Positions 1-64,000 of a stretch of DNA of 64,000 nt are shown here, piece by piece. The stretch is from Deltaproteobacteria bacterium (GTDB taxonomy: Bacteria > Desulfobacterota > Desulfuromonadia > Desulfuromonadales > BM103), in assembly GCA_024636215.1 (NCBI GenBank), contig JAGXHL010000081.1:1-64000 (forward strand). Reading direction: 5' to 3'. Under the pieces are notes generated by a model, which was not told the origin of the DNA, did not search any database, and saw only the letters and a program-made list of their open reading frames with translations. The translations under genes were made by a program, and so were the position numbers. Positions within the stretch are counted from its first letter, which is position 1, and the number at the start of each line of letters is the position of its first letter.

Positions 1-1
1 C

Positions 2-835
2 TCGGAGTACCTGACGAAATTCATTTCTCACGGCAAAGACATCCACATCTTCAGTCGAACGGAGTTCTTTGCCATGGCAAGGATCGGTGAGCAAACCGGA
101 CATTTAAGTGATAATGAATCTCTCATTATTACCAACCTGTTTCAGTTCGGCTCACTGAGAGTGGCGGAGGTCATGGTCCCACGCCCCCGGGTAGTGCCCC
201 TGGATCTGGAGCAGAGCCGCGAACAGATCCTGAATATCGTTATGGAGAGCCAGTATTCGCGTTTTCCGGTTTGTCGGGGCGAGATTGATAATGTGGTTGG
301 TTACATCCATGGCAAGGATCTGTTGTGCCAGGCGATAAAGACCCCGGAATTCGACCTTGAAAGCCTTCTGCGGGCCCCTTTATTTGTTCCGGAATCGAAA
401 AAGGTCAATGAACTTCTGCAAGAGATGCAGCTTGGCCACATCCACATGGCAATGGTCGTGGACGAGTATGGCGGCTTGAGCGGGGTAGTGACCCCCGAAG
501 ACATGTTGGAAGAACTGGTCGGAGAAATTGAGGATGAATATGATCTGGGTGAGCCGAAGAGAATCCAGCATGTTCAAGAGGGGAGCTATCTGGTCGACGG
601 CCTGCTTCCCATCAACGACCTGGCGAATCTCCTGAATATCAGCTTTCCCGAACCGCGCCCTTATGAAACCCTCGCCGGTCTGATCCTTTTTGAATTGAAC
701 CATCTACCGGTGAAAGGCGAGCGGATTCAGTGGGGGGATTTCATGATGATCTGTGACAAAGTCACGCAGACGGCTATTCGCCGGGTGAAAATCGAACCGG
801 TGAACCGGGGGGAGAAGTCAAATGGAGAGGGATAA
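2..835 (+). CDS. CorC/HlyC (CNNM-type) CBS-domain protein, 5' end cut off
   Basis: The frame is open to the left edge, so this is the C-terminal part of a longer gene; the ATG at 74 is internal. What is present is the end of a DUF21 membrane module, the linker with the family's conserved V-A-E-V-M-V-P-R sequence, two CBS domains (about residues 45-165 of the visible part) including V-V-D-E-Y-G-G, and a C-terminal CorC_HlyC domain. Known for the family: membrane proteins linked to Mg/Co transport or resistance, with CBS domains sensing adenine nucleotides. The substrate cannot be told from sequence. No partner gene lies directly downstream. Identification is secure at family level. Confidence 0.9.
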   Translation, partial: SEYLTKFISHGKDIHIFSRTEFFAMARIGEQTGHLSDNESLIITNLFQFGSLRVAEVMVPRPRVVPLDLEQSREQILNIVMESQYSRFPVCRGEIDNVVGYIHGKDLLCQAIKTPEFDLESLLRAPLFVPESKKVNELLQEMQLGHIHMAMVVDEYGGLSGVVTPEDMLEELVGEIEDEYDLGEPKRIQHVQEGSYLVDGLLPINDLANLLNISFPEPRPYETLAGLILFELNHLPVKGERIQWGDFMMICDKVTQTAIRRVKIEPVNRGEKSNGEG

Positions 836-862
836 GCTTTAACGCTTCAGCTATCCCGTTGT

Positions 863-918
863 CATCCGGAGTTTCCGGATGGAGACTCATTGCGCAGATT
901 CTTCTTCGAAGAAGAATC
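863..918. repeat. two inverted repeats downstream of the CorC-type gene
   Basis: An 8-bp stem with a 3-nt loop lies at 863-881 (CATCCGGA gtt TCCGGATG). It is followed at 897-918 by a perfect 22-bp palindrome whose left half is GATTCTTCTTC. The first hairpin could help end transcription of the CorC-type gene but has no T-run. The second could be a protein-binding site or a second hairpin. The rest of the 836-1020 gap shows no coding potential. Confidence 0.45.
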
Positions 919-1062
919 GGGCTTAATAGATGGAAAGAACTCCGCTATGCTTTAAAAATTCTCAAAAATCCCGGAATCTGACCGCTCGAGATGACTAACC
1001 CATAATCAGAGGAGGCCTCCATTTCAGTTTTTGGTACCGTACTAACCACTGTAGTAACGCTG

Positions 1063-2148
1063 TTGCACATCTATGTCTTGGTTCGACTGAGTTCGTTGCC
1101 CTGGTGCAAACATCGGCTGACTCGTAGAGTATTGATCGGCGTTGGGATAGCACTCTGGCTGGTATTTTTGCTTGGTCGTGTTTACGGCGGGCATGAATTC
1201 GGCTTTCTGACTGCAGCACTCGAAGTGGCTGCTATGCACTGGATGGGAAGCGTGTTTCTTCTTGCTACCGTCTTGTTCATGGCCGATTTGGTCTGTGGCT
1301 TCGGGTTTCTGTTTCCAAGGATCGTAAACCGCATTCGGACGGCCGGCTTCGTCTTCGCCCTGACATTGGTTTTCATTGCCCACGTTCAGGGACTTCGCCC
1401 GCCGGTCATTGAAACTCACGAAGTGGTCATCAGAGGATTGCCCGCCAATCTGGACGGTAGCACTGTCGCTGTATTGTCGGATTTGCATGCCGGTGAGATG
1501 ATGGTTGGAACACGCTGGCTGAATGCCCGCATCGATCAAGTCCAGGCGATGAAGCCTGACTTGATCGTCCTCGTCGGCGACCTGTTCGAGCGTGGCAGTG
1601 ATCCAACCGAGATGGCATCAGTCATGCGGCGACTGTCCGCCCCCTTGGGTGTGTGGGCTGTGCGCGGCAACCATGATTCACTGCGCCTCGTCCGCCGCGA
1701 TGTCGCGGGTGAAATTCTTGCTGGTGCCGGTATTCATTTGCTGACCAACGAGTGGGTCAAGATTGCTGAAGGTCTTGTGCTTGCAGGAATCGATGACCTG
1801 ACTTCTTCTTCGCGTCGCAACCAGGGCGAAGGGGAAATCAACCTTGACCGCGCCCTGAGCAACCGGCCCGCAGGTTCGACCATCTTTCTTTCCCATACAC
1901 CCTGGATGACGAACCGAGCCACAGCGGCAGGGGTCGATCTTATGCTCTCCGGCCACACTCATAACGGGCAGCTATGGCCTTTCAATTATCTGGTGCGTAC
2001 TCGCTATCCTTTTATCACAGGCCGCTACGACATCGAGGGTATGGCGGTCATCGTTTCCCGCGGCACTGGCACCTGGGGGCCAAGGATGCGACTTTGGGCC
2101 CCCGGCGAATTATCACTCATTACGCTGCGTAATCCAGCACCAAATTAA
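1063..2148 (+). CDS. membrane-anchored metallophosphoesterase
   Basis: About four N-terminal hydrophobic segments (residues 1-125) are followed by a calcineurin-like phosphoesterase domain. The metal-ligand motifs appear in order: S-D-L-H, V-G-D-L, R-G-N-H-D and S-G-H-T-H-N-G-Q. Family knowledge: dinuclear-metal phosphoesterases of the YkuE/YaeI type, some acting on lipid-linked phosphates; the substrate here is unknown. The listed start is a TTG at 1063. It has no good ribosome site, and the frame stays open back to a stop at 1003. A strong GAGGAGG at 1009-1015 sits 5 nt before an ATT codon at 1021, and starting there adds a natural hydrophobic N-terminus. The true start may therefore be the ATT. 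Confidence 0.88.
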   Translation: MHIYVLVRLSSLPWCKHRLTRRVLIGVGIALWLVFLLGRVYGGHEFGFLTAALEVAAMHWMGSVFLLATVLFMADLVCGFGFLFPRIVNRIRTAGFVFALTLVFIAHVQGLRPPVIETHEVVIRGLPANLDGSTVAVLSDLHAGEMMVGTRWLNARIDQVQAMKPDLIVLVGDLFERGSDPTEMASVMRRLSAPLGVWAVRGNHDSLRLVRRDVAGEILAGAGIHLLTNEWVKIAEGLVLAGIDDLTSSSRRNQGEGEINLDRALSNRPAGSTIFLSHTPWMTNRATAAGVDLMLSGHTHNGQLWPFNYLVRTRYPFITGRYDIEGMAVIVSRGTGTWGPRMRLWAPGELSLITLRNPAPN

Positions 2149-2263
2149 TCCCCCAATCCGTCAGATCTCCCTGCCCCTTTGAAGTTTTCTCCAGAACTTC
2201 ATAGTATCCGTCCCGGGCTCCCAGAATCACTGCTGACAGGCTGTAGCAGCGCTTGGCAAGAAG
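2120..2263 (-). pseudogene. remnant of a Fic-family protein (C-terminal end only)
   Basis: On the minus strand a 47-codon frame ending in TAA at 2120-2122 reads as the typical C-terminus of Fic/DOC proteins. It has R-C-Y-S-L-S-A-V-I-L, then G-Y-Y-E-V-L-E-K-T-S-K-G, then D-L-T-D-W. Complete members carry R-F-Y-S-L-S-A, Y-Y-(x)2-L-E-(x)2-Q-K-G and D-(V/I)-T-x-W-L at these places. The frame is closed by a stop at 2264-2266, and the catalytic HPFxxGNGR part is absent. The fragment overlaps the last codons of the convergent phosphoesterase gene. It is a decayed gene fragment recognised by eye; a profile search would settle it. Confidence 0.6.
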
Positions 2264-2423
2264 TTATTCATCACTTTATGAAACATAAAATCAATAATAT
2301 GCCTCAACCCGGCCACAGGTTAGAGGCAGACAGCTGAAGCGATGATCGTTCCGAAAAACATCAAGTCCGGTTCTCCTGCAATTGACTTTGCAGGCTAAAA
2401 CAGCTTAACCTGATATTAACGAA

Positions 2424-2437
2424 TGAACACATGTTCA
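2424..2437. promoter_or_regulatory. probable ArsR/SmtB-family operator
   Basis: The sequence TGAACA-CA-TGTTCA is a perfect 6-2-6 palindrome, ending 3 nt before the AAGGAGGT ribosome site of the arsR-type gene. ArsR/SmtB metal sensors typically bind operators with a TGAA-N6-TTCA core next to their own start. Inference: the sensor represses its own operon, including the efflux permease, here. The rest of the 2149-2451 gap holds only the Fic remnant. Confidence 0.65.
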
Positions 2438-2451
2438 CATAAGGAGGTGCC

Positions 2452-2814
2452 ATGAGCCAGGATATTTGTCAAGTCAATGTGATCCATGAAGACCGGGTTG
2501 CCAAGGCGAATCAGATGCTTCCGGAAAGTAAACAGGTCGTTGGGCTTGCCGCCGTCTACAAGCTTCTCGGCGATCCAGGCCGGTTGAAAATCATGTTGGC
2601 CCTGGATGTCTGCGAGATGTGTGTGTGCGATCTGGCCGCTCTGCTGAACTCGACGCCTTCGGCAATTTCGCATCAATTACGACTGCTAAGGACTGCCGGA
2701 CTGGTGGAAGCTCGAAAGGAAGGCAAAGTTGTTTACTACAAAATCGGCGCAGAATTTGTTCAACCTTTCTTGAAAACAGGACATCATTACCTTGAGGTTT
2801 CAGAAACTGTATGA
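2452..2814 (+). CDS. ArsR/SmtB-family metal-sensing repressor
   Basis: This 120-residue winged-helix protein contains the ArsR family core (L-L-G-D-P-G-R-L-K-I-M-L-A-L, then the recognition helix S-A-I-S-H-Q-L-R-L-L). A cysteine cluster lies at the start of the metal-binding helix: C54, C57 and C59 in D-V-C-E-M-C-V-C-D-L. This resembles the ELCVCD metal box of CadC/ArsR/SmtB sensors, so it probably senses a thiophilic metal or Zn. The ribosome site AAGGAGGT lies 3 nt upstream of the ATG. Its stop overlaps the start of the efflux permease (ATGA), so the two are translationally coupled. The palindrome just upstream is the likely operator. Confidence 0.93.
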   Translation: MSQDICQVNVIHEDRVAKANQMLPESKQVVGLAAVYKLLGDPGRLKIMLALDVCEMCVCDLAALLNSTPSAISHQLRLLRTAGLVEARKEGKVVYYKIGAEFVQPFLKTGHHYLEVSETV

Positions 2815-3869
2815 TCGATTTGTTCTTAAATATCGCCAGAGAATGCTGGAACATCCTCGTGGAATCGGCGCCCTATGTACTGTTCGGTTTTTTTGCCGCC
2901 GGAATTTTAAAAGCATATCTGCCCGCAAAGGCAGTTGCCAAACACTTGGGCGGACGCACTGTTTGGGCGGTGCTGAAGGCGTCTTTATTCGGTATCCCTT
3001 TGCCGCTCTGCTCCTGTGGCGTTATCCCGGCCGCGATCGAATTGCGCAAACAGGGGGCCAGCAAAGGTGCGTCGGCGGCGTTCCTTGTGTCGGTTCCGGA
3101 AACCGGAGTCGATTCGATCGCCATTACCTGGGCGCTTCTCGATCCGGTCATGACTGTTGTGCGACCGGTCGCGGCCTTTTTTACGGCAGTGGTTACCGGT
3201 CTGTGCATGAATCGTTTGCCGGAAGATATTGAGCCGTCCTCGGCAGAAGAGGCCAAGGAACCAGGCTGCGGCTGACCGAAAAATCAAGGCGGGAGTTCCC
3301 CGTCCCAATCCCACCTATCGCACTTCCATCGCATTCGACATGGCCTCCAGTACGCGTTTGGTGAACTACTCGAAGATATCGGCAAATGGCTGCTGCTCGG
3401 CATCGTCATCGCGGGCCTGATTACCTATTTCGTTCCTGATGACTTTTTTATCCGTTACCTGAACAATGAAATGCTCTCCTTACTGATCATGCTCGGTGTT
3501 GGAATACCACTCTATATTTGTGCAAGTGCTTCAACACCGGTCGCAGCGGCTCTGGTACTGAAAGGTCTTTCTCCCGGAGCAGCTCTGGTCTTTCTGCTCG
3601 CGGGACCGGCAACAAACGCTGCAACCATAACTGTGGTCCTTCGCTATTTTGGAAAAGGGGCGACACTTATTTACCTGACCTCTATAGCAACCTGTTCTTT
3701 AGCCTTGGGCTGGTTAACAAACCGTATTTATGATTGGTTGGAGCTGGATATCTCACGCTGGGTCAGTGATATTGGTGATCTAACTGACTCAGTACTCATG
3801 CAAGGCTCTGCAATCTTGCTGATTCTGCTGATTCTGAGAAGCGTCATTGCAACAAGGTGTTCAAGATAG
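2811..3869 (+). CDS. SO_0444-type Cu/Zn efflux permease, probable selenoprotein (UGA at codon 155)
   Basis: Two open segments, 2811-3272 and 3276-3866, lie in the same frame and are separated by a single TGA at 3273-3275. Joined, they give 352 residues with the full layout of the SO_0444 Cu/Zn efflux permease family. There is an N-terminal membrane half containing P-L-C-S-C-G-V-I-P, a polar linker, and a C-terminal half with A-S-A-S-T-P-V-A-A and A-G-P-A-T-N. The UGA falls in the linker directly after G-C-G, where family members often carry cysteines. The frame then runs 197 codons with no other stop, including the conserved G-L-Q-Y-A-F-G-E-L-L segment. A SECIS-like hairpin follows the UGA. 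I read the UGA as selenocysteine; the alternative is a fresh nonsense mutation. The gene is coupled to the ArsR-type sensor. Confidence 0.8.
3276..3305 (+). promoter_or_regulatory. candidate bacterial SECIS hairpin in the permease mRNA
   Basis: Immediately 3' of the UGA at 3273-3275, GGCGGG (3288-3293) pairs with CCCG-(T)-CC (3299-3305, one bulged U). The apical loop is AGTTC, and it starts 18 nt after the UGA. Known bacterial SECIS elements sit within about 16-37 nt of the UGA, with a short apical loop holding an early G (here G at position two, followed by U). The geometry fits, although the bulged U is on the 3' arm rather than the 5' arm as in E. coli fdhF. Confidence 0.6.
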
Positions 3870-4108
3870 AGGGAACTCACGTACTATTATCGTCATATCG
3901 GATAGATTCAATCACCCAAAAAGACGTCCGGACCTCACTACGCTTGGGGGCCGAGAAGAGTCTGGAGGATCGAAAAATGTTCATGACCCTGGTCGATATG
4001 GACAGGGTGATTGATAAGGTTGGCAGCAAGCTGCCAGCAGGCTTTCCCGAAAAAGTTGTCACGCCGATCTTTGATGGCATGAAAAGCGCAAAAGATCGGA
4101 TGGACTGA
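3857..4108 (+). pseudogene. short fragment resembling the C-terminus of a HipA-type kinase
   Basis: An 83-codon frame overlaps the permease end by 13 nt and has no clear ribosome site. Its last third (L-P-A-G-F-P-E-K-V-V-T-P-I-F-D-G-M) resembles the C-terminal tail of HipA-family kinases, which often end with a L-P-x-x-F-P-x-x-V-x-x-x-I-x-x-G pattern. The kinase core is missing. It is most likely a decayed remnant. It could instead be a small unrelated protein, and the assignment rests on a short motif seen by eye. Confidence 0.35.
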
Positions 4109-4143
4109 GATCGCACTACTTGTACCCTGTGTGGAGAGAAACG

Positions 4144-5631
4144 ATGCATTTGCAAACAAAATATTTATTACTACCGGGCATCATCCTGCTGCTTGCATTT
4201 CTTGTCGCCTCTCCCGCTTCAGGCTTTAATTTACAGACTGCATACGACAAACTCCAAAGTCCGCCGGGTAAAACGGGCCTGTATGTTCTGGAAAAAGGAG
4301 AAGACGCCTTGCTAGCAAGAGCATGGCTGACGGACCACGCACAAGAAAGCATTACTGTTCAATACTTCATTTGGAGCGTCGACAATATAGGCATCCTGGC
4401 CGCAGAAGCACTGTTGCGGGCCGCAAAACGAGGCGTGCATGTCAGGGTCATAGTCGACGACCTGTTAATGGACGCACCTCCCGTGATTTTGATTGCTCTC
4501 GCAGCGCATCCAAATATACAAATTCGCATCTACAACCCGGTCCACAAAACAGGAGTATCCAAGGCTCAACGAATCTTTAACGTCATAACTGACTTCAGAA
4601 ACATCAACCAGAGAATGCATGACAAAACATTCGTCGTCGACGGACAGTTCGCCATAACAGGAGGCAGGAATATGGCGGATGAATATTTCGACTACAATCA
4701 AGAGTACAATTTCAGAGACAGGGATATATTGGTGATAGGCGGTGTAGTTGAAGATATAACCGATAACTTCGAGGCCTTCTGGAGCAGCAAAATGGCACGC
4801 CCGGTAGAATCTTTGCTTAACTTCCAAAAGTTGCTGACCAACAGGAAAAAGATTGAACAAGTCCAGCACGAACTGCACGAATATGCGAAGGACCCTGCCA
4901 ACTTCGCCCTGCCTGTTCGACAGACTCTTGAAAAAATCGACGCCGCAGTTCCTGAAATTATTAATGACATTGTTTGGGCTGACGCTCAATTCATTTACGA
5001 TGCGCCGGGAAAAAACGATGGCAAAAGAGGGTTGGCAGGAGGTGGCGAATCAACACGAAGGCTGGTAGACATTGTGCACTCAGCGAAAAAGAGTGTTACG
5101 ATTCAATCACCCTACCTGGTCATGCCTGATGGCGCACTTGAGATTTTCAAGAGACTAATCGACAAAGGCGTCGAAGTGCGAATCAACACTAATTCGCTAG
5201 GCGCAACAGACAACCTGATGGCTTTCAGCGGCTATAGCAAACAACGCAAGGAGATCCTTGATGCCGGAATCAAGGTGTTCGAATTCAAGCCACAGCCTGC
5301 CATTCAAAAGGAGTTGCTAAAACGTTATCCGGAAATAGTAGAAAGTTCACCGACCTTCGCCATACACGCAAAGACCATGGTTATCGATGGTAAAGTCCTC
5401 TACATAGGGACCTTCAATCTGGACCCACGTTCAACCAATCTCAACACAGAGGTAGGAATTATTGTTGAAAGCAATCAATTGGGTCAAGCTGTTGAGGAGA
5501 GTATTCTGAATGACATGTCTGCTGAGAATAGTTGGCAGGCAGGCGTGGATAACTCTGACAAGAGAGCAACATTTATAAAACGACTACGCCTGCAAATTTG
5601 GAGGCTCTTACCACTCGATGCCTTATTGTAG
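4144..5631 (+). CDS. phospholipase D-family protein with two HKD motifs
   Basis: A 495-residue secreted or membrane-anchored protein: the N-terminus has a hydrophobic signal/anchor (L-L-L-P-G-I-I-L-L-L-A-F-L-V). Two catalytic HxKx4D motifs follow, at H159 (H-D-K-T-F-V-V-D-G) and H408 (H-A-K-T-M-V-I-D-G), each trailed by the family's G-G-x-N / G-x-F-N element. The enzyme is expected to hydrolyse or transfer phosphatidyl groups. The cardiolipin-synthase-like double HKD layout is also seen in periplasmic YmdC/ClsC-like proteins. The ATG at 4144 is preferred over the TTG at 4120 because GGAGAG lies 6 nt upstream and the signal sequence then starts properly. The gene stands alone and converges on the sigma-54 activator. 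Confidence 0.88.
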   Translation: MHLQTKYLLLPGIILLLAFLVASPASGFNLQTAYDKLQSPPGKTGLYVLEKGEDALLARAWLTDHAQESITVQYFIWSVDNIGILAAEALLRAAKRGVHVRVIVDDLLMDAPPVILIALAAHPNIQIRIYNPVHKTGVSKAQRIFNVITDFRNINQRMHDKTFVVDGQFAITGGRNMADEYFDYNQEYNFRDRDILVIGGVVEDITDNFEAFWSSKMARPVESLLNFQKLLTNRKKIEQVQHELHEYAKDPANFALPVRQTLEKIDAAVPEIINDIVWADAQFIYDAPGKNDGKRGLAGGGESTRRLVDIVHSAKKSVTIQSPYLVMPDGALEIFKRLIDKGVEVRINTNSLGATDNLMAFSGYSKQRKEILDAGIKVFEFKPQPAIQKELLKRYPEIVESSPTFAIHAKTMVIDGKVLYIGTFNLDPRSTNLNTEVGIIVESNQLGQAVEESILNDMSAENSWQAGVDNSDKRATFIKRLRLQIWRLLPLDALL

Positions 5632-5688
5632 AAATGGCGCCACTTTAATGTCTGGAGCACAAAAACTTGACAAGTGCCAGGCAACTTT

Positions 5689-7173
5689 CTACGAACCAAG
5701 GTCACTCGATTGAATATACTTTTTAACCGTGCGCCTATCTAAGCCGGTAACCTTGGCCACCTGCTCAAAAGTACCGGATCGGCGATACAGCAGTTTACAA
5801 TAATCACACAACAGCTCCTGGGCTGGAACATTTCCCTGGACCACTTTGTCCTGCAACAATTCACTGATATCACTGGTCACAACGAGTTGCTCCCCAGTAT
5901 AATTACCTGTCAAAAGAATCCTTCTAACCGCTTGCTCCAATTCACGAACATTTCCAGGCCACCTGTAAGTTTTTCCCAGGCTGTTGTCCAAGACCCTTCT
6001 GATTTCAGGGACCAGGCCTGTTTCGTGACTCCCTGTGATGCGCTGCAAAACCTTCGCCAGTAAGGAATCTAGTTCTTTCGGGTTTTCATGTATTCGTTGC
6101 CTTAACGGAGGAACCGTAATGACATCGGAGCAGAGTCGATAGAAGAAATCGTCACGGAAGCTGCCTTCTTTACGCAATTTATCTAAACTGCGATTTGTTG
6201 CGGCAATGACACGGCCGCTAAAGCGCAGCTTTTCATGGCTGCCAACTGGAGCAAACTTTCTTTCTTGTAAAATCTGCAAGAGTTTAATCTGAACCTGTGG
6301 GGTCAAATCTCCGATCTCATCAAGAAAGATTGCGCCGTGAGGGGTGCATTGAGAGAAGACCCCCTTGTAATCAGCGATTGCACCGGTAAAAGCGCCCTTG
6401 CTGTGACCGAAAAGCTCTGACTCAATCAGCGCTTCCGGGTACTGAGACAGGTTGCGTGAAATAAAAGCCTTGGTAAAGCTTTCCTTGAATTTTTCCGTTT
6501 TATCGTCAAAAGGGATGTAACCAGACCGGCCGATTGCGGCAGCAGCAGCCCCTTTACCCACGCCAGTTTCGCCAAGAATCAGAGTCGAAAAATCTTCCAT
6601 CCTGTTCCACAGATAGGTCTCAAACCACTTTGGATCGTGGGTAAAGAGATTCCTCCAGAGGCTGCAGCGGAATTCTTGCATTGATGGGCACTCACCGACC
6701 AAATCCCTGTCGATGAAAAAGAAGGCGCGTCGAAGTTGGAAGAAAAAAGATAAATATTTACAAGCCTCCAGTTCAGAGAAACCGCGTCGGTAAAAATCTG
6801 CCATCGCTTGAGATGCAAGCCGAACGGGCTGTGGTTTATCCCCGGCGTCTATCTGTTGCAATATATGCCTATCGAAGGCCTTCATATGCAGGTGGTAAAT
6901 CTCGAAGAGATAAACCGTGTGCATCAACGCTGCGTCTTTACCCGTAAATTGAGAATATTTTGCATCACCGCCCTTATCCAGATTGAGCAACTGCCTGTTA
7001 ACCATTTCAATGGCGCGATCAGTAATCTCAAGCCGGCCAAGATCACTGTCTGCTGCTGAAATTTGCAGGTCAAGTTTTAGACGGTCTTCACCGAACGGGT
7101 TGCTAAATGCTGCATGCACAACCTTGGTAAAAAAATCTTTTTGCGATGCGTTTAGTTTTTTTATATTCACCAT
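5689..7173 (-). CDS. sigma-54 enhancer-binding activator, PspF-like role proposed
   Basis: A 494-residue protein with a ~190-residue N-terminal region I do not recognise (not a response-receiver domain), then a full AAA+ sigma-54 interaction domain. Walker A is G-E-T-G-V-G-K-G near residue 199, the sigma-54 contact loop is G-A-F-T-G-A near 261, and Walker B is F-L-D-E-I-G-D. A C-terminal helix-turn-helix reads F-E-Q-V-A-K-V-T-G-L-D-R-R-T-V-K-K-Y. The ATG at 7171-7173 is preferred over a frame start at 7209. It is transcribed divergently from the VIT gene, whose sigma-54 promoter lies in the shared intergenic region. Two more such promoters follow downstream, the last in front of pspA. Inference: it controls all three. 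The inducing signal is unknown. Confidence 0.9.
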   Translation of the reverse strand: MVNIKKLNASQKDFFTKVVHAAFSNPFGEDRLKLDLQISAADSDLGRLEITDRAIEMVNRQLLNLDKGGDAKYSQFTGKDAALMHTVYLFEIYHLHMKAFDRHILQQIDAGDKPQPVRLASQAMADFYRRGFSELEACKYLSFFFQLRRAFFFIDRDLVGECPSMQEFRCSLWRNLFTHDPKWFETYLWNRMEDFSTLILGETGVGKGAAAAAIGRSGYIPFDDKTEKFKESFTKAFISRNLSQYPEALIESELFGHSKGAFTGAIADYKGVFSQCTPHGAIFLDEIGDLTPQVQIKLLQILQERKFAPVGSHEKLRFSGRVIAATNRSLDKLRKEGSFRDDFFYRLCSDVITVPPLRQRIHENPKELDSLLAKVLQRITGSHETGLVPEIRRVLDNSLGKTYRWPGNVRELEQAVRRILLTGNYTGEQLVVTSDISELLQDKVVQGNVPAQELLCDYCKLLYRRSGTFEQVAKVTGLDRRTVKKYIQSSDLGS

Positions 7174-7295
7174 ACGTATTATGTACAAGCCATGTTCATC
7201 AAATGTCAAACAATTTACAAAAACAGAACCAGATTATGGCATTCAATATCATGTTTAATAAATGATTACATATACTTACAAGCTTTGCCCCGGAA

Positions 7296-7311
7296 TGGCA
7301 CAGACTCTGCC
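7296..7311 (+). promoter_or_regulatory. sigma-54 (-24/-12) promoter of the VIT-rhombosortase operon
   Basis: TGGCACAGACTCTGCC matches the sigma-54 consensus TGGCACG-N4-TTGCW, with exactly 10 nt between the invariant GG (7297-7298) and GC (7309-7310). It lies 63 nt before the ATG at 7375. Upstream, to 7174, there is AT-rich sequence suited to activator binding; I could not define the activator's sites. Confidence 0.85.
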
Positions 7312-7374
7312 TATAGATTAAGGACAATGAATCAATCATTAGACCTTAACCTGGAATCGAAAGGAGAGTTTATC

Positions 7375-9426
7375 ATGTCAAAGCCAAGCAAATTACCCAG
7401 CACAGTCAAAAGCCTGAATGTCCTGCCTGCCGTAGCCACAATCTTGACCCTGCTCACTATATGCATGTGTTTTCCGACCAAAGGGTTTGCTGCGGGACTT
7501 CTAAAATCAGTAGATGGCGGGGATGTTGCGACGACCATCAAGGCTCATACGGTTGATGTCACCATCAACAACGGCTTCACCAGAACTGAAGTCGACCAAA
7601 CCTTTGCGAATAACAGCGACAACGATTTAGAAGTTATCTACACCTGTCCTCTGCCAAAGCAGGCGAGCTTATCCGAAGTCTCGCTTTGGATAGATGGTGC
7701 GGAAGTTGTCGGCGAGGTCGTTGAAAAAGAGCAGGCTCGTAAAATCTATGAAGCGCAGAAGGCTCAAGGAAACGACACAGCCCTTGCAGAAAAAAACGAC
7801 TACAAATCCTTTGACATCTCAATCGGCAAAGTTCCAGCAGGAGATGAAGTTCGTGTGAGAATTGTCTATTACCAACCCATAGAGATCGACCTCAATATCG
7901 GTCGCTATGTTTACCCCCTCGCAGAGGGTAACATCGACGAAGAACGAATCGCTTTCTGGAATATCGACGATAAAGTGGCCGGCCCCTTTTCTTTTCATCT
8001 TCAGCTCAAATCGGCCTTTCCTATCAAAGAGGTTCGCGTGCCAAACTTTCAAAAGGAAGCTGTGATCCAGAGGCTGGGCGGAGCTGGTGAGGAGGCGGGA
8101 GAAATTTGGGATGTCGTCATTGAAAAGCCTGAGGGAGCAAGCCTGGGACAAGACATCGTTTTCTACTATCGCCTTGAGGACAATGCCCCTGGCCGTGTTG
8201 AGCTAATCCCCTTCCGCGACAACCCCGCTGAAACAGGCACATTCATGGTTGTAGTAACCCCCGCAGCAGACCTGCAACCGATTAAAGAAGGCACCGACTG
8301 GGTCTTCGTACTTGATATCTCCGGGAGTATGAGCGGAGCGAAAATAGCAACCCTGGCAGATGGGGTTTCCAAGGCATTGAACAAGATGTCTCCTAACGAC
8401 CGTTTTCACATCGTAACCTTCAACGAAACGGCGCACGACTTCAGTGGTGGATTCATACAAGCCACTCCGGACAACGTTCGAAGCTGGATCGAGCGTGTCA
8501 AAATGATTCAAGCCAGCGGTTCGACCAATCTGTTTGGAGGCATTTCACTGGGCTACAAAGGGCTTGACGACGACCGTACAACCGGCATGATTCTCGTCAC
8601 AGACGGCGTTGCCAATGTAGGACCGACTGAGCACGCTGCTTTTCTCGAACTTCTTAAAAACTACGACCTCAGACTTTTCACTTTTGTTATTGGCAACAGC
8701 GCCAACCAGCCTTTGATGGATCGACTTGCAAAAGATTCTGACGGTTTCGCCATGAACATTTCAAACGCAGACGATATCGTTGGGCGTATTTTACAGGCTA
8801 AAGCCAAGGTGATGCATGAATGCCTTCACAATGTGGAGCTGTCCTTCTCAGGAGAAAAAGTACAAGACTTAACCCCTGTGCAAAACAACAGCCTCTACCT
8901 TGGGCAGCAGTTGGTTATGTTCGGTCGATACAATGGCGATGGTGAGGTTGCACTCAAACTCAAAGCCAAAGTTTCCGGCCAGGAAATAGTTTGGCAGACA
9001 GTCACAAACCTCCCCAAGGTTGACCAGGCCAACCCGGAAATTGAAAGACTCTGGGCCCTATCGCAGATCGAGGAGTTAAGGCAAGAGATTCGCGAAAAAG
9101 GTGAAAGTAAAAAATTACGAAAGGCTATTGTCGATCTCGGAACAAGCTATTCACTCGTCACAGATTACACATCGATGGTCGTTGTAAAAGAGGATGTCTT
9201 CGAAAATGCAGGAATAGACCGTAGAAATGCACAAAGGGTTGAGCGCGAACGTCAGGCTCAGAGCAAGCGGACAACAACCCCGGTGCAAAACCATCGTGTT
9301 GATAATGACAAAAAAGGTGGCATGTTCCGAGGCTTGCCGTCACCAGGGATTGGCTCTGCCCCGGTTGGCCCTCTCCTGGTCGGCCTGGCTGCGTGGCTGG
9401 GACGACGCAGAAACAAGATGAAGTAA
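7375..9426 (+). CDS. secreted VIT/VWA-domain protein with GlyGly-CTERM-like tail
   Basis: A 683-residue exported protein. The signal peptide (cleavage near G-F-A-A) is followed by a VIT domain (about 40-165, containing A-R-K-I-Y-E). Next is a von Willebrand A domain with an intact MIDAS motif D-I-S-G-S (D314) and a long C-terminal part. The extreme C-terminus is tripartite: G-I-G-S, a short hydrophobic stretch (L-L-V-G-L-A-A-W-L-G) and an R-R-R-N-K cluster. This is the layout of rhombosortase (GlyGly-CTERM) substrates, and a rhombosortase-like gene follows. The ATG at 7375 has AGGAGAG at proper distance. It is transcribed from a sigma-54 promoter. Its likely role is a cell-surface binding protein made under envelope stress; the ligand is unknown. 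Confidence 0.88.
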   Translation: MSKPSKLPSTVKSLNVLPAVATILTLLTICMCFPTKGFAAGLLKSVDGGDVATTIKAHTVDVTINNGFTRTEVDQTFANNSDNDLEVIYTCPLPKQASLSEVSLWIDGAEVVGEVVEKEQARKIYEAQKAQGNDTALAEKNDYKSFDISIGKVPAGDEVRVRIVYYQPIEIDLNIGRYVYPLAEGNIDEERIAFWNIDDKVAGPFSFHLQLKSAFPIKEVRVPNFQKEAVIQRLGGAGEEAGEIWDVVIEKPEGASLGQDIVFYYRLEDNAPGRVELIPFRDNPAETGTFMVVVTPAADLQPIKEGTDWVFVLDISGSMSGAKIATLADGVSKALNKMSPNDRFHIVTFNETAHDFSGGFIQATPDNVRSWIERVKMIQASGSTNLFGGISLGYKGLDDDRTTGMILVTDGVANVGPTEHAAFLELLKNYDLRLFTFVIGNSANQPLMDRLAKDSDGFAMNISNADDIVGRILQAKAKVMHECLHNVELSFSGEKVQDLTPVQNNSLYLGQQLVMFGRYNGDGEVALKLKAKVSGQEIVWQTVTNLPKVDQANPEIERLWALSQIEELRQEIREKGESKKLRKAIVDLGTSYSLVTDYTSMVVVKEDVFENAGIDRRNAQRVERERQAQSKRTTTPVQNHRVDNDKKGGMFRGLPSPGIGSAPVGPLLVGLAAWLGRRRNKMK

Positions 9427-9437
9427 ACCATAACCCT

Positions 9438-9471
9438 GCGAGCGGTGCTTTTAGTGCCGCTCGCCCTTTTT
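9438..9471 (+). terminator. Rho-independent terminator/attenuator between VIT gene and rhombosortase
   Basis: A perfect 8-bp GC-rich stem (GCGAGCGG / CCGCTCGC, 9438-9445 and 9457-9464) with an 11-nt loop is followed by CC and five Ts. It sits between two genes that otherwise look co-operonic, so it probably lets only part of the transcripts continue. The substrate would then be made in excess over its protease. Confidence 0.8.
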
Positions 9472-9491
9472 GCCACCCAAGGAGCCGAAAC

Positions 9492-10160
9492 ATGTGTGCA
9501 CATCTCTCAGACGACGTCCTGCTCCAACCTGCTCCAGGAATCTCTGCAAGGCATGCCGAGATGTCACTCTGGGCAATATTGTTGATGGCTTGTAATTATC
9601 CTTTGTTTCAAGGAGATTTCTCGGCGCAGCTTCTTTTCATGCCTGATTTGGTTGCTAACGGCGAATGGCACAGAATATTTCTTGCACCCTTTACTCATGT
9701 AAGTTGGTATCATTTGGCACTGGATTCAGCAGCCTTTTTGCTGCTTTGGAACGGCTTGCAGGAGAACCGTTATTGGGGACGTCACATCTACTTCATCGGT
9801 TGCTGGCTGGGCAGTATAGTCCTCCCCCTGATTTTATCTTCAAACATTTATTCGATAGGTCTATGCGGTCTTTCAGGGATTGCTCACGGGCTCTTTGCCG
9901 TAACCGCCCTGGAAATGATATTTCACCAGCGTAATGAAAGCTCAAAGACTCTCGGCAAAGTATTGCTGACCGGCCTTCTGGCAAAAAGCGGATGGGAAAT
10001 GCTTGCAGGAGGAAAGGTCGTCTCTGCTCTGCACTTCGGTGAGGTAGGCGTTCCGATTGTAACGTCACATTTTGGCGGGATAATCGGCGGATGCCTCGCT
10101 TTCAGTTTGCTGCATAAACTCAGTGGTAGTAAGCACAACCCCGGAGGCTGTCCACATTAG
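9492..10160 (+). CDS. rhombosortase-like rhomboid intramembrane serine protease
   Basis: A 222-residue polytopic membrane protein of the rhomboid fold. The catalytic serine motif G-L-S-G-I-A-H-G-L gives S128, and the second catalytic residue is H193 in T-S-H-F-G-G. The early G-E-W-H-R-I-F-L-A-P-F-T-H-V-S-W-Y-H motif is also family-typical. The G-L-S-G-x-x-H-G form is characteristic of rhombosortases, which cleave GlyGly-CTERM tails. Its neighbour upstream carries such a tail, so the two are probably a dedicated protease-substrate pair. The ATG at 9492 with AAGGAG upstream is preferred over an upstream in-frame start overlapping the VIT gene. Confidence 0.8.
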   Translation: MCAHLSDDVLLQPAPGISARHAEMSLWAILLMACNYPLFQGDFSAQLLFMPDLVANGEWHRIFLAPFTHVSWYHLALDSAAFLLLWNGLQENRYWGRHIYFIGCWLGSIVLPLILSSNIYSIGLCGLSGIAHGLFAVTALEMIFHQRNESSKTLGKVLLTGLLAKSGWEMLAGGKVVSALHFGEVGVPIVTSHFGGIIGGCLAFSLLHKLSGSKHNPGGCPH

Positions 10161-10256
10161 AGGCCGAAGCGAAAAGTCAGAAGTTAGAGAACAGATTTCA
10201 GCGCGTTTGCAACCGGGCTTTTAAGGTCGGACAGCCTCCTGATGATTGAGGGGAAA

Positions 10257-11429
10257 ATGCTACTTACAATTTCGATCCTGCTACTATTTCTGCTGCTGGT
10301 TCATTTCCTGATTCACGGCAGCCGTGCTGTCGATTTGTCATTACTCGAACAGAAAAACATCATAGACATGCACGTGCATGTGGCCGGAATCGGTGCGGGA
10401 GAAAGCGGTTGTTATGTCTCAAATGCGTTGAGACGTAACTGGCGTTACAAAACCTATCTCAGAGCCTTTGACGTTACCGAAAAAGACCTGCTTGCCCATG
10501 GCGACGCAATCGTTTTTCAACGTATTTCTGACAAAATCATGGCATCAAAAGCAATCAAAGCAGCTGTCATTCTTGCCCTCGACGGTGTTGTCGATGCCAA
10601 GGGCGAACTGGATCTGGCAAAAACAGAAACCTATGTCCCCAACGCATTCGTAGCTAAAGAGGTTAAAAAGTACCCGAACCTTCTCTTTGGCGCCAGCGTC
10701 AACCCGTATCGACATGACGCTATCAAACGATTGGAGCAGGCCGTTTGTGACGGTGCGGTTCTCATCAAATGGCTGCCGGCAATTCAGCACATAGACCCAG
10801 GCGATGAAGGTCTGATTCCTTTTTACAAAAAACTGGAAGAGACAGGCCTGCCGCTTTTGACCCATGCTGGAGGAGAGAGATCGTTTACCACTGCTGAGAC
10901 ATCATTGGGTGACCCTGAGCGATTACGTCTTCCCCTCTCATTGGGAGTCAAGGTCATCGCAGCCCATGCCGCCACGACCGGTAAAAGTGAAGGCGAAGCA
11001 AACATGCTGCGCCTTATCAGAATGTTTGCTGATTACCCAAACCTTTACACGGACATTTCAAGCCTAACCCAGGCTAACAAGCTACGCTATTTACCTCGCC
11101 TGATGCGGCACGACATTCATGACAGACTGGTTTACGGCACCGACTTCCCCCTGATAAACACTCCACTGGTGTCAGCCTGGTATTACTCATTACATTTGTC
11201 GACCATACAACTGTGGAAAATCAGTCGACAACTGAACTGCTGGGACCGTGATGTCTTACTGAAATCAGCCTTGGCGGTCCCAGGCCAAGCCTTTAATCGG
11301 TGGGACACTCTAACCGCAGTAAAGGGCGACCATTGCATCCAGAGTACAGTCAACATACATGCAATGTCTGACGTTTCCGGCGACGAGACAGAACCAACTC
11401 ATCAGCAACACGCTAACCATACAATTTAA
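10257..11429 (+). CDS. membrane-anchored amidohydrolase-family metal hydrolase
   Basis: A 390-residue protein with an N-terminal hydrophobic anchor (L-L-L-F-L-L-L-V-H-F-L-I) and an amidohydrolase TIM-barrel. Visible metal ligands are H-V-H in I-I-D-M-H-V-H-V, K in V-L-I-K-W-L, H in L-L-T-H-A-G, H in V-I-A-A-H-A and D in V-Y-G-T-D-F-P. The substrate is unknown. GAGGGG lies just before the ATG at 10257, which also starts cleanly with the anchor; an ATG 15 nt earlier has no ribosome site. It follows the rhombosortase by 96 nt with no promoter seen, so it is probably the third gene of the sigma-54 operon. Its location suggests a periplasm-facing role in envelope maintenance. Confidence 0.75.
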   Translation: MLLTISILLLFLLLVHFLIHGSRAVDLSLLEQKNIIDMHVHVAGIGAGESGCYVSNALRRNWRYKTYLRAFDVTEKDLLAHGDAIVFQRISDKIMASKAIKAAVILALDGVVDAKGELDLAKTETYVPNAFVAKEVKKYPNLLFGASVNPYRHDAIKRLEQAVCDGAVLIKWLPAIQHIDPGDEGLIPFYKKLEETGLPLLTHAGGERSFTTAETSLGDPERLRLPLSLGVKVIAAHAATTGKSEGEANMLRLIRMFADYPNLYTDISSLTQANKLRYLPRLMRHDIHDRLVYGTDFPLINTPLVSAWYYSLHLSTIQLWKISRQLNCWDRDVLLKSALAVPGQAFNRWDTLTAVKGDHCIQSTVNIHAMSDVSGDETEPTHQQHANHTI

Positions 11430-11454
11430 TGGAGATTTTATCTTTGAATCCAAT

Positions 11455-11470
11455 TGGCACATTGTCTGCC
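11455..11470 (+). promoter_or_regulatory. sigma-54 promoter of the LplT-Aas fusion gene
   Basis: TGGCACATTGTCTGCC has GG (11456-11457) and GC (11468-11469) exactly 10 nt apart, 42 nt before the ATG at 11512. The downstream sequence CTATAGATAAGGA is almost the same as that after the 7296 promoter. This suggests the two promoters share ancestry or a constrained start region. Confidence 0.85.
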
Positions 11471-11511
11471 TATAGATAAGGATATGTCATTAATTTATCC
11501 GGAGGAAAGCG

Positions 11512-14500
11512 ATGAAAGACCACACTTTAAAATCAAACAGGCAGTCTTTTTTTTGGTTGAACACTACCCAGTTTCTCGGCGCTCTCAATGACAATCTCTT
11601 CAAACTGATCGTGATTTTTTTCTTGATCAATCTGCAAGGCATCGAAGCTGCCGGTAAAGTTTCGGCCCTTGCCGGTGCAGTTTTTGTCGTACCCTTTTTG
11701 GTCTTCTCTCCCTTGGCAGGGCCGATTGCCGACCGCATAACCAAAAGCAGGCTGATTGTCGCCACAAAGGCTCTTGAAGTGCTAGTCATGTTGATTGGCA
11801 CCATTGCGCTGTGGTTGTCCAGTTCCACTGGCCTCTATGCCGCTTTATTTTTGATGGCATTGCAAAGCACCTTCTTCAGCCCCGCCAAATACGGCATCGT
11901 CCCTGAATTGGTCAGCAGAGAAAACTTATCTAAAGCGAATGGTCAAATAGAAGCCTTTACATATTTAGCTATCATTCTTGGCACAACGGCTGCGACCTTA
12001 ATGCCTGTGCTCGGTGGAGGTGAATATCACATCGCCGGTATCATCTCAGTCGTGATAGCACTCCTCGGCTTAGCGACAAGCACCAAAATCAAAGAGGTTT
12101 ACCCGAAAATAACAAACACAGCGAAAACAAAACCGTCGCGAGAGATGCGACACGCGCTCCAACTGGTGCGGAGTGACAGGTACCTTGCCATGGCAGTGCT
12201 GGGGTCATCACTTTTCATGCTGGTCGGGGCTTTTGTTCAACTTAACCTGATCCCCTTCGGCATCCAGGAATTTGGCCTTTCGCAGGAACAGAGCGGCGCA
12301 TTGTTTCTCCTGGCAGCTTTTGGCATAGGCACCGGGTCCCTGGTTGCGGGACGCCTCTCAGGAAGAAACGTTGAGCTCGGAATCGTTCCCATCGGTGCAT
12401 CATTGTTATTTCTTTCTGCCACATTTATGGGCTTGGCAACAGGAAATTTAGTAACGACCTCAACTGCCATTGCACTGCTGGGAATCGGAGCTGGCCTCTT
12501 CATCGTACCATTACACTCATTCATCCAGTTTCGTGCTCCTGAAGAACATAGAGGTAAAATTCTCGCTGTCGTTAACTTCCTGGGCTGGAGCGGCGTGTTG
12601 GTGGCTGCATTACTAACGCATCTGGTTAATGAAGTCATGGCCCAGCCAGCTCATGTGGGTTTTCTTGGTCTCGGAACATTGCTAGCCGTCATCACCATTT
12701 TCGCATTATTTATCCTGCCTGACTTCCTCCTTCGCTTCGTTGCTCTGGTGTTAATGAGGTTTATCTACCGGGTTAAAGTTAAAGACATTGAAAACATCCC
12801 CGTTGAGGGAGGAGCGTTACTGGTCGCAAACCACGTCTCCTGGGTTGACGCCCTGCTTCTACTTTCTACGCAGCAACGCCGAATCCGCTTCCTCATGGAG
12901 CGGGACATTTACAATTCACACAGTATGCGACTCATGTTCAGACTGATGAAAGTCATTCCAATTTCCTCCACTGACAGCCGCAAACAACTGGTGGAATCAC
13001 TGAAGACTGCTCGTCAAGCCCTTGATGAGGGCTATCTTGTCTGTATCTTTGCTGAAGGAGTTCTGACCCGAAACGGGACACTGCAGGAGTTTCGGCCAGG
13101 GTTTGAGAGAATCGTCAAAGGCTCTGAGCACCCAGTCATCCCAACCCACATTGGTGGCATCTGGGGCAGTGTCTTCAGCTACAAATATGGGCCGATGCTC
13201 TCTACAATCCCTAAATCATTGCCTGGCCCAGTAGTAATCAGCTTCGCACAACCCCTGACGTCCTCCTGTAGCGCTAATCAAGTCCGTCAAGCCGTTATGG
13301 AACTCTCAGGGCAATACTTCGACGCTCGCAAGGGGCCGGCCCACACCCTCGCTCATCGTTTTCTCACCTCTGCACGGCGCAACTGGTCCAAACCTGCGAT
13401 TGCAGATTCAACTGGTCAAAAACTGAGTTATGGTGAAACTCTTTCAGGGGCATTGCTATTGGAAAAGGCATTGGAACGGCCTCTCACAGGCCAGGACCAT
13501 GTCGGCGTGCTCCTTCCTCCATCCATTGCAGCAAGTCTGACTAACATTGCTCTGACGCTTTCCGGACGAGTTGCGATCAACTTGAATTATTCTGCTGCCG
13601 ACACCGGCTTACAATCAGCTCTTGATCAGGCAGACATCAAAGTCGTTCTGACTTCACGCAAATTCTTGCAGAAGCTCGGCAGAGAATCAGTGCCTGGTAA
13701 TACCGTCTTTCTTGAGGATCTCCTGTCGGAACCAACCAGAGCCGAGAGAATGAAGGTCTGGCTGTCCGCCCGCTTTCTTCCTGCTGGAAAACTGCTTAAA
13801 AAGACTGCTAACAATTCTGACGCTGTGGCCACCATCATATTTTCATCCGGAAGCACTGCTGACCCGAAAGGGGTCATGCTCAGTCACGCAAACATACTCT
13901 CGAACGTTGACGCTTTAAACATGGTCTTCTCGGTCGACAATAGAGATAATGTCTGTGGTATTTTGCCATTCTTTCATAGCTTCGGATACACAGGGACTCT
14001 CTGGTTCCCGCTCCTGTCCGGGTTTTCTGCGGTTTATCATCCGTCACCACTGGATAGTAAACACATTGCAGCGACGATCAGGAAATTTCGCTCCTCGTTT
14101 CTCCTGGCGACACCAACCTTTCTGAGTTCATATATGCGCAAAGCCAACATGGAAGACTTCACATCTTTGCGTGTGGTGATTTCAGGGGCTGAAAAACTCA
14201 GTCCGAAGCTGGCCGAGGATTTTCAGGAAAAATTCGGTATAACCCCCTTAGAAGGCTATGGGGCAACCGAGTTATCACCTGTGGCAGCCATCAGTTTGCC
14301 GGATGTAGAGATCGGCAATGTCAGACAAATCGGTTCCGACTCCAGATGCGTAGGCCGTCCACTACCCGGGGTTGCCATTCGAATAATGAATCCTGAAAGC
14401 GGTCAAGCGCAAAATCCAAATGAACCCGGCATGATTGAGATCAGCGGCCCCAACGTCATGCTTGGCTATCTCAAGCAACCGGAAAAAACCGCAGAGGTCA

Positions 14501-14916
14501 TCAAGAACGGCTGGTATGTCACCGGTGACATCGGTTGTCTGAATGACAAAGGCTTCTTACAGATTTCCGGTCGTCTCTCCAGGTTCAGCAAGATCGCTGG
14601 AGAGATGATTCCTCATGGTGCAATAGAAGAAGTTTTTGAACAGGGCCTGGCTACGACTGAGATCAAAATTGCGGTTACGGCCATCTCTGACAGCAAGAAA
14701 GGTGAACGGCTTGTCGTCCTCTATCTGCCATCAGTGGGCGGCATTGAAAGGCTCAAGTCGATCATGACCGCAAGCACCTTACCAAACCTCTGGAAACCCT
14801 CTACCAACAGCTATCTGCAAGTAGACGCTATACCACTTTTGGGTAGCGGGAAACTTGACTTACGTGCGATAAAAGCTCTGGCAGAAGAAACGTTTCTGGT
14901 CGCGAATACACAATAG
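11512..14916 (+). CDS. LplT-Aas fusion: lysophospholipid transporter / acyltransferase / acyl-ACP synthetase
   Basis: An 1134-residue three-part enzyme. Residues about 1-415 are an MFS transporter of the LplT type (L-N-T-T-Q-F-L-G-A-L-N-D-N-L-F-K). About 435-620 are a PlsC acyltransferase with the HX4D motif N-H-V-S-W-V-D and an F-A-E-G motif. About 640-1130 are an AMP-forming acyl synthetase with F-S-S-G-S-T-A-D-P-K-G and G-Y-G-A-T-E. In E. coli LplT flips lysophospholipids inward and Aas reacylates them, with fatty acids activated on ACP. Fusions of the two are known. GGAGGAAAG precedes the ATG. A sigma-54 promoter drives it in the same regulon as pspA, fitting membrane lipid repair. The YiiX-like hydrolase follows. 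Confidence 0.92.
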   Translation: MKDHTLKSNRQSFFWLNTTQFLGALNDNLFKLIVIFFLINLQGIEAAGKVSALAGAVFVVPFLVFSPLAGPIADRITKSRLIVATKALEVLVMLIGTIALWLSSSTGLYAALFLMALQSTFFSPAKYGIVPELVSRENLSKANGQIEAFTYLAIILGTTAATLMPVLGGGEYHIAGIISVVIALLGLATSTKIKEVYPKITNTAKTKPSREMRHALQLVRSDRYLAMAVLGSSLFMLVGAFVQLNLIPFGIQEFGLSQEQSGALFLLAAFGIGTGSLVAGRLSGRNVELGIVPIGASLLFLSATFMGLATGNLVTTSTAIALLGIGAGLFIVPLHSFIQFRAPEEHRGKILAVVNFLGWSGVLVAALLTHLVNEVMAQPAHVGFLGLGTLLAVITIFALFILPDFLLRFVALVLMRFIYRVKVKDIENIPVEGGALLVANHVSWVDALLLLSTQQRRIRFLMERDIYNSHSMRLMFRLMKVIPISSTDSRKQLVESLKTARQALDEGYLVCIFAEGVLTRNGTLQEFRPGFERIVKGSEHPVIPTHIGGIWGSVFSYKYGPMLSTIPKSLPGPVVISFAQPLTSSCSANQVRQAVMELSGQYFDARKGPAHTLAHRFLTSARRNWSKPAIADSTGQKLSYGETLSGALLLEKALERPLTGQDHVGVLLPPSIAASLTNIALTLSGRVAINLNYSAADTGLQSALDQADIKVVLTSRKFLQKLGRESVPGNTVFLEDLLSEPTRAERMKVWLSARFLPAGKLLKKTANNSDAVATIIFSSGSTADPKGVMLSHANILSNVDALNMVFSVDNRDNVCGILPFFHSFGYTGTLWFPLLSGFSAVYHPSPLDSKHIAATIRKFRSSFLLATPTFLSSYMRKANMEDFTSLRVVISGAEKLSPKLAEDFQEKFGITPLEGYGATELSPVAAISLPDVEIGNVRQIGSDSRCVGRPLPGVAIRIMNPESGQAQNPNEPGMIEISGPNVMLGYLKQPEKTAEVIKNGWYVTGDIGCLNDKGFLQISGRLSRFSKIAGEMIPHGAIEEVFEQGLATTEIKIAVTAISDSKKGERLVVLYLPSVGGIERLKSIMTASTLPNLWKPSTNSYLQVDAIPLLGSGKLDLRAIKALAEETFLVANTQ

Positions 14917-14977
14917 ATAAAATTGAAGATTGCTTTATTGAGCAACATGCAACTATGAAAACCTGGGAGGCCCTACT

Positions 14978-16513
14978 ATGCACCGTCTTTACCGAATTCA
15001 ACGACAAACAGTTGTAGTCTTTGCTTTTTTCCTACTGGTTTGCTTCGGCCCGTCATTCAACATAAGTGTGGCGAAAGCTGAAGATTTTAACTCGTCATTT
15101 ATTGACACGGAGACAAGCTCAGTCTGTGAGCTGCACCTTGAGAAACAACATACCGAAGAGGTTAGCCGGCAGGAGATAGAGACCTTTCAGAAATTAGCTG
15201 AAGAGGCTTTGGCTCTGAGGGCCGTCACAATCAAGGTGGGAAATGAACTTCAACATAAAGCGCAAGCTGACATGCCACTCTCTGGAGAGGACATGGACTT
15301 GTTGAGCTTCGGCTTGGCAGCCCATCTTGATTTAAGAAAAAGATTAATGGATATCGCGGAAGCCCATGAGTGTTGGCTCTCAATGACTGACGAAGAGTTG
15401 TTCGCTTCCGGTCTGCTACCCAGACAACACATAGAAGGGATTATGCTTTCTCTGGCATCGGCACTTGTTATGTATGACAACTACATGCTGACGGCCACCC
15501 TCTTTGAAGGCGACACCAAACTACGTAAGTTACTTAACGATGGTGACCGGGGCTATCAACTCGACAAAGCAGAACTGCTCAAAGTGTCACTTAGCTATAA
15601 CTCCGCAATTAAGCGCGCCAGGGTGCGCAGGGCAATGCGCTACTATGAAAAGGCCTTAGCGGCTGAAAAAATACCAGAAGTTAACCAATATCTCGCGACA
15701 CTAATTGACCAGAGCCCCTCTTATGACATGGTTCGTAAGTGGTCTCCCCTGCATGTTGTGAGTGAGAAAATGGGTCTCTATTCACACATAACAAGCGACT
15801 CTTTTAATGCGCTGCAAGATAAAGGCATCAGCCTGTTCAGTATGCTGTTCGGCAACACTGTAGGCCTGGTAGAAACACGCAAGGGAAAGCTCTATGAAAG
15901 AAAAGATGTCTACGCCGAAATGCAAAGCACTTTGAGGACTGGTGACATTTTATTGGAAAAAACGCCCTTTCGTCTGACAGACAAACTGATTCCCGGTTAT
16001 TGGGGGCATGCTGCGATATGGATCGGCACAGAACAGGAACTTCGCGAACTGGGGATATGGGATAATCCGCTGGTTCAGAAGTATCATAAGGACATAAAAG
16101 CCGGGCACCTGGTGGTGGAAGCATTGCGCTCCGGGGTCGAAATGAACCCCCTCAAGAGGTTCCTCAATATCGACAGCATAGGCGTCGTGAGACGCTCAGG
16201 ATTATCAGCTCTGGATCGTAAGACAATTGTTTTGCAGTCACTTCGTCAGGTCGGCAAAGCTTATGACTTCAATTTCGATGTGGAGTCTCTGGAGAAGGTT
16301 TACTGTTCGAAACTGATCTATCTCGCCTATCATGGAATAGACTGGCCGGTTCAGGAGGCCTTCGGCCGCACGACCTTTACCCCTGATGACGTTGCCGTCA
16401 ATATCTTTTCTGAAGATTCACTGCAATTGGTTTCTTTTTATCACGACGGACAAAAGGTCCAAAAAGAACCCGTTGCAACTTTAGCCAACCTGATGGGGGC
16501 AGAAACACCATAA
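14978..16513 (+). CDS. exported YiiX-like permuted NlpC/P60 cysteine hydrolase
   Basis: A 511-residue protein with a signal peptide (V-V-V-F-A-F-F-L-L-V-C-F-G), a ~300-residue helical region I do not recognise, and a C-terminal YiiX/YebB-type permuted NlpC/P60 domain. That domain starts with T-G-D-I-L-L-E. Its catalytic residues are H344 (W-G-H-A-A-I-W-I-G) and C443 (V-Y-C-S-K-L-I-Y), in the permuted order His before Cys. This superfamily, which includes LRAT, has been proposed to act on lipid or amide substrates. Its place 61 nt after the LplT-Aas fusion, inside a membrane-stress regulon, supports a lipid-directed job (inference). TGGGAGG lies 7 nt before the ATG. Confidence 0.82.
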   Translation: MHRLYRIQRQTVVVFAFFLLVCFGPSFNISVAKAEDFNSSFIDTETSSVCELHLEKQHTEEVSRQEIETFQKLAEEALALRAVTIKVGNELQHKAQADMPLSGEDMDLLSFGLAAHLDLRKRLMDIAEAHECWLSMTDEELFASGLLPRQHIEGIMLSLASALVMYDNYMLTATLFEGDTKLRKLLNDGDRGYQLDKAELLKVSLSYNSAIKRARVRRAMRYYEKALAAEKIPEVNQYLATLIDQSPSYDMVRKWSPLHVVSEKMGLYSHITSDSFNALQDKGISLFSMLFGNTVGLVETRKGKLYERKDVYAEMQSTLRTGDILLEKTPFRLTDKLIPGYWGHAAIWIGTEQELRELGIWDNPLVQKYHKDIKAGHLVVEALRSGVEMNPLKRFLNIDSIGVVRRSGLSALDRKTIVLQSLRQVGKAYDFNFDVESLEKVYCSKLIYLAYHGIDWPVQEAFGRTTFTPDDVAVNIFSEDSLQLVSFYHDGQKVQKEPVATLANLMGAETP

Positions 16514-16546
16514 TATTATCACCAGCGCAGCACTCCTCTCACCATA

Positions 16547-16581
16547 TACACCCCATGTCCAACCAACAGACATGGGGTGTA
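16547..16581 (+). terminator. strong hairpin after the YiiX-like gene
   Basis: A perfect 13-bp stem (TACACCCCATGTC / GACATGGGGTGTA) with a 9-nt loop lies 33 nt after the stop codon. It is followed only by a weak T-rich stretch (CTTGTCT). It probably insulates this unit from the separate pspA promoter downstream. Confidence 0.65.
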
Positions 16582-16669
16582 CTTGTCTAAAGAGCCAACC
16601 CTCACATGGAAAATCATCAATAACTTTACAGTTCAATAATCTCGGCACCTTACAGATCGACCACTAAGA

Positions 16670-16685
16670 TGGCACAAGCGTTGCT
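16670..16685 (+). promoter_or_regulatory. sigma-54 promoter of pspA
   Basis: TGGCACAAGCGTTGCT is the closest match to the sigma-54 consensus in the window (TGGCAC, five nt, TTGCT; GG to GC spacing 10). It lies 35 nt before the pspA ATG. PspA operons are classically sigma-54/PspF dependent. Confidence 0.9.
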
Positions 16686-16720
16686 CATATCTCATAACAA
16701 ATCTAACAAAGGAGATTACT

Positions 16721-17368
16721 ATGAACATCATTAAACGTTGGACCGCCGGTGTGTCATCAAGGGTTGACTGGATGGTTAGCCAAGTCGAAAACCAGGAAGC
16801 CTTAGTCAACAGCGCCTTGCGGGAAGCCCGTCAATCTGCTGCTCGAGCTAAAGTTCAACTTGGCCGTGTACAACAAGACGGCAATCAATTACGACAACGC
16901 CTTCAAAATGAGGAACAATCGGTGACGACCTGGCGAGACAGAGCTATCCAGACTAAGGAGAGTGATGAGAACAAGGCCCTGGAGTGCCTGCGTCGCAGCA
17001 AGCGCTCCGAGCAACTGGCTGGGCAGCTTAAGCAGAGGTTGACCGAGCACGTACAAGTTGAGCAACAACTCGCTAAGGACGTGCGCACCATGGAAGAACA
17101 ACTTCAGGCCTTGGCGGAGAAAAGAAACCTGATGCGTACGCGTCAATCAAGGGCTGAGGCTGTAAAAACAATTCAGGGGAATGCTGACAGGGTGTCAACG
17201 GACCTGGATGACATATTTGAGAGATGGGAAACTCGTGTAACCGAAAAAGAATTCGCCGGTGCATGCAGCATTCAGTTTGACACTCTTGAGCAAGATTTTG
17301 TGTCACAAGAAGAGGAAAACGCTCTTCGTGATGAGCTCAAGAGCCTGACTGGGGACCCTCAAGAATAA
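16721..17368 (+). CDS. pspA: PspA/IM30-family membrane stress protein
   Basis: A 215-residue, almost entirely helical coiled-coil protein. The N-terminus (M-N-I-I-K-R-W) forms the short amphipathic membrane-binding helix, and long heptad-rich helices cover about 20-190. Length and layout match PspA/Vipp1 proteins, ESCRT-III-like factors that coat damaged inner membrane and preserve proton-motive force. AAGGAGAT lies 4 nt before the ATG. It is the first gene behind a near-perfect sigma-54 promoter, with a membrane protein 25 nt downstream. PspB/PspC homologues are not visible here, so how the stress is sensed is open. Confidence 0.87.
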   Translation: MNIIKRWTAGVSSRVDWMVSQVENQEALVNSALREARQSAARAKVQLGRVQQDGNQLRQRLQNEEQSVTTWRDRAIQTKESDENKALECLRRSKRSEQLAGQLKQRLTEHVQVEQQLAKDVRTMEEQLQALAEKRNLMRTRQSRAEAVKTIQGNADRVSTDLDDIFERWETRVTEKEFAGACSIQFDTLEQDFVSQEEENALRDELKSLTGDPQE

Positions 17369-17393
17369 ATACCAGGCAATAGGGAGGTGACTT

Positions 17394-18761
17394 ATGGAAA
17401 ACCAACAAGCGCAGGGTTTCTTGACAAACCAGGTCAACACTAATGAGTCGGGCGGAAAACCTGACGAAGCAAATTATAACCAGCCTCAATATGCAAATCT
17501 TCTCCCGAAGCTACTAAGGATTATAGGTGCCGGAATTATTTTTTCATGCGCGTCAATCTTCCTGTTTCAACGATGGGGAGGCGGCAATGACATTCAGCGT
17601 TATCTGCTTCTGCTCGCATTCACAACCGCGTTAACTGCGGGAGGTTTCTTCTGTGGATTAAAGCTAAAGGAAAGCAAAGGCGCCAGAACCTTGCTTGGGT
17701 TAACCCTTGCTGTCACTCCAGTAAATTTCGCTGTCTTAGGCGGACTTGTCTATTCACAATTTGCTATTGGCGGTGTCAATGCGTCGATGCCGACCTTTGC
17801 AACGTGGATGGCACCATCACCCGGAGCAGCCATTGCAATTGCGGCGGCCGGATCTTTAGCATTAGCACCTCTTTGCTATATCTCATTTCTAACGATGGGC
17901 AGGAACCGGGCAAGGAGTCTCACAGTATGCTATTTTTTGAGCAACCTCACCCTGCTTGTCCCTACGCGACAACCAGACCCGGTTGGTATCTTGATGATAA
18001 TTTCTGTTATCGGGGTCCTGTTTTGCGAACGGCACTGCTTCAGGAACGAAACATCACTCAAAACTACTGAAGGACGCTTCGCTCGTGCCATGCCATGGGT
18101 CCCTGCCCTTCTCCTTATTGGTCGGACAGGTTACTTCTACTACCCAAGCGAGCTGTTTACAGGCTGTATCTTTGCGGCAACAGCACTTTTCGGTTTTACA
18201 ATTCTGCCCACAATTACCGAGCAAGTACATATCAAGAAAACGATGCAAGTAATCAGTTCCGGGTTTGCAATTGCCTCCTGGATTTGCTTTGCAAATGTCA
18301 TTTTCAAGGCTATGTCACTTAACAACCATTGGACGATTCCACTTTGCACTCTGCCGTCAGCCGCTCTCTTGTTGACCCTGTCTTTCTTTGCCGTCGGTGA
18401 TGGTGCAGGCTATCGAAGGAGTGGCGCTATCATAGCTCTCGCTGGTGTCTCTGCGAATCTGTGCTTCTTCCCTGGGCTGCTGGCTTCCTTCATCTGCCTC
18501 TTAACTGCAGTTTTGGTATTGGTCTACGGATACATCGTTGAGCAGAAAGCCATCTTCTTTTCAGGGATCGTTGGCGTTGCAGTCGGTCTTGGATATCACC
18601 TGAAGTATGCGCTGTCGTTTTATTCACTGACTAATTGGAGTAGTCTTGCCATTACTGGAATCGCAATCATAATTCTTGCTTCTGTCATTGAACGCAATCC
18701 GAACCAGATTATAGACAAAGCCCACGCCTTCCGTAAACGCATTCAAGGCTGGAACAATTAA
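17394..18761 (+). CDS. uncharacterised polytopic membrane protein linked to pspA
   Basis: A 455-residue protein I cannot assign. A ~40-residue polar N-terminus is followed by many hydrophobic segments (roughly twelve), several rich in Gly/Ala, and a short basic C-terminus (H-A-F-R-K-R-I-Q). No catalytic motif was recognised. GGGAGGTGA lies 3 nt before the ATG. It follows pspA by 25 nt and is closed by a strong terminator, so it is co-transcribed under sigma-54. Its position is where PspB/PspC-type membrane partners sit in other psp operons, but there is no sequence likeness. It may be a membrane partner or effector of PspA (inference). Confidence 0.7.
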   Translation: MENQQAQGFLTNQVNTNESGGKPDEANYNQPQYANLLPKLLRIIGAGIIFSCASIFLFQRWGGGNDIQRYLLLLAFTTALTAGGFFCGLKLKESKGARTLLGLTLAVTPVNFAVLGGLVYSQFAIGGVNASMPTFATWMAPSPGAAIAIAAAGSLALAPLCYISFLTMGRNRARSLTVCYFLSNLTLLVPTRQPDPVGILMIISVIGVLFCERHCFRNETSLKTTEGRFARAMPWVPALLLIGRTGYFYYPSELFTGCIFAATALFGFTILPTITEQVHIKKTMQVISSGFAIASWICFANVIFKAMSLNNHWTIPLCTLPSAALLLTLSFFAVGDGAGYRRSGAIIALAGVSANLCFFPGLLASFICLLTAVLVLVYGYIVEQKAIFFSGIVGVAVGLGYHLKYALSFYSLTNWSSLAITGIAIIILASVIERNPNQIIDKAHAFRKRIQGWNN

Positions 18762-18765
18762 ACTC

Positions 18766-18807
18766 ATAATGTCCGGGCCGAGATTCTCGACCCGGACATT
18801 ATTTTAT
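18766..18807 (+). terminator. terminator of the pspA operon
   Basis: ATAATGTCCGGG (18766-18777) pairs perfectly with CCCGGACATTAT (18791-18802), with an inner CGAG/CTCG stem. TTTTAT follows. It begins 4 nt after the stop codon of the membrane protein gene. Confidence 0.9.
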
Positions 18808-18863
18808 CAATACGAAGGACGCGACTATTGCGACTGCAGGGAGCACCTGAGCTGCTCCGACCC

Positions 18864-18900
18864 CTAAAACAGAGGGTCAGGCTGACAAGCCCGACCCTCT
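18864..18900 (-). terminator. terminator of the livKHMGF operon
   Basis: Read on the minus strand, AGAGGGTC (18900-18893) and GACCCTCT (18878-18871) form the stem, with an inner GGCT/AGCC extension. TGTTTTAG follows. It lies 29 nt after the livF stop codon and faces the psp operon terminator. Confidence 0.8.
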
Positions 18901-18928
18901 GCCCTGTTCTCAGATCACACTCCCAAGA

Positions 18929-19630
18929 TCAAACCCCCAGATAGCGGGCCTTGAGCTCTTCGTTATCAGCGATTTCAGCCGTGGCCCCGGACCAGACCAC
19001 AGCCCCCCTTTCCATCACGTAGTGGCGATCGGCGAGTTTCATCAGCGCATCAAGGTTCTTGTCGATCACCAGTATCGACTGCCCACGTGCTTTGAGCACA
19101 CCGAGTCCGTACCAGATCTCCTTGCGTACCAGCGGCGCCAACCCCTCGGTGGCCTCGTCAAGAATCAACAGCTTGGGTGTCGTCATCAGGGCGCGCACCA
19201 CCGCAAGCATCTGCTGTTCTCCACCTGAGAGCTGGTTCCCATAGTTTTTCAGGCGCTCTGCCAGGCGTGGGAAAATCTCCAGCACCTCGTCGAGAGAATA
19301 AGGGTCTTCTCTGCCACCGTGATTGGCAGCACCGACCATGATGTTCTCAAGAACCGTCAGATTGGGAAAAATCTGCCGTCCCTCGGGGACCAGTCCGAGC
19401 CCCTTGCGGGCCACCTGATAGCTCGGCAGATGCTGGATCTCAACATCATTAAAGGTGATACGCCCCCGCGACACCTGTGTGAGACCCATAATCGACTTGA
19501 TCGTCGTGCTTTTGCCCATGCCATTGCGGCCGAGCAGGGTCACCACCTCGCCGGCGTGCACCTCAAGGCTGACACCAAACAGCGCCTGGCTGCTGCCGTA
19601 GAAGGTTTCTATCTGCTCGACCTTCAGCAT
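18929..19630 (-). CDS. livF: branched-chain amino acid ABC transporter, ATPase LivF
   Basis: A 233-residue ABC ATPase. It has Walker A G-R-N-G-M-G-K-S-T, signature L-S-G-G-E-Q-Q, Walker B L-L-I-L-D-E-A and the LivF-typical L-G-L-V-P-E-G-R. It powers uptake of branched-chain or other hydrophobic amino acids or amides with LivG, LivH, LivM and the binding protein. It is the last gene of the operon; its start overlaps the end of livG by 7 nt. Confidence 0.93.
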   Translation of the reverse strand: MLKVEQIETFYGSSQALFGVSLEVHAGEVVTLLGRNGMGKSTTIKSIMGLTQVSRGRITFNDVEIQHLPSYQVARKGLGLVPEGRQIFPNLTVLENIMVGAANHGGREDPYSLDEVLEIFPRLAERLKNYGNQLSGGEQQMLAVVRALMTTPKLLILDEATEGLAPLVRKEIWYGLGVLKARGQSILVIDKNLDALMKLADRHYVMERGAVVWSGATAEIADNEELKARYLGV

Positions 19631-20382
19631 GTCTCGCCCTCCTCACCGAGGTAGGCTTCGCGTACCGCCGGATTGCTACGAATCTCCTCGACGCTGCCGG
19701 TCGCAACCACCTCACCGTAGACCAGCACCGTAATGCGATCGGCGAGGGCAAAAATCGCCTCCATGTCGTGTTCAACCAACAGGATGGTCATCTCTTTCTT
19801 CAGTTTACGAATCAATTTGGAGAGTTCGATCGTTCCACCCGGTCCCATCCCCGCCATCGGTTCGTCAAGCAGCAGCAGTCGCGGCTTGCAGGCCAGCGCC
19901 ATGCCGACCTCGAGCTGCTTCTTTTCACCGTGGGAGAGATGGCCGGCGATAATCTCGGCACGCTCACTGAGGCCCACCGTTTCCAGTGCCGGGCCAAGCT
20001 CGGTCAACAGTTTCGGGTCTGTCAGTCCCCGGCCCCAGAAGCGAAAGCTGTGGCCATGATGGGCCTGAATCGCAAGCAGCATGTTCTCCTCGACAGTGAG
20101 GTTGGCGAAGACCGAGGTGATCTGGTAGGAGCGCGCCAGACCGAGAGGGGCCCGCCGATAGAGGGGAAGATGGGTAATCTCCTGCCCAGCCAGAAAAATC
20201 CGGCCGCTGTCGGGAGTCAGGTCGCCGGCAATCTGATTGAGCAGAGTGGTCTTGCCGGCACCGTTAGGACCGATCAGGGCATGAATCTCCCCAGCGTGGA
20301 CTGTGAGGGAGAGGTCTAGACAGGCGTTGACAGCGCCGAAACTTTTGCACAGGCTTTCGATGCGTAACAGCGACTCAGCCAT
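19624..20382 (-). CDS. livG: branched-chain amino acid ABC transporter, ATPase LivG
   Basis: A 252-residue ABC ATPase. It has Walker A G-P-N-G-A-G-K-T-T, signature L-S-H-G-E-K-K (the LivG form) and Walker B L-L-L-L-D-E-P-M-A-G. The ATG at 20380-20382 is chosen so that the protein begins M-A-E-S-L-L-R-I-E-S like its relatives; a longer reading up to 20430 lies inside livM. It overlaps livM by 8 nt and livF by 7 nt, so translation is coupled. Confidence 0.93.
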   Translation of the reverse strand: MAESLLRIESLCKSFGAVNACLDLSLTVHAGEIHALIGPNGAGKTTLLNQIAGDLTPDSGRIFLAGQEITHLPLYRRAPLGLARSYQITSVFANLTVEENMLLAIQAHHGHSFRFWGRGLTDPKLLTELGPALETVGLSERAEIIAGHLSHGEKKQLEVGMALACKPRLLLLDEPMAGMGPGGTIELSKLIRKLKKEMTILLVEHDMEAIFALADRITVLVYGEVVATGSVEEIRSNPAVREAYLGEEGETC

Positions 20383-21400
20383 GGCGCTTGCCCTGGCCAG
20401 CCAGGATGCCAAAAAGGCCGTGGCGGGCAAACAGCACCACCAGGATCATTACCGGACCGAAGTAGACCATCCAGTGCTCGGTGTAAATCGAGAGGACTTC
20501 TTCAAGCAGCAGAAAGGCCGCAGCACCGAGCACTGGCCCATAGAGCGTACCACTGCCCCCCAGCAGCACCATGACCAGGATGATCGCGGAGCGGGTCCAG
20601 TGCATCAGCCCGGGGCTGACGTATTCGACCTGATTGGCGATCAGGGCGCCGGCAAGACCGGCAGCCGCCCCGGCGATCACGAAACAGAGCAATTTGTAGC
20701 GGTAGGTTGGAAAACCGAGTGACTGCATGCGCTGTTCACTCTCGCGGCAGCCACGGATGACCATGCCGAAGCGTGAGTCTACCAGACGGCCAGCCAAAAG
20801 CAGAAAAACACCCAGCAGAGCCAGACAGACATAATAGAACTGCACATCGTCAGCCAAATCCAACCCCGGCAGGGTGTTGCGCGAGAAGAGAGTCAGACCA
20901 TCGTCGCCGCCGTAGCTTTCCAGGGAGACGAAAAAATAAAAGAGCATCTGTGCAAAAGCCAGCGTGATCATAATGAAGTGCATGCCGCTGGTACGCAGAC
21001 TCAGCGCCCCTATGATTGCGGCCAAAAGAGCAGCGGCCAGAATCGCAGTCGGCCAGGCGACCAGAGCGCTATCGCTCCCCGGAACGGTCAGCGGCCAGGA
21101 GAGCAGCGCAGTCTCTTCAAAATCGTGATGGGCAAGGATCCCAACCACGTAGGCGCCGATACCAAAAAACGCCGCGTGTCCGAGGCTGACCAGTCCTCCA
21201 TAGCCGAGAATCAGATCGAGACTCGCAGCGGCAAGAGCGTAGATCAGGATGCGGGAAAAGAGTGAGACCAGATAAGTTTCACCGGCCAGCGTCGCCAACA
21301 TGGGCAGCAGGACCAGCAACAGGGCAGAGCTGATAATACAGATCGTTTTTCGATCGAATCGTGACAGCATGCGCATCTGCCTGGCGGCCAACTCAGACAT
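20375..21400 (-). CDS. livM: branched-chain amino acid ABC transporter, permease LivM
   Basis: A 341-residue inner-membrane permease. Its family motifs are L-I-L-G-Y-G-G-L-V-S-L-G-H-A-A-F-F-G-I-G-A-Y and G-C-R-E-S-E-Q-R-M-Q-S-L-G. It forms the channel with LivH. Start and stop overlap livH (8 nt) and livG (8 nt). Confidence 0.93.
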   Translation of the reverse strand: MSELAARQMRMLSRFDRKTICIISSALLLVLLPMLATLAGETYLVSLFSRILIYALAAASLDLILGYGGLVSLGHAAFFGIGAYVVGILAHHDFEETALLSWPLTVPGSDSALVAWPTAILAAALLAAIIGALSLRTSGMHFIMITLAFAQMLFYFFVSLESYGGDDGLTLFSRNTLPGLDLADDVQFYYVCLALLGVFLLLAGRLVDSRFGMVIRGCRESEQRMQSLGFPTYRYKLLCFVIAGAAAGLAGALIANQVEYVSPGLMHWTRSAIILVMVLLGGSGTLYGPVLGAAAFLLLEEVLSIYTEHWMVYFGPVMILVVLFARHGLFGILAGQGKRHG

Positions 21401-22307
21401 GGGCCGGCAGCAGCCCCTTGGGCCGCCAGATCAGGATAATAGCCATCAGAATGTAGATCGACATTGAGGCCACCGAGGCGGCAACCCCGTCGGCATGGGC
21501 CGACGACAGAAACATACGGAACAGAGCTGGCAGAAACGCACGTCCGAGGGTGTCAACCATGCCGACCAGGAGCGCAGCGATAAAGGCGCCGCGCACCGAG
21601 CCGATGCCACCGATCACGATCACTACGAAGGTCAGAATCAAAATGCTCTCCCCCATTCCCGCCTCAACCGCCAGGATCGGGCCAGCCATCACTCCAGCCA
21701 GACCGGCAAGCAGGGTACCAAGGCCGAACACCAGCGTATACAACAGCCGGATATTAATCCCCAGCGCCCCGGCCATCTCGCGATTACTCGCCCCGGCTCT
21801 GATCTGCATGCCGATTCTGGTGCGGGTAAACATCAGGTAAAGAAAAAGCGCCACCAGCAGGCCAACGCCGATCACCGCAATACGGTAGCTCGGATAGGGG
21901 ATGCCGGGGATCAGTTCGACGCTGCCGGACAGCCAAAACGGCACGTCCATGAACAACGGCTGGCGTCCCCAGATAATGCGGGTTAACTCGTTGAAAAACA
22001 GAATCAGGCCGAAGGTGGCCAGAACCTGGTCGACGTGCTCCTTTTTGTAGAGTCGTCGCAGCACGATCATTTCGACCAGCATGCCGACCACCGCCGTTGC
22101 AGACAACGCCACAGCCAGGCCAAGCAGAAAAGACCCGCTATGTGCCATCACCGTCGCCGCAACATAGGCTCCCAGCATGTAGAAGGAACCGTGCGCAAGG
22201 TTGATCACCTGCATGATGCCAAAAACCAGGGTCAGCCCGGCCGACATCAGAAACAGGGTCACACCGAGCTGGAGTCCGTTGAGGAGTTGTTCGATAACCA
22301 GTAGCAT
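21393..22307 (-). CDS. livH: branched-chain amino acid ABC transporter, permease LivH
   Basis: A 304-residue permease. It has the LivH signatures V-I-N-L-A-H-G-S-F-Y-M-L-G-A-Y and A-G-A-S-N-R-E-M-A-G-A-L-G-I-N. The ATG at 22305-22307 has only a weak ribosome site. About 300 bp containing the heptamer array separate it from the binding-protein gene upstream, which may lower expression of the membrane and ATPase genes relative to the binding protein. Confidence 0.93.
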   Translation of the reverse strand: MLLVIEQLLNGLQLGVTLFLMSAGLTLVFGIMQVINLAHGSFYMLGAYVAATVMAHSGSFLLGLAVALSATAVVGMLVEMIVLRRLYKKEHVDQVLATFGLILFFNELTRIIWGRQPLFMDVPFWLSGSVELIPGIPYPSYRIAVIGVGLLVALFLYLMFTRTRIGMQIRAGASNREMAGALGINIRLLYTLVFGLGTLLAGLAGVMAGPILAVEAGMGESILILTFVVIVIGGIGSVRGAFIAALLVGMVDTLGRAFLPALFRMFLSSAHADGVAASVASMSIYILMAIILIWRPKGLLPAHV

Positions 22308-22440
22308 AAGAACACGAGCCGCATCCCGTTACGAGGTGGATCAAAGCAGGCACGTTTCTCCGGCAAAGAGAACACCCCCTGCACAGAGAAAGGTGCCTGT
22401 CACTGCAATATCTGTTGTCTCTACCTGCAACTGCCAACCG

Positions 22441-22602
<162 letters not shown>

Positions 22603-22608
<6 letters not shown>

Positions 22609-23772
22609 CATGCCGCATTCGTCCACGTAGGCATTGCCGTGGTTGGTGAAAACCGCTTTGAGTGTCTTGTTGGTGAAACCACCCTTACCATCTTCGACAA
22701 CTTCGCGGATGTAAAGGTTCTGTAGCGGGTGCTGGTTGGAAGTGAAAGCGAACTCGCCGCGCACCGAATCAAAATCAGCCTTGCGCACTGCGGCACGCAG
22801 CTGATCGAACTTGTTCACATCACCACCGACGCTTTTGAGGGCGCTGCCGATCAAACGCGCCGCCTCATAGCCCTGGCTGGCGTAGAGAGTCGGGGTCCGA
22901 TCATAGGCCGCGCGGAAAGCCTCAACAAACTGTTTATTGGCCGGATTGTCGAGGTCGTGGGTCCACTGAGAGCCGTTTTTCACACCCTGGGCGGCTGCAC
23001 CAACCGCGCCGAGCAAACGTTCGTCAAAGGAGAAAGCGGGACCGAAGACAGGAATCGTCTTGTTCAGACCCGCCTGAGCATATTGTTTGACAAAGTTGAT
23101 CCCCATGCCGCCGGGAAGGAAAAAGAAGACCGCATCCGGTTTGGCAGCACGCAGGGCGGCAATTTCTGCTGCATAGTCCGATTGACCAAGCTTGGTGTAG
23201 ACTTCACCAGCGATTTCTCCTGTATAGTAACGCTTGAAGCCCGCGAGGTGATCCTTGCCCGCTGGATAGTTGGGCGCCAGCAAATAAACATTTTTGAAGC
23301 CGGAATCGCTGACGTACTTGCCGACAACCTCATCGAGGTTGTCGTTCTGATAAGCAACATTGAAGTAGTTTTCGTTACAGCCTTTGCCCGCGAGTTCCGA
23401 AGGCCCGGCATTAGGGCTGATGTAAAGAACCTCGCCACGCACCAGCTTCGGCACCACAGCCAGAGCGACATTGGAAAAGATGATACCGGTCATAATCTTG
23501 ACCTTATCGCGCTTTACGAAACGATCGGCAATCTGCTTGGCCTTGCCCGGATCACGGCCGTCATCCTCAACCAGCAACTCAACCGGTACCCCACCGAGCT
23601 TCCCCTCTTCCTGGGCGATAGCCAACCTGAAACCGTCGCGGACCTCTTCACCGAGGTAGCCGGCTTTGGTCGAAAGCGTGGTTACCATGCCGATCTTGAC
23701 AGGATCAGCGGCCAGCACCACATTCGGTAAAAACATTCCAAAGATCACCAACAGAACCAGAATTTTTTTCAT
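22603..23772 (-). CDS. livK: ABC transporter periplasmic amino acid/amide-binding protein (LivK-type)
   Basis: A 389-residue periplasmic binding protein with a clear signal peptide (M-K-K-I-L-V-L-L-V-I-F-G-M-F-L, cleavage after V-L-A-A) and a type 1 periplasmic-binding fold (V-K-I-G-M-V-T-T-L-S, later S-Q-G-Y-E-A-A-R). AGGAGG lies 5 nt before the ATG. As the first gene of livKHMGF it supplies substrate to the LivHMGF transporter. The specificity (branched-chain amino acids, amides or other) is not fixed by the sequence. Confidence 0.9.
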
Positions 23773-24098
23773 GCTTTCCTCCTTATATAAATCGAGCCTT
23801 ACTCATATTTTTCTGCAATCCTCTTCAAGCCTGACTGAACGGCGCATATCTTCTCACAAAACGCTTCCTCAACACCAGCCAACAGTACTTATTTCTTTAT
23901 ACCGGATACGACTCAGCAACGGAGACTGATCACTGCTGTGCTGATTTTTACGTACCCTGCTTTGATATTTGACTTAAATTGCATCAAACATCGTCAAAGT
24001 CTGGTATATTTATGCCCGCCAGTTCTGGTATATTCAACTTTATTCGATCTATTATCGTCAATAAAGATTCAACCTCTTTACTCTTTTGGAGTGGCTCT
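23773..24098. promoter_or_regulatory. divergent intergenic region between livK and the Sco gene, with a direct repeat
   Basis: The 326-bp region carries the promoters of two divergent units. The only structure seen is an exact 10-bp direct repeat CTGGTATATT at 24001-24010 and 24025-24034 (24-nt period), 65-100 nt before the Sco start. It could be a pair of regulator sites. No -35/-10 pair is convincing and no gene is present. Confidence 0.4.
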
Positions 24099-24695
24099 AT
24101 GTTAAACAAAAAGAAATGCTACAGCTCGTTAATAGTTCTGCTATTGACTGTGACAATGGCAACTTCTGTGCTCGCCGCACCAGAAGTTCAGCGCTCGGTA
24201 GAGGACTATAAAACTCCGGATGTAACTTTGATTGATCAAAATGGGGACAAGGTCTCATTCGCCGCCATGGTCAACCAGGACCGTCCAATTCTGGTCGACT
24301 TCATATACGCAACCTGCACAACAATCTGCCCTATCTTGTCCGCCGGTTACGCACAACTCCAACGAAAACTGGGGGACAATAGCGATGACGTTCAACTCAT
24401 TTCCATCTCTATCGACCCGGAATACGATCAACCGCATGTTATGAAGGAGTACCTTGAACGCTACCAGGGTAAGGAGGGCTGGAGCTACCTGACCGGTACC
24501 CGCGAGGACATAAACACTGTCATGTATAGTTTTGATGCCTATGTATCGAACAAAATGTCGCATTACCCCTTGAAGCTCATCAAAGTCCCCGGCAAGGATC
24601 AATGGGTTCGCCTCTATGGGCTGGTAGGCACAAAAAAACTTATTGATGAAATAGAGCAGCTTTACGGCCCTCTTCAGCTTAAGGACAAGAAATGA
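24099..24695 (+). CDS. Sco1/SenC-family copper chaperone / thiol-disulfide protein
   Basis: A 198-residue exported protein. The signal peptide is near residues 8-28, followed by a thioredoxin-fold domain with the copper-binding CxxxC at C73/C77 (A-T-C-T-T-I-C-P) and the conserved H155 (S-H-Y-P). Known role: copper delivery to the CuA site of cytochrome oxidases, or periplasmic redox work. The ATG at 24099 is chosen because GGAGTG lies upstream and the signal peptide then starts correctly; the reading frame extends further 5'. It overlaps the cytochrome fusion gene (ATGA), so the pair is translationally coupled. No oxidase genes are nearby. Confidence 0.88.
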   Translation: MLNKKKCYSSLIVLLLTVTMATSVLAAPEVQRSVEDYKTPDVTLIDQNGDKVSFAAMVNQDRPILVDFIYATCTTICPILSAGYAQLQRKLGDNSDDVQLISISIDPEYDQPHVMKEYLERYQGKEGWSYLTGTREDINTVMYSFDAYVSNKMSHYPLKLIKVPGKDQWVRLYGLVGTKKLIDEIEQLYGPLQLKDKK

Positions 24696-26383
24696 GAAAC
24701 CAGGGTCTGCTTATCGTCCTTTTCCTATTGTTTCAGCTTTCTCTCCCTGACGGGGCGGCTGCTGAAACAACCGTCAGCGGTTACTCGACAGAACAAGCGA
24801 TGCGACTGGGCGAACGCATGTATCGCCAGGGGCTCCTCCCATCAGGGGAGCCCATGCTCGCTTATGTTCAAGGAGACATCCAGGTCAACGGAATCATGTT
24901 CAGTTGTGAAAGCTGCCATCTTCGCAGCGGCCTGGGTACTGCAGAAGGCACCATCATAACATTGCCCACCAACGGGGGAAAACTTTTCAAACCACTTCAC
25001 CGCGGCGCAGAAATTGATGTCAAACCAGACCGCTCAAACTTAGCCTCCCCTTTTCAAAGCCAGGATATTCGTCCGGGCTATACAGATGAACTGCTTCGCA
25101 ATGCGATATGGGCGGGGGTCGACTCGGGAGGGCGTGAATTAAGTGAGACCATGCCACGTTACGAGCTTGAACCCGACGACATGGACATACTGGTCTACTA
25201 TCTGAAAAATCTCTCCGTGGACGCCTCTCCAGGAGTCGATGACAAAACGCTGACCTTCGCAACCGTCATAACCGATGATGTGAGCGAAACGGATCGGCAG
25301 GCCCTGCTGAGTGTTCTTCAGACTTATTTTGAAGATCGGAACGCCCAGAATCGTCATGAAGTGCGCAGAAGCCAGGGTGGTCCATTTTATAAGCAGGACC
25401 GCTATACCGCATACCGACGACTGGAGCTTCTGGTTTGGGATCTGAAAGGACCGGCAGAGACCTGGACAGACCAACTTGAAGCTTACTACCAGGAGAAACC
25501 GGTCTTTGCCTTGCTGGGTGGGATTTCCAACCAGAATTGGGGTCCCATTCATCGTTTTAGCGAACAGCGTAAAATCCCTTGTCTCTTTCCGCAAACCCCC
25601 TTTCCAGCTATCGACGAGCCTAACTGGTACACCCTTTATTTTTCTAAAGGCTACTATCAGGAGGGCGAAGCGACGGCTCGTTTCCTGCGGCCGAAGAATG
25701 ACAGCCAACCGCCAGAAATCGTTCAGGTCGTTAGAGATCATAAGGATTCTTTGGCGTTTTCAAGAGGCTTTGCGGAAACCTGGAGACAACTGGGCCAGCC
25801 GACCCCGCCGACGGTTACAATCGGTGCTGACAAGGAAAAGACTCATGATTTTTGGATGAACATCGCGAAGACTTATCCCGATGCAACCCTGCTTCTCTGG
25901 CTTCCCCCGGAAGACCTACCTTCAGCAGAAAAATACTGGGGAAAGAACTCGCTGCCAAAGATGTTCTTTTCAAGTTCCTTATTGAATCAGAAATACGATG
26001 CCATCCCGAAGGGATTGCACGACAAGAGCCTGATCACCATACCTCACCGGCTGCCTGATGAACTTGACTCGCAAATGGGCTTCATTAAAAGATGGCTGCA
26101 GGTGCGAAACATTCCAGAAACCAATCTCGAGATACAAGCGAAAGGTTACTTTATTAATTGGATGATGACCGGAGCCTTGAGGATGATGGGCGATGACTTC
26201 TATCGTGATTACTTTTTTGATGTGATCGACATGATGAATGACGAAATCTACGCCATTGCCAATTACCCCCGGCTCAGCTTCGGGCCCGCCCAGCGTTACG
26301 CCTCGAAAGGATGCTTTCTGGTCGAAATCCAGAGGGATGAACCATTGAGCCTCGTGCCAAGGACTCCATGGGTTATTCACTAA
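24692..26383 (+). CDS. c-type cytochrome fused to a periplasmic-binding-protein-like domain
   Basis: A 563-residue exported protein. The signal peptide is followed by a monohaem cytochrome c domain (about 25-175) with C72-E-S-C75-H76. A methionine in E-T-M-P-R-Y is a likely sixth ligand. The rest (about 185-560) resembles a type 1 periplasmic-binding fold of the LivK/amide type (G-G-I-S-N, then F-S-K-G-Y-Y-Q-E-G-E-A-T-A), though more diverged. Coupling to a Sco protein suggests haem/copper or redox biology. A ligand-binding domain joined to an electron carrier could gate or report electron transfer (inference). I know no named protein with this layout. Confidence 0.75.
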   Translation: MRNQGLLIVLFLLFQLSLPDGAAAETTVSGYSTEQAMRLGERMYRQGLLPSGEPMLAYVQGDIQVNGIMFSCESCHLRSGLGTAEGTIITLPTNGGKLFKPLHRGAEIDVKPDRSNLASPFQSQDIRPGYTDELLRNAIWAGVDSGGRELSETMPRYELEPDDMDILVYYLKNLSVDASPGVDDKTLTFATVITDDVSETDRQALLSVLQTYFEDRNAQNRHEVRRSQGGPFYKQDRYTAYRRLELLVWDLKGPAETWTDQLEAYYQEKPVFALLGGISNQNWGPIHRFSEQRKIPCLFPQTPFPAIDEPNWYTLYFSKGYYQEGEATARFLRPKNDSQPPEIVQVVRDHKDSLAFSRGFAETWRQLGQPTPPTVTIGADKEKTHDFWMNIAKTYPDATLLLWLPPEDLPSAEKYWGKNSLPKMFFSSSLLNQKYDAIPKGLHDKSLITIPHRLPDELDSQMGFIKRWLQVRNIPETNLEIQAKGYFINWMMTGALRMMGDDFYRDYFFDVIDMMNDEIYAIANYPRLSFGPAQRYASKGCFLVEIQRDEPLSLVPRTPWVIH

Positions 26384-26699
26384 GCCATACTGTCAGATCA
26401 TAAGGTTGGCTTATCTGATGTTTTGTTCTGCACAGGCTGCACATACTGGGTCTGCGCGAACAACTCCGAAATCTGACTCTGTAATAACTTATGACCTCTT
26501 TTTACCGTCGCCTCAAATAAAACTGACACATTCACCCTATCTTTTCAAAGCAAAATGCTGATACAATGATAACTAAATTACTTATATATTCAACAATTTG
26601 TACAGGGTTCCAAAATTAAGCGAAGATCTCGGGGAGAAGACTCCACAAAAAGGGTCAGCTTCATCAGAGTTGGACAAGAGTCCTTCAGGGCAATAGACC
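26384..26699 (+). promoter_or_regulatory. terminator-like hairpin and AT-rich leader before the PKS gene
   Basis: Just after the cytochrome stop, TCAGAT-(CAT)-AAG pairs with CTTATCTGA (about 26393-26418) and is followed by TGTTTTGTT, a plausible terminator with one bulge. The remaining ~270 bp are AT-rich and hold the promoter of the PKS unit, but no -35/-10 or sigma-54 element is convincing. No gene is seen. Confidence 0.4.
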
Positions 26700-29600
26700 A
26701 TGAGTAGAAAAGTCGCTCTCATCTCATATTCCTACCGCCTGCCCAACCCGACTGATGAGTCCCTTTGGGAGTGCCTGCTTGCTGGCAGGGATCTGGTGAC
26801 CAAGGTTCCGGAGAGCCGCTGGTCGCAAGATTTTTTCTTCCACCCGGACAGCAAGCACCCGGGGACAAGCTATTCTTTTGCCGCCGGGACCATTGGCGAC
26901 ATCTCCAGGTTTGATGCCGCCTTCTTCGGCATATCGCCACGCGAAGCAGCGAGCATGGACCCCCAGCAACGGATCATGCTGGAACTGACCTGGGAGGCCA
27001 TGGAGAACGCCGGTTTACCACCTGGAACTCTGCGTGGCAGCCGGACGCACGTTATCCTTGGTGCCTCATCGGCAGATTATTCCTATCGATTTGCTGATGA
27101 CCCTGCGTCAATCGACTCCCCCACAGCCACCGGCAATGCTGTCAGTATCCTCGCTAATCGACTCTCTTACTATTATGATTTAAAAGGGCCGAGCCTCGTC
27201 ATCGACACCGCCTGTTCCTCATCGCTGGTGGCCTTTCACCTTGCCAGTCAGGCCATTCTGAGCGGACAGGCTGAAGTAGCTATAACCGGCGGTATTTCCC
27301 TGCACCTCCACCCCCAAGGGTTTCTGGTATTCTCCAAGGCCGGCATGCTCTCGAAAACCGGCCGCTGCCACGTCTTCGATGAAGCGGCCGACGGTTATGT
27401 CCGTAGCGAGGGGGCCGGCATTTTCATCCTGAAAGACTACCAGCTGGCTCTCGCTGACGGCGATCCGATCCTTGCCATAGTGGCCGGCAGTGCAACCAAC
27501 ACCGACGGCCACAAGTCCAGCATGCCTGTACCGTGCGCAAAGTCCCAGGCACGCTTGATAGAAGAAGCATGTCAAGCGGCCGGCATCCATGCCGATGACA
27601 TTGATTATTTCGAAACCCATGGCACCGGAACCCAGGTCGGCGACCCGATTGAAACCGAAGCCATCGGCATGGCGATCGGTTCGAAAAGGAATAAGCCGCT
27701 ACCGATAGGATCGGTCAAGAGTAACCTGGGACACCTGGAGGCCGCCGCAGGGGTCGCTGGTCTTGTAAAGTCACTCCTTTCGCTCAACAACAGATGCATT
27801 CCCCCCTCTATCGGATTCAACAAGCCGAACCCGAACATTAAATTCACCGACTGGAAGCTCAAAGTGGTCACGGATGCGGAGCCCTTGCCTGAAACCGGAG
27901 AACTGACGATCGGCATCAACTCCTTTGGTTTTGGTGGCGCCAACGCCCATGTCATCCTGCAAAGCGCACCAGAGCAGAAGCAAGTTCCGGCGGCCTTCTG
28001 TCGGCCGGCAAAACCATTACCTCTGTTCATTTCCGCTCACAGCGCGGAGACATTGAAGCAGAACGCTAAAGCCCTTTCTCAGTGCTTACATGAAAATAAA
28101 GAAGTCCCTCTTTACGATCTGGCCTATTCCAGCAGATTTCATCGCCAGCAGCTCAGATTTGCGGCGCTGGTAGAAGCCAACTCTGTGGTCTCTGCAATCG
28201 ACAGGCTGAACTGGTTTGCCGAACAAGGCGAAGAATCCGACTGCGCTGAGCAGGGAGTCTATCTTCAAAAACATCTGCATCGGCCGTATGGCCCTGTCTT
28301 CGTCTACCCCGGCAACGGCTGCCAATGGCAAAAGATGGGGCAAAAACTGATTGAGGACAACTCGGTCTTCAAGCGTGCGGTGGAGGATATCGATCATTTT
28401 TTCATGCCCCTGGCTGGCTATTCGCTGGTCGCAGAACTGGCCGGTGGCAATGGGCCCAATCGCTTTGTCCTCACAGAGTTTGCTCAGCCGGCACTCTTTG
28501 CATTGCAAGTCGGCATAACCAGACTCCTGAAGGGTGAAGGAATTACCCCTGGAGCCGTCGTCGGCCACAGCGTCGGAGAAATCACCGCAGCCTGGGCCTC
28601 CGGAGCATTAAGCCTGCAGGATGCAGTCAAGGTCATTTACTATCGCAGTCTTCACCAGGGCAAGACCAGAGGCAAAGGGCAGATGACTGCCGTTGCAGCG
28701 GCCGAAGAAAATCTTATCAAACTGCTCGAGGAAGCACGTTTTGCCTCGATCAGTCTGGCAGGCATCAACAGCCCCAGAGGATGTACATTATCCGGGCCGT
28801 CGAACGCACTGGAGGTCTTTGAAAAGGAACTCTCCAACAGGGCCATCCCTTTCAAACGACTCGACCTCGACTACGCCTTCCATAGTCCGATTATGGACGA
28901 GATCCGAGCAGGACTCCTGAAGGACCTCTCCAGTTTAAAGCCCCGCTCAGAAAAGATCCCGTTTATATCAACAGTCACCGGAGAGCAGATCGACGGGCAA
29001 ACACTCAACGCGGATTACTGGTGGAGGAATATCCGCAAGCCGGTGCTGTTCAACCGTGCAGTCGACTCGCTTTGCGGAAAACAGTTCAATCTCTACGTCG
29101 AAATTGGTGGACATCCGATTTTACAGAACTATCTCACAGATATTCTGCAGAGCAGGGATCTGGAAGGAACCGTCATCCCCACCATCAGGCGTGAGGCAAA
29201 TACAGCCGAACAGATTACGGCGACGGCTCGCAAAATCGTGCTGGCCGGTTATGAGGACAGTCTCTCTCAATGGTTCCCGGTACCAGGTCGGTTCGTCGCG
29301 CTGCCTAATTATGTTTGGCAAAATGAACATCACTGGGTGCCGACAACACCGGAAGCCACGGGTCTCTTGCACCGTCACTATGTCCATCCCCTGTTAGGTT
29401 ATCCGCTGGCACAACATCAGAACACCTGGGAGGTCCTGCTCGACACAGAGAGAATCCCCTGGCTGAAGGATCACCAGGTTGGTGACAGCGTCGTTTATCC
29501 CGGCGCAGGTTTTACCGAAGCTGTCTGCGCGGCCGCCAATCTCGTCACGTCGAATGAAATCATCGAAGTTGAAGAGCTGGAAATCATTTCGCCCCTGCTC

Positions 29601-32600
29601 CTCAACGAACACAAAAAAGTCGTGCGGACAACCCTCGACCTAAGCTCGGGCAAGCTCACGATCAAGAGTCGGAACCAGAATCTTGACTCCAACTGGACAG
29701 ACAACCTGAAGGCGCGCATCGTAAAAGAACCGACCGGCAAAAGTCTGCAACAGCCTCAGCTCAAGCGACCCGACCGGGCTCCCGACTTTACGGCACAGGA
29801 ACATGCGAACATCACCCGTCGCGCCGGGCTCAACTACGGGCCCGCATTCAGCGCGATTCGCCATGGCTGGGCCGATCACGAATGCGCCATCGCGGAACTC
29901 AAGTTACAGGAGACTTGTCTGACCGACGCAGAGAGTTTCATTCTGCATCCGACATTACTCGATTGTGCTTTTCAAATGATCTGCCACTTGCTGCAGGCAA
30001 AAGAACTCGCGCATTCAGGGATCGCCTATGTTCCCGTCAGGATCGAACGCCTCCACGTGGCTGCGAACAAAAATCAGCCAACCTACGCTACAGCACGAAT
30101 TACCACCAAAGCCCCTTATTCGCTCACGGCAGAATTCACATTGTACGATGATAGCCATGCCGCCATAGTCCACCTGACAGGGGTCCGCTTCAAGGCAATC
30201 CGGACTAAAAAACTCTCGCAGAACAAACTGTCTTATCTCGACTACCACCTGACCCCGGTGCCTCGGGAGCTTGACTCGAAGAACGTCAATATTGAAGGAC
30301 AGGTCAAAGTCTCTTTGCTGCAGGCTCTTGAGCTCTGGCTAAAGGATGAACACCACCGGCATTTTGTCGCGGAAGTCGAGCCTTTGCTGGATGGATTAAG
30401 CTCTGCATATATGCGAGATGCCTTTACTTTGCTCGCTCATCGCTCAGGGGAGATTCTCGCCACTGAACTGGGGAAATATTCCCGGGACGAAAACCCCTGT
30501 GACACCATGTTGAACCAGTTGTTGGCAAATGGCGTTAACCAGGGAGATTTAAAGCAGACGGAAACCGGATGGCAGTTGACTTACGCCGGTCAGGAGGAGA
30601 TCTCCGCCGAAATAATCTGGAACACTTTGATCCGGGAGTATCCCGCCTATCTGCAGCCAATACTGAGTGTAGGTCGGCACGGCCAGCACTTGATGCAAAC
30701 CTTATCGGGGCCGAAGCAATCGACCATACTGGAGGGTCCTGAAGCACTATACGGCAAGCAGGTCACGGCCATTCAGAAGCAGGGCTTCGCATCACTTCTC
30801 GCCAACCAGCTCGGACAGGCAATCAAGCACTGCCAAAGCGCTTTAACCGAAGGACAAAGGCTGGGGATCGTCGAGTTAGCTCACAACGGCCCGCTGCTTG
30901 CCGAAAGCATCTGTTCCGGAATCGACTTTCACCTTTGCGACTATGGCTTTGCCAGCTCTTCTGAGAGTGCTCTCGAATCTGCTGCGGGACTGCAGAGGCA
31001 GCACCCCGAGATGAGAGTCCATCCCCTCGGCGAAACTCTGCCGCCCTCCCGGATGACCACACTACAGGCAAACAGCTGCCAGTTGGCAATAGTCAACCTG
31101 GACTTTCTGGACAGGACGGCTCTCAAAGCAGCCCTCTCCGGGCTCAGGAATTACCTCGCTGCGAACGCCGTCATTGTATTTCTCGGGCTGAACAAGGCCA
31201 ACTGGCTCAGCTTCATGCTCAATACAAGCAGGCAAGAGTATCCAGTTGAACAAATTTCACTGGCGGAAGTTGTTCAACTGGCTGAAGAGGCACAACTTCA
31301 ACCCTGTGAGGGCTTCTCCACCCGGGATATCGCTGCAACAGGGCCGTACCTTTTCATGGCCGAGGCAAAGCCGTCCAGCTGCGAGGAGCAGCCCAGGGAG
31401 ATCAATCGCGAGAGGCTCAAATGGCTGCTCGTTTGTTCGGAACAGGAAGAAGAGCAACAACTCGCCCATGAACTGGCCGAGGGTTTGACGGCAGCCCATC
31501 AGTCGGTCCAGACTCTGAGTATCACATCGCCTGCAACGCTGAAGGCGCAACTTGCCCAAACGGCAGACCTGTATGACCAGTATGAGAACATTGTCGTTAT
31601 TGCCGGCCTCGCCCAAAACGATAGACCAGAGTCAAGCCTGTTACGTTGCGAATTCGCCGCAAACACCATCCAGTTCTGTGAAGCCTGTGAGAACCCGCAA
31701 AAACTCTGGATTTTGACAAACGGCATGACGAGAATGTTTCCTTGTGACCAGGAACTTCAAGAGAGCTGCCTAGCTTCCGAGAATCAAAACCCTGAAGACG
31801 CCGCCCTATGGGGCTATGCGCGCACGGCCATGAACGAGGTCGGTCGAACCGCGATCAAGCTCATCGACCTGCCGCATGAGCTGACTCCGGCCTGCACAGA
31901 AGCGCTCTTCGCCGAACTGCTTTCACCGAGCAGTGAGGATGAACTGTGCTTGACCTGCAAAGGATCAAGGTACGCGCCGAGGCTCAGATATGAAGCTGCG
32001 CCCGAAGTCGTGCCGCCTGATACAGACACGGAAGAGACAGCAGCAACCCTGAGTTTTCAGAGCCCCGGTCAACTGCATAACCTGCTCTGGACGCCACGAC
32101 GACTCACACAACCGGCAGCTGATGAACTCGAAATCGAAGTATTGGCCACCGGACTCAACTTCCGGGATGTCATGTATACGCTCGGCCTGCTCTCTGATGA
32201 AGCGCTGGAAAATGGTTTTGCTGGAGCCAGTTTGGGCCTGGAGTTTTCCGGGCGAGTCCGCAGAACCGGCTCAAGGTTAAGCGACTTCAAAGTCGGCGAT
32301 ATGGTTGTCGGCTTCGGCTCGGCCAGTTTCAGCAGTCACTTGTTAACCAGGGCTGATGCCGTTACACGGATTCCAGAGCATATTGATCCGGTTGCAGCGG
32401 CCAGCATACCGACAGCCTTTTTTACGGCCTATTATGCACTGCACCATTGTGCACAATTACAGGCAAAGCAGAAAGTTCTTATCCACGGTGCCGCGGGTGG
32501 CGTCGGCATCGCAGCTATCCAAGTTGCCCAGTGGCTCGGCGCCGAAGTTTACGCAACCGCCGGAACAGAAGAAAAAAGGGATTTTTTGAAACTGCTGGGC

Positions 32601-34319
32601 GTCAAAAACATTTATGATTCGCGCTCGCTGGTCTTCGCGGAAGAAATTCTAGCCGATTCTCCCGATGGTGAAGGGGTCGATGTCGTTTTGAATTCTTTAG
32701 CCGGTGAAGCGATGCAAAGAAACTTCCGTGTCCTCAAGCCCTTCGGGCGTTTTCTGGAAATCGGCAAAAGAGATTTCTACGAGAACAGTGAAATCGGACT
32801 GCGACCATTCAGAAACAACATCAGTTACTTCGGTATTGACGCAGACCAGATCCGACTCAAATTGCCCGACCTGGCGAACCGTTTATTCAGAGAGCTGATG
32901 CAGCTTTTCCAGCAGGGGGAATTGCATCCATTACCTTACACGAGCTTCTCTGCAAGAAATGTTGAAGAGGCCTTCCGTTATATGCAGCATTCCAGGCAGA
33001 TCGGGAAAATCGTTGTCTCCGGATATGATGAGCTCGACCTGCCCCGACAGGTGTCTCAGGCAGAAAATCGTCAAGAGTACCGTTTCAGCAAGGACGCCAC
33101 CTACCTGGTGACCGGCGGCCTGTCAGGGCTGGGTTTGAGCCTGGCCCGATGGTTGGCAGAGAGGGGCGCCGGACACCTGCTGCTGGTCAGCAGACGAGGC
33201 CGCATCGAGGCAGAAGACCAGCAGAGTCTGCTGGAGATTGAGGCACTGGGAACCGTTGTTCATACTCAAAGCTGCGATGTCTCGAATCGAGCCTCTCTGC
33301 AGGAGCTCATAAGTCTCTGTAAAAAGGAGTTGCCGCCGTTAAAAGGTGTCATTCATGCAGCGGCATCAATAGACGACGGTCTGATCGTCAATCAGACCGG
33401 GCAACAGCTTGCAGCCGGGATGAACGCTAAAATTAACGGTGCCCGCTTCCTTCATGAGCTGACCATGGATCTGAATCTCGACCTGTTTGTGCTGCTCTCT
33501 TCAGCCACGACACTCTTCGGTAATCCCGGCCAGAGCGCTTACGTCGCGGCAAACCTCTGGATGGAAGCGTTAGCTGCCCACAGGCGCAATTTACAACTGC
33601 CAGTCACCTGTGTCCGGTTCAGCGCCGTTGGTGATGTCGGTTTTCTGGCCCGCAACCCGGAGATCAAAAAGAGCCTGCAGAAACGCATGGGAGGCACGGC
33701 CCTGAACTCAAAAACTGTCGTTGAGGTGATTGAAAAGATGCTGCTCTGTGACTGCCGTTCGACACTGGCATGCATGGAACTGGACTGGGCAACCCTCAGG
33801 CGCACTTTGCCCTGCTCCACGACGAACAAATTCAGTGAAATCAGTGCCGCCTACCACGACCTGAGCATGGCCCACGGCCCGCAGATGAATCTGCAGGAGA
33901 AACTCGCCGAGCTCACTGCCGAAGAACTGCACCTCGAACTGGTGCAATTCCTGACCGAAGAATTGAGCCAGATACTGCTGATCAGTGAGAACAAGATAGA
34001 CCCGAACCGCTCTCTCTACGAGATCGGGCTCGACTCGTTGATGGGGGTCGAATTATCGACCGTTCTGGAGGAAAAACTAGAAATCTCTTTACCGGTCATG
34101 CTGCTCAGTGAGAACCCCAGCTTAAATAAGCTCAGTCAGCATATCATCCAGAGCCTTACCGGCGACACAGAGGAGCAAAGTTCGCAAGCCGCCCGCCAGG
34201 TTGAACAGGCGGCCTCTCAGCATGGCATAGACCGGGAGATCGCCACCCCTGAGGCAATCGAGACGTTACTGGGAGAGCAAGTCGGCGTGCCCAAACCGGA
34301 GAAGATCATCAAGCACTGA
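26700..34319 (+). CDS. reducing type I polyketide synthase (KS-AT-DH-pseudoMT-ER-KR-ACP), no thioesterase
   Basis: A 2539-residue single-module PKS. The ketosynthase has C172 (D-T-A-C-S-S-S), H307 and H345. The acyltransferase has S624 (G-H-S-V-G-E). The dehydratase has H925 (D-H-Q-V-G) and D1088 (L-L-D-C-A-F-Q). Enoyl reductase spans about 1780-2090 (G-A-A-G-G-V-G-I-A), and ketoreductase about 2110-2380 (T-G-G-L-S-G-L-G, Y2281). The acyl carrier has S2446 (G-L-D-S-L-M-G). The region about 1190-1780 looks like a decayed methyltransferase: motif I reads V-E-L-A-H-N-G-P instead of E-x-G-x-G-T-G. A full reducing loop predicts a saturated acyl chain. No thioesterase is present, and the alpha-oxoamine synthase starts 5 nt downstream, the likely release enzyme. 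WcbR of Burkholderia capsule loci and fungal Fum1 are parallels. Confidence 0.95.
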   Translation: MSRKVALISYSYRLPNPTDESLWECLLAGRDLVTKVPESRWSQDFFFHPDSKHPGTSYSFAAGTIGDISRFDAAFFGISPREAASMDPQQRIMLELTWEAMENAGLPPGTLRGSRTHVILGASSADYSYRFADDPASIDSPTATGNAVSILANRLSYYYDLKGPSLVIDTACSSSLVAFHLASQAILSGQAEVAITGGISLHLHPQGFLVFSKAGMLSKTGRCHVFDEAADGYVRSEGAGIFILKDYQLALADGDPILAIVAGSATNTDGHKSSMPVPCAKSQARLIEEACQAAGIHADDIDYFETHGTGTQVGDPIETEAIGMAIGSKRNKPLPIGSVKSNLGHLEAAAGVAGLVKSLLSLNNRCIPPSIGFNKPNPNIKFTDWKLKVVTDAEPLPETGELTIGINSFGFGGANAHVILQSAPEQKQVPAAFCRPAKPLPLFISAHSAETLKQNAKALSQCLHENKEVPLYDLAYSSRFHRQQLRFAALVEANSVVSAIDRLNWFAEQGEESDCAEQGVYLQKHLHRPYGPVFVYPGNGCQWQKMGQKLIEDNSVFKRAVEDIDHFFMPLAGYSLVAELAGGNGPNRFVLTEFAQPALFALQVGITRLLKGEGITPGAVVGHSVGEITAAWASGALSLQDAVKVIYYRSLHQGKTRGKGQMTAVAAAEENLIKLLEEARFASISLAGINSPRGCTLSGPSNALEVFEKELSNRAIPFKRLDLDYAFHSPIMDEIRAGLLKDLSSLKPRSEKIPFISTVTGEQIDGQTLNADYWWRNIRKPVLFNRAVDSLCGKQFNLYVEIGGHPILQNYLTDILQSRDLEGTVIPTIRREANTAEQITATARKIVLAGYEDSLSQWFPVPGRFVALPNYVWQNEHHWVPTTPEATGLLHRHYVHPLLGYPLAQHQNTWEVLLDTERIPWLKDHQVGDSVVYPGAGFTEAVCAAANLVTSNEIIEVEELEIISPLLLNEHKKVVRTTLDLSSGKLTIKSRNQNLDSNWTDNLKARIVKEPTGKSLQQPQLKRPDRAPDFTAQEHANITRRAGLNYGPAFSAIRHGWADHECAIAELKLQETCLTDAESFILHPTLLDCAFQMICHLLQAKELAHSGIAYVPVRIERLHVAANKNQPTYATARITTKAPYSLTAEFTLYDDSHAAIVHLTGVRFKAIRTKKLSQNKLSYLDYHLTPVPRELDSKNVNIEGQVKVSLLQALELWLKDEHHRHFVAEVEPLLDGLSSAYMRDAFTLLAHRSGEILATELGKYSRDENPCDTMLNQLLANGVNQGDLKQTETGWQLTYAGQEEISAEIIWNTLIREYPAYLQPILSVGRHGQHLMQTLSGPKQSTILEGPEALYGKQVTAIQKQGFASLLANQLGQAIKHCQSALTEGQRLGIVELAHNGPLLAESICSGIDFHLCDYGFASSSESALESAAGLQRQHPEMRVHPLGETLPPSRMTTLQANSCQLAIVNLDFLDRTALKAALSGLRNYLAANAVIVFLGLNKANWLSFMLNTSRQEYPVEQISLAEVVQLAEEAQLQPCEGFSTRDIAATGPYLFMAEAKPSSCEEQPREINRERLKWLLVCSEQEEEQQLAHELAEGLTAAHQSVQTLSITSPATLKAQLAQTADLYDQYENIVVIAGLAQNDRPESSLLRCEFAANTIQFCEACENPQKLWILTNGMTRMFPCDQELQESCLASENQNPEDAALWGYARTAMNEVGRTAIKLIDLPHELTPACTEALFAELLSPSSEDELCLTCKGSRYAPRLRYEAAPEVVPPDTDTEETAATLSFQSPGQLHNLLWTPRRLTQPAADELEIEVLATGLNFRDVMYTLGLLSDEALENGFAGASLGLEFSGRVRRTGSRLSDFKVGDMVVGFGSASFSSHLLTRADAVTRIPEHIDPVAAASIPTAFFTAYYALHHCAQLQAKQKVLIHGAAGGVGIAAIQVAQWLGAEVYATAGTEEKRDFLKLLGVKNIYDSRSLVFAEEILADSPDGEGVDVVLNSLAGEAMQRNFRVLKPFGRFLEIGKRDFYENSEIGLRPFRNNISYFGIDADQIRLKLPDLANRLFRELMQLFQQGELHPLPYTSFSARNVEEAFRYMQHSRQIGKIVVSGYDELDLPRQVSQAENRQEYRFSKDATYLVTGGLSGLGLSLARWLAERGAGHLLLVSRRGRIEAEDQQSLLEIEALGTVVHTQSCDVSNRASLQELISLCKKELPPLKGVIHAAASIDDGLIVNQTGQQLAAGMNAKINGARFLHELTMDLNLDLFVLLSSATTLFGNPGQSAYVAANLWMEALAAHRRNLQLPVTCVRFSAVGDVGFLARNPEIKKSLQKRMGGTALNSKTVVEVIEKMLLCDCRSTLACMELDWATLRRTLPCSTTNKFSEISAAYHDLSMAHGPQMNLQEKLAELTAEELHLELVQFLTEELSQILLISENKIDPNRSLYEIGLDSLMGVELSTVLEEKLEISLPVMLLSENPSLNKLSQHIIQSLTGDTEEQSSQAARQVEQAASQHGIDREIATPEAIETLLGEQVGVPKPEKIIKH

Positions 34320-34324
34320 GAATC

Positions 34325-35683
34325 ATGATGAAAATTTTAAGTAACAAAGAGAAATTCCAACTGATTCAGAATACCCTGGGCAAAAAACTGCAAGGAGTGA
34401 CGGCGGCTCCGCCTACACCCTCTTACCCGGCGCTTTCCAAACCATCATCAGCAGAGATTCCACAGAAGCATTACCGTTTTGAGCTGAACCCGGCTTACCA
34501 GCAAATCCAGATCATCAACAAGGGTGCGCAGCAGTTAGGCGTTGAAAACCCCTTTTTCCGTGTTCACGATGGTAATGCCGGTGCCACGACCTCGATTCAG
34601 AACAAAACACTGATCAACTTTGCCAGCTACAATTACCTGGGTCTGTCCGGTCACCCGCAGGTCAATCAGGCTGCCCATGATGCGGTTGAGCGCTACGGAA
34701 CATCGGTATCGGCCAGCCGACTGGTTGCAGGAGAAAGGCCTGTCCACCGTGAGCTGGAAAGAGCAATAGCCGACCTTTATCAAGTCGACGATGCGGTTGT
34801 CTTTGTCAGTGGCCACGCGACCAATGTTTCGACCATCGGCCACCTCTTCGGTCCAAAAGACCTTGTCCTGCATGATGAATTCATTCACAACAGCATCCTT
34901 GTCGGTATCCAGCTCTCCGGAGCCAAACGCATGCCCTTTCCGCATAACGATCTGAACAGCTTGAAGAAAATCTTGAGGGAAGCGAGAGGCGCCTATGAAA
35001 AGGTCCTGATTGCCGTTGAAGGGCTCTATAGCATGGACGGAGACTACCCCGACCTGCCGACCCTGATCGAGATCAGGAATGAGCATAAGTGCTTTCTGAT
35101 GGTCGATGAGGCTCATTCCCTCGGGGTGATGGGAGCAACCGGCAAAGGGCTGCGTGAGCATTTCTCCTGTAACGCCGGCGACGTCGACATCTGGATGGGA
35201 ACCTTGAGTAAAAGTTTTGCCGGTTGCGGAGGCTTCATCGCCGGTTGCAGCGCTCTGATTGAGCAGCTGAAATTCCTTGCGCCCGGTTTTATCTACAGCG
35301 TCGGCATTCCGGCCCAGGTCGCCGCCCCCGCCCTTGAGGCGTTGCGAATCATGCTTGCGGAACCGGAGCGGGTGCAGCGTCTGCAGAAACTGTCCGGATT
35401 TTTCCTGAGTGAAGCGAAAACCCGCGGTTTTGACACCGGTCTAAGTCAGGGTTTCGCGATTATCCCGATCATAACCGGAAGCTCCCTCAGCGCAGCCCAG
35501 CTCTCAGACAGGTTGCTGCATCGCGGCATCAACGTGCAGCCGATTATCTACCCGGCCGTTGCCGAAAAATCGGCCAGGCTCAGGTTCTTCGTTACTTCTG
35601 AGCACACCGGGGAACAGATCGTGGAAACCCTTGATGCTCTGAGTGAAGAGTTGCAGACAATCAACGGGCCTCCACAAATCTAA
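34325..35683 (+). CDS. alpha-oxoamine synthase (serine palmitoyltransferase / AONS-like)
   Basis: A 452-residue PLP-dependent fold-type I enzyme. The Schiff-base lysine is K296 in G-T-L-S-K-S-F-A-G. PLP contacts lie in D-E-A-H-S-L-G, and the entry motif is F-A-S-Y-N-Y-L-G-L-S-G. It condenses an acyl thioester with an amino acid and releases CO2. BioF, Spt and WcbT/Fum8 are relatives, and sequence alone does not fix the amino acid. An ~80-residue N-terminal extension precedes the core and may dock the PKS carrier domain (inference). It lies 5 nt after a PKS lacking a thioesterase, so it probably offloads the polyketide as a 3-keto sphingoid-like base. Confidence 0.88.
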   Translation: MMKILSNKEKFQLIQNTLGKKLQGVTAAPPTPSYPALSKPSSAEIPQKHYRFELNPAYQQIQIINKGAQQLGVENPFFRVHDGNAGATTSIQNKTLINFASYNYLGLSGHPQVNQAAHDAVERYGTSVSASRLVAGERPVHRELERAIADLYQVDDAVVFVSGHATNVSTIGHLFGPKDLVLHDEFIHNSILVGIQLSGAKRMPFPHNDLNSLKKILREARGAYEKVLIAVEGLYSMDGDYPDLPTLIEIRNEHKCFLMVDEAHSLGVMGATGKGLREHFSCNAGDVDIWMGTLSKSFAGCGGFIAGCSALIEQLKFLAPGFIYSVGIPAQVAAPALEALRIMLAEPERVQRLQKLSGFFLSEAKTRGFDTGLSQGFAIIPIITGSSLSAAQLSDRLLHRGINVQPIIYPAVAEKSARLRFFVTSEHTGEQIVETLDALSEELQTINGPPQI

Positions 35684-35732
35684 AGCCAGCAGCCCACCCT
35701 TATCTCCCGTGCAAAACCTTCATGCAATGAGC

Positions 35733-36728
35733 TCATCTCTTACCCTGTGCCAGGAACCATTCAGAGGATTGTTGCATTGATTCCTGGAAAGCTCTCGTAG
35801 TGACCGGACCGCAGACATCGACTATTTTTTTAGCACTATGGCCACAGGTTCTGCCGAAGATACGCACCACCAAAGGGTGCAGCAACGGCTCCCTTTTGAT
35901 CCCCAGGCTTTTGTGAAGGATGCCTAGCGTTGTTGCGATGCCCGCAGCAACAGGGAAAGGCAAATTCACCACAAGTCCCTTGCCATCGATATCTTCTCTT
36001 AATCTCTCAATGAATTCTTTCCAGCTGACATCATAGCTGTCGCGAATGTTGTAGACCTCGTTCAGCGTGAGCGGCGTTTCAGCGGATTTAATGATGGTCT
36101 GGACCAGATTATCGATATCAATAATCCCGGCATTGCAAGCACCTCCATCGACGGTCAACATAAGACCAGCTTCAAGCGCTCTGCCGATCCTTTCGATAAA
36201 CGGGCTGTGCGGTCCGATCACATTGCACGGCCGCAAGATCGTATAGGGCAGCCCGGACCGGAGGTTGTCCTGCTTAATCAATTCCTCGCCGAGGATTTTA
36301 CTTCTGCCATAATAGAAGCCGGCATCATCAAGAGGCGCTGTTTCATCGCATGCTTCAGCAGGATAGCCATAGACGTCAACGGTGGAAAGATGGACCAACC
36401 GGGGCAGGCTGCTATTGGCTTTATGGATGGCTCGCAACAGGTGTTCAAGGCCCATGACATTGGCTTCGTAATAGGAGTCCCAAGTGTCCCAGGTCTTCAA
36501 ATTGGCCGCACAGTGATAAACGATACCAACCTGCCCTGTTGCCTCGACCAGCGCATTCTCATTATCCAGGGCGCCGACAATGATCCTGCAAGAGTCCCTG
36601 AGGGCGTCACTGAGGCGACTTTTGTCCCTGACCAGCAAGCGCACCGTCTGACCCGATGCGACGAGAACTTCAGCGAGGCGCCTGCCGATAAATCCGGTGG
36701 CCCCGGTGACCAATACGTCTTTTGTCAT
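35733..36728 (-). CDS. NAD-dependent epimerase/dehydratase-type reductase (CerR-like candidate)
   Basis: A 331-residue extended SDR protein. The nucleotide motif is G-A-T-G-F-I-G, the catalytic serine lies in L-S-T-V-D-V-Y-G, and Y140/K144 come from Y-Y-G-R-S-K. Such proteins are usually annotated as sugar epimerases. In Caulobacter, however, the 3-ketosphinganine reductase CerR is an epimerase-type protein in a cluster with serine palmitoyltransferase. Here the gene converges on the oxoamine synthase 49 nt away, so reduction of a 3-keto base is a fair proposal; a sugar-nucleotide function for capsule synthesis remains possible. It is the last gene of the long leftward run. Confidence 0.82.
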   Translation of the reverse strand: MTKDVLVTGATGFIGRRLAEVLVASGQTVRLLVRDKSRLSDALRDSCRIIVGALDNENALVEATGQVGIVYHCAANLKTWDTWDSYYEANVMGLEHLLRAIHKANSSLPRLVHLSTVDVYGYPAEACDETAPLDDAGFYYGRSKILGEELIKQDNLRSGLPYTILRPCNVIGPHSPFIERIGRALEAGLMLTVDGGACNAGIIDIDNLVQTIIKSAETPLTLNEVYNIRDSYDVSWKEFIERLREDIDGKGLVVNLPFPVAAGIATTLGILHKSLGIKREPLLHPLVVRIFGRTCGHSAKKIVDVCGPVTTRAFQESMQQSSEWFLAQGKR

Positions 36729-36780
36729 AAGCCTATGGTTTCCGGTCTATTCGATGTAATTTGTCAGTGACATCCTCACC

Positions 36781-36825
36781 AGTACAACGGGTCACAGGAC
36801 AGCGGGTCACAATACAGCGGGTCAA
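36781..36825. repeat. three 15-bp tandem repeats over the end of the acyltransferase gene
   Basis: Units at 36781-36795, 36796-36810 and 36811-36825 share the core ACAGCGGGTCAC with few changes. The last unit contains the stop codon of the GNAT-fold gene (TGA, 36822-36824, minus strand). Like the livK array, it looks like a local duplication seeded at a stop codon. Confidence 0.85.
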
Positions 36826-37988
36826 GCCCTTATCCGGGTAACGGCTTCCCCTTTAAAAACCCGTTTCGTGGGATATTGCTCTGATTTATGAAGAAAGTTA
36901 TAAATGGGTGACAGCAGGGGATTGAAAAAAGGGATGGTGAGCCGGATGGCAATGTATATGGGAACAAGCTTGGCCCCGAAGTCCTGCTTGATCTGATAAG
37001 TCGTTAGCCCCATTTCAACCTTTCTGGCACCGACGGAGATCGCCGTTTCAATGATTGTATGGATGATGTAGTAGTAAAGGCTGTCTCTTTCAGAGATATT
37101 CCGACCGACGTATAGCCAGCGGAGAAGATCACCATCCTGTAAAAGCAGCACATGCCCGAGAAGTTGTCCTTCCGCATAAAAAAGCAGAGCTTTCGAATGC
37201 GGCCCCATATTTTGTGAAATCTCGGTATAAAATTCCGGCGTCAACACCTCCCTTTTAAGCTCTTTGGCCTTCTCATGAACGACATGCCACTGCCTGCACA
37301 ATTCTACGGATAATTCGCTGAAATCATCAACAAGTTGGTGGGTTATATTATTTTCCCTGTTGATATTCAGGTGCTTGAATAATTTATGCCGGTAATGACT
37401 GCGCATTGCTGCATGATATTCATCAATACAAGTCCATCTAACAGGAAGATAGGTATTGGGCAGTGATGGCAGCCAGGAAAAACCAAGGCTTGTCAGCTCT
37501 TCTTTATATTCTCCTACGGCATGATCGCTTTCAAAGTCCCGGATTATAGTCATTAAACATCTTTCTTTGATCGATAACCGGGCCAGGATTTTTTTCAGCT
37601 CAAACAAGAATCTACTTTTATCAATAGTATTATCAATCAGGAACTGCGGCGTGTTGATGGTTACCGGCGAGCCACATTCGGCGATATTTATTTTAAAAAA
37701 ATTCGGTATTGCTTTTCGAATGAGAGACAGGATGTTTTTCAAAAAAGGGCCGGAAAAAATGGCCAGATCGGTTCTTATTTTACAAAAAGGGATCAGCGCA
37801 ACGGGCAGATCCTGACGGTAGAAAACAATGTATTTACAGACAATATCCTGCATCTTCGCGTTTTCTATTGTTTGCCAGAAACTGCGACTCAGTGTAATTG
37901 AGCTGTGCGCACAAAGCTGGTCCCAATCCTCTCGCGGGACATCGTCACACCGGTCATAGATAACGTGTACGAACTTTTCGTCTCCCAA
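36822..37988 (-). CDS. GNAT/FemAB-fold acyltransferase, copy 1 (BioF2-like domain)
   Basis: A 388-residue protein of the large GNAT-fold group containing FemAB-like and BioF2-like acyltransferases. The family core is visible as R-S-H-Y-R-H-K-L-F-K-H-L, then A-L-L-F-Y-A-E-G-Q-L-L-G-H-V-L-L-L-Q and K-V-E-M-G-L-T-T-Y-Q-I-K. It clearly resembles the gene at 39489-40631 along its whole length (shared W-L-Y-V-G-R, F-Y-A-E-G, D-S-L-Y, G-A-x-x-x-P-x-Y). Inference: N-acylation of the sphingoid-like base, as proposed for bacterial ceramide synthases of this fold, or acylation of a capsule sugar. It lies between kpsS and the reductase gene. Confidence 0.75.
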   Translation of the reverse strand: MGDEKFVHVIYDRCDDVPREDWDQLCAHSSITLSRSFWQTIENAKMQDIVCKYIVFYRQDLPVALIPFCKIRTDLAIFSGPFLKNILSLIRKAIPNFFKINIAECGSPVTINTPQFLIDNTIDKSRFLFELKKILARLSIKERCLMTIIRDFESDHAVGEYKEELTSLGFSWLPSLPNTYLPVRWTCIDEYHAAMRSHYRHKLFKHLNINRENNITHQLVDDFSELSVELCRQWHVVHEKAKELKREVLTPEFYTEISQNMGPHSKALLFYAEGQLLGHVLLLQDGDLLRWLYVGRNISERDSLYYYIIHTIIETAISVGARKVEMGLTTYQIKQDFGAKLVPIYIAIRLTIPFFNPLLSPIYNFLHKSEQYPTKRVFKGEAVTRIRA

Positions 37989-38003
37989 CAGCCACCTCTA
38001 ACT

Positions 38004-38146
38004 AGTTTTCGTCTGGAAACGGTCCTTTTCCGCAATCTCTGCGTCAATCGGCGGATTTGATTGTGCGGCGTAAAGCACTACGCCTCCGCTCAAATCCTTG
38101 ATTTCCTTGACCTTGCTAAAAATTGCTCGTTTCCAGATCGAAAACT
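38004..38146. repeat. 143-bp long imperfect palindrome (MITE/REP-like element)
   Basis: The outer arms AGTTTTCGTCTGGAAACG (38004-38021) and CGTTTCCAGATCGAAAACT (38128-38146) are inverted copies with one indel. Nested inside are GCAAT/ATTGC, GGATTTGA/TCAAATCC and a GGCGTA-aagcac-TACGCC hairpin. The whole sequence can fold into one long stem. It lies between two capsule genes and carries a spurious 60-codon frame. The form suggests a non-autonomous palindromic repeat element that may occur elsewhere in the genome. Confidence 0.6.
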
Positions 38147-38190
38147 GCACTGTGTCCATCAGGACACTCCGCATGGGCACGGTGCAGTTT
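38142..38190 (-). terminator. hairpin after kpsS
   Basis: On the minus strand AAACTGCAC (38190-38182) pairs with GTGCAGTTT (38150-38142). An inner GTGTCC-TGAT-GGACAC stem lies between them, and T-rich sequence (TTTTCG) follows. The kpsS stop codon is at 38189-38191. It probably ends or weakens transcription here, reducing read-through to the two downstream lipid genes. Confidence 0.55.
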
Positions 38191-39409
38191 AAACACCTAC
38201 TTCCTGATCATAGAGTTTTTTTGCAAACGCGTTCACGCCACGGGTTAAGCCGGGCTCTTTGAAAAAAACTCCCCTTATATGCATCTTTGCCGCAATGAAA
38301 TTTACAAAATGGGCAACATTTTCACTATCAGGTCGCTCAGGGTTCGCCCAGAATTTATCCAGGCTGCCCTGATAGGTTAATCCCTGTATATCATAAATGG
38401 CGTCGCTTAAGTTTTTCACCGCACAACCCAACTGGAGGGCCCTCAGACCAGCGGTGCTATTAACAGTGACAAGCCCCCTGGCATGCTTCAGACACTTATC
38501 GATGCTGGTTCCACCATCGACAAAACGGACTCTGCCATCAACACCGTACTCACTTGAGAGCCTGTCGATCATTGTTTGCCAGTGTCTGATGCCTAAATCG
38601 CGAGGGTGGTTCTTGATAACGAGATCGCAATCGCTGCTGCAATGCTTTGAGAATGAGGCAATAATTTCCCGCAAAGGAGCGATCATATCCTGATAGTTTG
38701 AATAAGAGACAATTTGAAAATCATGTTCAAGCTGCATGGCGACCAGAAAGTAATTCAGTTGACCGGCTTCCATGCGATCAACAAATCGCTTAGTCTCCTT
38801 ATAATGATACAGCAGTTTCAGCCACTTCAAGATTGAATAGCAATAGCCCTTGATCGGGTTCGGTCTCATGTCGCTTCTGCGGTAGCAAGGAAATAAGACC
38901 GGGTTGAAAAGGTTACTGCCGCAGTAAAGCAGATCATTGAGGATCATCCTGATTTCACTGTCAGGATACAGATTGTCCAGAGAGACAACAGGCAGATGAC
39001 GATTAAGAGCTGATATCTCCTTAATATTTTTTGGCAACAAAGAGTTGCCGTTCATGCCATCCCGCTCCAGGGCAATCCAGTCTGGCCGTAGATAGCCAAA
39101 GTCAGTGACGATCACTCGAATCCCCCTGTCCTTGGCCACCTGGACAGCGGTTTTATGGTATTTACGCTGTTCACCGACCAGAACGAGATCAGTCACCGCG
39201 TTTTCATCGTAAAAAGTCTTGATGTAGTCAGGCCACTCCGAGGGCTTGCCCCTGAACGAAAAACAATTTTCACCACTCCAGAAAAGCCGGTCGCCCATAC
39301 ACAGATTGATTCGACTCACCCTGCAGTTGCGGTCCTCCAGGCATTTTCCAACACGTTTAAAAAAAGGGCTCTGCATGCCCTGCAGAAAGAGAAAATGTGG
39401 TTGATTCAT
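38189..39409 (-). CDS. kpsS: KpsS-type capsule Kdo-linker transferase
   Basis: A 406-residue protein of the KpsS/LipB capsule family. The N-terminus H-F-L-F-L-Q-G-M-Q-S-P-F-F is diagnostic, and later motifs include K-N-H-P-R-D-L-G and V-N-S-T-A-G-L-R-A-L. KpsS starts the beta-Kdo linker on the lipid anchor of ABC-exported capsules and KpsC extends it. The ATG at 39407-39409 gives the usual KpsS start; a GTG at 39481 with AAGGTG upstream would add 24 residues. Unusually, it sits between two paralogous GNAT-fold acyltransferase genes. Normally KpsS acts on phosphatidylglycerol lipid; here a ceramide-like acceptor is possible (inference). Confidence 0.87.
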   Translation of the reverse strand: MNQPHFLFLQGMQSPFFKRVGKCLEDRNCRVSRINLCMGDRLFWSGENCFSFRGKPSEWPDYIKTFYDENAVTDLVLVGEQRKYHKTAVQVAKDRGIRVIVTDFGYLRPDWIALERDGMNGNSLLPKNIKEISALNRHLPVVSLDNLYPDSEIRMILNDLLYCGSNLFNPVLFPCYRRSDMRPNPIKGYCYSILKWLKLLYHYKETKRFVDRMEAGQLNYFLVAMQLEHDFQIVSYSNYQDMIAPLREIIASFSKHCSSDCDLVIKNHPRDLGIRHWQTMIDRLSSEYGVDGRVRFVDGGTSIDKCLKHARGLVTVNSTAGLRALQLGCAVKNLSDAIYDIQGLTYQGSLDKFWANPERPDSENVAHFVNFIAAKMHIRGVFFKEPGLTRGVNAFAKKLYDQEVGV

Positions 39410-39488
39410 CAGTAACTCTTGAATATGACGACGCCCGCCGGCATAACGGTTGACAGGGTTAAAAGAGGTAGCGAATAACACTTTTTAT

Positions 39489-40631
39489 TTACACCTTAAA
39501 CACTTCTTTGTTGATTGGGGCTTTAGTTTTCAGGATTTTTCTTACCACCAGGTCAATAAGCTGATCAGGCCCAGGCAGATTGTATTTTAAGGCATAATAT
39601 AGTGGCTCGATTCTGGCACCGAGATCTCTCTTGACGTCGTACGTGGTTGGCCCGCAATCTATGCTGTCGACATTAAGCGCTATCCCGACCTCGATAACTT
39701 TATACATCATCAACTGATACAGACTATCATTGGCTTTTTTTTCTCGGCCGACATACAGCCAGCGAAGAATTTTATGATCCTGTAAGACCAGGGCGTGCCC
39801 GACCATTATCCCTTCGGCGTAAAACAATAAGGCCTTCGCATCAGCGTTTAATTTAAGACAAATATTTTTATAGAAATCTGCATTGATAATTTCACCTTTA
39901 CTGCCTTGTGCTCCTTCGTGCACGGTGAGCCACTGTTTGGCAAACTCTTCTGAAAAGCCGGCAAAATCTTCGACAAGAATACAGGTAACATTGCGTTCTG
40001 CGTTTATCTTCAAGTGCTTGTTAAGCTTACTGCGATAATAACTTTTCATGCTGTCCAGGTAGTCATCAATGCTTTGCCATTTCACATCGACATACGCCCC
40101 CGGGACACTCTCAAGCATCGACCAGCCCTTAAAAATGGCGCTTTCAGAATATTGCCTAAGCAACGCCCCGTCGATATCTTTAATCCCGATAAAACGAACC
40201 TTGTTTGCTCTGGCAATGTCTTGAAGGGCGCTCTCCAGGCAGGCCAAAACATCCTCCTCGTTATCTTCGACTGCGGCCAGAAACGGTGGCAACTGGGTAT
40301 TTAAAGGTGTGCCGCATTCCAGTAGTTTCACTCTCAGGAACTCAGGAAAAAGTTTGCGGATAAGTTGGCTGGCGCTTGCAAGGGTTCTGTTCAGATACTC
40401 ATTTATATCGACTTTAAAAAAATAACAGGCGGCAAGACAAACAGGCTTGTCCTGCTGAGAAATAATGATGTAATGAAAATCGTAAAAACCGCCAATGCCT
40501 GATTCTTCAATGACACGCCAATAGTCCGAGGTATAAACCAGGGACGCCTTCACGGCGAGTTTGTCCCACGCTTTGGTCGGAACGCGATGAATCCCTTGAT
40601 ATGTGCGGTAGGTTATCCCCTGGTCAGGCAT
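39489..40631 (-). CDS. GNAT/FemAB-fold acyltransferase, copy 2
   Basis: A 380-residue paralogue of the protein at 36822-37988, in the same order of motifs: K-S-Y-Y-R-S-K-L-N-K-H-L, A-L-L-F-Y-A-E-G-I-M-V-G-H, W-L-Y-V-G-R-E and D-C-G-P-T-T-Y-D-V-K. Two diverged copies flanking kpsS suggest two different acylations, for example N-acylation and O-acylation of the same lipid base, or acylation of lipid and of sugar. The substrate is not deducible. The gene ends just before kpsS and follows kpsC by 72 nt in the same direction. Confidence 0.75.
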   Translation of the reverse strand: MPDQGITYRTYQGIHRVPTKAWDKLAVKASLVYTSDYWRVIEESGIGGFYDFHYIIISQQDKPVCLAACYFFKVDINEYLNRTLASASQLIRKLFPEFLRVKLLECGTPLNTQLPPFLAAVEDNEEDVLACLESALQDIARANKVRFIGIKDIDGALLRQYSESAIFKGWSMLESVPGAYVDVKWQSIDDYLDSMKSYYRSKLNKHLKINAERNVTCILVEDFAGFSEEFAKQWLTVHEGAQGSKGEIINADFYKNICLKLNADAKALLFYAEGIMVGHALVLQDHKILRWLYVGREKKANDSLYQLMMYKVIEVGIALNVDSIDCGPTTYDVKRDLGARIEPLYYALKYNLPGPDQLIDLVVRKILKTKAPINKEVFKV

Positions 40632-40703
40632 GATTTCTACGACTCAAAGTTAAGGAAGAATATTGACTGCCAAGGTTGTGCAGGATGGCTGTTTCGATCT
40701 CGA

Positions 40704-42755
40704 TCAACCAAGATTCCACTGCAACAGGCCACGCATCCGGCTGATGATTCTCTGACATTGACCGGCAGCAACTGTCCGCTGCGCAGCCTTCTGCTGCTTA
40801 AGAATTGCGACCGCCCTTTCCACTGAAATCAGGACTTTACGCTTTGGGTCAATATACAGGGGATAGTCGATCAGCGCACCGGCAACCAGCTCGTCGAGAC
40901 TGATCGGTCGCGTTCTGCGCGGACACGGGTGACGATCTTGCGTCAGGCCCCAGCCGGCATAGAACGGCAAGCCGTAGGTGGTAACGACTTTGCCCCGCAG
41001 CAGAGCCTCAAAACCGGTCAGGCTGGTCAGCGTATGCACCTCGTCGCACGCCTCAAGACAGGAGGCGATCGACAATCCGGTTACGATCTGATCACAGTAT
41101 GCCAGAGCCTCGTTTTCAGGGATGCTCCCGATCCGATTACCGCTGACCACATCCGGGTGCGGCTTATAGACAACATATGCGTCCGGACTACTCTCCCTGA
41201 CCGCCTGCAGCAAAGCCAGGTTGGTTCGGATATCGATACAACCCAGACGAATCGAGGCATCATCCTCGACCTGCCCGGGGACAAGAATGATCGTCTGACC
41301 TTTACAGGCCTCAACCGGAACCGGGACATCTTCACCAACAGAATATTTACTGAGCCGCTCCTCCAGTAAAACGCGACGTAAATGCCTGGCTCTGTCCAAA
41401 CTTTGCTCGCCGACCCCCTGCTGCAGCAAGGCTTCAAGATCGCTGGCACGCTGCGGATCATAATAAATCCCCTGCTGATCCAGCACCAGAGAAAGCGGCA
41501 ATACGTAATCGGAACCCAGCCCGACCGAACGCACAAAACCGTCTTCCATGCTGAGCAGAGGAATTTCCGGGTGCTTGCGACCGGAGTCCGAACCTGCGCT
41601 CTGCCATCCCCCCCAACGCATGACTGCATCGGCGCCGACAAGCGCATCGGTTGCAACGGTAAATTTCAAGTTGAGATCAAGGGGTTGCAACAGCTTGCAG
41701 ATATACCGTTTCTTCCACCAGAAAAAATTGCTGCAAGCAACCTGCGAACCCGGAATTTTTGCCCGGAGTTGATTGTAGCGGACAAAGTAATCGATGACAT
41801 CTTCGATCTCTCCAGCCTGCCCTGTCTGCGGATCGAGGTATCTCGGATAGAGGATACAGGCCGCGGCAAAGAGTTCATGGAGAGAAGGTTTTGCCGTCCT
41901 GCGAGGGCAGGTCTGAACATCTTCAGTCAGCCCCCAGCCCGCATAAAAAGGCAGCCCATAACACTTGACCGGCTTCTCGCAGAGCAAGGCCTCAAAACCA
42001 AGCTGTGAGCTGACTACGTAAACCCTGTCGACCTTCTCCAGCAAGGAGATGGGGTTAACATCTTCCGAAAGCAGGTGGATGCGTGATGAGCAGAGATCAA
42101 GCGCCGAAAGGTAGCCACGTTTTTTGCCTGCGTTAACATCCGGGTGGGTTTTGACAATAATGTCTGCCTGCGGATTGTCTTCGAGAGCGTCTGCAAGCAT
42201 CTGCTTGAATGTGGTTTGATCGGCATAGCCTAAAGTCACTGAGCAGTCAGCGCAGGTTTGATCGACAACCAGGATTTTGCACGTATGCTGACCGGGCAAC
42301 GCTCTGTTCAGCGCTCTGGCGTGGTTGTATTTCGAGATCTGATATGTGCGAATCTTCTGGATCAGACTGTCAGCACGCGACAGTAATGCGGGGGATTGCC
42401 AGCCGCTGTCCTGCAACATCATTTCCAAACGGGAGGGCTTGTTTGCATCGTAATAAATCCCCAGGTCGTCAAGGATCAGGGACAAGGGGGCGCCACCCTG
42501 GACGCCGGGTTGCAGGGATCTGTAGAAACCATCCTCCAGCGACAGATAAGGGAGGTTCTGTTTATTGGCGAACTGTCGCGCTTTTTGAGTGTTCGGCTTG
42601 CCGCCCCAACCAACCAGTTGTTGACAACCATGTCCCGCACCACGGACAGCTAATTTCAGCCCCTCGCTTTCCGGAAACAGTGCGGCAAAGTTCTTCAACC
42701 GCATGATGCCTCGCGAAAAGGTCAGAGATTTTCCGTGCAGTTCAGGTAAAGGCAT
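40704..42755 (-). CDS. kpsC: KpsC-type capsule poly-Kdo linker synthase
   Basis: A 683-residue protein with the duplicated KpsC layout. Two halves each carry G-W-G-G-(K/W), L-(E/M)-D-G-F-x-R-S, L-S-L-(I/V)-L-D-(D/Q)-x-G-I-Y-Y-D and, near the end, T-x-G-L-P-F-Y-A-G-W-G-L-T. KpsC contains two retaining beta-Kdo transferase modules that build the alternating poly-Kdo linker between lipid anchor and capsule polymer. It marks the locus as a group 2 (ABC-exported) capsule system together with KpsS, KpsT, KpsE and the KpsD-like protein. It is the full family length. Confidence 0.93.
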   Translation of the reverse strand: MPLPELHGKSLTFSRGIMRLKNFAALFPESEGLKLAVRGAGHGCQQLVGWGGKPNTQKARQFANKQNLPYLSLEDGFYRSLQPGVQGGAPLSLILDDLGIYYDANKPSRLEMMLQDSGWQSPALLSRADSLIQKIRTYQISKYNHARALNRALPGQHTCKILVVDQTCADCSVTLGYADQTTFKQMLADALEDNPQADIIVKTHPDVNAGKKRGYLSALDLCSSRIHLLSEDVNPISLLEKVDRVYVVSSQLGFEALLCEKPVKCYGLPFYAGWGLTEDVQTCPRRTAKPSLHELFAAACILYPRYLDPQTGQAGEIEDVIDYFVRYNQLRAKIPGSQVACSNFFWWKKRYICKLLQPLDLNLKFTVATDALVGADAVMRWGGWQSAGSDSGRKHPEIPLLSMEDGFVRSVGLGSDYVLPLSLVLDQQGIYYDPQRASDLEALLQQGVGEQSLDRARHLRRVLLEERLSKYSVGEDVPVPVEACKGQTIILVPGQVEDDASIRLGCIDIRTNLALLQAVRESSPDAYVVYKPHPDVVSGNRIGSIPENEALAYCDQIVTGLSIASCLEACDEVHTLTSLTGFEALLRGKVVTTYGLPFYAGWGLTQDRHPCPRRTRPISLDELVAGALIDYPLYIDPKRKVLISVERAVAILKQQKAAQRTVAAGQCQRIISRMRGLLQWNLG

Positions 42756-42794
42756 GCGAATTGTTAATTTGAAAGAAATTAAAAACTGATGAAG

Positions 42795-42814
42795 CCCCGG
42801 CTAAATTACCGGGG
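42795..42814 (-). terminator. hairpin over the stop codon of the subtilase gene
   Basis: CCCCGG (42795-42800) and CCGGGG (42809-42814) pair around an 8-nt loop that holds the TAA stop (42806-42808, minus strand). On the minus strand a run of five Ts follows about 8 nt later. Stability is modest; a partial terminator or mRNA 3' stabiliser before kpsC. Confidence 0.45.
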
Positions 42815-45355
42815 AATAATTTCAAAAGAGCCTGACCATTGAATACTCTCACTCAGCCTGACTTGATTGCTAAAAGGGGTTACTCTGAAGCGTTTACCAG
42901 AACCTGGGTTTGCATCATCCGGGACAGCCCAATGGAGAGTGGTGATGTCTCCTACCGTTGCAATAAAATGTGGGGTGCCATCGGCATCGAAATAAAACAG
43001 GTTATAGTTATCGGCACCTGACACAGAGGACCAGCTCAGCTCATAGGAATGACCCTTTTGCAAGCTTTCCCCACCAGCGGGAAATAATGCAGGAATAATA
43101 CTGAACGCGCCGTCAGACCACTGAATTTGAGCCTGTAATCTTTGCGAGCCAGCAAACGGAGTGACACGAAAACGTTTTCCAGAACCGGCAAGGGCCTCTT
43201 CCGGGATGGTCCAGAGGTGGTTTGACACCCCTTCAACATTTGCAATAAAATTCGGGGTGCCATCGGCATCGAAATAAAACAGGTTATAACTATCCGCCCC
43301 TGGTACCGGCGACCAGCTAAGATCGTATGTGAACCCCATCTTCAAGCTTTCTCCGCCAGCAGGAAACAGTGCAGGGATAATACTGAACGTGCCGTCAGAC
43401 CATTGAATTTGACCTTGTAATTTTTGCGAACCAGCAAACGGCGTGACCCGAAAACTCTTTCCGGGGCCTAAAAGGGCCTCTTCCGGGACGGCCCATTGGT
43501 AGCTGGTCTGAGTGCCGACGTTTGCAATAAAATGTGGTGTTCCATCGGCATCGAAATAAAACAGGTTGTAGTTATCGGCCCCCTCAACCAGCGACCAGTT
43601 CAGATCGTATGAGAGGCCCTTCTTTAAGCTTTCTCCACCATTGGGGGAAAAATCTGAGGCAATCAGGAAAGGCTTATCTGACCAATCCAGACTGACAGGT
43701 GTTGAACCACTCAGTGAGGTGACTCGCAACCTCTTGCCGTGACCTGCAGATAGATTAAAAGGCAAGGTCCAGAGGAATTTGTCATCAAAGGCTACATTCG
43801 CAATAAAATGCGGCGTATTATCTTCATCAAAATAGAATAAATTGTAATTGTCTGCAGATGAGTTGGTGACCCAGCGAACGAAATGAGAGCTCCCCTTAGT
43901 CCAAACTTCACCACCATTCGGCACGAGGACGCTCCCTTCGACATTGGATAAATCATTCAAGTGGTTAAAAGTCGACAGAGCATCAATCAATCCATAGCCA
44001 TAGGTGTTGTCTTCGCCATTGACACCCAGATCAACGGCCGAAGCAAGAAAAGCAGCTTTAAGCATATCCTCAGAAGCTTCGGGGAAGGCGCTCAGAAGAA
44101 GCGCCATCGTGCCGGAAACATGTGGTGCCGCAAAGGAGGTTCCTGTAACGCTGGCATAAGAATTTGGCAAGGCCCCTCCCGCCGTCAAATCACTTGTCCA
44201 AATACTGAATCCGGGAGCAACAATTTCCGGATAAATACTGTTATCACAGGCAGAAGGTCCCCTGGCACTGGAACTCCAGATCTCCGTTTGCGAAAGGGGG
44301 GTCCCGGTTGCCCCGACAGCGAAACTTTCCGAATAATTTGCCGGGGCAACGCTACTGTCCGCGTACGGGCCGGTATTTCCGGCAGAAAAAACCACCGAAA
44401 TGCCCGCGGCCTGCAAGGTTTGTATGTCAGGCCTGAAAACACGGGCGGACTCATTACATACGCCCGGATTCAAATCGAAGCCCCAGGAGCTGTTCACAAG
44501 GTCAGGAGCATCATCAGTCTCAGGGGTTCCATCGGGATCCAATAGCCACTGAAAGCCGGCGTGAATATCGCTGGTCAATGCCGAACCAGCATCATTGAAA
44601 ATCTTCACCCCAATCCATTGGGCATCTGGAGCCACACCGATAGCGGTACCGCCATTATTTCCACCGACGACGATGCCGGCAACTTGAGTTCCATGCCCAT
44701 CAGAATCTGACGGAGTGTCCGGATGCTCACCGTGAGGATCAAACCAGCTATTACTGCCTCCACGCCAGCGCGGGCCTATGTCCGGGTGATAGATATCAAC
44801 ACCTGTATCCATAATTGCGACTGTGACACCGACGCCGGTGAATCCCATTGCCCATAACTCAGGAGCGCGGATAAGGTCGATATTCCCCCCTGCCGTCGCG
44901 GAGGTGACAGGAACCAGTTGAGGGGCTTCAAGCACGGCATCTGACATGATCGAAGCGACATAAGGCAATCCGGCGATCTCCTCAATCTGAGAGGGGGTCG
45001 CCTGAAGGGCCATACCGTTGATCAACCATAGCTGTTTAGGGTTCTTGATCCCCTTACTCTTGAGAAAGCGCTGAAGTGGCTGCTGGCGAATTTGTGCATT
45101 CGATTTTAAAGCTCTGATAAGGTTGGCTCGTTTCTGAGCACGCTCCGCTCCTTTGGAACGTGTGGTGACCGCCAGAGTCTGAGCATCAACCGGATCATTT
45201 AATCGGACGATTATCGGGAGTTTTTCAGTTCTCTTTGTTGCCAATTCTTTCTGCAGTAAAGAACCTATCCTGGCTGCGTCAGCATTCAGGCTGCCAGCAG
45301 TGATCAAGACAATAAAGCAGAAAGCACAACTTATCGCAGCATTTATTGTAGACAA
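42806..45355 (-). CDS. secreted S8 subtilisin-like protease with four C-terminal repeats
   Basis: An 849-residue exported protease: signal peptide, I9-type propeptide (L-P-I-I-V-R-L-N to about residue 140), then the subtilase catalytic domain. The triad is D183 (I-M-D-T-G-V-D), H221 (G-H-G-T-Q-V-A-G) and S407 (G-T-S-F-A-A-P-H). Residues about 480-845 are four ~95-residue repeats, each with Y-N-L-F-Y-F-D-x-D-(G/N)-T-P-(H/N)-F-I-A. They are beta-rich by appearance and perhaps bind carbohydrate or cell surface. The start is a TTG at 45353-45355 with AAAGGAC upstream. It lies inside the capsule run between a glycosyltransferase gene and kpsC. A role in processing surface proteins or the capsule zone is possible but not shown. 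Confidence 0.9.
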   Translation of the reverse strand: MSTINAAISCAFCFIVLITAGSLNADAARIGSLLQKELATKRTEKLPIIVRLNDPVDAQTLAVTTRSKGAERAQKRANLIRALKSNAQIRQQPLQRFLKSKGIKNPKQLWLINGMALQATPSQIEEIAGLPYVASIMSDAVLEAPQLVPVTSATAGGNIDLIRAPELWAMGFTGVGVTVAIMDTGVDIYHPDIGPRWRGGSNSWFDPHGEHPDTPSDSDGHGTQVAGIVVGGNNGGTAIGVAPDAQWIGVKIFNDAGSALTSDIHAGFQWLLDPDGTPETDDAPDLVNSSWGFDLNPGVCNESARVFRPDIQTLQAAGISVVFSAGNTGPYADSSVAPANYSESFAVGATGTPLSQTEIWSSSARGPSACDNSIYPEIVAPGFSIWTSDLTAGGALPNSYASVTGTSFAAPHVSGTMALLLSAFPEASEDMLKAAFLASAVDLGVNGEDNTYGYGLIDALSTFNHLNDLSNVEGSVLVPNGGEVWTKGSSHFVRWVTNSSADNYNLFYFDEDNTPHFIANVAFDDKFLWTLPFNLSAGHGKRLRVTSLSGSTPVSLDWSDKPFLIASDFSPNGGESLKKGLSYDLNWSLVEGADNYNLFYFDADGTPHFIANVGTQTSYQWAVPEEALLGPGKSFRVTPFAGSQKLQGQIQWSDGTFSIIPALFPAGGESLKMGFTYDLSWSPVPGADSYNLFYFDADGTPNFIANVEGVSNHLWTIPEEALAGSGKRFRVTPFAGSQRLQAQIQWSDGAFSIIPALFPAGGESLQKGHSYELSWSSVSGADNYNLFYFDADGTPHFIATVGDITTLHWAVPDDANPGSGKRFRVTPFSNQVRLSESIQWSGSFEIIPR
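42815..43925 (-). repeat. four ~285-bp direct repeats encoding the protease's C-terminal domains
   Basis: The repeats encode the Y-N-L-F-Y-F-D core four times. The last three copies are close at DNA level (for example shared CATCGGCATCGAAATAAAAC at each unit), while the first is more diverged. This is a recent internal expansion, prone to copy-number change. Confidence 0.85.
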
Positions 45356-45470
45356 ATCAAAGTCCTTTCAGCGCCATTTAATCTCAAGGCTTTCATTGTA
45401 CCGCAATAGCCCAATCGCTGTTAAGGGCAAGACCATGAATATCTCCTGGAGAAATGGCTATTTTTACAGG

Positions 45471-46421
45471 TCACATGTCAGCGATTCTGGCGCGAGCACT
45501 CTTCAGCATGTCCTGTCGCCTTTGCTCGTCACCAGCCAGGGTTAGAACAGCCTCCTCCCATGCTTGCGTTTCCTGGGGAACAAGCAGGCCATCAATACCA
45601 TCTCTGACAACCTCGGCGTAGATGCTGTCACGTGGGTAAATCCCCACGGCACCACAGCATGTGATATCGAAGAATTTGACATAGGAGCGTGCAGAATTAA
45701 ATGGGTTGGTTAACATTGGCACCAAACCAATATGCCGGCCGGGAATAGAGAGGAACGCCTGATAGGCACTCCACGACATGGGATGGACTATATTGACACG
45801 TAAAAGATCACGATAGAGGCGGTAGACTTTGTTATCCCCCATTATTTCAAACGATAATTGTTCCTCGCGATTAAGAATTGACTCAACAAGACCTCTCAGC
45901 CAAAGAATCTCGGCCATATGCGAGGTAGAACCGTGATAAAAAAACCGGCAGGAAAGCTCAGGAGCCTGAGGTTTTGGCAAAGGAGAGACCACAAAAGGTC
46001 GCCATCCCTCATACTTGTTTGCCAGATAAGGAGTCGAAACCCATAGTTCAATCGCTTGTTTTTGCAGCCAGGCTTTTCTCCGGGCCGCAAGTTTCATCAG
46101 TTTCAGACGGTATCTCCAGGGCAACTCTTTTTGCGCCTGAGTATCAAGCAGATCGTCATCCATAAAATAGATGAGACGCTGCAATCGCGGACGCACTCTT
46201 TCGATAAGCCTGACCCATTGCTGTGGGACATAGCGCACAAAAATGACTGTTGCACCCTCGAGCTCAGCAGCCTCGGGACACTGATCAAACTGAACTTTGA
46301 TTACCCGTTCTTCGCATGCAGCAAGAGCCGGCAGAATGTAATAATCTGTCGAAGGATTCGTCTTTTCCTCAACAACAAAGACTTTTCCAAAGGGACGATT
46401 CTTATGGTTAAAATTTTCCAC
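45471..46421 (-). CDS. glycosyltransferase (GT4/GT1-like, GT-B fold)
   Basis: A 316-residue protein resembling GT-B glycosyltransferases. It has Y-F-M-D-D-D-L, L-W-V-S-T-P-Y-L-A, H-G-S-T-S-H and a nucleotide-sugar-binding end region with K-F-F-D-I-T-C-C-G-A-V-G-I-Y and D-G-I-D-G-L-L-V. Its start lies 3 nt after the upstream GT2 gene's stop, so the two are coupled and probably act on the same polymer. Donor and acceptor are unknown. Confidence 0.78.
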   Translation of the reverse strand: MENFNHKNRPFGKVFVVEEKTNPSTDYYILPALAACEERVIKVQFDQCPEAAELEGATVIFVRYVPQQWVRLIERVRPRLQRLIYFMDDDLLDTQAQKELPWRYRLKLMKLAARRKAWLQKQAIELWVSTPYLANKYEGWRPFVVSPLPKPQAPELSCRFFYHGSTSHMAEILWLRGLVESILNREEQLSFEIMGDNKVYRLYRDLLRVNIVHPMSWSAYQAFLSIPGRHIGLVPMLTNPFNSARSYVKFFDITCCGAVGIYPRDSIYAEVVRDGIDGLLVPQETQAWEEAVLTLAGDEQRRQDMLKSARARIADM

Positions 46422-46423
46422 CC

Positions 46424-48634
46424 CTATCTTCTCCAGGGTCTTTTTATTATGGGTGCGGTATTTAGTGAAAAATCCGGCCGGTCATAGCTGAGGTTTGGGT
46501 TGTAAAAGGGGTCGTGTGACATCAAATGTTTCCAGCGACGACGCATGTAATCCGCTTCACGTTTCGTCTTTAACACTTGTTCTTCAGTAAGGTTTTTTCC
46601 TCTGGAGATCGATTCATGGTGATAGAGTTCTGCATGAGGCGTCCATATAACACGTAGACCTTTAGCTCTCACTCTAAGGCAATAATCGACATCATTGAAA
46701 GAAACAGGTAGATTTTTTGCGTTCAGTCCACCCAGTTCGGTAAATAATTTCCGCGAGGTCATCAGGCAGGCGGCTGTTACAGCGGATAAGTCCTGGGCAA
46801 GAATTGCCCGGTTGCAATAACCCGGGTCATCCTTTTCGATCATCGAATGCATGTGGTCGGCACAGCCACCCGGACCAACGGCATCACCGGCGTGCTGAAC
46901 GCGGCCATCACTGTAATACAGCTTGGCGCCAACAGCGCCAACGGCAGACTGCAGCAGGTGACCAAGCATTTCCTCCATCCAGTCGCAAGAAATCACTTCG
47001 GTATCGTTATTCAATAGACACACGACTTCCCCGACCGACCGCTTGATGGCGAAATTATTAATGGCCGAATAATTGAATGGTCTGTTGTAACGCAGAACTC
47101 TCACCTGAGGATGACGTTCGATTTCGCTGAGATAGGCCAGTGTTTCGGGCTGACTGCTCTGATTGTCAATAACCAGTAATTCGAAATTGCGGTAGCTGCT
47201 TTTCTCCAAAACACTTTCAACGCAAGCACGTAAATGAGTCAACATATCACGTGTCGGCACAACGACACTGACCTTAGGCGGATTGTCTGGCAGTTCATAT
47301 CGCACTCGGTAACACCCGGCAGACGGTTCCTGTACCGTTGCCGCAACGCCGAGACGGAGCAAATGTCTTGCAACAGGGTTCAGCTTCGCGCGGGCGGTGT
47401 CTTCCTGCTGTCTGCCGGTAGTTGGGGGGAGATGCCAAAGAATTGCCGGAATATGTCGCGCCGCCTTGCCGACAAGGCGTTCGCTTAATCGCAGGTAAAG
47501 ATCATGATTGCCACCGTCCTTTATATCAGACCAGGATATTCCGCCGGACTTTACCAGCACATCAGACCTGATCGCTGCTGAACAGCCGATATAGTTCGTT
47601 GATCGCAACAATTCCAAAGACCAATCAGGCTTGAAAACCGGATTGTCCCGGTCGCCGTTTTCACTGAGGATATCATGGTCCGCATACACAAAAGTCGCCT
47701 CATCGTTACTCAGGGCTTCACAGGCCAGCCAATACAATGCATGCTCGGCCAACAGAACTCCCTCGTGTACGCAAATCACCCATGAAGGATCTTCAGCCTC
47801 ACTGACCCTGCTTCTGACAAATTGAACCAGGTCCTTAGCGGAACTGGCCTTGTAGATGTTCATCCAGGCTGGAATCTCGACCAGCTTCAGGTTCAGTTTG
47901 GCCTTGGGATGGATCAGCAAAGTCACGCTGAAATTCCGGTACAATTGCCCATGCAAAGCTTCGAGAGATCGGCGCAGCCCTTGTGCGGGGTCTTCCCTAA
48001 CCACAATGAATATCTTGAAATGAGGGCGTTTGCGCCAGCTTTTGAAATGCCGCCTGATCTGTCGCCTGTCGTTGTCGGCCAGGGCGTTATGCTCAAGAAT
48101 CCATTTTTCGTAGCTCCGCTCGGGGGTGTAGTCCCTCAATTGGCTGGCTATCCGATACGCCTTGTGCAAATTGAGAAAGGGTGTGTAAGCCTTTAGCCCG
48201 GCTTTTTGTCGACGGCTTCTGGGTTGCTTGAACAGCATCGGAATAACCCGGCGATACATGCGAACGATCCGCTCGAACTGGCTTACCGGTGTGATAGAAA
48301 GATTCTTGAGCTCGAAACCCACGGGCCGGAAAGGTTCTAATCTCAGTGTGACGATGCCATTAGGCAGATAAAGCAGTTCGAAAATCGTTCCCTTGCGAGA
48401 TACCGCGATGGGAAAAACTGCTATCTCCCCAGCTTCGTTTCTGGTTACAGCGGACAATCTTAGCGAAATACTCAGATCCTCTCGATGCAACATTCCCCTT
48501 AACAGGGCCCAGCCGGCCGGCATTGGTTCAAGCGACGGCATTTCAAAACCTGAAGAAAGCTCCGCATCCGGCATCTCCTGCTGAGAATCCGGTCGTGTAA
48601 TAAATTGCACTGAATTTGAACGGAGACTTAGCAT
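46424..48634 (-). CDS. two-domain GT2-family glycosyltransferase
   Basis: A 736-residue protein. A ~200-residue N-terminal part is followed by a first GT-A-like region (about 205-420, F-K-I-F-I-V-V-R-E-D) and a second, complete GT2 domain (about 453-700). The second domain has P-K-V-S-V-V-V-P-T-R-D, L-L-N-N-D-T-E-V (DxD-like), A-V-G-A-K-L-Y-Y-S-D-G and F-N-D-V-D-Y-C-L-R. The second domain is very like the C-terminal GT2 domain of the fusion protein at 55886-60490. It probably adds sugars to the capsule or O-chain. Its first ~100 codons and upstream bases are duplicated as a pseudogene at 50990-51297. Confidence 0.87.
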   Translation of the reverse strand: MLSLRSNSVQFITRPDSQQEMPDAELSSGFEMPSLEPMPAGWALLRGMLHREDLSISLRLSAVTRNEAGEIAVFPIAVSRKGTIFELLYLPNGIVTLRLEPFRPVGFELKNLSITPVSQFERIVRMYRRVIPMLFKQPRSRRQKAGLKAYTPFLNLHKAYRIASQLRDYTPERSYEKWILEHNALADNDRRQIRRHFKSWRKRPHFKIFIVVREDPAQGLRRSLEALHGQLYRNFSVTLLIHPKAKLNLKLVEIPAWMNIYKASSAKDLVQFVRSRVSEAEDPSWVICVHEGVLLAEHALYWLACEALSNDEATFVYADHDILSENGDRDNPVFKPDWSLELLRSTNYIGCSAAIRSDVLVKSGGISWSDIKDGGNHDLYLRLSERLVGKAARHIPAILWHLPPTTGRQQEDTARAKLNPVARHLLRLGVAATVQEPSAGCYRVRYELPDNPPKVSVVVPTRDMLTHLRACVESVLEKSSYRNFELLVIDNQSSQPETLAYLSEIERHPQVRVLRYNRPFNYSAINNFAIKRSVGEVVCLLNNDTEVISCDWMEEMLGHLLQSAVGAVGAKLYYSDGRVQHAGDAVGPGGCADHMHSMIEKDDPGYCNRAILAQDLSAVTAACLMTSRKLFTELGGLNAKNLPVSFNDVDYCLRVRAKGLRVIWTPHAELYHHESISRGKNLTEEQVLKTKREADYMRRRWKHLMSHDPFYNPNLSYDRPDFSLNTAPIIKRPWRR

Positions 48635-48781
48635 TCTTGAATTTCAGGAGTCTCTTGCTAGCCGTAGCCATGGGCCAAAAAGGAGCTGAAATGTGAGGCC
48701 AAACAGCCGGATTTGCAGCCGGTTCATGAATAGTCCGACAGATTGCTAGGAGACGGATGAAAATAGAAGAGTGACGGCGCC

Positions 48782-50611
48782 CTATTCGCGTTCCAGCAAT
48801 TCGTCATCGCAAGCTGCTTCTGCTACTTCCATCATTTCCCGCATTTCTTTGTCGATTTGCCCAGCGTCAGCGGCCGGATTATCCGACATCGTTGTTGTTC
48901 CAGTCTCTTCCGTGAGATGTTTCATGAACACCGCCATGACATGGTCGACACCAGCCGTCGTTACATTCCTGAGGTCCGGAGCAAAATAACGACCGCGATT
49001 GTAGTTCCCGGTAATTATTTCAAACGAAGGAAAATAATAGACATCGCGGCTGGAACGACTCACCATCTCCGCGGCAACCCTGAGAACCGACTTTGAATAA
49101 GTCGTCGAGACGAGAACATGGTCAGGTTCATAAGTTGCCGTAAGAGGCACAGGTGACACCGTGAGGATCAGCTTGGCTTTAGCATTAACCTGACGAAGTT
49201 TTTGAATCATCGATTTCAGGTCAGCAACGACATCATTTACATCGTAATTGACAAATGCATATTTCGAGGGGTCGAAAACGCCACCGATCACCCCGGGAGC
49301 GACGGGATACGCAGCACCATCCAAGCGCGAAACCCAACCTTCTGTCAGCCCCATAGTAAAGACAAAAACATCCAACTGCAGAAACATTTCCTGAACCGCC
49401 TGCAGGTGTTTTCGACGGTCCGCTTCAAGGGTTTCAAGCGTGGGAAAGCCTCCGGGCTCGATGCGCGGCCGAAATGGGTCACAGAAGCCCCCACCGGAAA
49501 GCTCCCAGCAGTTGTCAACCGGAGTAAAATGACCGAACGCTCGATCAAAAAGCTGCAATAGTTGCCGCGCAGTATAGATGTTCCCATAACGTGCGGAAAA
49601 ATCGTAAGAAGCGTGTTCATTGCCCTCTTCGCAAACGCTGTCTGACCGTTCGGTGACCAGGAACTGGAACCCGGAAGACCGGATTCTCTTGGAAATATGC
49701 TGGGCGAAACAACTTCCAGCGGTAGCGACCTTATCCGACCGGGAAATCCTGAATGGCACGTTAGATACAGGATCCAATTGATCAGCGGGGATGTTAGCCA
49801 CTGCCTGTTTCCATAACGCGGTATCCGGGAGCGCACTGTATGGGTGGGAAAGGGTAACGCTTTCAGGCGCCGATTCCTTTTCTATGATTCGACTCTTGCC
49901 TGCATCACCCTCTTTCGCTACCTGAGACAGGTAATGCAGCATTCTCAAGCCATACTCGACATTGGCATGGGACGGATCATCACCGCAATATTGTTCCGAC
50001 AAAAAACCCCCGTCGGCAAAAACGTCTCCCGGGAGTTCAATAAAGTCCAATGCTTGTTTAGCTGCTTCCTTGCGAATAGCATCGAGCCATAATTGATAGA
50101 TACCTAGTCGGTGTTCAGGGGAGCTTATGCCAGTCTTATCGAAGATGGCTTTAAAATGTCCCGGGTTTTTCTGTATCCAATCATTGCTGCCAACCGGTGG
50201 AGGCAGCGGCAGGACACGTACCGGAACGGGGATGTGCGCGTTCAGGAAGGCAAGCCAGTCTGCATAGGCTGCCATATACGTTGACAACTCATCCTGGAAT
50301 TCGGCGGAGAATCCGGATTGTGCATGACCCTTATTTCTGGATTTGAATCTTTTCAAGCCGAATATTGCCGGTGCATTACTGGTTAGCAACAAGACCGCTG
50401 CCGATGACCCCTCCAGGGCTTTATGCAGTTCACCCTTTACATAAGATAGATCCACATTCTGAATGCTGAGATTAAGGGCTCTTGGCATATGCCCTTTTTT
50501 GTATTTGTGCAATTGAAAGAAGTTGAAATTCACAGCAAATTCAGAGCTGTTAGATAAATATGCCTGGCGCATACAGCCGATATGACTGTGGCCTACAATC
50601 GTGATTTTCAT
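48782..50611 (-). CDS. GSCFA-domain protein
   Basis: A 609-residue protein. An N-terminal region begins G-H-S-H-I-G and is SGNH-hydrolase-like. The GSCFA domain starts at about residue 290, with the defining A-G-S-C-F-A-Q-H-I. It goes on with A-R-Y-G-N-I-Y-T, T-M-G-L-T-E-G-W and V-S-P-V-P-L-T-A. GSCFA domains are related to SGNH/GDSL esterases and are found in surface-polysaccharide loci; acyl or acetyl transfer to sugars is the usual guess. The gene is flanked by direct copies of the 5' end of the neighbouring glycosyltransferase gene, so it may have arrived by insertion between duplicated segments. Confidence 0.85.
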   Translation of the reverse strand: MKITIVGHSHIGCMRQAYLSNSSEFAVNFNFFQLHKYKKGHMPRALNLSIQNVDLSYVKGELHKALEGSSAAVLLLTSNAPAIFGLKRFKSRNKGHAQSGFSAEFQDELSTYMAAYADWLAFLNAHIPVPVRVLPLPPPVGSNDWIQKNPGHFKAIFDKTGISSPEHRLGIYQLWLDAIRKEAAKQALDFIELPGDVFADGGFLSEQYCGDDPSHANVEYGLRMLHYLSQVAKEGDAGKSRIIEKESAPESVTLSHPYSALPDTALWKQAVANIPADQLDPVSNVPFRISRSDKVATAGSCFAQHISKRIRSSGFQFLVTERSDSVCEEGNEHASYDFSARYGNIYTARQLLQLFDRAFGHFTPVDNCWELSGGGFCDPFRPRIEPGGFPTLETLEADRRKHLQAVQEMFLQLDVFVFTMGLTEGWVSRLDGAAYPVAPGVIGGVFDPSKYAFVNYDVNDVVADLKSMIQKLRQVNAKAKLILTVSPVPLTATYEPDHVLVSTTYSKSVLRVAAEMVSRSSRDVYYFPSFEIITGNYNRGRYFAPDLRNVTTAGVDHVMAVFMKHLTEETGTTTMSDNPAADAGQIDKEMREMMEVAEAACDDELLERE

Positions 50612-50989
50612 GAGGTAACCATCTCAATTTACTTAAAATTCAGTAAAAGGCTGACAAGGCCGCTGATTTAAAAACTATTTCTGGTAATCCGCATCTGGGC
50701 AACCAGGGCAGGACTCAGCTTTCGACATGTTGACAACAGAGGCGGCACATATTGCTCTTCCGCCCCCTTTACGCCCGATTAACACTCTTAGTCTATTTTC
50801 TTACTTTAGGCTCAAAACCTTGTCAAACGCAAATCTTGGGGACAGTAACGAGGGTAGAGCTACCCATTAACCAAGATTGTCTCAACCCGCCTGCGCATTA
50901 GGCCCTGGTCAAGCGCCATTTGGCATGGGTCTGTTCTCAATGCGTTGCGTTGTGCAAATCTTCAACGTCAGGTAATTGCGAGGAATCCA
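50612..50989. other. intergenic sequence without recognisable gene
   Basis: About 380 bp between the GSCFA gene and the duplicated glycosyltransferase fragment. No open frame, promoter, hairpin or repeat is convincing on either strand. It may be the eroded downstream part of the duplicated gene. Confidence 0.5.
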
Positions 50990-51297
50990 TCTCAGTGTGA
51001 CGATGCCATTCTGCAGATCGTAAATCGTTCCCTTGCAAGATACTGCGATGGGGGAAATAGCTCCCCAGCATCGTTTCTGGTTACAGCGGACAACCATAGC
51101 GAAATACTCAGATCCTCTCGATGCAATATTCCCCTTAGCAAGGCCCAGCCGGCCGGCAGCAGTTTAAGCGAAGGCATTTCAAAACCTGAAGAAAGCTCCG
51201 CATCCGGCATCTCCTGCTGAGAATCCAGGCGTGTAATAAATTGCACTGAATTTGAACGGTGACTTAGCATTCTTGAATTTCATGAGTCTCTTGCTAC
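50990..51297 (-). pseudogene. truncated duplicate of the 5' end of the GT2 gene
   Basis: About 308 bp match 48341-48659 closely on the same strand. They cover the first ~95 codons of the GT2 gene and ~25 bp upstream of it. The first 65 codons stay in frame (M-L-S-x-R-S-N-S-V-Q-F-I-T-R-x-D-S-Q-Q-E); then indels shift the frame and homology ends. Substitutions are scattered, so this is an old but recognisable duplication. It starts 7 nt after the HU-like gene, which may once have been directly upstream of a complete copy. Confidence 0.9.
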
Positions 51298-51304
51298 AAA
51301 TGCT

Positions 51305-51616
51305 CTATCGCTCAGGCTTTTCCGATTTATTCTTGGCCGATTTATTCTTGGCCGATTTTTCCGGCGCAGGCTTGGCTGGGCGGAAGAGAATACGTTTAAC
51401 GGTGGATTTCTGACTGTCTTTCTCGGTTTCAACCATACGGATTCTGAAGCTGCCGAAACCAGGCACTTTGACAAGACCTTCTTCCTGTTCTTCCAAGGTT
51501 TTGGCAAGCCGGGAAAAAACCTGGCGTATCAGTGCCGCAGCACGATTATTTGGTATATTGTCTAACAGCTCAGGGTTTTCAGTTTTAATGAAAGCTACAA
51601 GTTCAGTCATTTTCAT
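51305..51616 (-). CDS. HU/IHF-like DNA-binding protein with lysine-rich tail
   Basis: A 103-residue protein. The first ~60 residues follow the HU/IHF fold (M-K-M-T-E-L-V-A-F-I through A-A-A-L-I-R-Q-V-F), with the diagnostic V-K-V-P-G-F-G-S-F. The DNA-binding arm is atypical, and the C-terminus is a basic tail with K-S-A-K-N-K-S-A-K-N-K-S-E-K. GGAGAAG lies 6 nt before the ATG. Position inside the capsule run suggests local nucleoid or regulatory action, but it could be a general architectural protein. Confidence 0.75.
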   Translation of the reverse strand: MKMTELVAFIKTENPELLDNIPNNRAAALIRQVFSRLAKTLEEQEEGLVKVPGFGSFRIRMVETEKDSQKSTVKRILFRPAKPAPEKSAKNKSAKNKSEKPER

Positions 51617-51724
51617 GTTTTCTTCTCCAATTTGGCAAGTGTTAGATGATGCTCAGCTGATTAAGCCGTTCTCCCTTGGATGATTTTATTCCCCACACCC
51701 CGACAATTGCTCGTTCTATTTGTT

Positions 51725-52633
51725 TCATGGGGCCAGTACAGCGTAGAATTCATTGCTGTTCTTGAGCGTTGGGTAGACCCTTAAAATCCGCAAGTTGATA
51801 ATTTTCAAGCGATAAAGATCTTCAAAAATAACTCGGAAATTTTCTGGAGTAAACTTCCAAGCATGGACATCTACCTTATCAGAGTTACTGCAGTACTTTT
51901 CTATTTCCTGAAAATATTGAGACTGTAGTCGTTCTTCCAGGTGGCGGGTGGTCTTGTTAATGCCATGGTCTCCTCGCCAGTGACGAACCGGATCATTATG
52001 GGTCGCAAAAAACTGATGGTCCAAGATGTCTTTCAACCTATGTCGACCAAGATTTGTTTTCCAAGCATCAGCTACATCATTGAAACTAGTCTCGGGGAAA
52101 TAATGATCAAAACAATATCTTTTATCCGGAATAATCAAAAAAACTGCCCCATTTTCGGTCAGAATGCTTTCCAAATTCTTTAAATGCGCAACGAGATCGG
52201 GTTGGTGCTCCAAATTATGGGACGAATAGATGATTGAAAATTTTCTCCTTACGAGATCGGTATATTTTTGTCCTGACCATAAGTAATCTATGTTTGGAAT
52301 TTTTTCTATTGAGGCACCATCGATATTTTTGGCTCTTTGAATCATTTCTGTAGTAGAAATACAGTCAAGGTAATAAACTTTCGCTTCCTGGGGGTTAAAT
52401 GCGGGTGAAAAGAAAGGTCCAATTTCCAATATGTCTTCCTGCTTTGGAATAAGATTTATAAAATCCTGCCTTCGGCAGATTTCGCTACAAACCCTTCCCT
52501 CCTCCAAGCCGAATTCACAATAATGTTGCCAAGCTTTTTCCTCTTCCAAAAATGAAATATCAAAATTGCCTGCAAAGCTCGAATAAATAGTGTAATCATA
52601 TTCAACCGGCAATTTTATATTAAAATTAATCAT
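51725..52633 (-). CDS. SAM-dependent methyltransferase
   Basis: A 302-residue protein. Class I methyltransferase motifs are visible as D-I-L-E-I-G-P-F-F-S-P (motif I), S-S-H-N-L-E-H-Q-P-D (the post-motif seen in many sugar and lipid methyltransferases) and G-A-V-F-L-I-I-P-D. The ATG at 52631-52633 is preferred over a TTG 12 nt upstream. It lies within the capsule run next to a double sulfotransferase, so methylation of a surface sugar is likely. The acceptor is unknown. Confidence 0.82.
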   Translation of the reverse strand: MINFNIKLPVEYDYTIYSSFAGNFDISFLEEEKAWQHYCEFGLEEGRVCSEICRRQDFINLIPKQEDILEIGPFFSPAFNPQEAKVYYLDCISTTEMIQRAKNIDGASIEKIPNIDYLWSGQKYTDLVRRKFSIIYSSHNLEHQPDLVAHLKNLESILTENGAVFLIIPDKRYCFDHYFPETSFNDVADAWKTNLGRHRLKDILDHQFFATHNDPVRHWRGDHGINKTTRHLEERLQSQYFQEIEKYCSNSDKVDVHAWKFTPENFRVIFEDLYRLKIINLRILRVYPTLKNSNEFYAVLAP

Positions 52634-52722
52634 GCTTCTATCCAAGTTTTACGTAACATTAGGTTTTAGCTTTGGAATTGGTATGTCATCCAGTTGCTCG
52701 CGGCCTTACACTGTCCTCATAC

Positions 52723-54840
52723 TCATACATCAAAACTTTTCTGAAATTTTGCAGAACCCAACACTTCGACAGTTATCCTGTCGCCTTGCGAGATTCCCAG
52801 TAATGCCAGAGGATAACTGAATCCGCACACGGCATTGTCAGACAACCCCTTGTCGATTAGATCTTGCCTTGGCTGGTCTAGGGAAACAACAACACGACTT
52901 TCTCCATTAACTCCGATAACAATAAAAAAACAATCGTTGTGACCACAGGCAAGCCAACCCATGACGCGTTTGCCGTTATCGATCCGGCAATTCCAAGTCG
53001 TATTGTCATCTGGAATTGTCCTGTAACCAACCTTTGCTATGGATTCGGCAAAACGTTGGACGAGGTTGAAGAAGAAAGACATATCCTTCTTGTTGTACTG
53101 ATACGCTGCCTTGATCGCTTCGGGTGTAATATTGAAGCGCTCCTCGGTATCAGAAAGCGGTGCGTTATTGATGGAAATCGCTTGAACCGGTAACTTGAGC
53201 GTATTGGAGAAAAGTTCGATGAAAAATTTGTAATGGCTGGTCAAGCCGATCAGGGCGCCTTGATCAATCTTCAATCCTTTCAAAAGCCGCCATTGCTTAT
53301 TCTGTTGCTTAGCGCTTGAGGAAAACTCCTCGAAACTGGCAGTAAGTCCACCGTGTCGCTTAAGATGCTGATACTCCGATACAATCCGCTCGACAGGGTT
53401 TCTGACTATCGAAATCACGTTTTCCTCTCTGACGCATTGAGCGTATCGTTGATAGTTCACATGCCCGCAAAGAAAATTATATTTGCCAAGATGAAATACG
53501 GGGTGATCAGGCAGTAACTCGCGAGCTCTTACCTCCTTCAGTTCGGAAGAAGATTCTGAACTGCGGTCACCGTAATCATATAGCATGCGAACGATCGGAT
53601 TCTGCTGCAGGGCTATTCGAAAGCTGGTGCCGGCTGTCTTAGGAATATGGACAAAAAAATGTATTTCCTTAATCGCCGACTCGTCACCTAACCCGGACTG
53701 GTTTGCTGAACGAGTATTGTTTGCCTTACTCTCAAGTAAATCTGGCTCCGATTTCTTAGCTTCATTAATCATTCCTCGTTCGGGAACTGGATTTTGCACA
53801 GAAGAGACGCTACTTAATCGCAAGGCGTGCACCATCATGGCTATTTCATTAGGTGTTTTTCCAGAGATTCCCGGCGGGGCATTTGGGCCAAGAAGCTTCT
53901 TCAGATCGTCAATGGTTTTCGCGCTGGTGGCCAGCATATCTGCTTCCGTACGGATATCGGCCGGAAGAGATTTCCCTATATTTTCGTGCAGCGTCACACC
54001 AAGGCGAGATTCCATCCACTTGATGTCATTAGTGTTTTTTTCCAAGATTGGTATTAAGATGTCAGGTGAAAACCGAAATTTTGAACCACCAATTTGTGTT
54101 AACAATTGAACCAGTAAGCGGTATCCATCGACTTCATTTAGTCCGCTCTCCTCGGCCGCGCTAAACTTTCGATACTGATAAAGCAGTCCCGCAGCTTCCA
54201 GAGAAAACGACTCATTGACCCGCACAATACGGGCCGTGGGGATCTCAATATCCAAGCGCCTGCAAAAATCCCGCACGACACAGTTCTGATAGAAGTCTTT
54301 TGGATCAAATTTCCATAAAAGGACGTTTTCCTGTCCAAAGACTTCATCAAATTTCCTGAAACGGCTTTGATAATTCCCGTAATCACCATCCGGGTTGAGC
54401 TCGAATCTTGTACCGGATTTCAGCCGCTGCAAATAAACACTCGTCATGAATGCGGCAGGGGGTCGAACATATGCCACAATTTTCACCTCAACGCCGAAAC
54501 TTTCAAAAAGACATCGCAGTCTTTCCAACTCTTCTTTATTGAGAACAATCAGACCTTCGCCGGAAATGATTAGATTTCGACCTTCAAGCGATTCAACCGC
54601 CCGAGTCAAATTCCTTCTGACACTCTTGTTCACATCTCTAAATACCTGCGATTTTTTTCTTGGGTTAGGAATGCCTGCACCTCGGCTTTCAAGCAGGCGG
54701 AAAATTGCCCGACTGTGGTTGCCTTGCCAACTTTTATCGACGAAATAGACAAAGTCCTCATCCTCAAAACCCTTAAGGCTTTGCTGAATGGATGTTGTTC
54801 CTGTTTTATGCATGCCGACATGGATAATGCAGCAACTCAT
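52723..54840 (-). CDS. double sulfotransferase-domain protein
   Basis: A 705-residue cytosolic protein with two PAPS-type sulfotransferase modules. The N-terminal one begins at residue 5 with H-V-G-M-H-K-T-G-T-T-S-I-Q-Q. The C-terminal one begins near residue 395 with H-I-P-K-T-A-G-T-S-F-R and has the 3'-phosphate element I-V-R-N-P-V-E-R-I-V-S-E-Y. Both P-loop-like 5'-phosphosulfate motifs appear intact. The last ~100 residues are a different small domain, perhaps beta-rich. It probably sulfates one or two positions of the capsule or glycolipid. Confidence 0.83.
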   Translation of the reverse strand: MSCCIIHVGMHKTGTTSIQQSLKGFEDEDFVYFVDKSWQGNHSRAIFRLLESRGAGIPNPRKKSQVFRDVNKSVRRNLTRAVESLEGRNLIISGEGLIVLNKEELERLRCLFESFGVEVKIVAYVRPPAAFMTSVYLQRLKSGTRFELNPDGDYGNYQSRFRKFDEVFGQENVLLWKFDPKDFYQNCVVRDFCRRLDIEIPTARIVRVNESFSLEAAGLLYQYRKFSAAEESGLNEVDGYRLLVQLLTQIGGSKFRFSPDILIPILEKNTNDIKWMESRLGVTLHENIGKSLPADIRTEADMLATSAKTIDDLKKLLGPNAPPGISGKTPNEIAMMVHALRLSSVSSVQNPVPERGMINEAKKSEPDLLESKANNTRSANQSGLGDESAIKEIHFFVHIPKTAGTSFRIALQQNPIVRMLYDYGDRSSESSSELKEVRARELLPDHPVFHLGKYNFLCGHVNYQRYAQCVREENVISIVRNPVERIVSEYQHLKRHGGLTASFEEFSSSAKQQNKQWRLLKGLKIDQGALIGLTSHYKFFIELFSNTLKLPVQAISINNAPLSDTEERFNITPEAIKAAYQYNKKDMSFFFNLVQRFAESIAKVGYRTIPDDNTTWNCRIDNGKRVMGWLACGHNDCFFIVIGVNGESRVVVSLDQPRQDLIDKGLSDNAVCGFSYPLALLGISQGDRITVEVLGSAKFQKSFDV

Positions 54841-54869
54841 AATTTTGTCTTCCTTTTACAATTTTCTTG

Positions 54870-55886
54870 TCAGTTGCTGTTTGCCTTGTATTTTGTCTCA
54901 CTTGGGATTCGTGTGAACTCCCATATAAGGTCGGTCATGGGATACCCACCACTTTCTCCTTTACTCCGAACCGATTGCTTCGGATAGGAGAACCAACTGG
55001 TAATAATTTTATCATCGGGACTCCCGCCAGCAGCCAAGTAATCCTGGTGCTCCTTCACAATGACCTGATAAAAAGCTTTGTCGGAAACTTGCCCTGATTT
55101 CCTGCTGGTAAAAATAAAACCAAACTTCAAATCAAGTCTATCGACATATTCTTCTACTTCTATGACCTTTCGCCAGCTCAAACCATTGAGCCCAGACCAA
55201 ATCATCTCCGCAGACAAATCAAGGTGGATATAACCAAATTTCAGCCCTTCCTTGCGAAACCTATCACGGATATATTTGTAAGCTTCTCTATAAGGCTTGC
55301 CATGGGAAGGCAAGGCGTCAATGAGTCCAAACTCAACCTCTGGATATTCGGCTGCAAATCTTTTCGCATAGATAACTGCCCCGTTAACGCGGTCTTCCAA
55401 TGGACAATCGGAGGCTTTACCAGTAGCCAGGGAGGGTTTAGATAATATACTTTGAAGACTTACATAATCGATTTTCATCCCCAGGTTTTTAATTCTCGCC
55501 AGCCAATCGAACTCTTTATCGATTCGCGCAGAACGATCTCTACAGCCACTCAAAAGGGGACCCGCAGTATTCAATGCAATTTTTACATCATGCTCCCTGA
55601 GAACTTCTAGCAATAGATTAGTAATAAATGCATCCGTCAACATCGGAAAATTATTATCATTAAAGATGTTGACTCGAAACATATAAACATCTAGTTCGTT
55701 TATCGCCCTTTCCCAGATTTCGATATTTTCGAATTTATAAATAAAATCATCAGGGAGAGTACGTCCCATTCCAAAGCTATTGTCTTGGTACCATATCTCA
55801 GATGATAAACATTCCGAGGATGTCATTATTAAAAACAACCAAACAAGGTAAAATATTGATAATTTCATTATCTTCATAAACCTCAT
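54870..55886 (-). CDS. exported protein of unknown function, possibly glycosidase-like
   Basis: A 338-residue protein with an N-terminal signal sequence (L-S-I-F-Y-L-V-W-L-F-L-I). It is not recognised. Alternating strand-like and helix-like segments (V-Y-M-F-R-V-N-I-F, V-K-I-A-L-N-T-A-G-P-L, I-D-Y-V-S-L-Q-S, G-Y-I-H-L-D-L) are compatible with a TIM-barrel such as a glycoside hydrolase, but no catalytic motif can be named. Its ATG overlaps the stop of the upstream fusion gene (TAATG), so translation is coupled. It would be the periplasmic member of that pair. Confidence 0.68.
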   Translation of the reverse strand: MRFMKIMKLSIFYLVWLFLIMTSSECLSSEIWYQDNSFGMGRTLPDDFIYKFENIEIWERAINELDVYMFRVNIFNDNNFPMLTDAFITNLLLEVLREHDVKIALNTAGPLLSGCRDRSARIDKEFDWLARIKNLGMKIDYVSLQSILSKPSLATGKASDCPLEDRVNGAVIYAKRFAAEYPEVEFGLIDALPSHGKPYREAYKYIRDRFRKEGLKFGYIHLDLSAEMIWSGLNGLSWRKVIEVEEYVDRLDLKFGFIFTSRKSGQVSDKAFYQVIVKEHQDYLAAGGSPDDKIITSWFSYPKQSVRSKGESGGYPMTDLIWEFTRIPSETKYKANSN

Positions 55887-58800
55887 TAATGAATTGAAAA
55901 ATCTTCAAAATTTCTTGTTAGATTCACATTGTAATATGTATCATTCTTCAAAATGTTTCCCCATTTTGACTTCATGAATACAATTTCTTTTCTAAAACGT
56001 TCGATTTTATCTGGGCTGTCCTCAGAACCTCGTGATTTAGATTCATAGTGGTACAATGTTGCGTAAGGTGTCCATAGATTCAAATATCCTGCGTTTTTAA
56101 CTTTTAGACAAAAGTCAACATCGTTAAAGGCCACAGGCAAATTCACATCATCCAGACCACCAACCTGCTCATAGATTTCCTTGCGAATCAAAAGGCATGC
56201 AGCAGTAACCGCGGAAAGATTTTGAACGATTTTCAGCCTACTGAAATAACCGTTGTTTGATTTCGGATAATATTTGTGCGAATGTCCGGCAACCCCACCA
56301 ATCCCCAGAATAACTCCAGCATGTTGAATCGTGTCGTCCGGGTAATACAATTTGGCGCCGACACAACCGATCTCAGGTCTCAATGCATGGCTAACCATTT
56401 CACCGAGCCATTCAGAATTGATAACCTGCATATCATTATTGATTAATCCAACCAGTTCTCCATTTGCGTGTTTAACACCAAAATTGTTGATACCAGAAAA
56501 GTTGAACGGACGGTCATAAGGTAAAACTTTCACCCGTTTGTCATCGATCTGGATTTGATTTAAAAAAATCTGTGTAGCCGGATCCAAACTTTGGTTATCA
56601 AGAATAATTATTTCAAAATTCTTATATGTCGTCTTCTCTAGGATACTGCATAGGCAGGGTTCGAGCAGATCAATCCGATCTCGGGTCGGGATCAGCAAGC
56701 TGACCAGCGGGTCGGGCTCAGGAATTGGATAGAGAATGCGATATGTATTCGGAACCATCCCGGCTTCAACCTGGATGTCACTTCTGCCTTGGTCGATGAA
56801 ATAATCGCGCAATACTTTAATGCCGGCAACCGATGTGTAGGATTTCTCAGTTGCATTCAGAGCTGTCGACCCTTCCGACATTCGCCAATGATAAAGAATC
56901 TTGGGAATATGAATAATATCTTCGGAGGACACATACGGCAGGCAGCGCAGCAGCAGATCCTGATCCTGACACCCTTCGACACCGACACGGAAGCCACCGA
57001 TCCGCTCCAGCAACTGCCGGCGATATACTCCAAGATGAGAAATATAGTTCTGGGAGAAAAAAAGATCGGGATTCCAGTCCGACTTGAAATGTGGATCCAT
57101 CCTGTTCCCCTGCGTATCGATCTTGTCTTCATCGCTATAGAGGATATTGACGGAGGGATGCTGATTGATAGTGTCTACCATGTAATGCAATGCGTGTTCC
57201 GCCAGTTCATCATCATGGTCAAGCAACCCTACATATTCTCCAGTCGCCAGGGCCAGGGCACTGTTGCTGGCAGCTGAAATGTGCCCGTTTTTCGACCGAA
57301 ATACAACTTTGATGCGAGGTTCCTGCCGGCTGTAGTCTTCGAGAACCTGCCGCACATGACGCGCTGTTGAAGCATCATCAGCGACACAGAGCTGCCACTT
57401 CGGATAGCTTTGCCTGCGTACTGATTCGATTGCTTTGCGTAAAAATTCTTCCGGGGTATTGTAGACCGGCATGACCAATGAAATCGTCGGGTACAGATTG
57501 AATGATTTTTGAATCTCCTGGAAAAACTCAGACCCTGAAGTTTCCAGAGTCTCATTGCGGCTTATCCAATCCGCATAGGTTACGGCATCGTGCTTGCCCA
57601 TCACCCGGAAAGTCTCCCGGTAGCATCTGGAAAGCAACGCAGCGGCTTCGCAACCCTCCGCAAGGGCCTGATGCTTCAACTCCGCCCAGATATTTCGAGA
57701 AGGCAGCCCCTGATATTGAGACGATTCTTCACTTAATCGCTGCAACATTCCGTGGCGGGCGTCGGTTTCAATCACATTCGTCAGAGAAAGTCTCTCAACG
57801 GAAAGCCTCGCCGAGCAATCGAAAGGATCCAACCGAATCAGTTGCGGGGCGATCTCAAAGTAACTGAACAGGGTTGTTAATTGGCCACTTTTGAACGGCA
57901 CATGAATTGAATCCGCCTCGTTGAAACCTTTGCCGCAATCAAGGTAAAATTTTGCGTTACCCTGTTCAATATTGGAACGGATGCGTAATTCAATCCGACA
58001 CCAACCAGAACAAAGCGAAGGGTCGATATCCTCCAGAAGAAACCAGGGGTCCTCTCCTTGCGAAGTCCAGCAATAATCGGTTCCTTCATGCCGAACGATT
58101 TGATGAGCCGGCTTAAGCCCAAGAACGTTGCCTTCCCGACCACCGAGAGCCTCGAATTGTACAGACTGACCATGGAACTCATCCGGCAACCGCGGCGATT
58201 CCATTTTTGTCAGCCATAAACCAGAGATTTTGAAATCCGCAGGACAATCACAAGGATCGAAACGGACAGCATGGCAGTTGCAGGGGATGTAAAACGGGAT
58301 CTGCTGTCGACCTTGCCCGGAAAGTTGAAAATGGATAATCCGTGAAGTGTCGAATCCATCGCCGACATCAAAGTAGAACTCACTATTCAGCGGCTGTTCA
58401 GAATCTGTTTGAAATTCGAGCCAGTACCAGCCAGGCAGGCTACGCCAGGAGCGCTCGGTGGCCAACAGGAACTGGGGGTCGGGACCATCGGCAACCCATG
58501 CTCCCCCGTCAGCTTTCAATTGATGAAAAGGGATCAAGCCGACAGCCTGTCGAACTTTACCGAAAGAAAATGTATTCCTTAAGTTCCGTGCGGCTTTACG
58601 CATTTTCCATTTCGGGGTAGATCGCATCCTATCGAGGCGGTAGCTGAACTGGGCCGTACTGACAGCCTGGTGTTGCAGTGCCGATTCTTTCCATGAGAGC
58701 TCCTGCTGCAACAGGCTGTTTTGCGCATCTTTTGCCGCCAGAGTCTGCGTCAAATGGTTGATCCGATCTGCCTGCGCATCCTTGTTCGCCTCAAGGGCGT

Positions 58801-60490
58801 CAACCGCCTTCTCCCTCTCAACAATCGTCTGTCTCAGCTGGTCAATCCGGCCTGCCTGTTCAACCTTGTTCACCTCAAGGTCTGCAACCGACTTCTCCCG
58901 CTTAACAAGCGACTGCGTCAGTTGGCTGATCCGGCCAGCCTGTTCAACCTTGTTCTTTTCAAGGTCGGCAACCGTCTTCTCCCGCTCGGCAAGCGCCTGT
59001 GTCAGCTCGTTGATCCGGCCAGCCTGTTCAACCTTGATCACTTCAAGGGCGGCAACTATCTTCTCCCGCTCGGCAAGCGCTTGTGTCAGCTCGTTAATCC
59101 GGCCAGCCTGTTCAACCTTGTTCACTTCAAGGGCGGCAACTGTCGTCTCCCGCTCGGCAAGCGCCTGTGTCAGTTGGTTGATCCGGCCAGCCTGTTCAGA
59201 CTTGTTCACTTCAAGGGCGGCAACCGTCTTCTCCCGCTCAAAAAGCGACTGCGTTAGCTGCTCGATCCGGCCGGTCTGTTCAGCCTTGTTCGCTTCAAGG
59301 GCGGCAACCATCGTCTCCCGCTCAAAAATCGACTGCGTTAGCTGCTCGATCCGGCCGGTCTGTTCAACCTTACTCGCTTCAAGGGCGGCAACCGTCGTCT
59401 CCCGCTCAAAAAGCGACTGCGTCAGCTGCTCGATCCGGCCGGTCTGTTCAACCTTACTCGCTTCAAGGGCGGCAACCGTCGTCTCCCGCTCGGCAAGCGA
59501 GTGCGTCAATTTGGCGGACAGCCGTTTGTCCTCAACAATTGTTTCAAGCAAGCTATCAACATGGTGTTTCTGTTCATGTAACTGGCTACTTAAGTCCTCA
59601 ATAATGTAATCCAGTTTCAGAAGGTAACTCATGGCCTGAGCCATACCCTGCATCTGCTCGGATAGCTTAGCGACAGCTTCTGCTGCTTCTGCAGAATCCA
59701 GGGTTAGACGTTCGTTCAGGATATCTGTCAACAAACCTTGCGCAATCTTGATCGGCGTGGGCACCAGTGGATCCTGGATAAGATTTTCCAGGCTGAACCG
59801 CGTATGACGCAAATCGTTTTCGAGAAAGTTGTCGCAAAATTCCGACAGACGCTCCGCGTCCAGGTCATGATCCAGGTCCAGTGTCCGGGCTATTTTGCCC
59901 AACTGGATTTCCGGACTGTCCATGAAATCGTCGTAATCGATCAGCAGGCGTGGGCAACCTTTTGTCTGTGAAATACTCGAGAGTACATGTTCGAGCCAGA
60001 GGTAATAACTCTTTTCGGTTGGGAGCTTATGTACTTTCGCCAGCGACTGGGCAACGCTGAGTGGATTTCTTGCGACGATAACGTAAGAGACCTTGAGCTG
60101 CAAAACGTCAAAGACGTCTTGCCAGAATGGCAGCAGTCGACAGATGCGCGGATCTTTCAGACCAAAACAGTCAGTATCCTGCAATTTCTCTCTGAGCAGC
60201 GCAATGGCTCGTAAGCGTAGTGGAGCCTGTTTTTCTGCAAGGAGTTGTTCAGAGGTAATCAAAGCAAGAGAATGCCAGCTAAACCCAAGGGATTTCAGTA
60301 ACTCGTCGTTGAAGGCATGGATATCCGTATCTTCGAAAAAACCTTTGTCGTTGACCCCTGGTGCCGCTGGCATGAGCTTTGACCCCAGCTCAACTCCGAT
60401 AACCTGAAGGCCACGCGTGACGGCGCTGGTCCCGCTTCGATGCATCCCAAGGACAACGACAAGTGATTTCTGTTTGGCTGTTGCGTGCAT
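55886..60490 (-). CDS. sulfotransferase / coiled-coil repeat / double GT2 glycosyltransferase fusion
   Basis: A 1534-residue protein with three parts. Residues about 8-270 are a sulfotransferase-like P-loop domain (V-V-L-G-M-H-R-S-G-T-S-A-V-T, D-P-R-I-C-R-L-L-P). Residues 328-579 hold nine 28-residue repeats of the form L-T-Q-(x)4-E-R-E-(x)2-V-A-A-L-E, strongly coiled-coil, followed by further helix and two beta-rich modules. Two GT2 domains follow: one at about 1000 (S-L-V-M-P-V-Y-N-T-P, D-D-A-S-T, L-L-D-H-D-D-E) and one at about 1260 (S-L-L-I-P-T-R-D-R, I-N-N-D-M-Q). It could couple sulfation to polymer extension, with the coiled coil acting as a ruler or oligomeriser (inference). It is downstream of kpsTED-like genes in the same run. 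Confidence 0.87.
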   Translation of the reverse strand: MHATAKQKSLVVVLGMHRSGTSAVTRGLQVIGVELGSKLMPAAPGVNDKGFFEDTDIHAFNDELLKSLGFSWHSLALITSEQLLAEKQAPLRLRAIALLREKLQDTDCFGLKDPRICRLLPFWQDVFDVLQLKVSYVIVARNPLSVAQSLAKVHKLPTEKSYYLWLEHVLSSISQTKGCPRLLIDYDDFMDSPEIQLGKIARTLDLDHDLDAERLSEFCDNFLENDLRHTRFSLENLIQDPLVPTPIKIAQGLLTDILNERLTLDSAEAAEAVAKLSEQMQGMAQAMSYLLKLDYIIEDLSSQLHEQKHHVDSLLETIVEDKRLSAKLTHSLAERETTVAALEASKVEQTGRIEQLTQSLFERETTVAALEASKVEQTGRIEQLTQSIFERETMVAALEANKAEQTGRIEQLTQSLFEREKTVAALEVNKSEQAGRINQLTQALAERETTVAALEVNKVEQAGRINELTQALAEREKIVAALEVIKVEQAGRINELTQALAEREKTVADLEKNKVEQAGRISQLTQSLVKREKSVADLEVNKVEQAGRIDQLRQTIVEREKAVDALEANKDAQADRINHLTQTLAAKDAQNSLLQQELSWKESALQHQAVSTAQFSYRLDRMRSTPKWKMRKAARNLRNTFSFGKVRQAVGLIPFHQLKADGGAWVADGPDPQFLLATERSWRSLPGWYWLEFQTDSEQPLNSEFYFDVGDGFDTSRIIHFQLSGQGRQQIPFYIPCNCHAVRFDPCDCPADFKISGLWLTKMESPRLPDEFHGQSVQFEALGGREGNVLGLKPAHQIVRHEGTDYCWTSQGEDPWFLLEDIDPSLCSGWCRIELRIRSNIEQGNAKFYLDCGKGFNEADSIHVPFKSGQLTTLFSYFEIAPQLIRLDPFDCSARLSVERLSLTNVIETDARHGMLQRLSEESSQYQGLPSRNIWAELKHQALAEGCEAAALLSRCYRETFRVMGKHDAVTYADWISRNETLETSGSEFFQEIQKSFNLYPTISLVMPVYNTPEEFLRKAIESVRRQSYPKWQLCVADDASTARHVRQVLEDYSRQEPRIKVVFRSKNGHISAASNSALALATGEYVGLLDHDDELAEHALHYMVDTINQHPSVNILYSDEDKIDTQGNRMDPHFKSDWNPDLFFSQNYISHLGVYRRQLLERIGGFRVGVEGCQDQDLLLRCLPYVSSEDIIHIPKILYHWRMSEGSTALNATEKSYTSVAGIKVLRDYFIDQGRSDIQVEAGMVPNTYRILYPIPEPDPLVSLLIPTRDRIDLLEPCLCSILEKTTYKNFEIIILDNQSLDPATQIFLNQIQIDDKRVKVLPYDRPFNFSGINNFGVKHANGELVGLINNDMQVINSEWLGEMVSHALRPEIGCVGAKLYYPDDTIQHAGVILGIGGVAGHSHKYYPKSNNGYFSRLKIVQNLSAVTAACLLIRKEIYEQVGGLDDVNLPVAFNDVDFCLKVKNAGYLNLWTPYATLYHYESKSRGSEDSPDKIERFRKEIVFMKSKWGNILKNDTYYNVNLTRNFEDFSIH
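58754..59509 (-). repeat. nine 84-bp tandem repeats inside the fusion gene
   Basis: Nine consecutive units of exactly 84 bp (28 codons, four heptads) run without spacer over 756 bp. Units 1-3 are close to each other, and 4-8 form a second, slightly different group, suggesting stepwise expansion. A tenth decayed unit follows. A long open frame on the opposite strand is a by-product of the repeat composition. Confidence 0.95.
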
Positions 60491-60525
60491 TAATTACCGA
60501 AACTTCATTTAAGAAGGCGACGACC

Positions 60526-62328
60526 TTACAATGAAAGGACCACGCCAGTGCTGAGCGCCATCTGAAAGAGGATTTGTGTCCAGTCTTTGGTTATCTGTCG
60601 CGACTTGACATCGATTTTCGGTAGAATCAGGACCTCATCACCGGGTTGAACGGCAGTCAGTTCGTCATTTCTGAAAAAACCTCTGCTTTTCATGTTTGCT
60701 TCGATAAAGCTGCCATCACGATGGGCAATCACTACACGCGAAGAGTCGGCATTCTGGGCAAATCCTCCGGCCCTCTGGACATAGTCTTTGATGCTCAGGT
60801 CTTCCTCAAATGCGATCGCCGTAGGGAAAAGAACTTCACCACTGATCAGGACGAGACCATCTTTTGTCGGAATGTGCAAAAGATCGCCATTTTCCAGCAA
60901 GAGGTTTTCGCGGTTGGCGGCCTGGGCAATCAGAACTCGACCGGAGGGCTCAATCTGGCGGGCACGCTTCACCCACTGCAGCAGCAAATCGGCCTCTTCT
61001 TTGCGAAGATTGGCTTCGTCACTCGTACCTGAGCGAGCCGTGAGCGCGGCCTGCTCAAGGCTCTGCAGGGAGGCCTCCAGCATCTGTTTCTGCCTTTCCT
61101 TGACACTATTCCGAAACAACTGAAGGCTGGCGAGGTCAGATCGCTCAGAGACGTTTATTTTATTGATCAGACTGCCGAGCCTTGTGCCATAAGGCATGAC
61201 ATATTCCTGAGCACTTTCATGTTCGCCTTCCACCCTCACCGTGATCGTGCCCGGCTTTTTATCCGCCGTGAATTCAATTTCGTCGCCATTTTCCAACTGG
61301 ATACCTGCCGCTTCGGCCAGCGGAAAATATTCAATATTTTTGATCAAACCGGTGTTGCGGATGATCCGGACATGGGTCGCACGGGCCATCGGCTTGGCCA
61401 TTTTTATCAAATCGGCAACCGTGCGTCCTGTCATGTCATATTCGAAACGTTTCGCATTATCCGCCAGACCCGACACCTTCACAGTATTCTGTCGTGGCGG
61501 GACGAAAATCACATCACCGTCTGTAAATTGTATCAAGGGCATATTGCCATCAAGCAGAAAGTCATAGAGGTTGATGTCGGCACGTTCAGCCTCTCCCCGT
61601 TTAACAAGAACGTTCAAAAAGGAGCCCCGTTCCGGGTCGATACCACCGGCCTGATCGAGATAGTGAAGAAGGCTGTCCATACTCGTGCCGTTGTACAAAC
61701 CGGGGCGGCGGACAAAGCCGCTGACAAAAACCCTGACAGGCTGAGCCGCGTCGAGGCTTGCATAGCTGAAAACATTTGCACGAAAAACCTTGGCGACGGC
61801 CGCATCCACCACTCGCTGCAGGTCCTGGTTGCGTACTCCCAAAACCGAAACCGGTCCCGCGTGCGGCAAGAAGATGTTGCCTTTGGGATCAACGGTCACG
61901 ACCGCGTCATACTCGAAGGCTCCCCAGAAACGTACCTGGATCATGTCGCCCATAGCGATCGCATAGTCCGGGTTGAACTGCGGGGCCCCCTGACGGGCAA
62001 AGGCTCCAGTGAAAAGTTGGGCACCGAAAATATCGCTTTCCAGGTTTGCAGAATAATCGAAAACCGGAAAAAGCTGGTTGGGATCTTCCTGGTCGCTTAC
62101 GGATTCGTAACCTTCAACCGTATCGGCCTGGACAGAAGGCTTCATGTGATTCTGACTGCCATTAAGCCCCATAGCCTTTTCAATCCCCACAGGTTCGGCT
62201 TGCACAGTGCCGCTGATTGCTGCAAACATCAGCAAGAGGCACAAGAATCGTTTGACCGGACCGCCAAGGTTATGATGGTCGCGATAGCCAGGACTGAAAA
62301 TTTGAGGTATCGGTAAGAACCGCAACAT
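60526..62328 (-). CDS. outer-membrane polysaccharide export protein, KpsD/Wza-like
   Basis: A 600-residue exported protein. The signal sequence lies at about residues 26-44, then a Poly_export domain (Y-A-I-A-M-G-D-M-I-Q-V-R-F-W-G, D-P-K-G-N-I-F-L-P-H-A-G) and several SLBB domains (V-F-V-S-G-F-V-R-R-P-G-L-Y, L-I-S-G-E-V-L-F-P). Length and the W-G-x-F-E-Y start of the domain fit KpsD, the outer-membrane channel of group 2 capsules. It lies 10 nt after the KpsE-like gene. The ATG at 62326-62328 has an AAGGG-type site upstream. Confidence 0.88.
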   Translation of the reverse strand: MLRFLPIPQIFSPGYRDHHNLGGPVKRFLCLLLMFAAISGTVQAEPVGIEKAMGLNGSQNHMKPSVQADTVEGYESVSDQEDPNQLFPVFDYSANLESDIFGAQLFTGAFARQGAPQFNPDYAIAMGDMIQVRFWGAFEYDAVVTVDPKGNIFLPHAGPVSVLGVRNQDLQRVVDAAVAKVFRANVFSYASLDAAQPVRVFVSGFVRRPGLYNGTSMDSLLHYLDQAGGIDPERGSFLNVLVKRGEAERADINLYDFLLDGNMPLIQFTDGDVIFVPPRQNTVKVSGLADNAKRFEYDMTGRTVADLIKMAKPMARATHVRIIRNTGLIKNIEYFPLAEAAGIQLENGDEIEFTADKKPGTITVRVEGEHESAQEYVMPYGTRLGSLINKINVSERSDLASLQLFRNSVKERQKQMLEASLQSLEQAALTARSGTSDEANLRKEEADLLLQWVKRARQIEPSGRVLIAQAANRENLLLENGDLLHIPTKDGLVLISGEVLFPTAIAFEEDLSIKDYVQRAGGFAQNADSSRVVIAHRDGSFIEANMKSRGFFRNDELTAVQPGDEVLILPKIDVKSRQITKDWTQILFQMALSTGVVLSL

Positions 62329-62338
62329 AGTTAAACCC

Positions 62339-63493
62339 TTATTCCTTATGGTCTCTAATTATGATGGCAAGCATGTGAATGATACCAGCGATCAGGAATG
62401 TGACCAGGATGTAAACAACCGCATTATAGATTCGACGGGGCTCAAGTGGATATTGAGGCATGGTGGGACTCTGTAGAATCGAAATTTTCTTGATCGTTCT
62501 GGTGGCATCGATTCTGCCTTTTTCCAGAGCAACAAGAGCTGTTTTATAAATATCAAGAGCAAATTCCGACTCCATCTGAAGACGCTGGTACTCTTCCACT
62601 TCTTTGTTCAACGTCTCGCCAGTTGACGAAGTAAGCCGTGCTTTCTCTCTGGAAATCTGTTTTTCCGTCGCGGCGATCTGCATTTTGATATCGACGATGT
62701 CGGTGCTGTCGGGCATCAAGTATGCCTGTTTCAGGCTGAGCAGGGTCTGCAGTTCAGTTAGTTTCCCCTCAAGTTGATTGACAATTCCGGCCAGGCTTTC
62801 GGCCATTCCCTGCGGTGAAACCAATTCTTTTCTGTTTTGGAAATCCAGGACTGTCATGCGGGTCTGCATGAGCCTGTCTTTAAGTTTTACAACCTGTTGC
62901 TCGAGAAAATCGACCTGTTCATCAGCGAGGCTGTGAGCCATTTCGTTCATAAAACGTTCGCCTTCAGCGACCAGCATCGTCATCACCGCATGGGTCATTT
63001 CAGGGGTATATGCCTGTGTCTTCAGTACGAGAATACCTGTAGCTCCATCCAGTTCCGCATTGACTCTGGACAGGTAGTGGGCGTGGAACCATTCCAGTGG
63101 TACGTCTTGTGACCACATTCGCGAAAGGATGTCGTATTTTTTATCACTGTAGTGTTCACGCAATTTGAGCTCAGCATCGAGTTTGAGCAGCATATCAATA
63201 GAAAGCAGGTGGTCGCGCAACAATAACTGATCAGCGGAAAGCCCCCCGATATTTCCAAGGATACTTGAGAAATCCATCGATTGACCGCTTGACAGGTCTG
63301 TTCTCTGGATCACGACGTGAGCCTCGGAGACATAACGATCGGAGGCAATTACTCCCCAATAAAGTACGCTAAAAAAAGAGATAAGGATTGCGACACCAAG
63401 AAAACGACGACGCAAAAGCTTCGATATTAAAAAACCCCTGCTTTCGTTCGTGAAATCCGCGTGAATCCTCGACAATCCTTTTTTTTGTGTCAT
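62339..63493 (-). CDS. kpsE: inner-membrane capsule export protein, KpsE-like
   Basis: A 384-residue polysaccharide co-polymerase-type protein. An N-terminal membrane segment (L-G-V-A-I-L-I-S-F-F-S-V-L-Y-W-G-V) is followed by a large periplasmic coiled-coil part (E-Q-Q-V-V-K-L-K-D-R-L-M-Q-T-R) and a C-terminal membrane segment preceded by P-x-x-P-x-x-P-R-R (P-Q-Y-P-L-E-P-R-R). KpsE links the inner-membrane ABC transporter to the KpsD channel. Its ATG overlaps the kpsT stop (ATGA). Confidence 0.88.
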   Translation of the reverse strand: MTQKKGLSRIHADFTNESRGFLISKLLRRRFLGVAILISFFSVLYWGVIASDRYVSEAHVVIQRTDLSSGQSMDFSSILGNIGGLSADQLLLRDHLLSIDMLLKLDAELKLREHYSDKKYDILSRMWSQDVPLEWFHAHYLSRVNAELDGATGILVLKTQAYTPEMTHAVMTMLVAEGERFMNEMAHSLADEQVDFLEQQVVKLKDRLMQTRMTVLDFQNRKELVSPQGMAESLAGIVNQLEGKLTELQTLLSLKQAYLMPDSTDIVDIKMQIAATEKQISREKARLTSSTGETLNKEVEEYQRLQMESEFALDIYKTALVALEKGRIDATRTIKKISILQSPTMPQYPLEPRRIYNAVVYILVTFLIAGIIHMLAIIIRDHKE

Positions 63494-63999
63494 ATATGGA
63501 GACTTTCTTTGTAATAGCTGAGGGCGTCGTCAATATCGTCGTACCAGTGGGCCTTGCCTTCGGACAAACAGATCCCTGCTGTGCAGAATTGCTTTAAACT
63601 TCGCTCATCGTGCGAAACCATGATGAGCCCGGCATGTCCCGCAAGTGACTTGAAGGCTGCCAGGCTTTTCTTTTTAAAAAGGACGTCTCCGGCGGCAGTC
63701 ATTTCATCTGAAATATAAATATCAAAATCGAAGGCCAGCGAAAGCCCGAACTGCAGTCGGGACTTCATTCCGGAAGAGTAGGTTTTGACCGGCTCTTCGA
63801 AAGCAACACCAAGCTCTGCAAAGTCCTGAATAAATGCAAGCCGATCAGGAATATCACTCTCGTGACCATGAATGCGGCAGATAAACTTGGCATTCTGGCG
63901 TCCGGTGAGCGAGCCTTGCAGGCCTCCTCGCCCCATTGGCCAGGACACGCGACAGGTCCTCTGTATACCGCCCTTTGATGGCGTGTCTATACCACCTAT
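63490..63999 (-). CDS. kpsT: capsule ABC transporter ATPase KpsT, N-terminus beyond the window
   Basis: The frame is open to the right edge; the visible part starts I-G-G-I-D-T-P-S-K-G, the region after Walker A in KpsT. It continues with V-S-W-P-M-G and L-Q-G-S-L-T-G-R-Q-N, the signature Y-S-S-G-M-K-S-R, Walker B as I-Y-I-S-D-E-M-T and the switch histidine in V-S-H-D-E. KpsT drives capsule export with KpsM, expected just outside the window. A GTG at 63948 is internal, not the start. Confidence 0.92.
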   Translation of the reverse strand: MGGIDTPSKGGIQRTCRVSWPMGRGGLQGSLTGRQNAKFICRIHGHESDIPDRLAFIQDFAELGVAFEEPVKTYSSGMKSRLQFGLSLAFDFDIYISDEMTAAGDVLFKKKSLAAFKSLAGHAGLIMVSHDERSLKQFCTAGICLSEGKAHWYDDIDDALSYYKESLHI

Positions 64000-64000
64000 G

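Follow-up and report, generated by a model that had tools for sequence, protein, structure and literature searches.

A polyketide synthase and oxoamine synthase gene set next to kpsS and kpsC, possibly a variant of a capsule-anchor pathway with a ceramide-like lipid

Polyketide-fed sphingoid lipids and capsule loci

Sphinganines fed by a polyketide synthase (PKS) were demonstrated in 2025 for SgaAB of Pseudomonas fluorescens MYb115. SgaB has serine palmitoyltransferase (SPT) activity with L-serine and prefers serine, and the sga cluster yields C24-C28 sphinganines and phosphoglycerol sphingolipids, the latter assigned by mass (PMC12134224). The paper reports 6101 clusters homologous to SgaAB, mainly in Burkholderia; neither 'capsul' nor 'kps' occurs in its main text. 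PKSs of the RkpA/WcbR type have long been known from capsule loci, whose genes have been suggested to provide a specific lipid carrier (PMC4881576, PMC3908369). No structure of the lipid attributed to the rkp and wcb genes was found in the accessible part of the literature. The known acceptor of KpsS is phosphatidylglycerol (PMC12220298). The novelty that an earlier note had claimed for the locus described here was thus drawn too broadly, PKS-fed sphinganines (PMC12134224) and rkp/wcb PKSs in capsule loci (PMC3908369, PMC4881576) having both been published. A publication that unites PKS/oxoamine synthase sphingoid lipids with KpsS capsules was not among the matches listed in a search that covered mainly open-access literature.

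Gene families of the locus

The window, i.e., the whole 64-kb stretch of DNA that was analysed, contains all genes named in the earlier note with the coordinates and families given there: a reducing PKS, an alpha-oxoamine synthase (AOS), an extended SDR, two FemAB/GNAT paralogues, KpsS, and KpsC (Table 1). Within it, the capsule cluster goes on beyond the lipid genes with an export protein, a KpsE-like protein and an ABC ATPase fragment. The combination of KpsS, dual-module KpsC and a KpsE-like export protein is that of a group 2 capsule, with KpsS (223.5 of 600 bits) and KpsE (246 of 437.5) both scoring under their NCBIfam cut-offs.

Table 1. Features of the lipid and capsule genes in the window
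Feature	Coordinates	Strand	Basis
PKS, iterative reducing type I, KS-AT-DH-ER-KR-ACP with unmatched DH-ER stretch, no thioesterase	26700..34319	+	2539 aa; Pfam, motifs
Alpha-oxoamine synthase (AOS), PKS-paired AOS clade, neighbour of Spt clade	34325..35683	+	Family match, tree
Extended SDR with a presumed CerR-like role as 3-keto reductase	35733..36728	-	PF01370, 115 bits
GNAT_B, FemAB-type acyltransferase, TTG start	36822..37988	-	PF04339/PF13480, 23 and 21 bits, each short of its Pfam cut-off
KpsS-type Kdo transferase, GTG start	38189..39481	-	PF05159, 199.5 bits
GNAT_A, FemAB-type acyltransferase, GNAT_B paralogue	39489..40631	-	PF04339/PF13480, 42 and 23 bits, above cut-offs
KpsC-type dual-module beta-Kdo transferase	40704..42755	-	PF05159, 331.7 bits
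Outer-membrane polysaccharide export protein	60526..62328	-	Poly_export/SLBB
KpsE/BexC/CtrB-like inner-membrane export protein	62339..63493	-	TIGR01010, 246 bits, cut-off 437.5 not reached
ABC-transporter ATPase fragment, window edge	63490..63948	-	NCBIfam match of polysaccharide-export type; none in Pfam

Pfam gives the domain order KS-AT-DH-ER-KR-ACP for the PKS, with about 600 residues between DH and ER that match no family, and no thioesterase match in its 2539 residues. The motifs DTACSSS, HGTGT, GHSVG, YAFH, HQVGDSVVYP, GAAGGVG, SAYVAAN and GLDSL were found with patterns that we take to mark the respective domains; the pattern for the KR glycine motif gave no match, and TGGLSGLG stands in the translation. 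A motif search of the translation detected no methyltransferase motif. The AOS, which carries the motifs SKS, VDEAHS and DEFIHNS, begins 5 nt past the PKS stop, so that a monomodular reducing PKS without thioesterase is directly paired with an AOS as in SgaAB.

In a midpoint-rooted tree the AOS belongs to a clade of PKS-paired AOS proteins (24 rows, support 100/100) that adjoins the Spt clade and is separate from BioF/Kbl. The proposal of the earlier note that it makes sphingoid bases is supported by this neighbourhood; the protein itself lies outside the Spt clade and scores below all three Spt NCBIfam cut-offs. Its top NCBIfam model is BioF (337.5 bits, cut-off 426), which outranks the Spt models, and its top match among solved structures is serine palmitoyltransferase (219 bits).

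The SDR shares 24.8% identity with E. coli CerR (63.5 bits), and a profile made from it retrieves five CerR proteins at 2.5e-28 to 2.1e-17. It is thus a distant homologue of CerR, but falls outside that group, forming a clade of its own in a tree where CerR groups with HpnA-like proteins (81/82); this tree is weakly resolved, with 8 of 24 inner branches starred and long branches flagged. Assignment to the ordinary sugar-nucleotide epimerases is likewise weak: the top NCBIfam match, HpnA, lies far below its cut-off, and the three families at the head of the list are also those of canonical E. coli CerR. In the tree, which is midpoint-rooted, the heptose epimerase RfaD is placed outside, on a very long branch.

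GNAT_A and GNAT_B are 34% identical over 378 columns, and GNAT_B is the paralogue nearest to the single GNAT of other loci. The homologue lists comprise the best 120 matches. The AlphaFold model of GNAT_A (pLDDT 89.6) has a fold of the FemX/MprF/N-myristoyltransferase type, closer to FemX and MprF than to N-myristoyltransferase. The idea that these proteins are bCerS-like found no backing in detectable homology: neither BLAST nor HMM searches gave a significant match to E. coli YghO, and the hhalign probability was 0.2% as compared with 0.3% for an unrelated control. The AlphaFold model of bCerS was set aside (mean pLDDT 55.8, too shallow an alignment), and sequence searches of solved structures returned no meaningful match, whether started from GNAT_A, from the GNAT profile or from bCerS. 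Distant GNAT relatives are fused to Spt-like AOS proteins in two genomes (174 and 195 bits). Canonical bCerS was present in all 12 examined of the 16 alphaproteobacterial genomes with a strong Spt match, of which one alone passes the family cut-off, and was detected neither in the four examined of nine GNAT-type genomes nor in the two fusion genomes. The GNATs may work like bCerS, and the SDR like CerR.

Conservation and two tailoring sets

The gene set is a conserved module tied to kpsS/kpsC, and its linkage exceeds chance. In a sample of 300 genomes from a single order, four have strong GNAT matches (529-579 bits), and the identical four have SDR matches at E<=1e-90; the GNAT search gave 26 matches, 20 of which at <=131 bits as well as the two fusions (174, 195) lie outside this count. 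In all four the GNAT and SDR genes adjoin kpsS and/or kpsC, and all four are included in the 19 of 300 genomes with a match to this AOS at E<=1e-90 (hypergeometric, 1.2e-5). Three further clusters share the set, which bears out the claim that PKS, AOS, SDR and GNAT form a system with kpsS/kpsC. Gene order is PKS-AOS-GNAT-SDR-KpsS in L196, AOS-PKS-KpsS-SDR-GNAT-KpsC in L198 and PKS-KpsS-SDR-GNAT-KpsC in L197, whose contig stops inside the PKS gene; the AOS is thus seen in two of these three. In 61 genomes of relatives, a sample that shares genomes with the former, two of seven GNAT genomes have no AOS match, an eighth GNAT match (131 bits) being left out of the count. Since the GNAT-type genomes come from related members of a single order, the statistics overstate independence. 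In the phylum-wide sample the centre genome alone (1/398) has a GNAT at E<=1e-30, so that the co-occurrence counts pertain to the order and relatives samples.

Relatives of the PKS/AOS pair also occur away from kps genes, an outcome that the earlier note had named as refuting its proposal. Only 9 of 68 PKS/AOS loci (mostly Burkholderiaceae, picked in one scan through short peptides identical to parts of the window AOS) contain a match to the window kpsS or kpsC and 59 do not, within stretches of at most ~10 kb per side; in some genomes the kps genes are 33-40 kb away. Among GNAT-type genomes the arrangement is tight: the SDR gene adjoins kpsS in all eight in which it was located. The KpsS proteins of all nine GNAT-type loci form a single clade (99/97). 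Their AOS proteins do so in none of 200 bootstrap trees, the well-supported branches alone still being compatible with one GNAT-type group.

A membrane enzyme of family PF00884 was found at E<=1e-20 in none of nine GNAT-type genomes and in 10 of 16 AOS genomes without a strong GNAT (Fisher, 0.003); one of the 16 has an 89-bit GNAT match, and the ten include a weak PF00884 match of 91 bits. Being absent from the former and frequent in the latter, this enzyme suggests that PKS/AOS bases are finished by two alternative tailoring sets. The window itself gave no tblastn match to the PF00884 enzyme at 1e-6 and none to the classical SDR of locus L007 (thresholds, E<=1e-6 and 100 bits). We take the classical SDR to occupy the position of RkpH and the PF00884 membrane enzyme that of RkpI. 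Based on PF00884, a match to the LtaS model (42 of 970 bits) and hydrophobic segments near the N-terminus, the latter may be a phosphoglycerol transferase. One would expect such an enzyme to have its active site on the extracytoplasmic side, a poor fit with cytoplasmic KpsS.

Proposed pathway and comparison with known systems

We propose, with about even prospects of being right, that the locus makes a ceramide-like capsule lipid. Judging from its domains, the iterative PKS would extend an acyl chain on its own ACP to a long, saturated product. The AOS would release this chain as a 3-keto long-chain base by condensing it with an amino acid, of which serine is the likeliest, as demonstrated for SgaAB. 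Gene linkage, fold and the AOS fusions point to reduction of the 3-keto group by the SDR and to N-acylation of the amine by one or both FemAB-type GNATs, in either order. KpsS would then put the first Kdo on this lipid, and KpsC may lengthen the Kdo linker before the capsule leaves the cell through the ABC exporter. Kdo transfer onto the lipid is the least certain step.

It is conceivable, though on balance unlikely, that the product is a free outer-membrane sphingolipid as for SgaAB, with KpsS/KpsC still using phosphatidylglycerol and the two groups of genes being neighbours because both serve the envelope. The many PKS/AOS stretches without a kps match fit such a product, as does the silence on capsules in the main text of PMC12134224; the adjacency of SDR and KpsS genes in all eight genomes and a KpsS clade that tracks the tailoring type speak against it.

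Quite unlikely, in our view, is lipid synthesis by PKS and AOS only, with the GNATs acting as FemX/MprF-like aminoacyl transferases or capsule-sugar acylators and the SDR acting on a nucleotide sugar. Against it speak the GNAT relatives fused to Spt-like AOS, the NCBIfam families shared with E. coli CerR, the outlying RfaD, and the confinement of strong GNAT and SDR to AOS genomes in the order sample, to which the relatives sample adds two GNAT exceptions. Still less probable is a different product of the AOS amino ketone, e.g., an N-acyl amino ketone or amino alcohol, neither ceramide nor anchor. BioF as the top model of the AOS, under cut-off, would agree with it, as would another amino-acid choice of the AOS or SDR and GNAT acting in a different order or on other substrates; the serine preference of SgaB (PMC12134224), which is outside the AOS tree, and the conserved kps linkage argue against it.

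If the ceramide-like capsule lipid is the product, phosphatidylglycerol would not be the one universal acceptor for KpsS/KpsC, and ceramides would be made by a second family of acyltransferases for which no relationship to bCerS is detectable. Linking PKS sphingolipids with rkp/wcb capsules turns the nature of the capsule anchor into a question of the KpsS acceptor. It is tempting to speculate, more tentatively than for the locus itself, that many Proteobacteria anchor their capsules on PKS-made sphingoid lipids rather than on phosphatidylglycerol. These lipids would be finished in mutually exclusive ways, either by classical SDR and PF00884 enzyme (reduction and phosphoglycerol transfer to a lyso-PG mimic) or, as in the window, by reduction and N-acylation to a ceramide, and in each case KpsS would suit its lipid. 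Such a scheme would bring the clusters sga, rkp and wcb under a single function.

SgaAB(C) and the window have in common a monomodular iterative PKS and an AOS. By contrast, a KDSR-type SDR and phosphoglycerol sphingolipids are proposed for SgaAB(C), with no mention of a capsule link, whereas in the window the SDR is of the extended type and is accompanied by two FemAB-type GNATs and by KpsS/KpsC. With rkp-1 of Sinorhizobium and wcb of Burkholderia it shares PKS and AOS together with a KpsS-type gene in a capsule locus; in the rkp-type loci of our set there is a classical SDR, a PF00884 membrane enzyme or both, neither of which was found in the window with its extended SDR and GNATs. The Spt/bCerS/CerR pathway of Caulobacter and E. 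coli BL21 likewise combines an AOS from a neighbouring clade with an acyltransferase and an extended SDR, but draws its chain from AasR/AcpR rather than from a PKS, and the window GNATs have no profile homology to bCerS and its SDR belongs to another clade. Finally, KpsS, dual-module KpsC, the KpsE-like protein and the export protein are those of group 2 capsule synthesis, from which the locus differs by its dedicated lipid-synthesis genes and by an acceptor that may not be phosphatidylglycerol. The locus is thus possibly a variant of a little-understood capsule-anchor pathway in which a ceramide-like lipid serves as the membrane anchor.

Gene content of the locus and placement of its AOS

The gene set described in the earlier note was recovered in the window. 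A reducing type I polyketide synthase (PKS) and then an alpha-oxoamine synthase (AOS) occupy the plus strand; an extended SDR, GNAT_B, KpsS, GNAT_A and KpsC lie on the minus strand and run toward this pair. The PKS contains KS, AT, DH, ER, KR and ACP motifs and gave no thioesterase match, and the FemAB/GNAT-type acyltransferases GNAT_A and GNAT_B are paralogues (34% identity). Past KpsC, the same strand encodes a subtilase, glycosyltransferases and further products, followed by an export protein, a KpsE-like protein and a fragment of an ABC ATPase, which identifies the gene run as one end of a capsule cluster.

Features of the window and of compared loci (L numbers)
Location	Coordinates (strand)	Feature
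Window	26700 to 42755 (both)	PKS/AOS, tailoring and KpsS/KpsC gene run
Window	42806-45355 (-)	Subtilase carrying Ig-like/PKD-type domains at its C-terminus, adjoining KpsC within the capsule gene run
Window	55886-60490 (-)	1534-aa protein; long coiled-coil-like stretch, two GT2 glycosyltransferase matches
Window	11512-14916 (+)	MFS, PlsC-type acyltransferase and AMP-binding fusion, LplT/Aas-like
Window	2811-3275 (+), 3471-3869 (+)	ArsP_1 permease split over two frames; apparently broken gene
L107	8303-10699 (+)	GNAT domain and Spt-like AOS in a single open frame, 798 aa
L108	8680-11208 (+)	As L107, 842 aa
L013	8992-9909 (+)	LpxC paralogue between PKS and AOS
L196	12193-13095 (+)	PF00198-type (E2-like) acyltransferase directly 3' of AOS
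L002	10974-11804 (+)	As preceding
L157	about 7903-8721 (-)	As preceding
L196		PKS-AOS-(PF00198 acyltransferase)-GNAT-SDR-KpsS
L198		AOS-PKS-KpsS-SDR-GNAT-KpsC
L197		PKS-KpsS-SDR-GNAT-KpsC

In a midpoint-rooted tree the window AOS falls within a clade of 24 PKS-paired rows (support 100/100), Spt and GNAT-fused AOS form one group (97/90), and a 95/92 branch divides both from BioF, Kbl and others. The top match among solved structures is serine palmitoyltransferase; the best NCBIfam model is BioF, below its cut-off, with Spt models ranking after it. The GNAT-AOS fusions of L107 and L108 are possibly one-protein long-chain-base synthases and N-acyltransferases; no canonical bCerS was found in these two genomes.

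A conserved, kps-linked SDR/GNAT module

The survey for co-occurrence with kpsS/kpsC suggested in the earlier note bore out the linkage. Among 300 genomes of one order, the GNAT profile A1 matched 26 at E<=1e-3, with scores of 529-579 bits in four. The SDR profile A2 matched at E<=1e-90 exactly these four, where SDR and GNAT adjoin each other and/or KpsS or KpsC. All four are among the 19 genomes with a window-type AOS at E<=1e-90 (hypergeometric 1.2e-5). Within 61 relatives of genome G163, strong GNAT and AOS each occurred in seven and together in five (7e-5); in G804 and G806 the GNAT was present but no AOS matched, and G798 and G022 have the AOS but lack a strong GNAT. The AOS of G806 may be missing through assembly because the contig stops inside a KpsS-adjoining PKS. 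On a shared contig AOS and GNAT lie about 33 kb (G163) or 40 kb (G220) apart. The SDR adjoins KpsS in all eight GNAT-type genomes where it was seen (G163, G082, G220, G002, G803, G806, G802, G804); in the window GNAT_B intervenes between the two. At least ten longest-contig sizes are common to GNAT and SDR relatives (best 120 of each listing), a further hint of linkage. The SDR/GNAT set is thus a conserved, kps-linked module; it is rare, occurring in one of 398 genomes of the phylum, the centre genome itself.

For P0008, a GNAT_A record at 81% identity, and P0128, an SDR record at 81% identity, the listed longest contig measures 101,358 bases in both cases, so a close relative probably carries another locus of the window type. 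The KpsC of GNAT-type loci L103, L104, L106, L197 and L198 (339-358 aa) matches only the C-terminal half of window KpsC.

Apparently alternative tailoring sets and a proposed pathway

The PF00884 enzyme of L007 was searched for in 25 genomes. At E<=1e-20 none of the nine GNAT-type genomes gave a match, against 10 of the 16 genomes that have the AOS but lack a strong GNAT (Fisher 0.003; 0.007 counting only the seven GNAT genomes with confirmed AOS), which suggests that the GNAT/SDR set and the PF00884 enzyme are alternative tailoring sets. The KpsS proteins of the nine GNAT-type loci, among them that of the window, group in a single clade (support 99/97; recovered in 100% of the 200 bootstrap trees; 0/500 shuffles as low) apart from nine KpsS of eight rkp-type loci, and KpsS of the rkp-type Alcaligenaceae locus L012 groups with gammaproteobacterial rkp-type KpsS. 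By contrast, the AOS of eight GNAT-type rows (window plus seven genomes) needed four changes against 15 others and formed a single clade in 0% of bootstrap trees; their clustering still exceeded chance (7/500 shuffles as low), and a single group is compatible with the starred branches taken alone. The tailoring set thus seems to be tracked more closely by KpsS than by AOS, which hints at, but does not prove, an action of KpsS on the tailored lipid.

Sphinganine formation by a PKS/AOS pair has been shown elsewhere; the window pair would follow the same chemistry, with reduction by the SDR and N-acylation by the GNAT, in either order, and addition of Kdo by KpsS/KpsC. In Caulobacter, according to passages of PMC11087976, acylation is thought to precede reduction and CerR is periplasmic. 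Since the other loci have one GNAT, versus two in the window, and a PF00198-type acyltransferase follows AOS in some (L002, L004, L157, L196, L131; no match within the window), a second acylation is possible.

Relation to known PKS/AOS systems

One scan with the window AOS gave 68 loci, whose gene content was scored with window proteins and neighbour proteins as tblastn queries. Within the stretches examined, PKS matched in 65, the PF00884 enzyme in 46, an LpxC paralogue in 40, a classical SDR in 13 (100-bit threshold), KpsS or KpsC in nine, and window-type SDR or GNAT in none. The LpxC paralogue sits between PKS and AOS in most Burkholderiaceae AOS loci; such a deacetylase is a puzzling member of a sphingoid pathway.

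The system is real and conserved, and its components are all of known kinds. The novelty claimed in the earlier note may hold for the whole, as no description of the PKS/AOS/SDR/GNAT/kps system was found among the matches listed in the literature searched, but not for the PKS/AOS pair, a kind already reported in PMC12134224. There, SgaB condenses L-serine with acyl-CoA, SgaAB yields C24-C28 sphinganines, the Sga cluster encodes a KDSR-type SDR, and phosphoglycerol sphingolipids are proposed from mass; the strings 'capsul' and 'kps' are absent from the main text. The capsule loci rkp-1 and wcb carry RkpA/WcbR-type PKS, and a specific lipid carrier has been proposed for rkp-1 (passages of PMC4881576 and PMC3908369). 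The window thus shares with SgaAB, rkp-1 and wcb the same kind of PKS/AOS pair or PKS type, and its pair is of a known kind.
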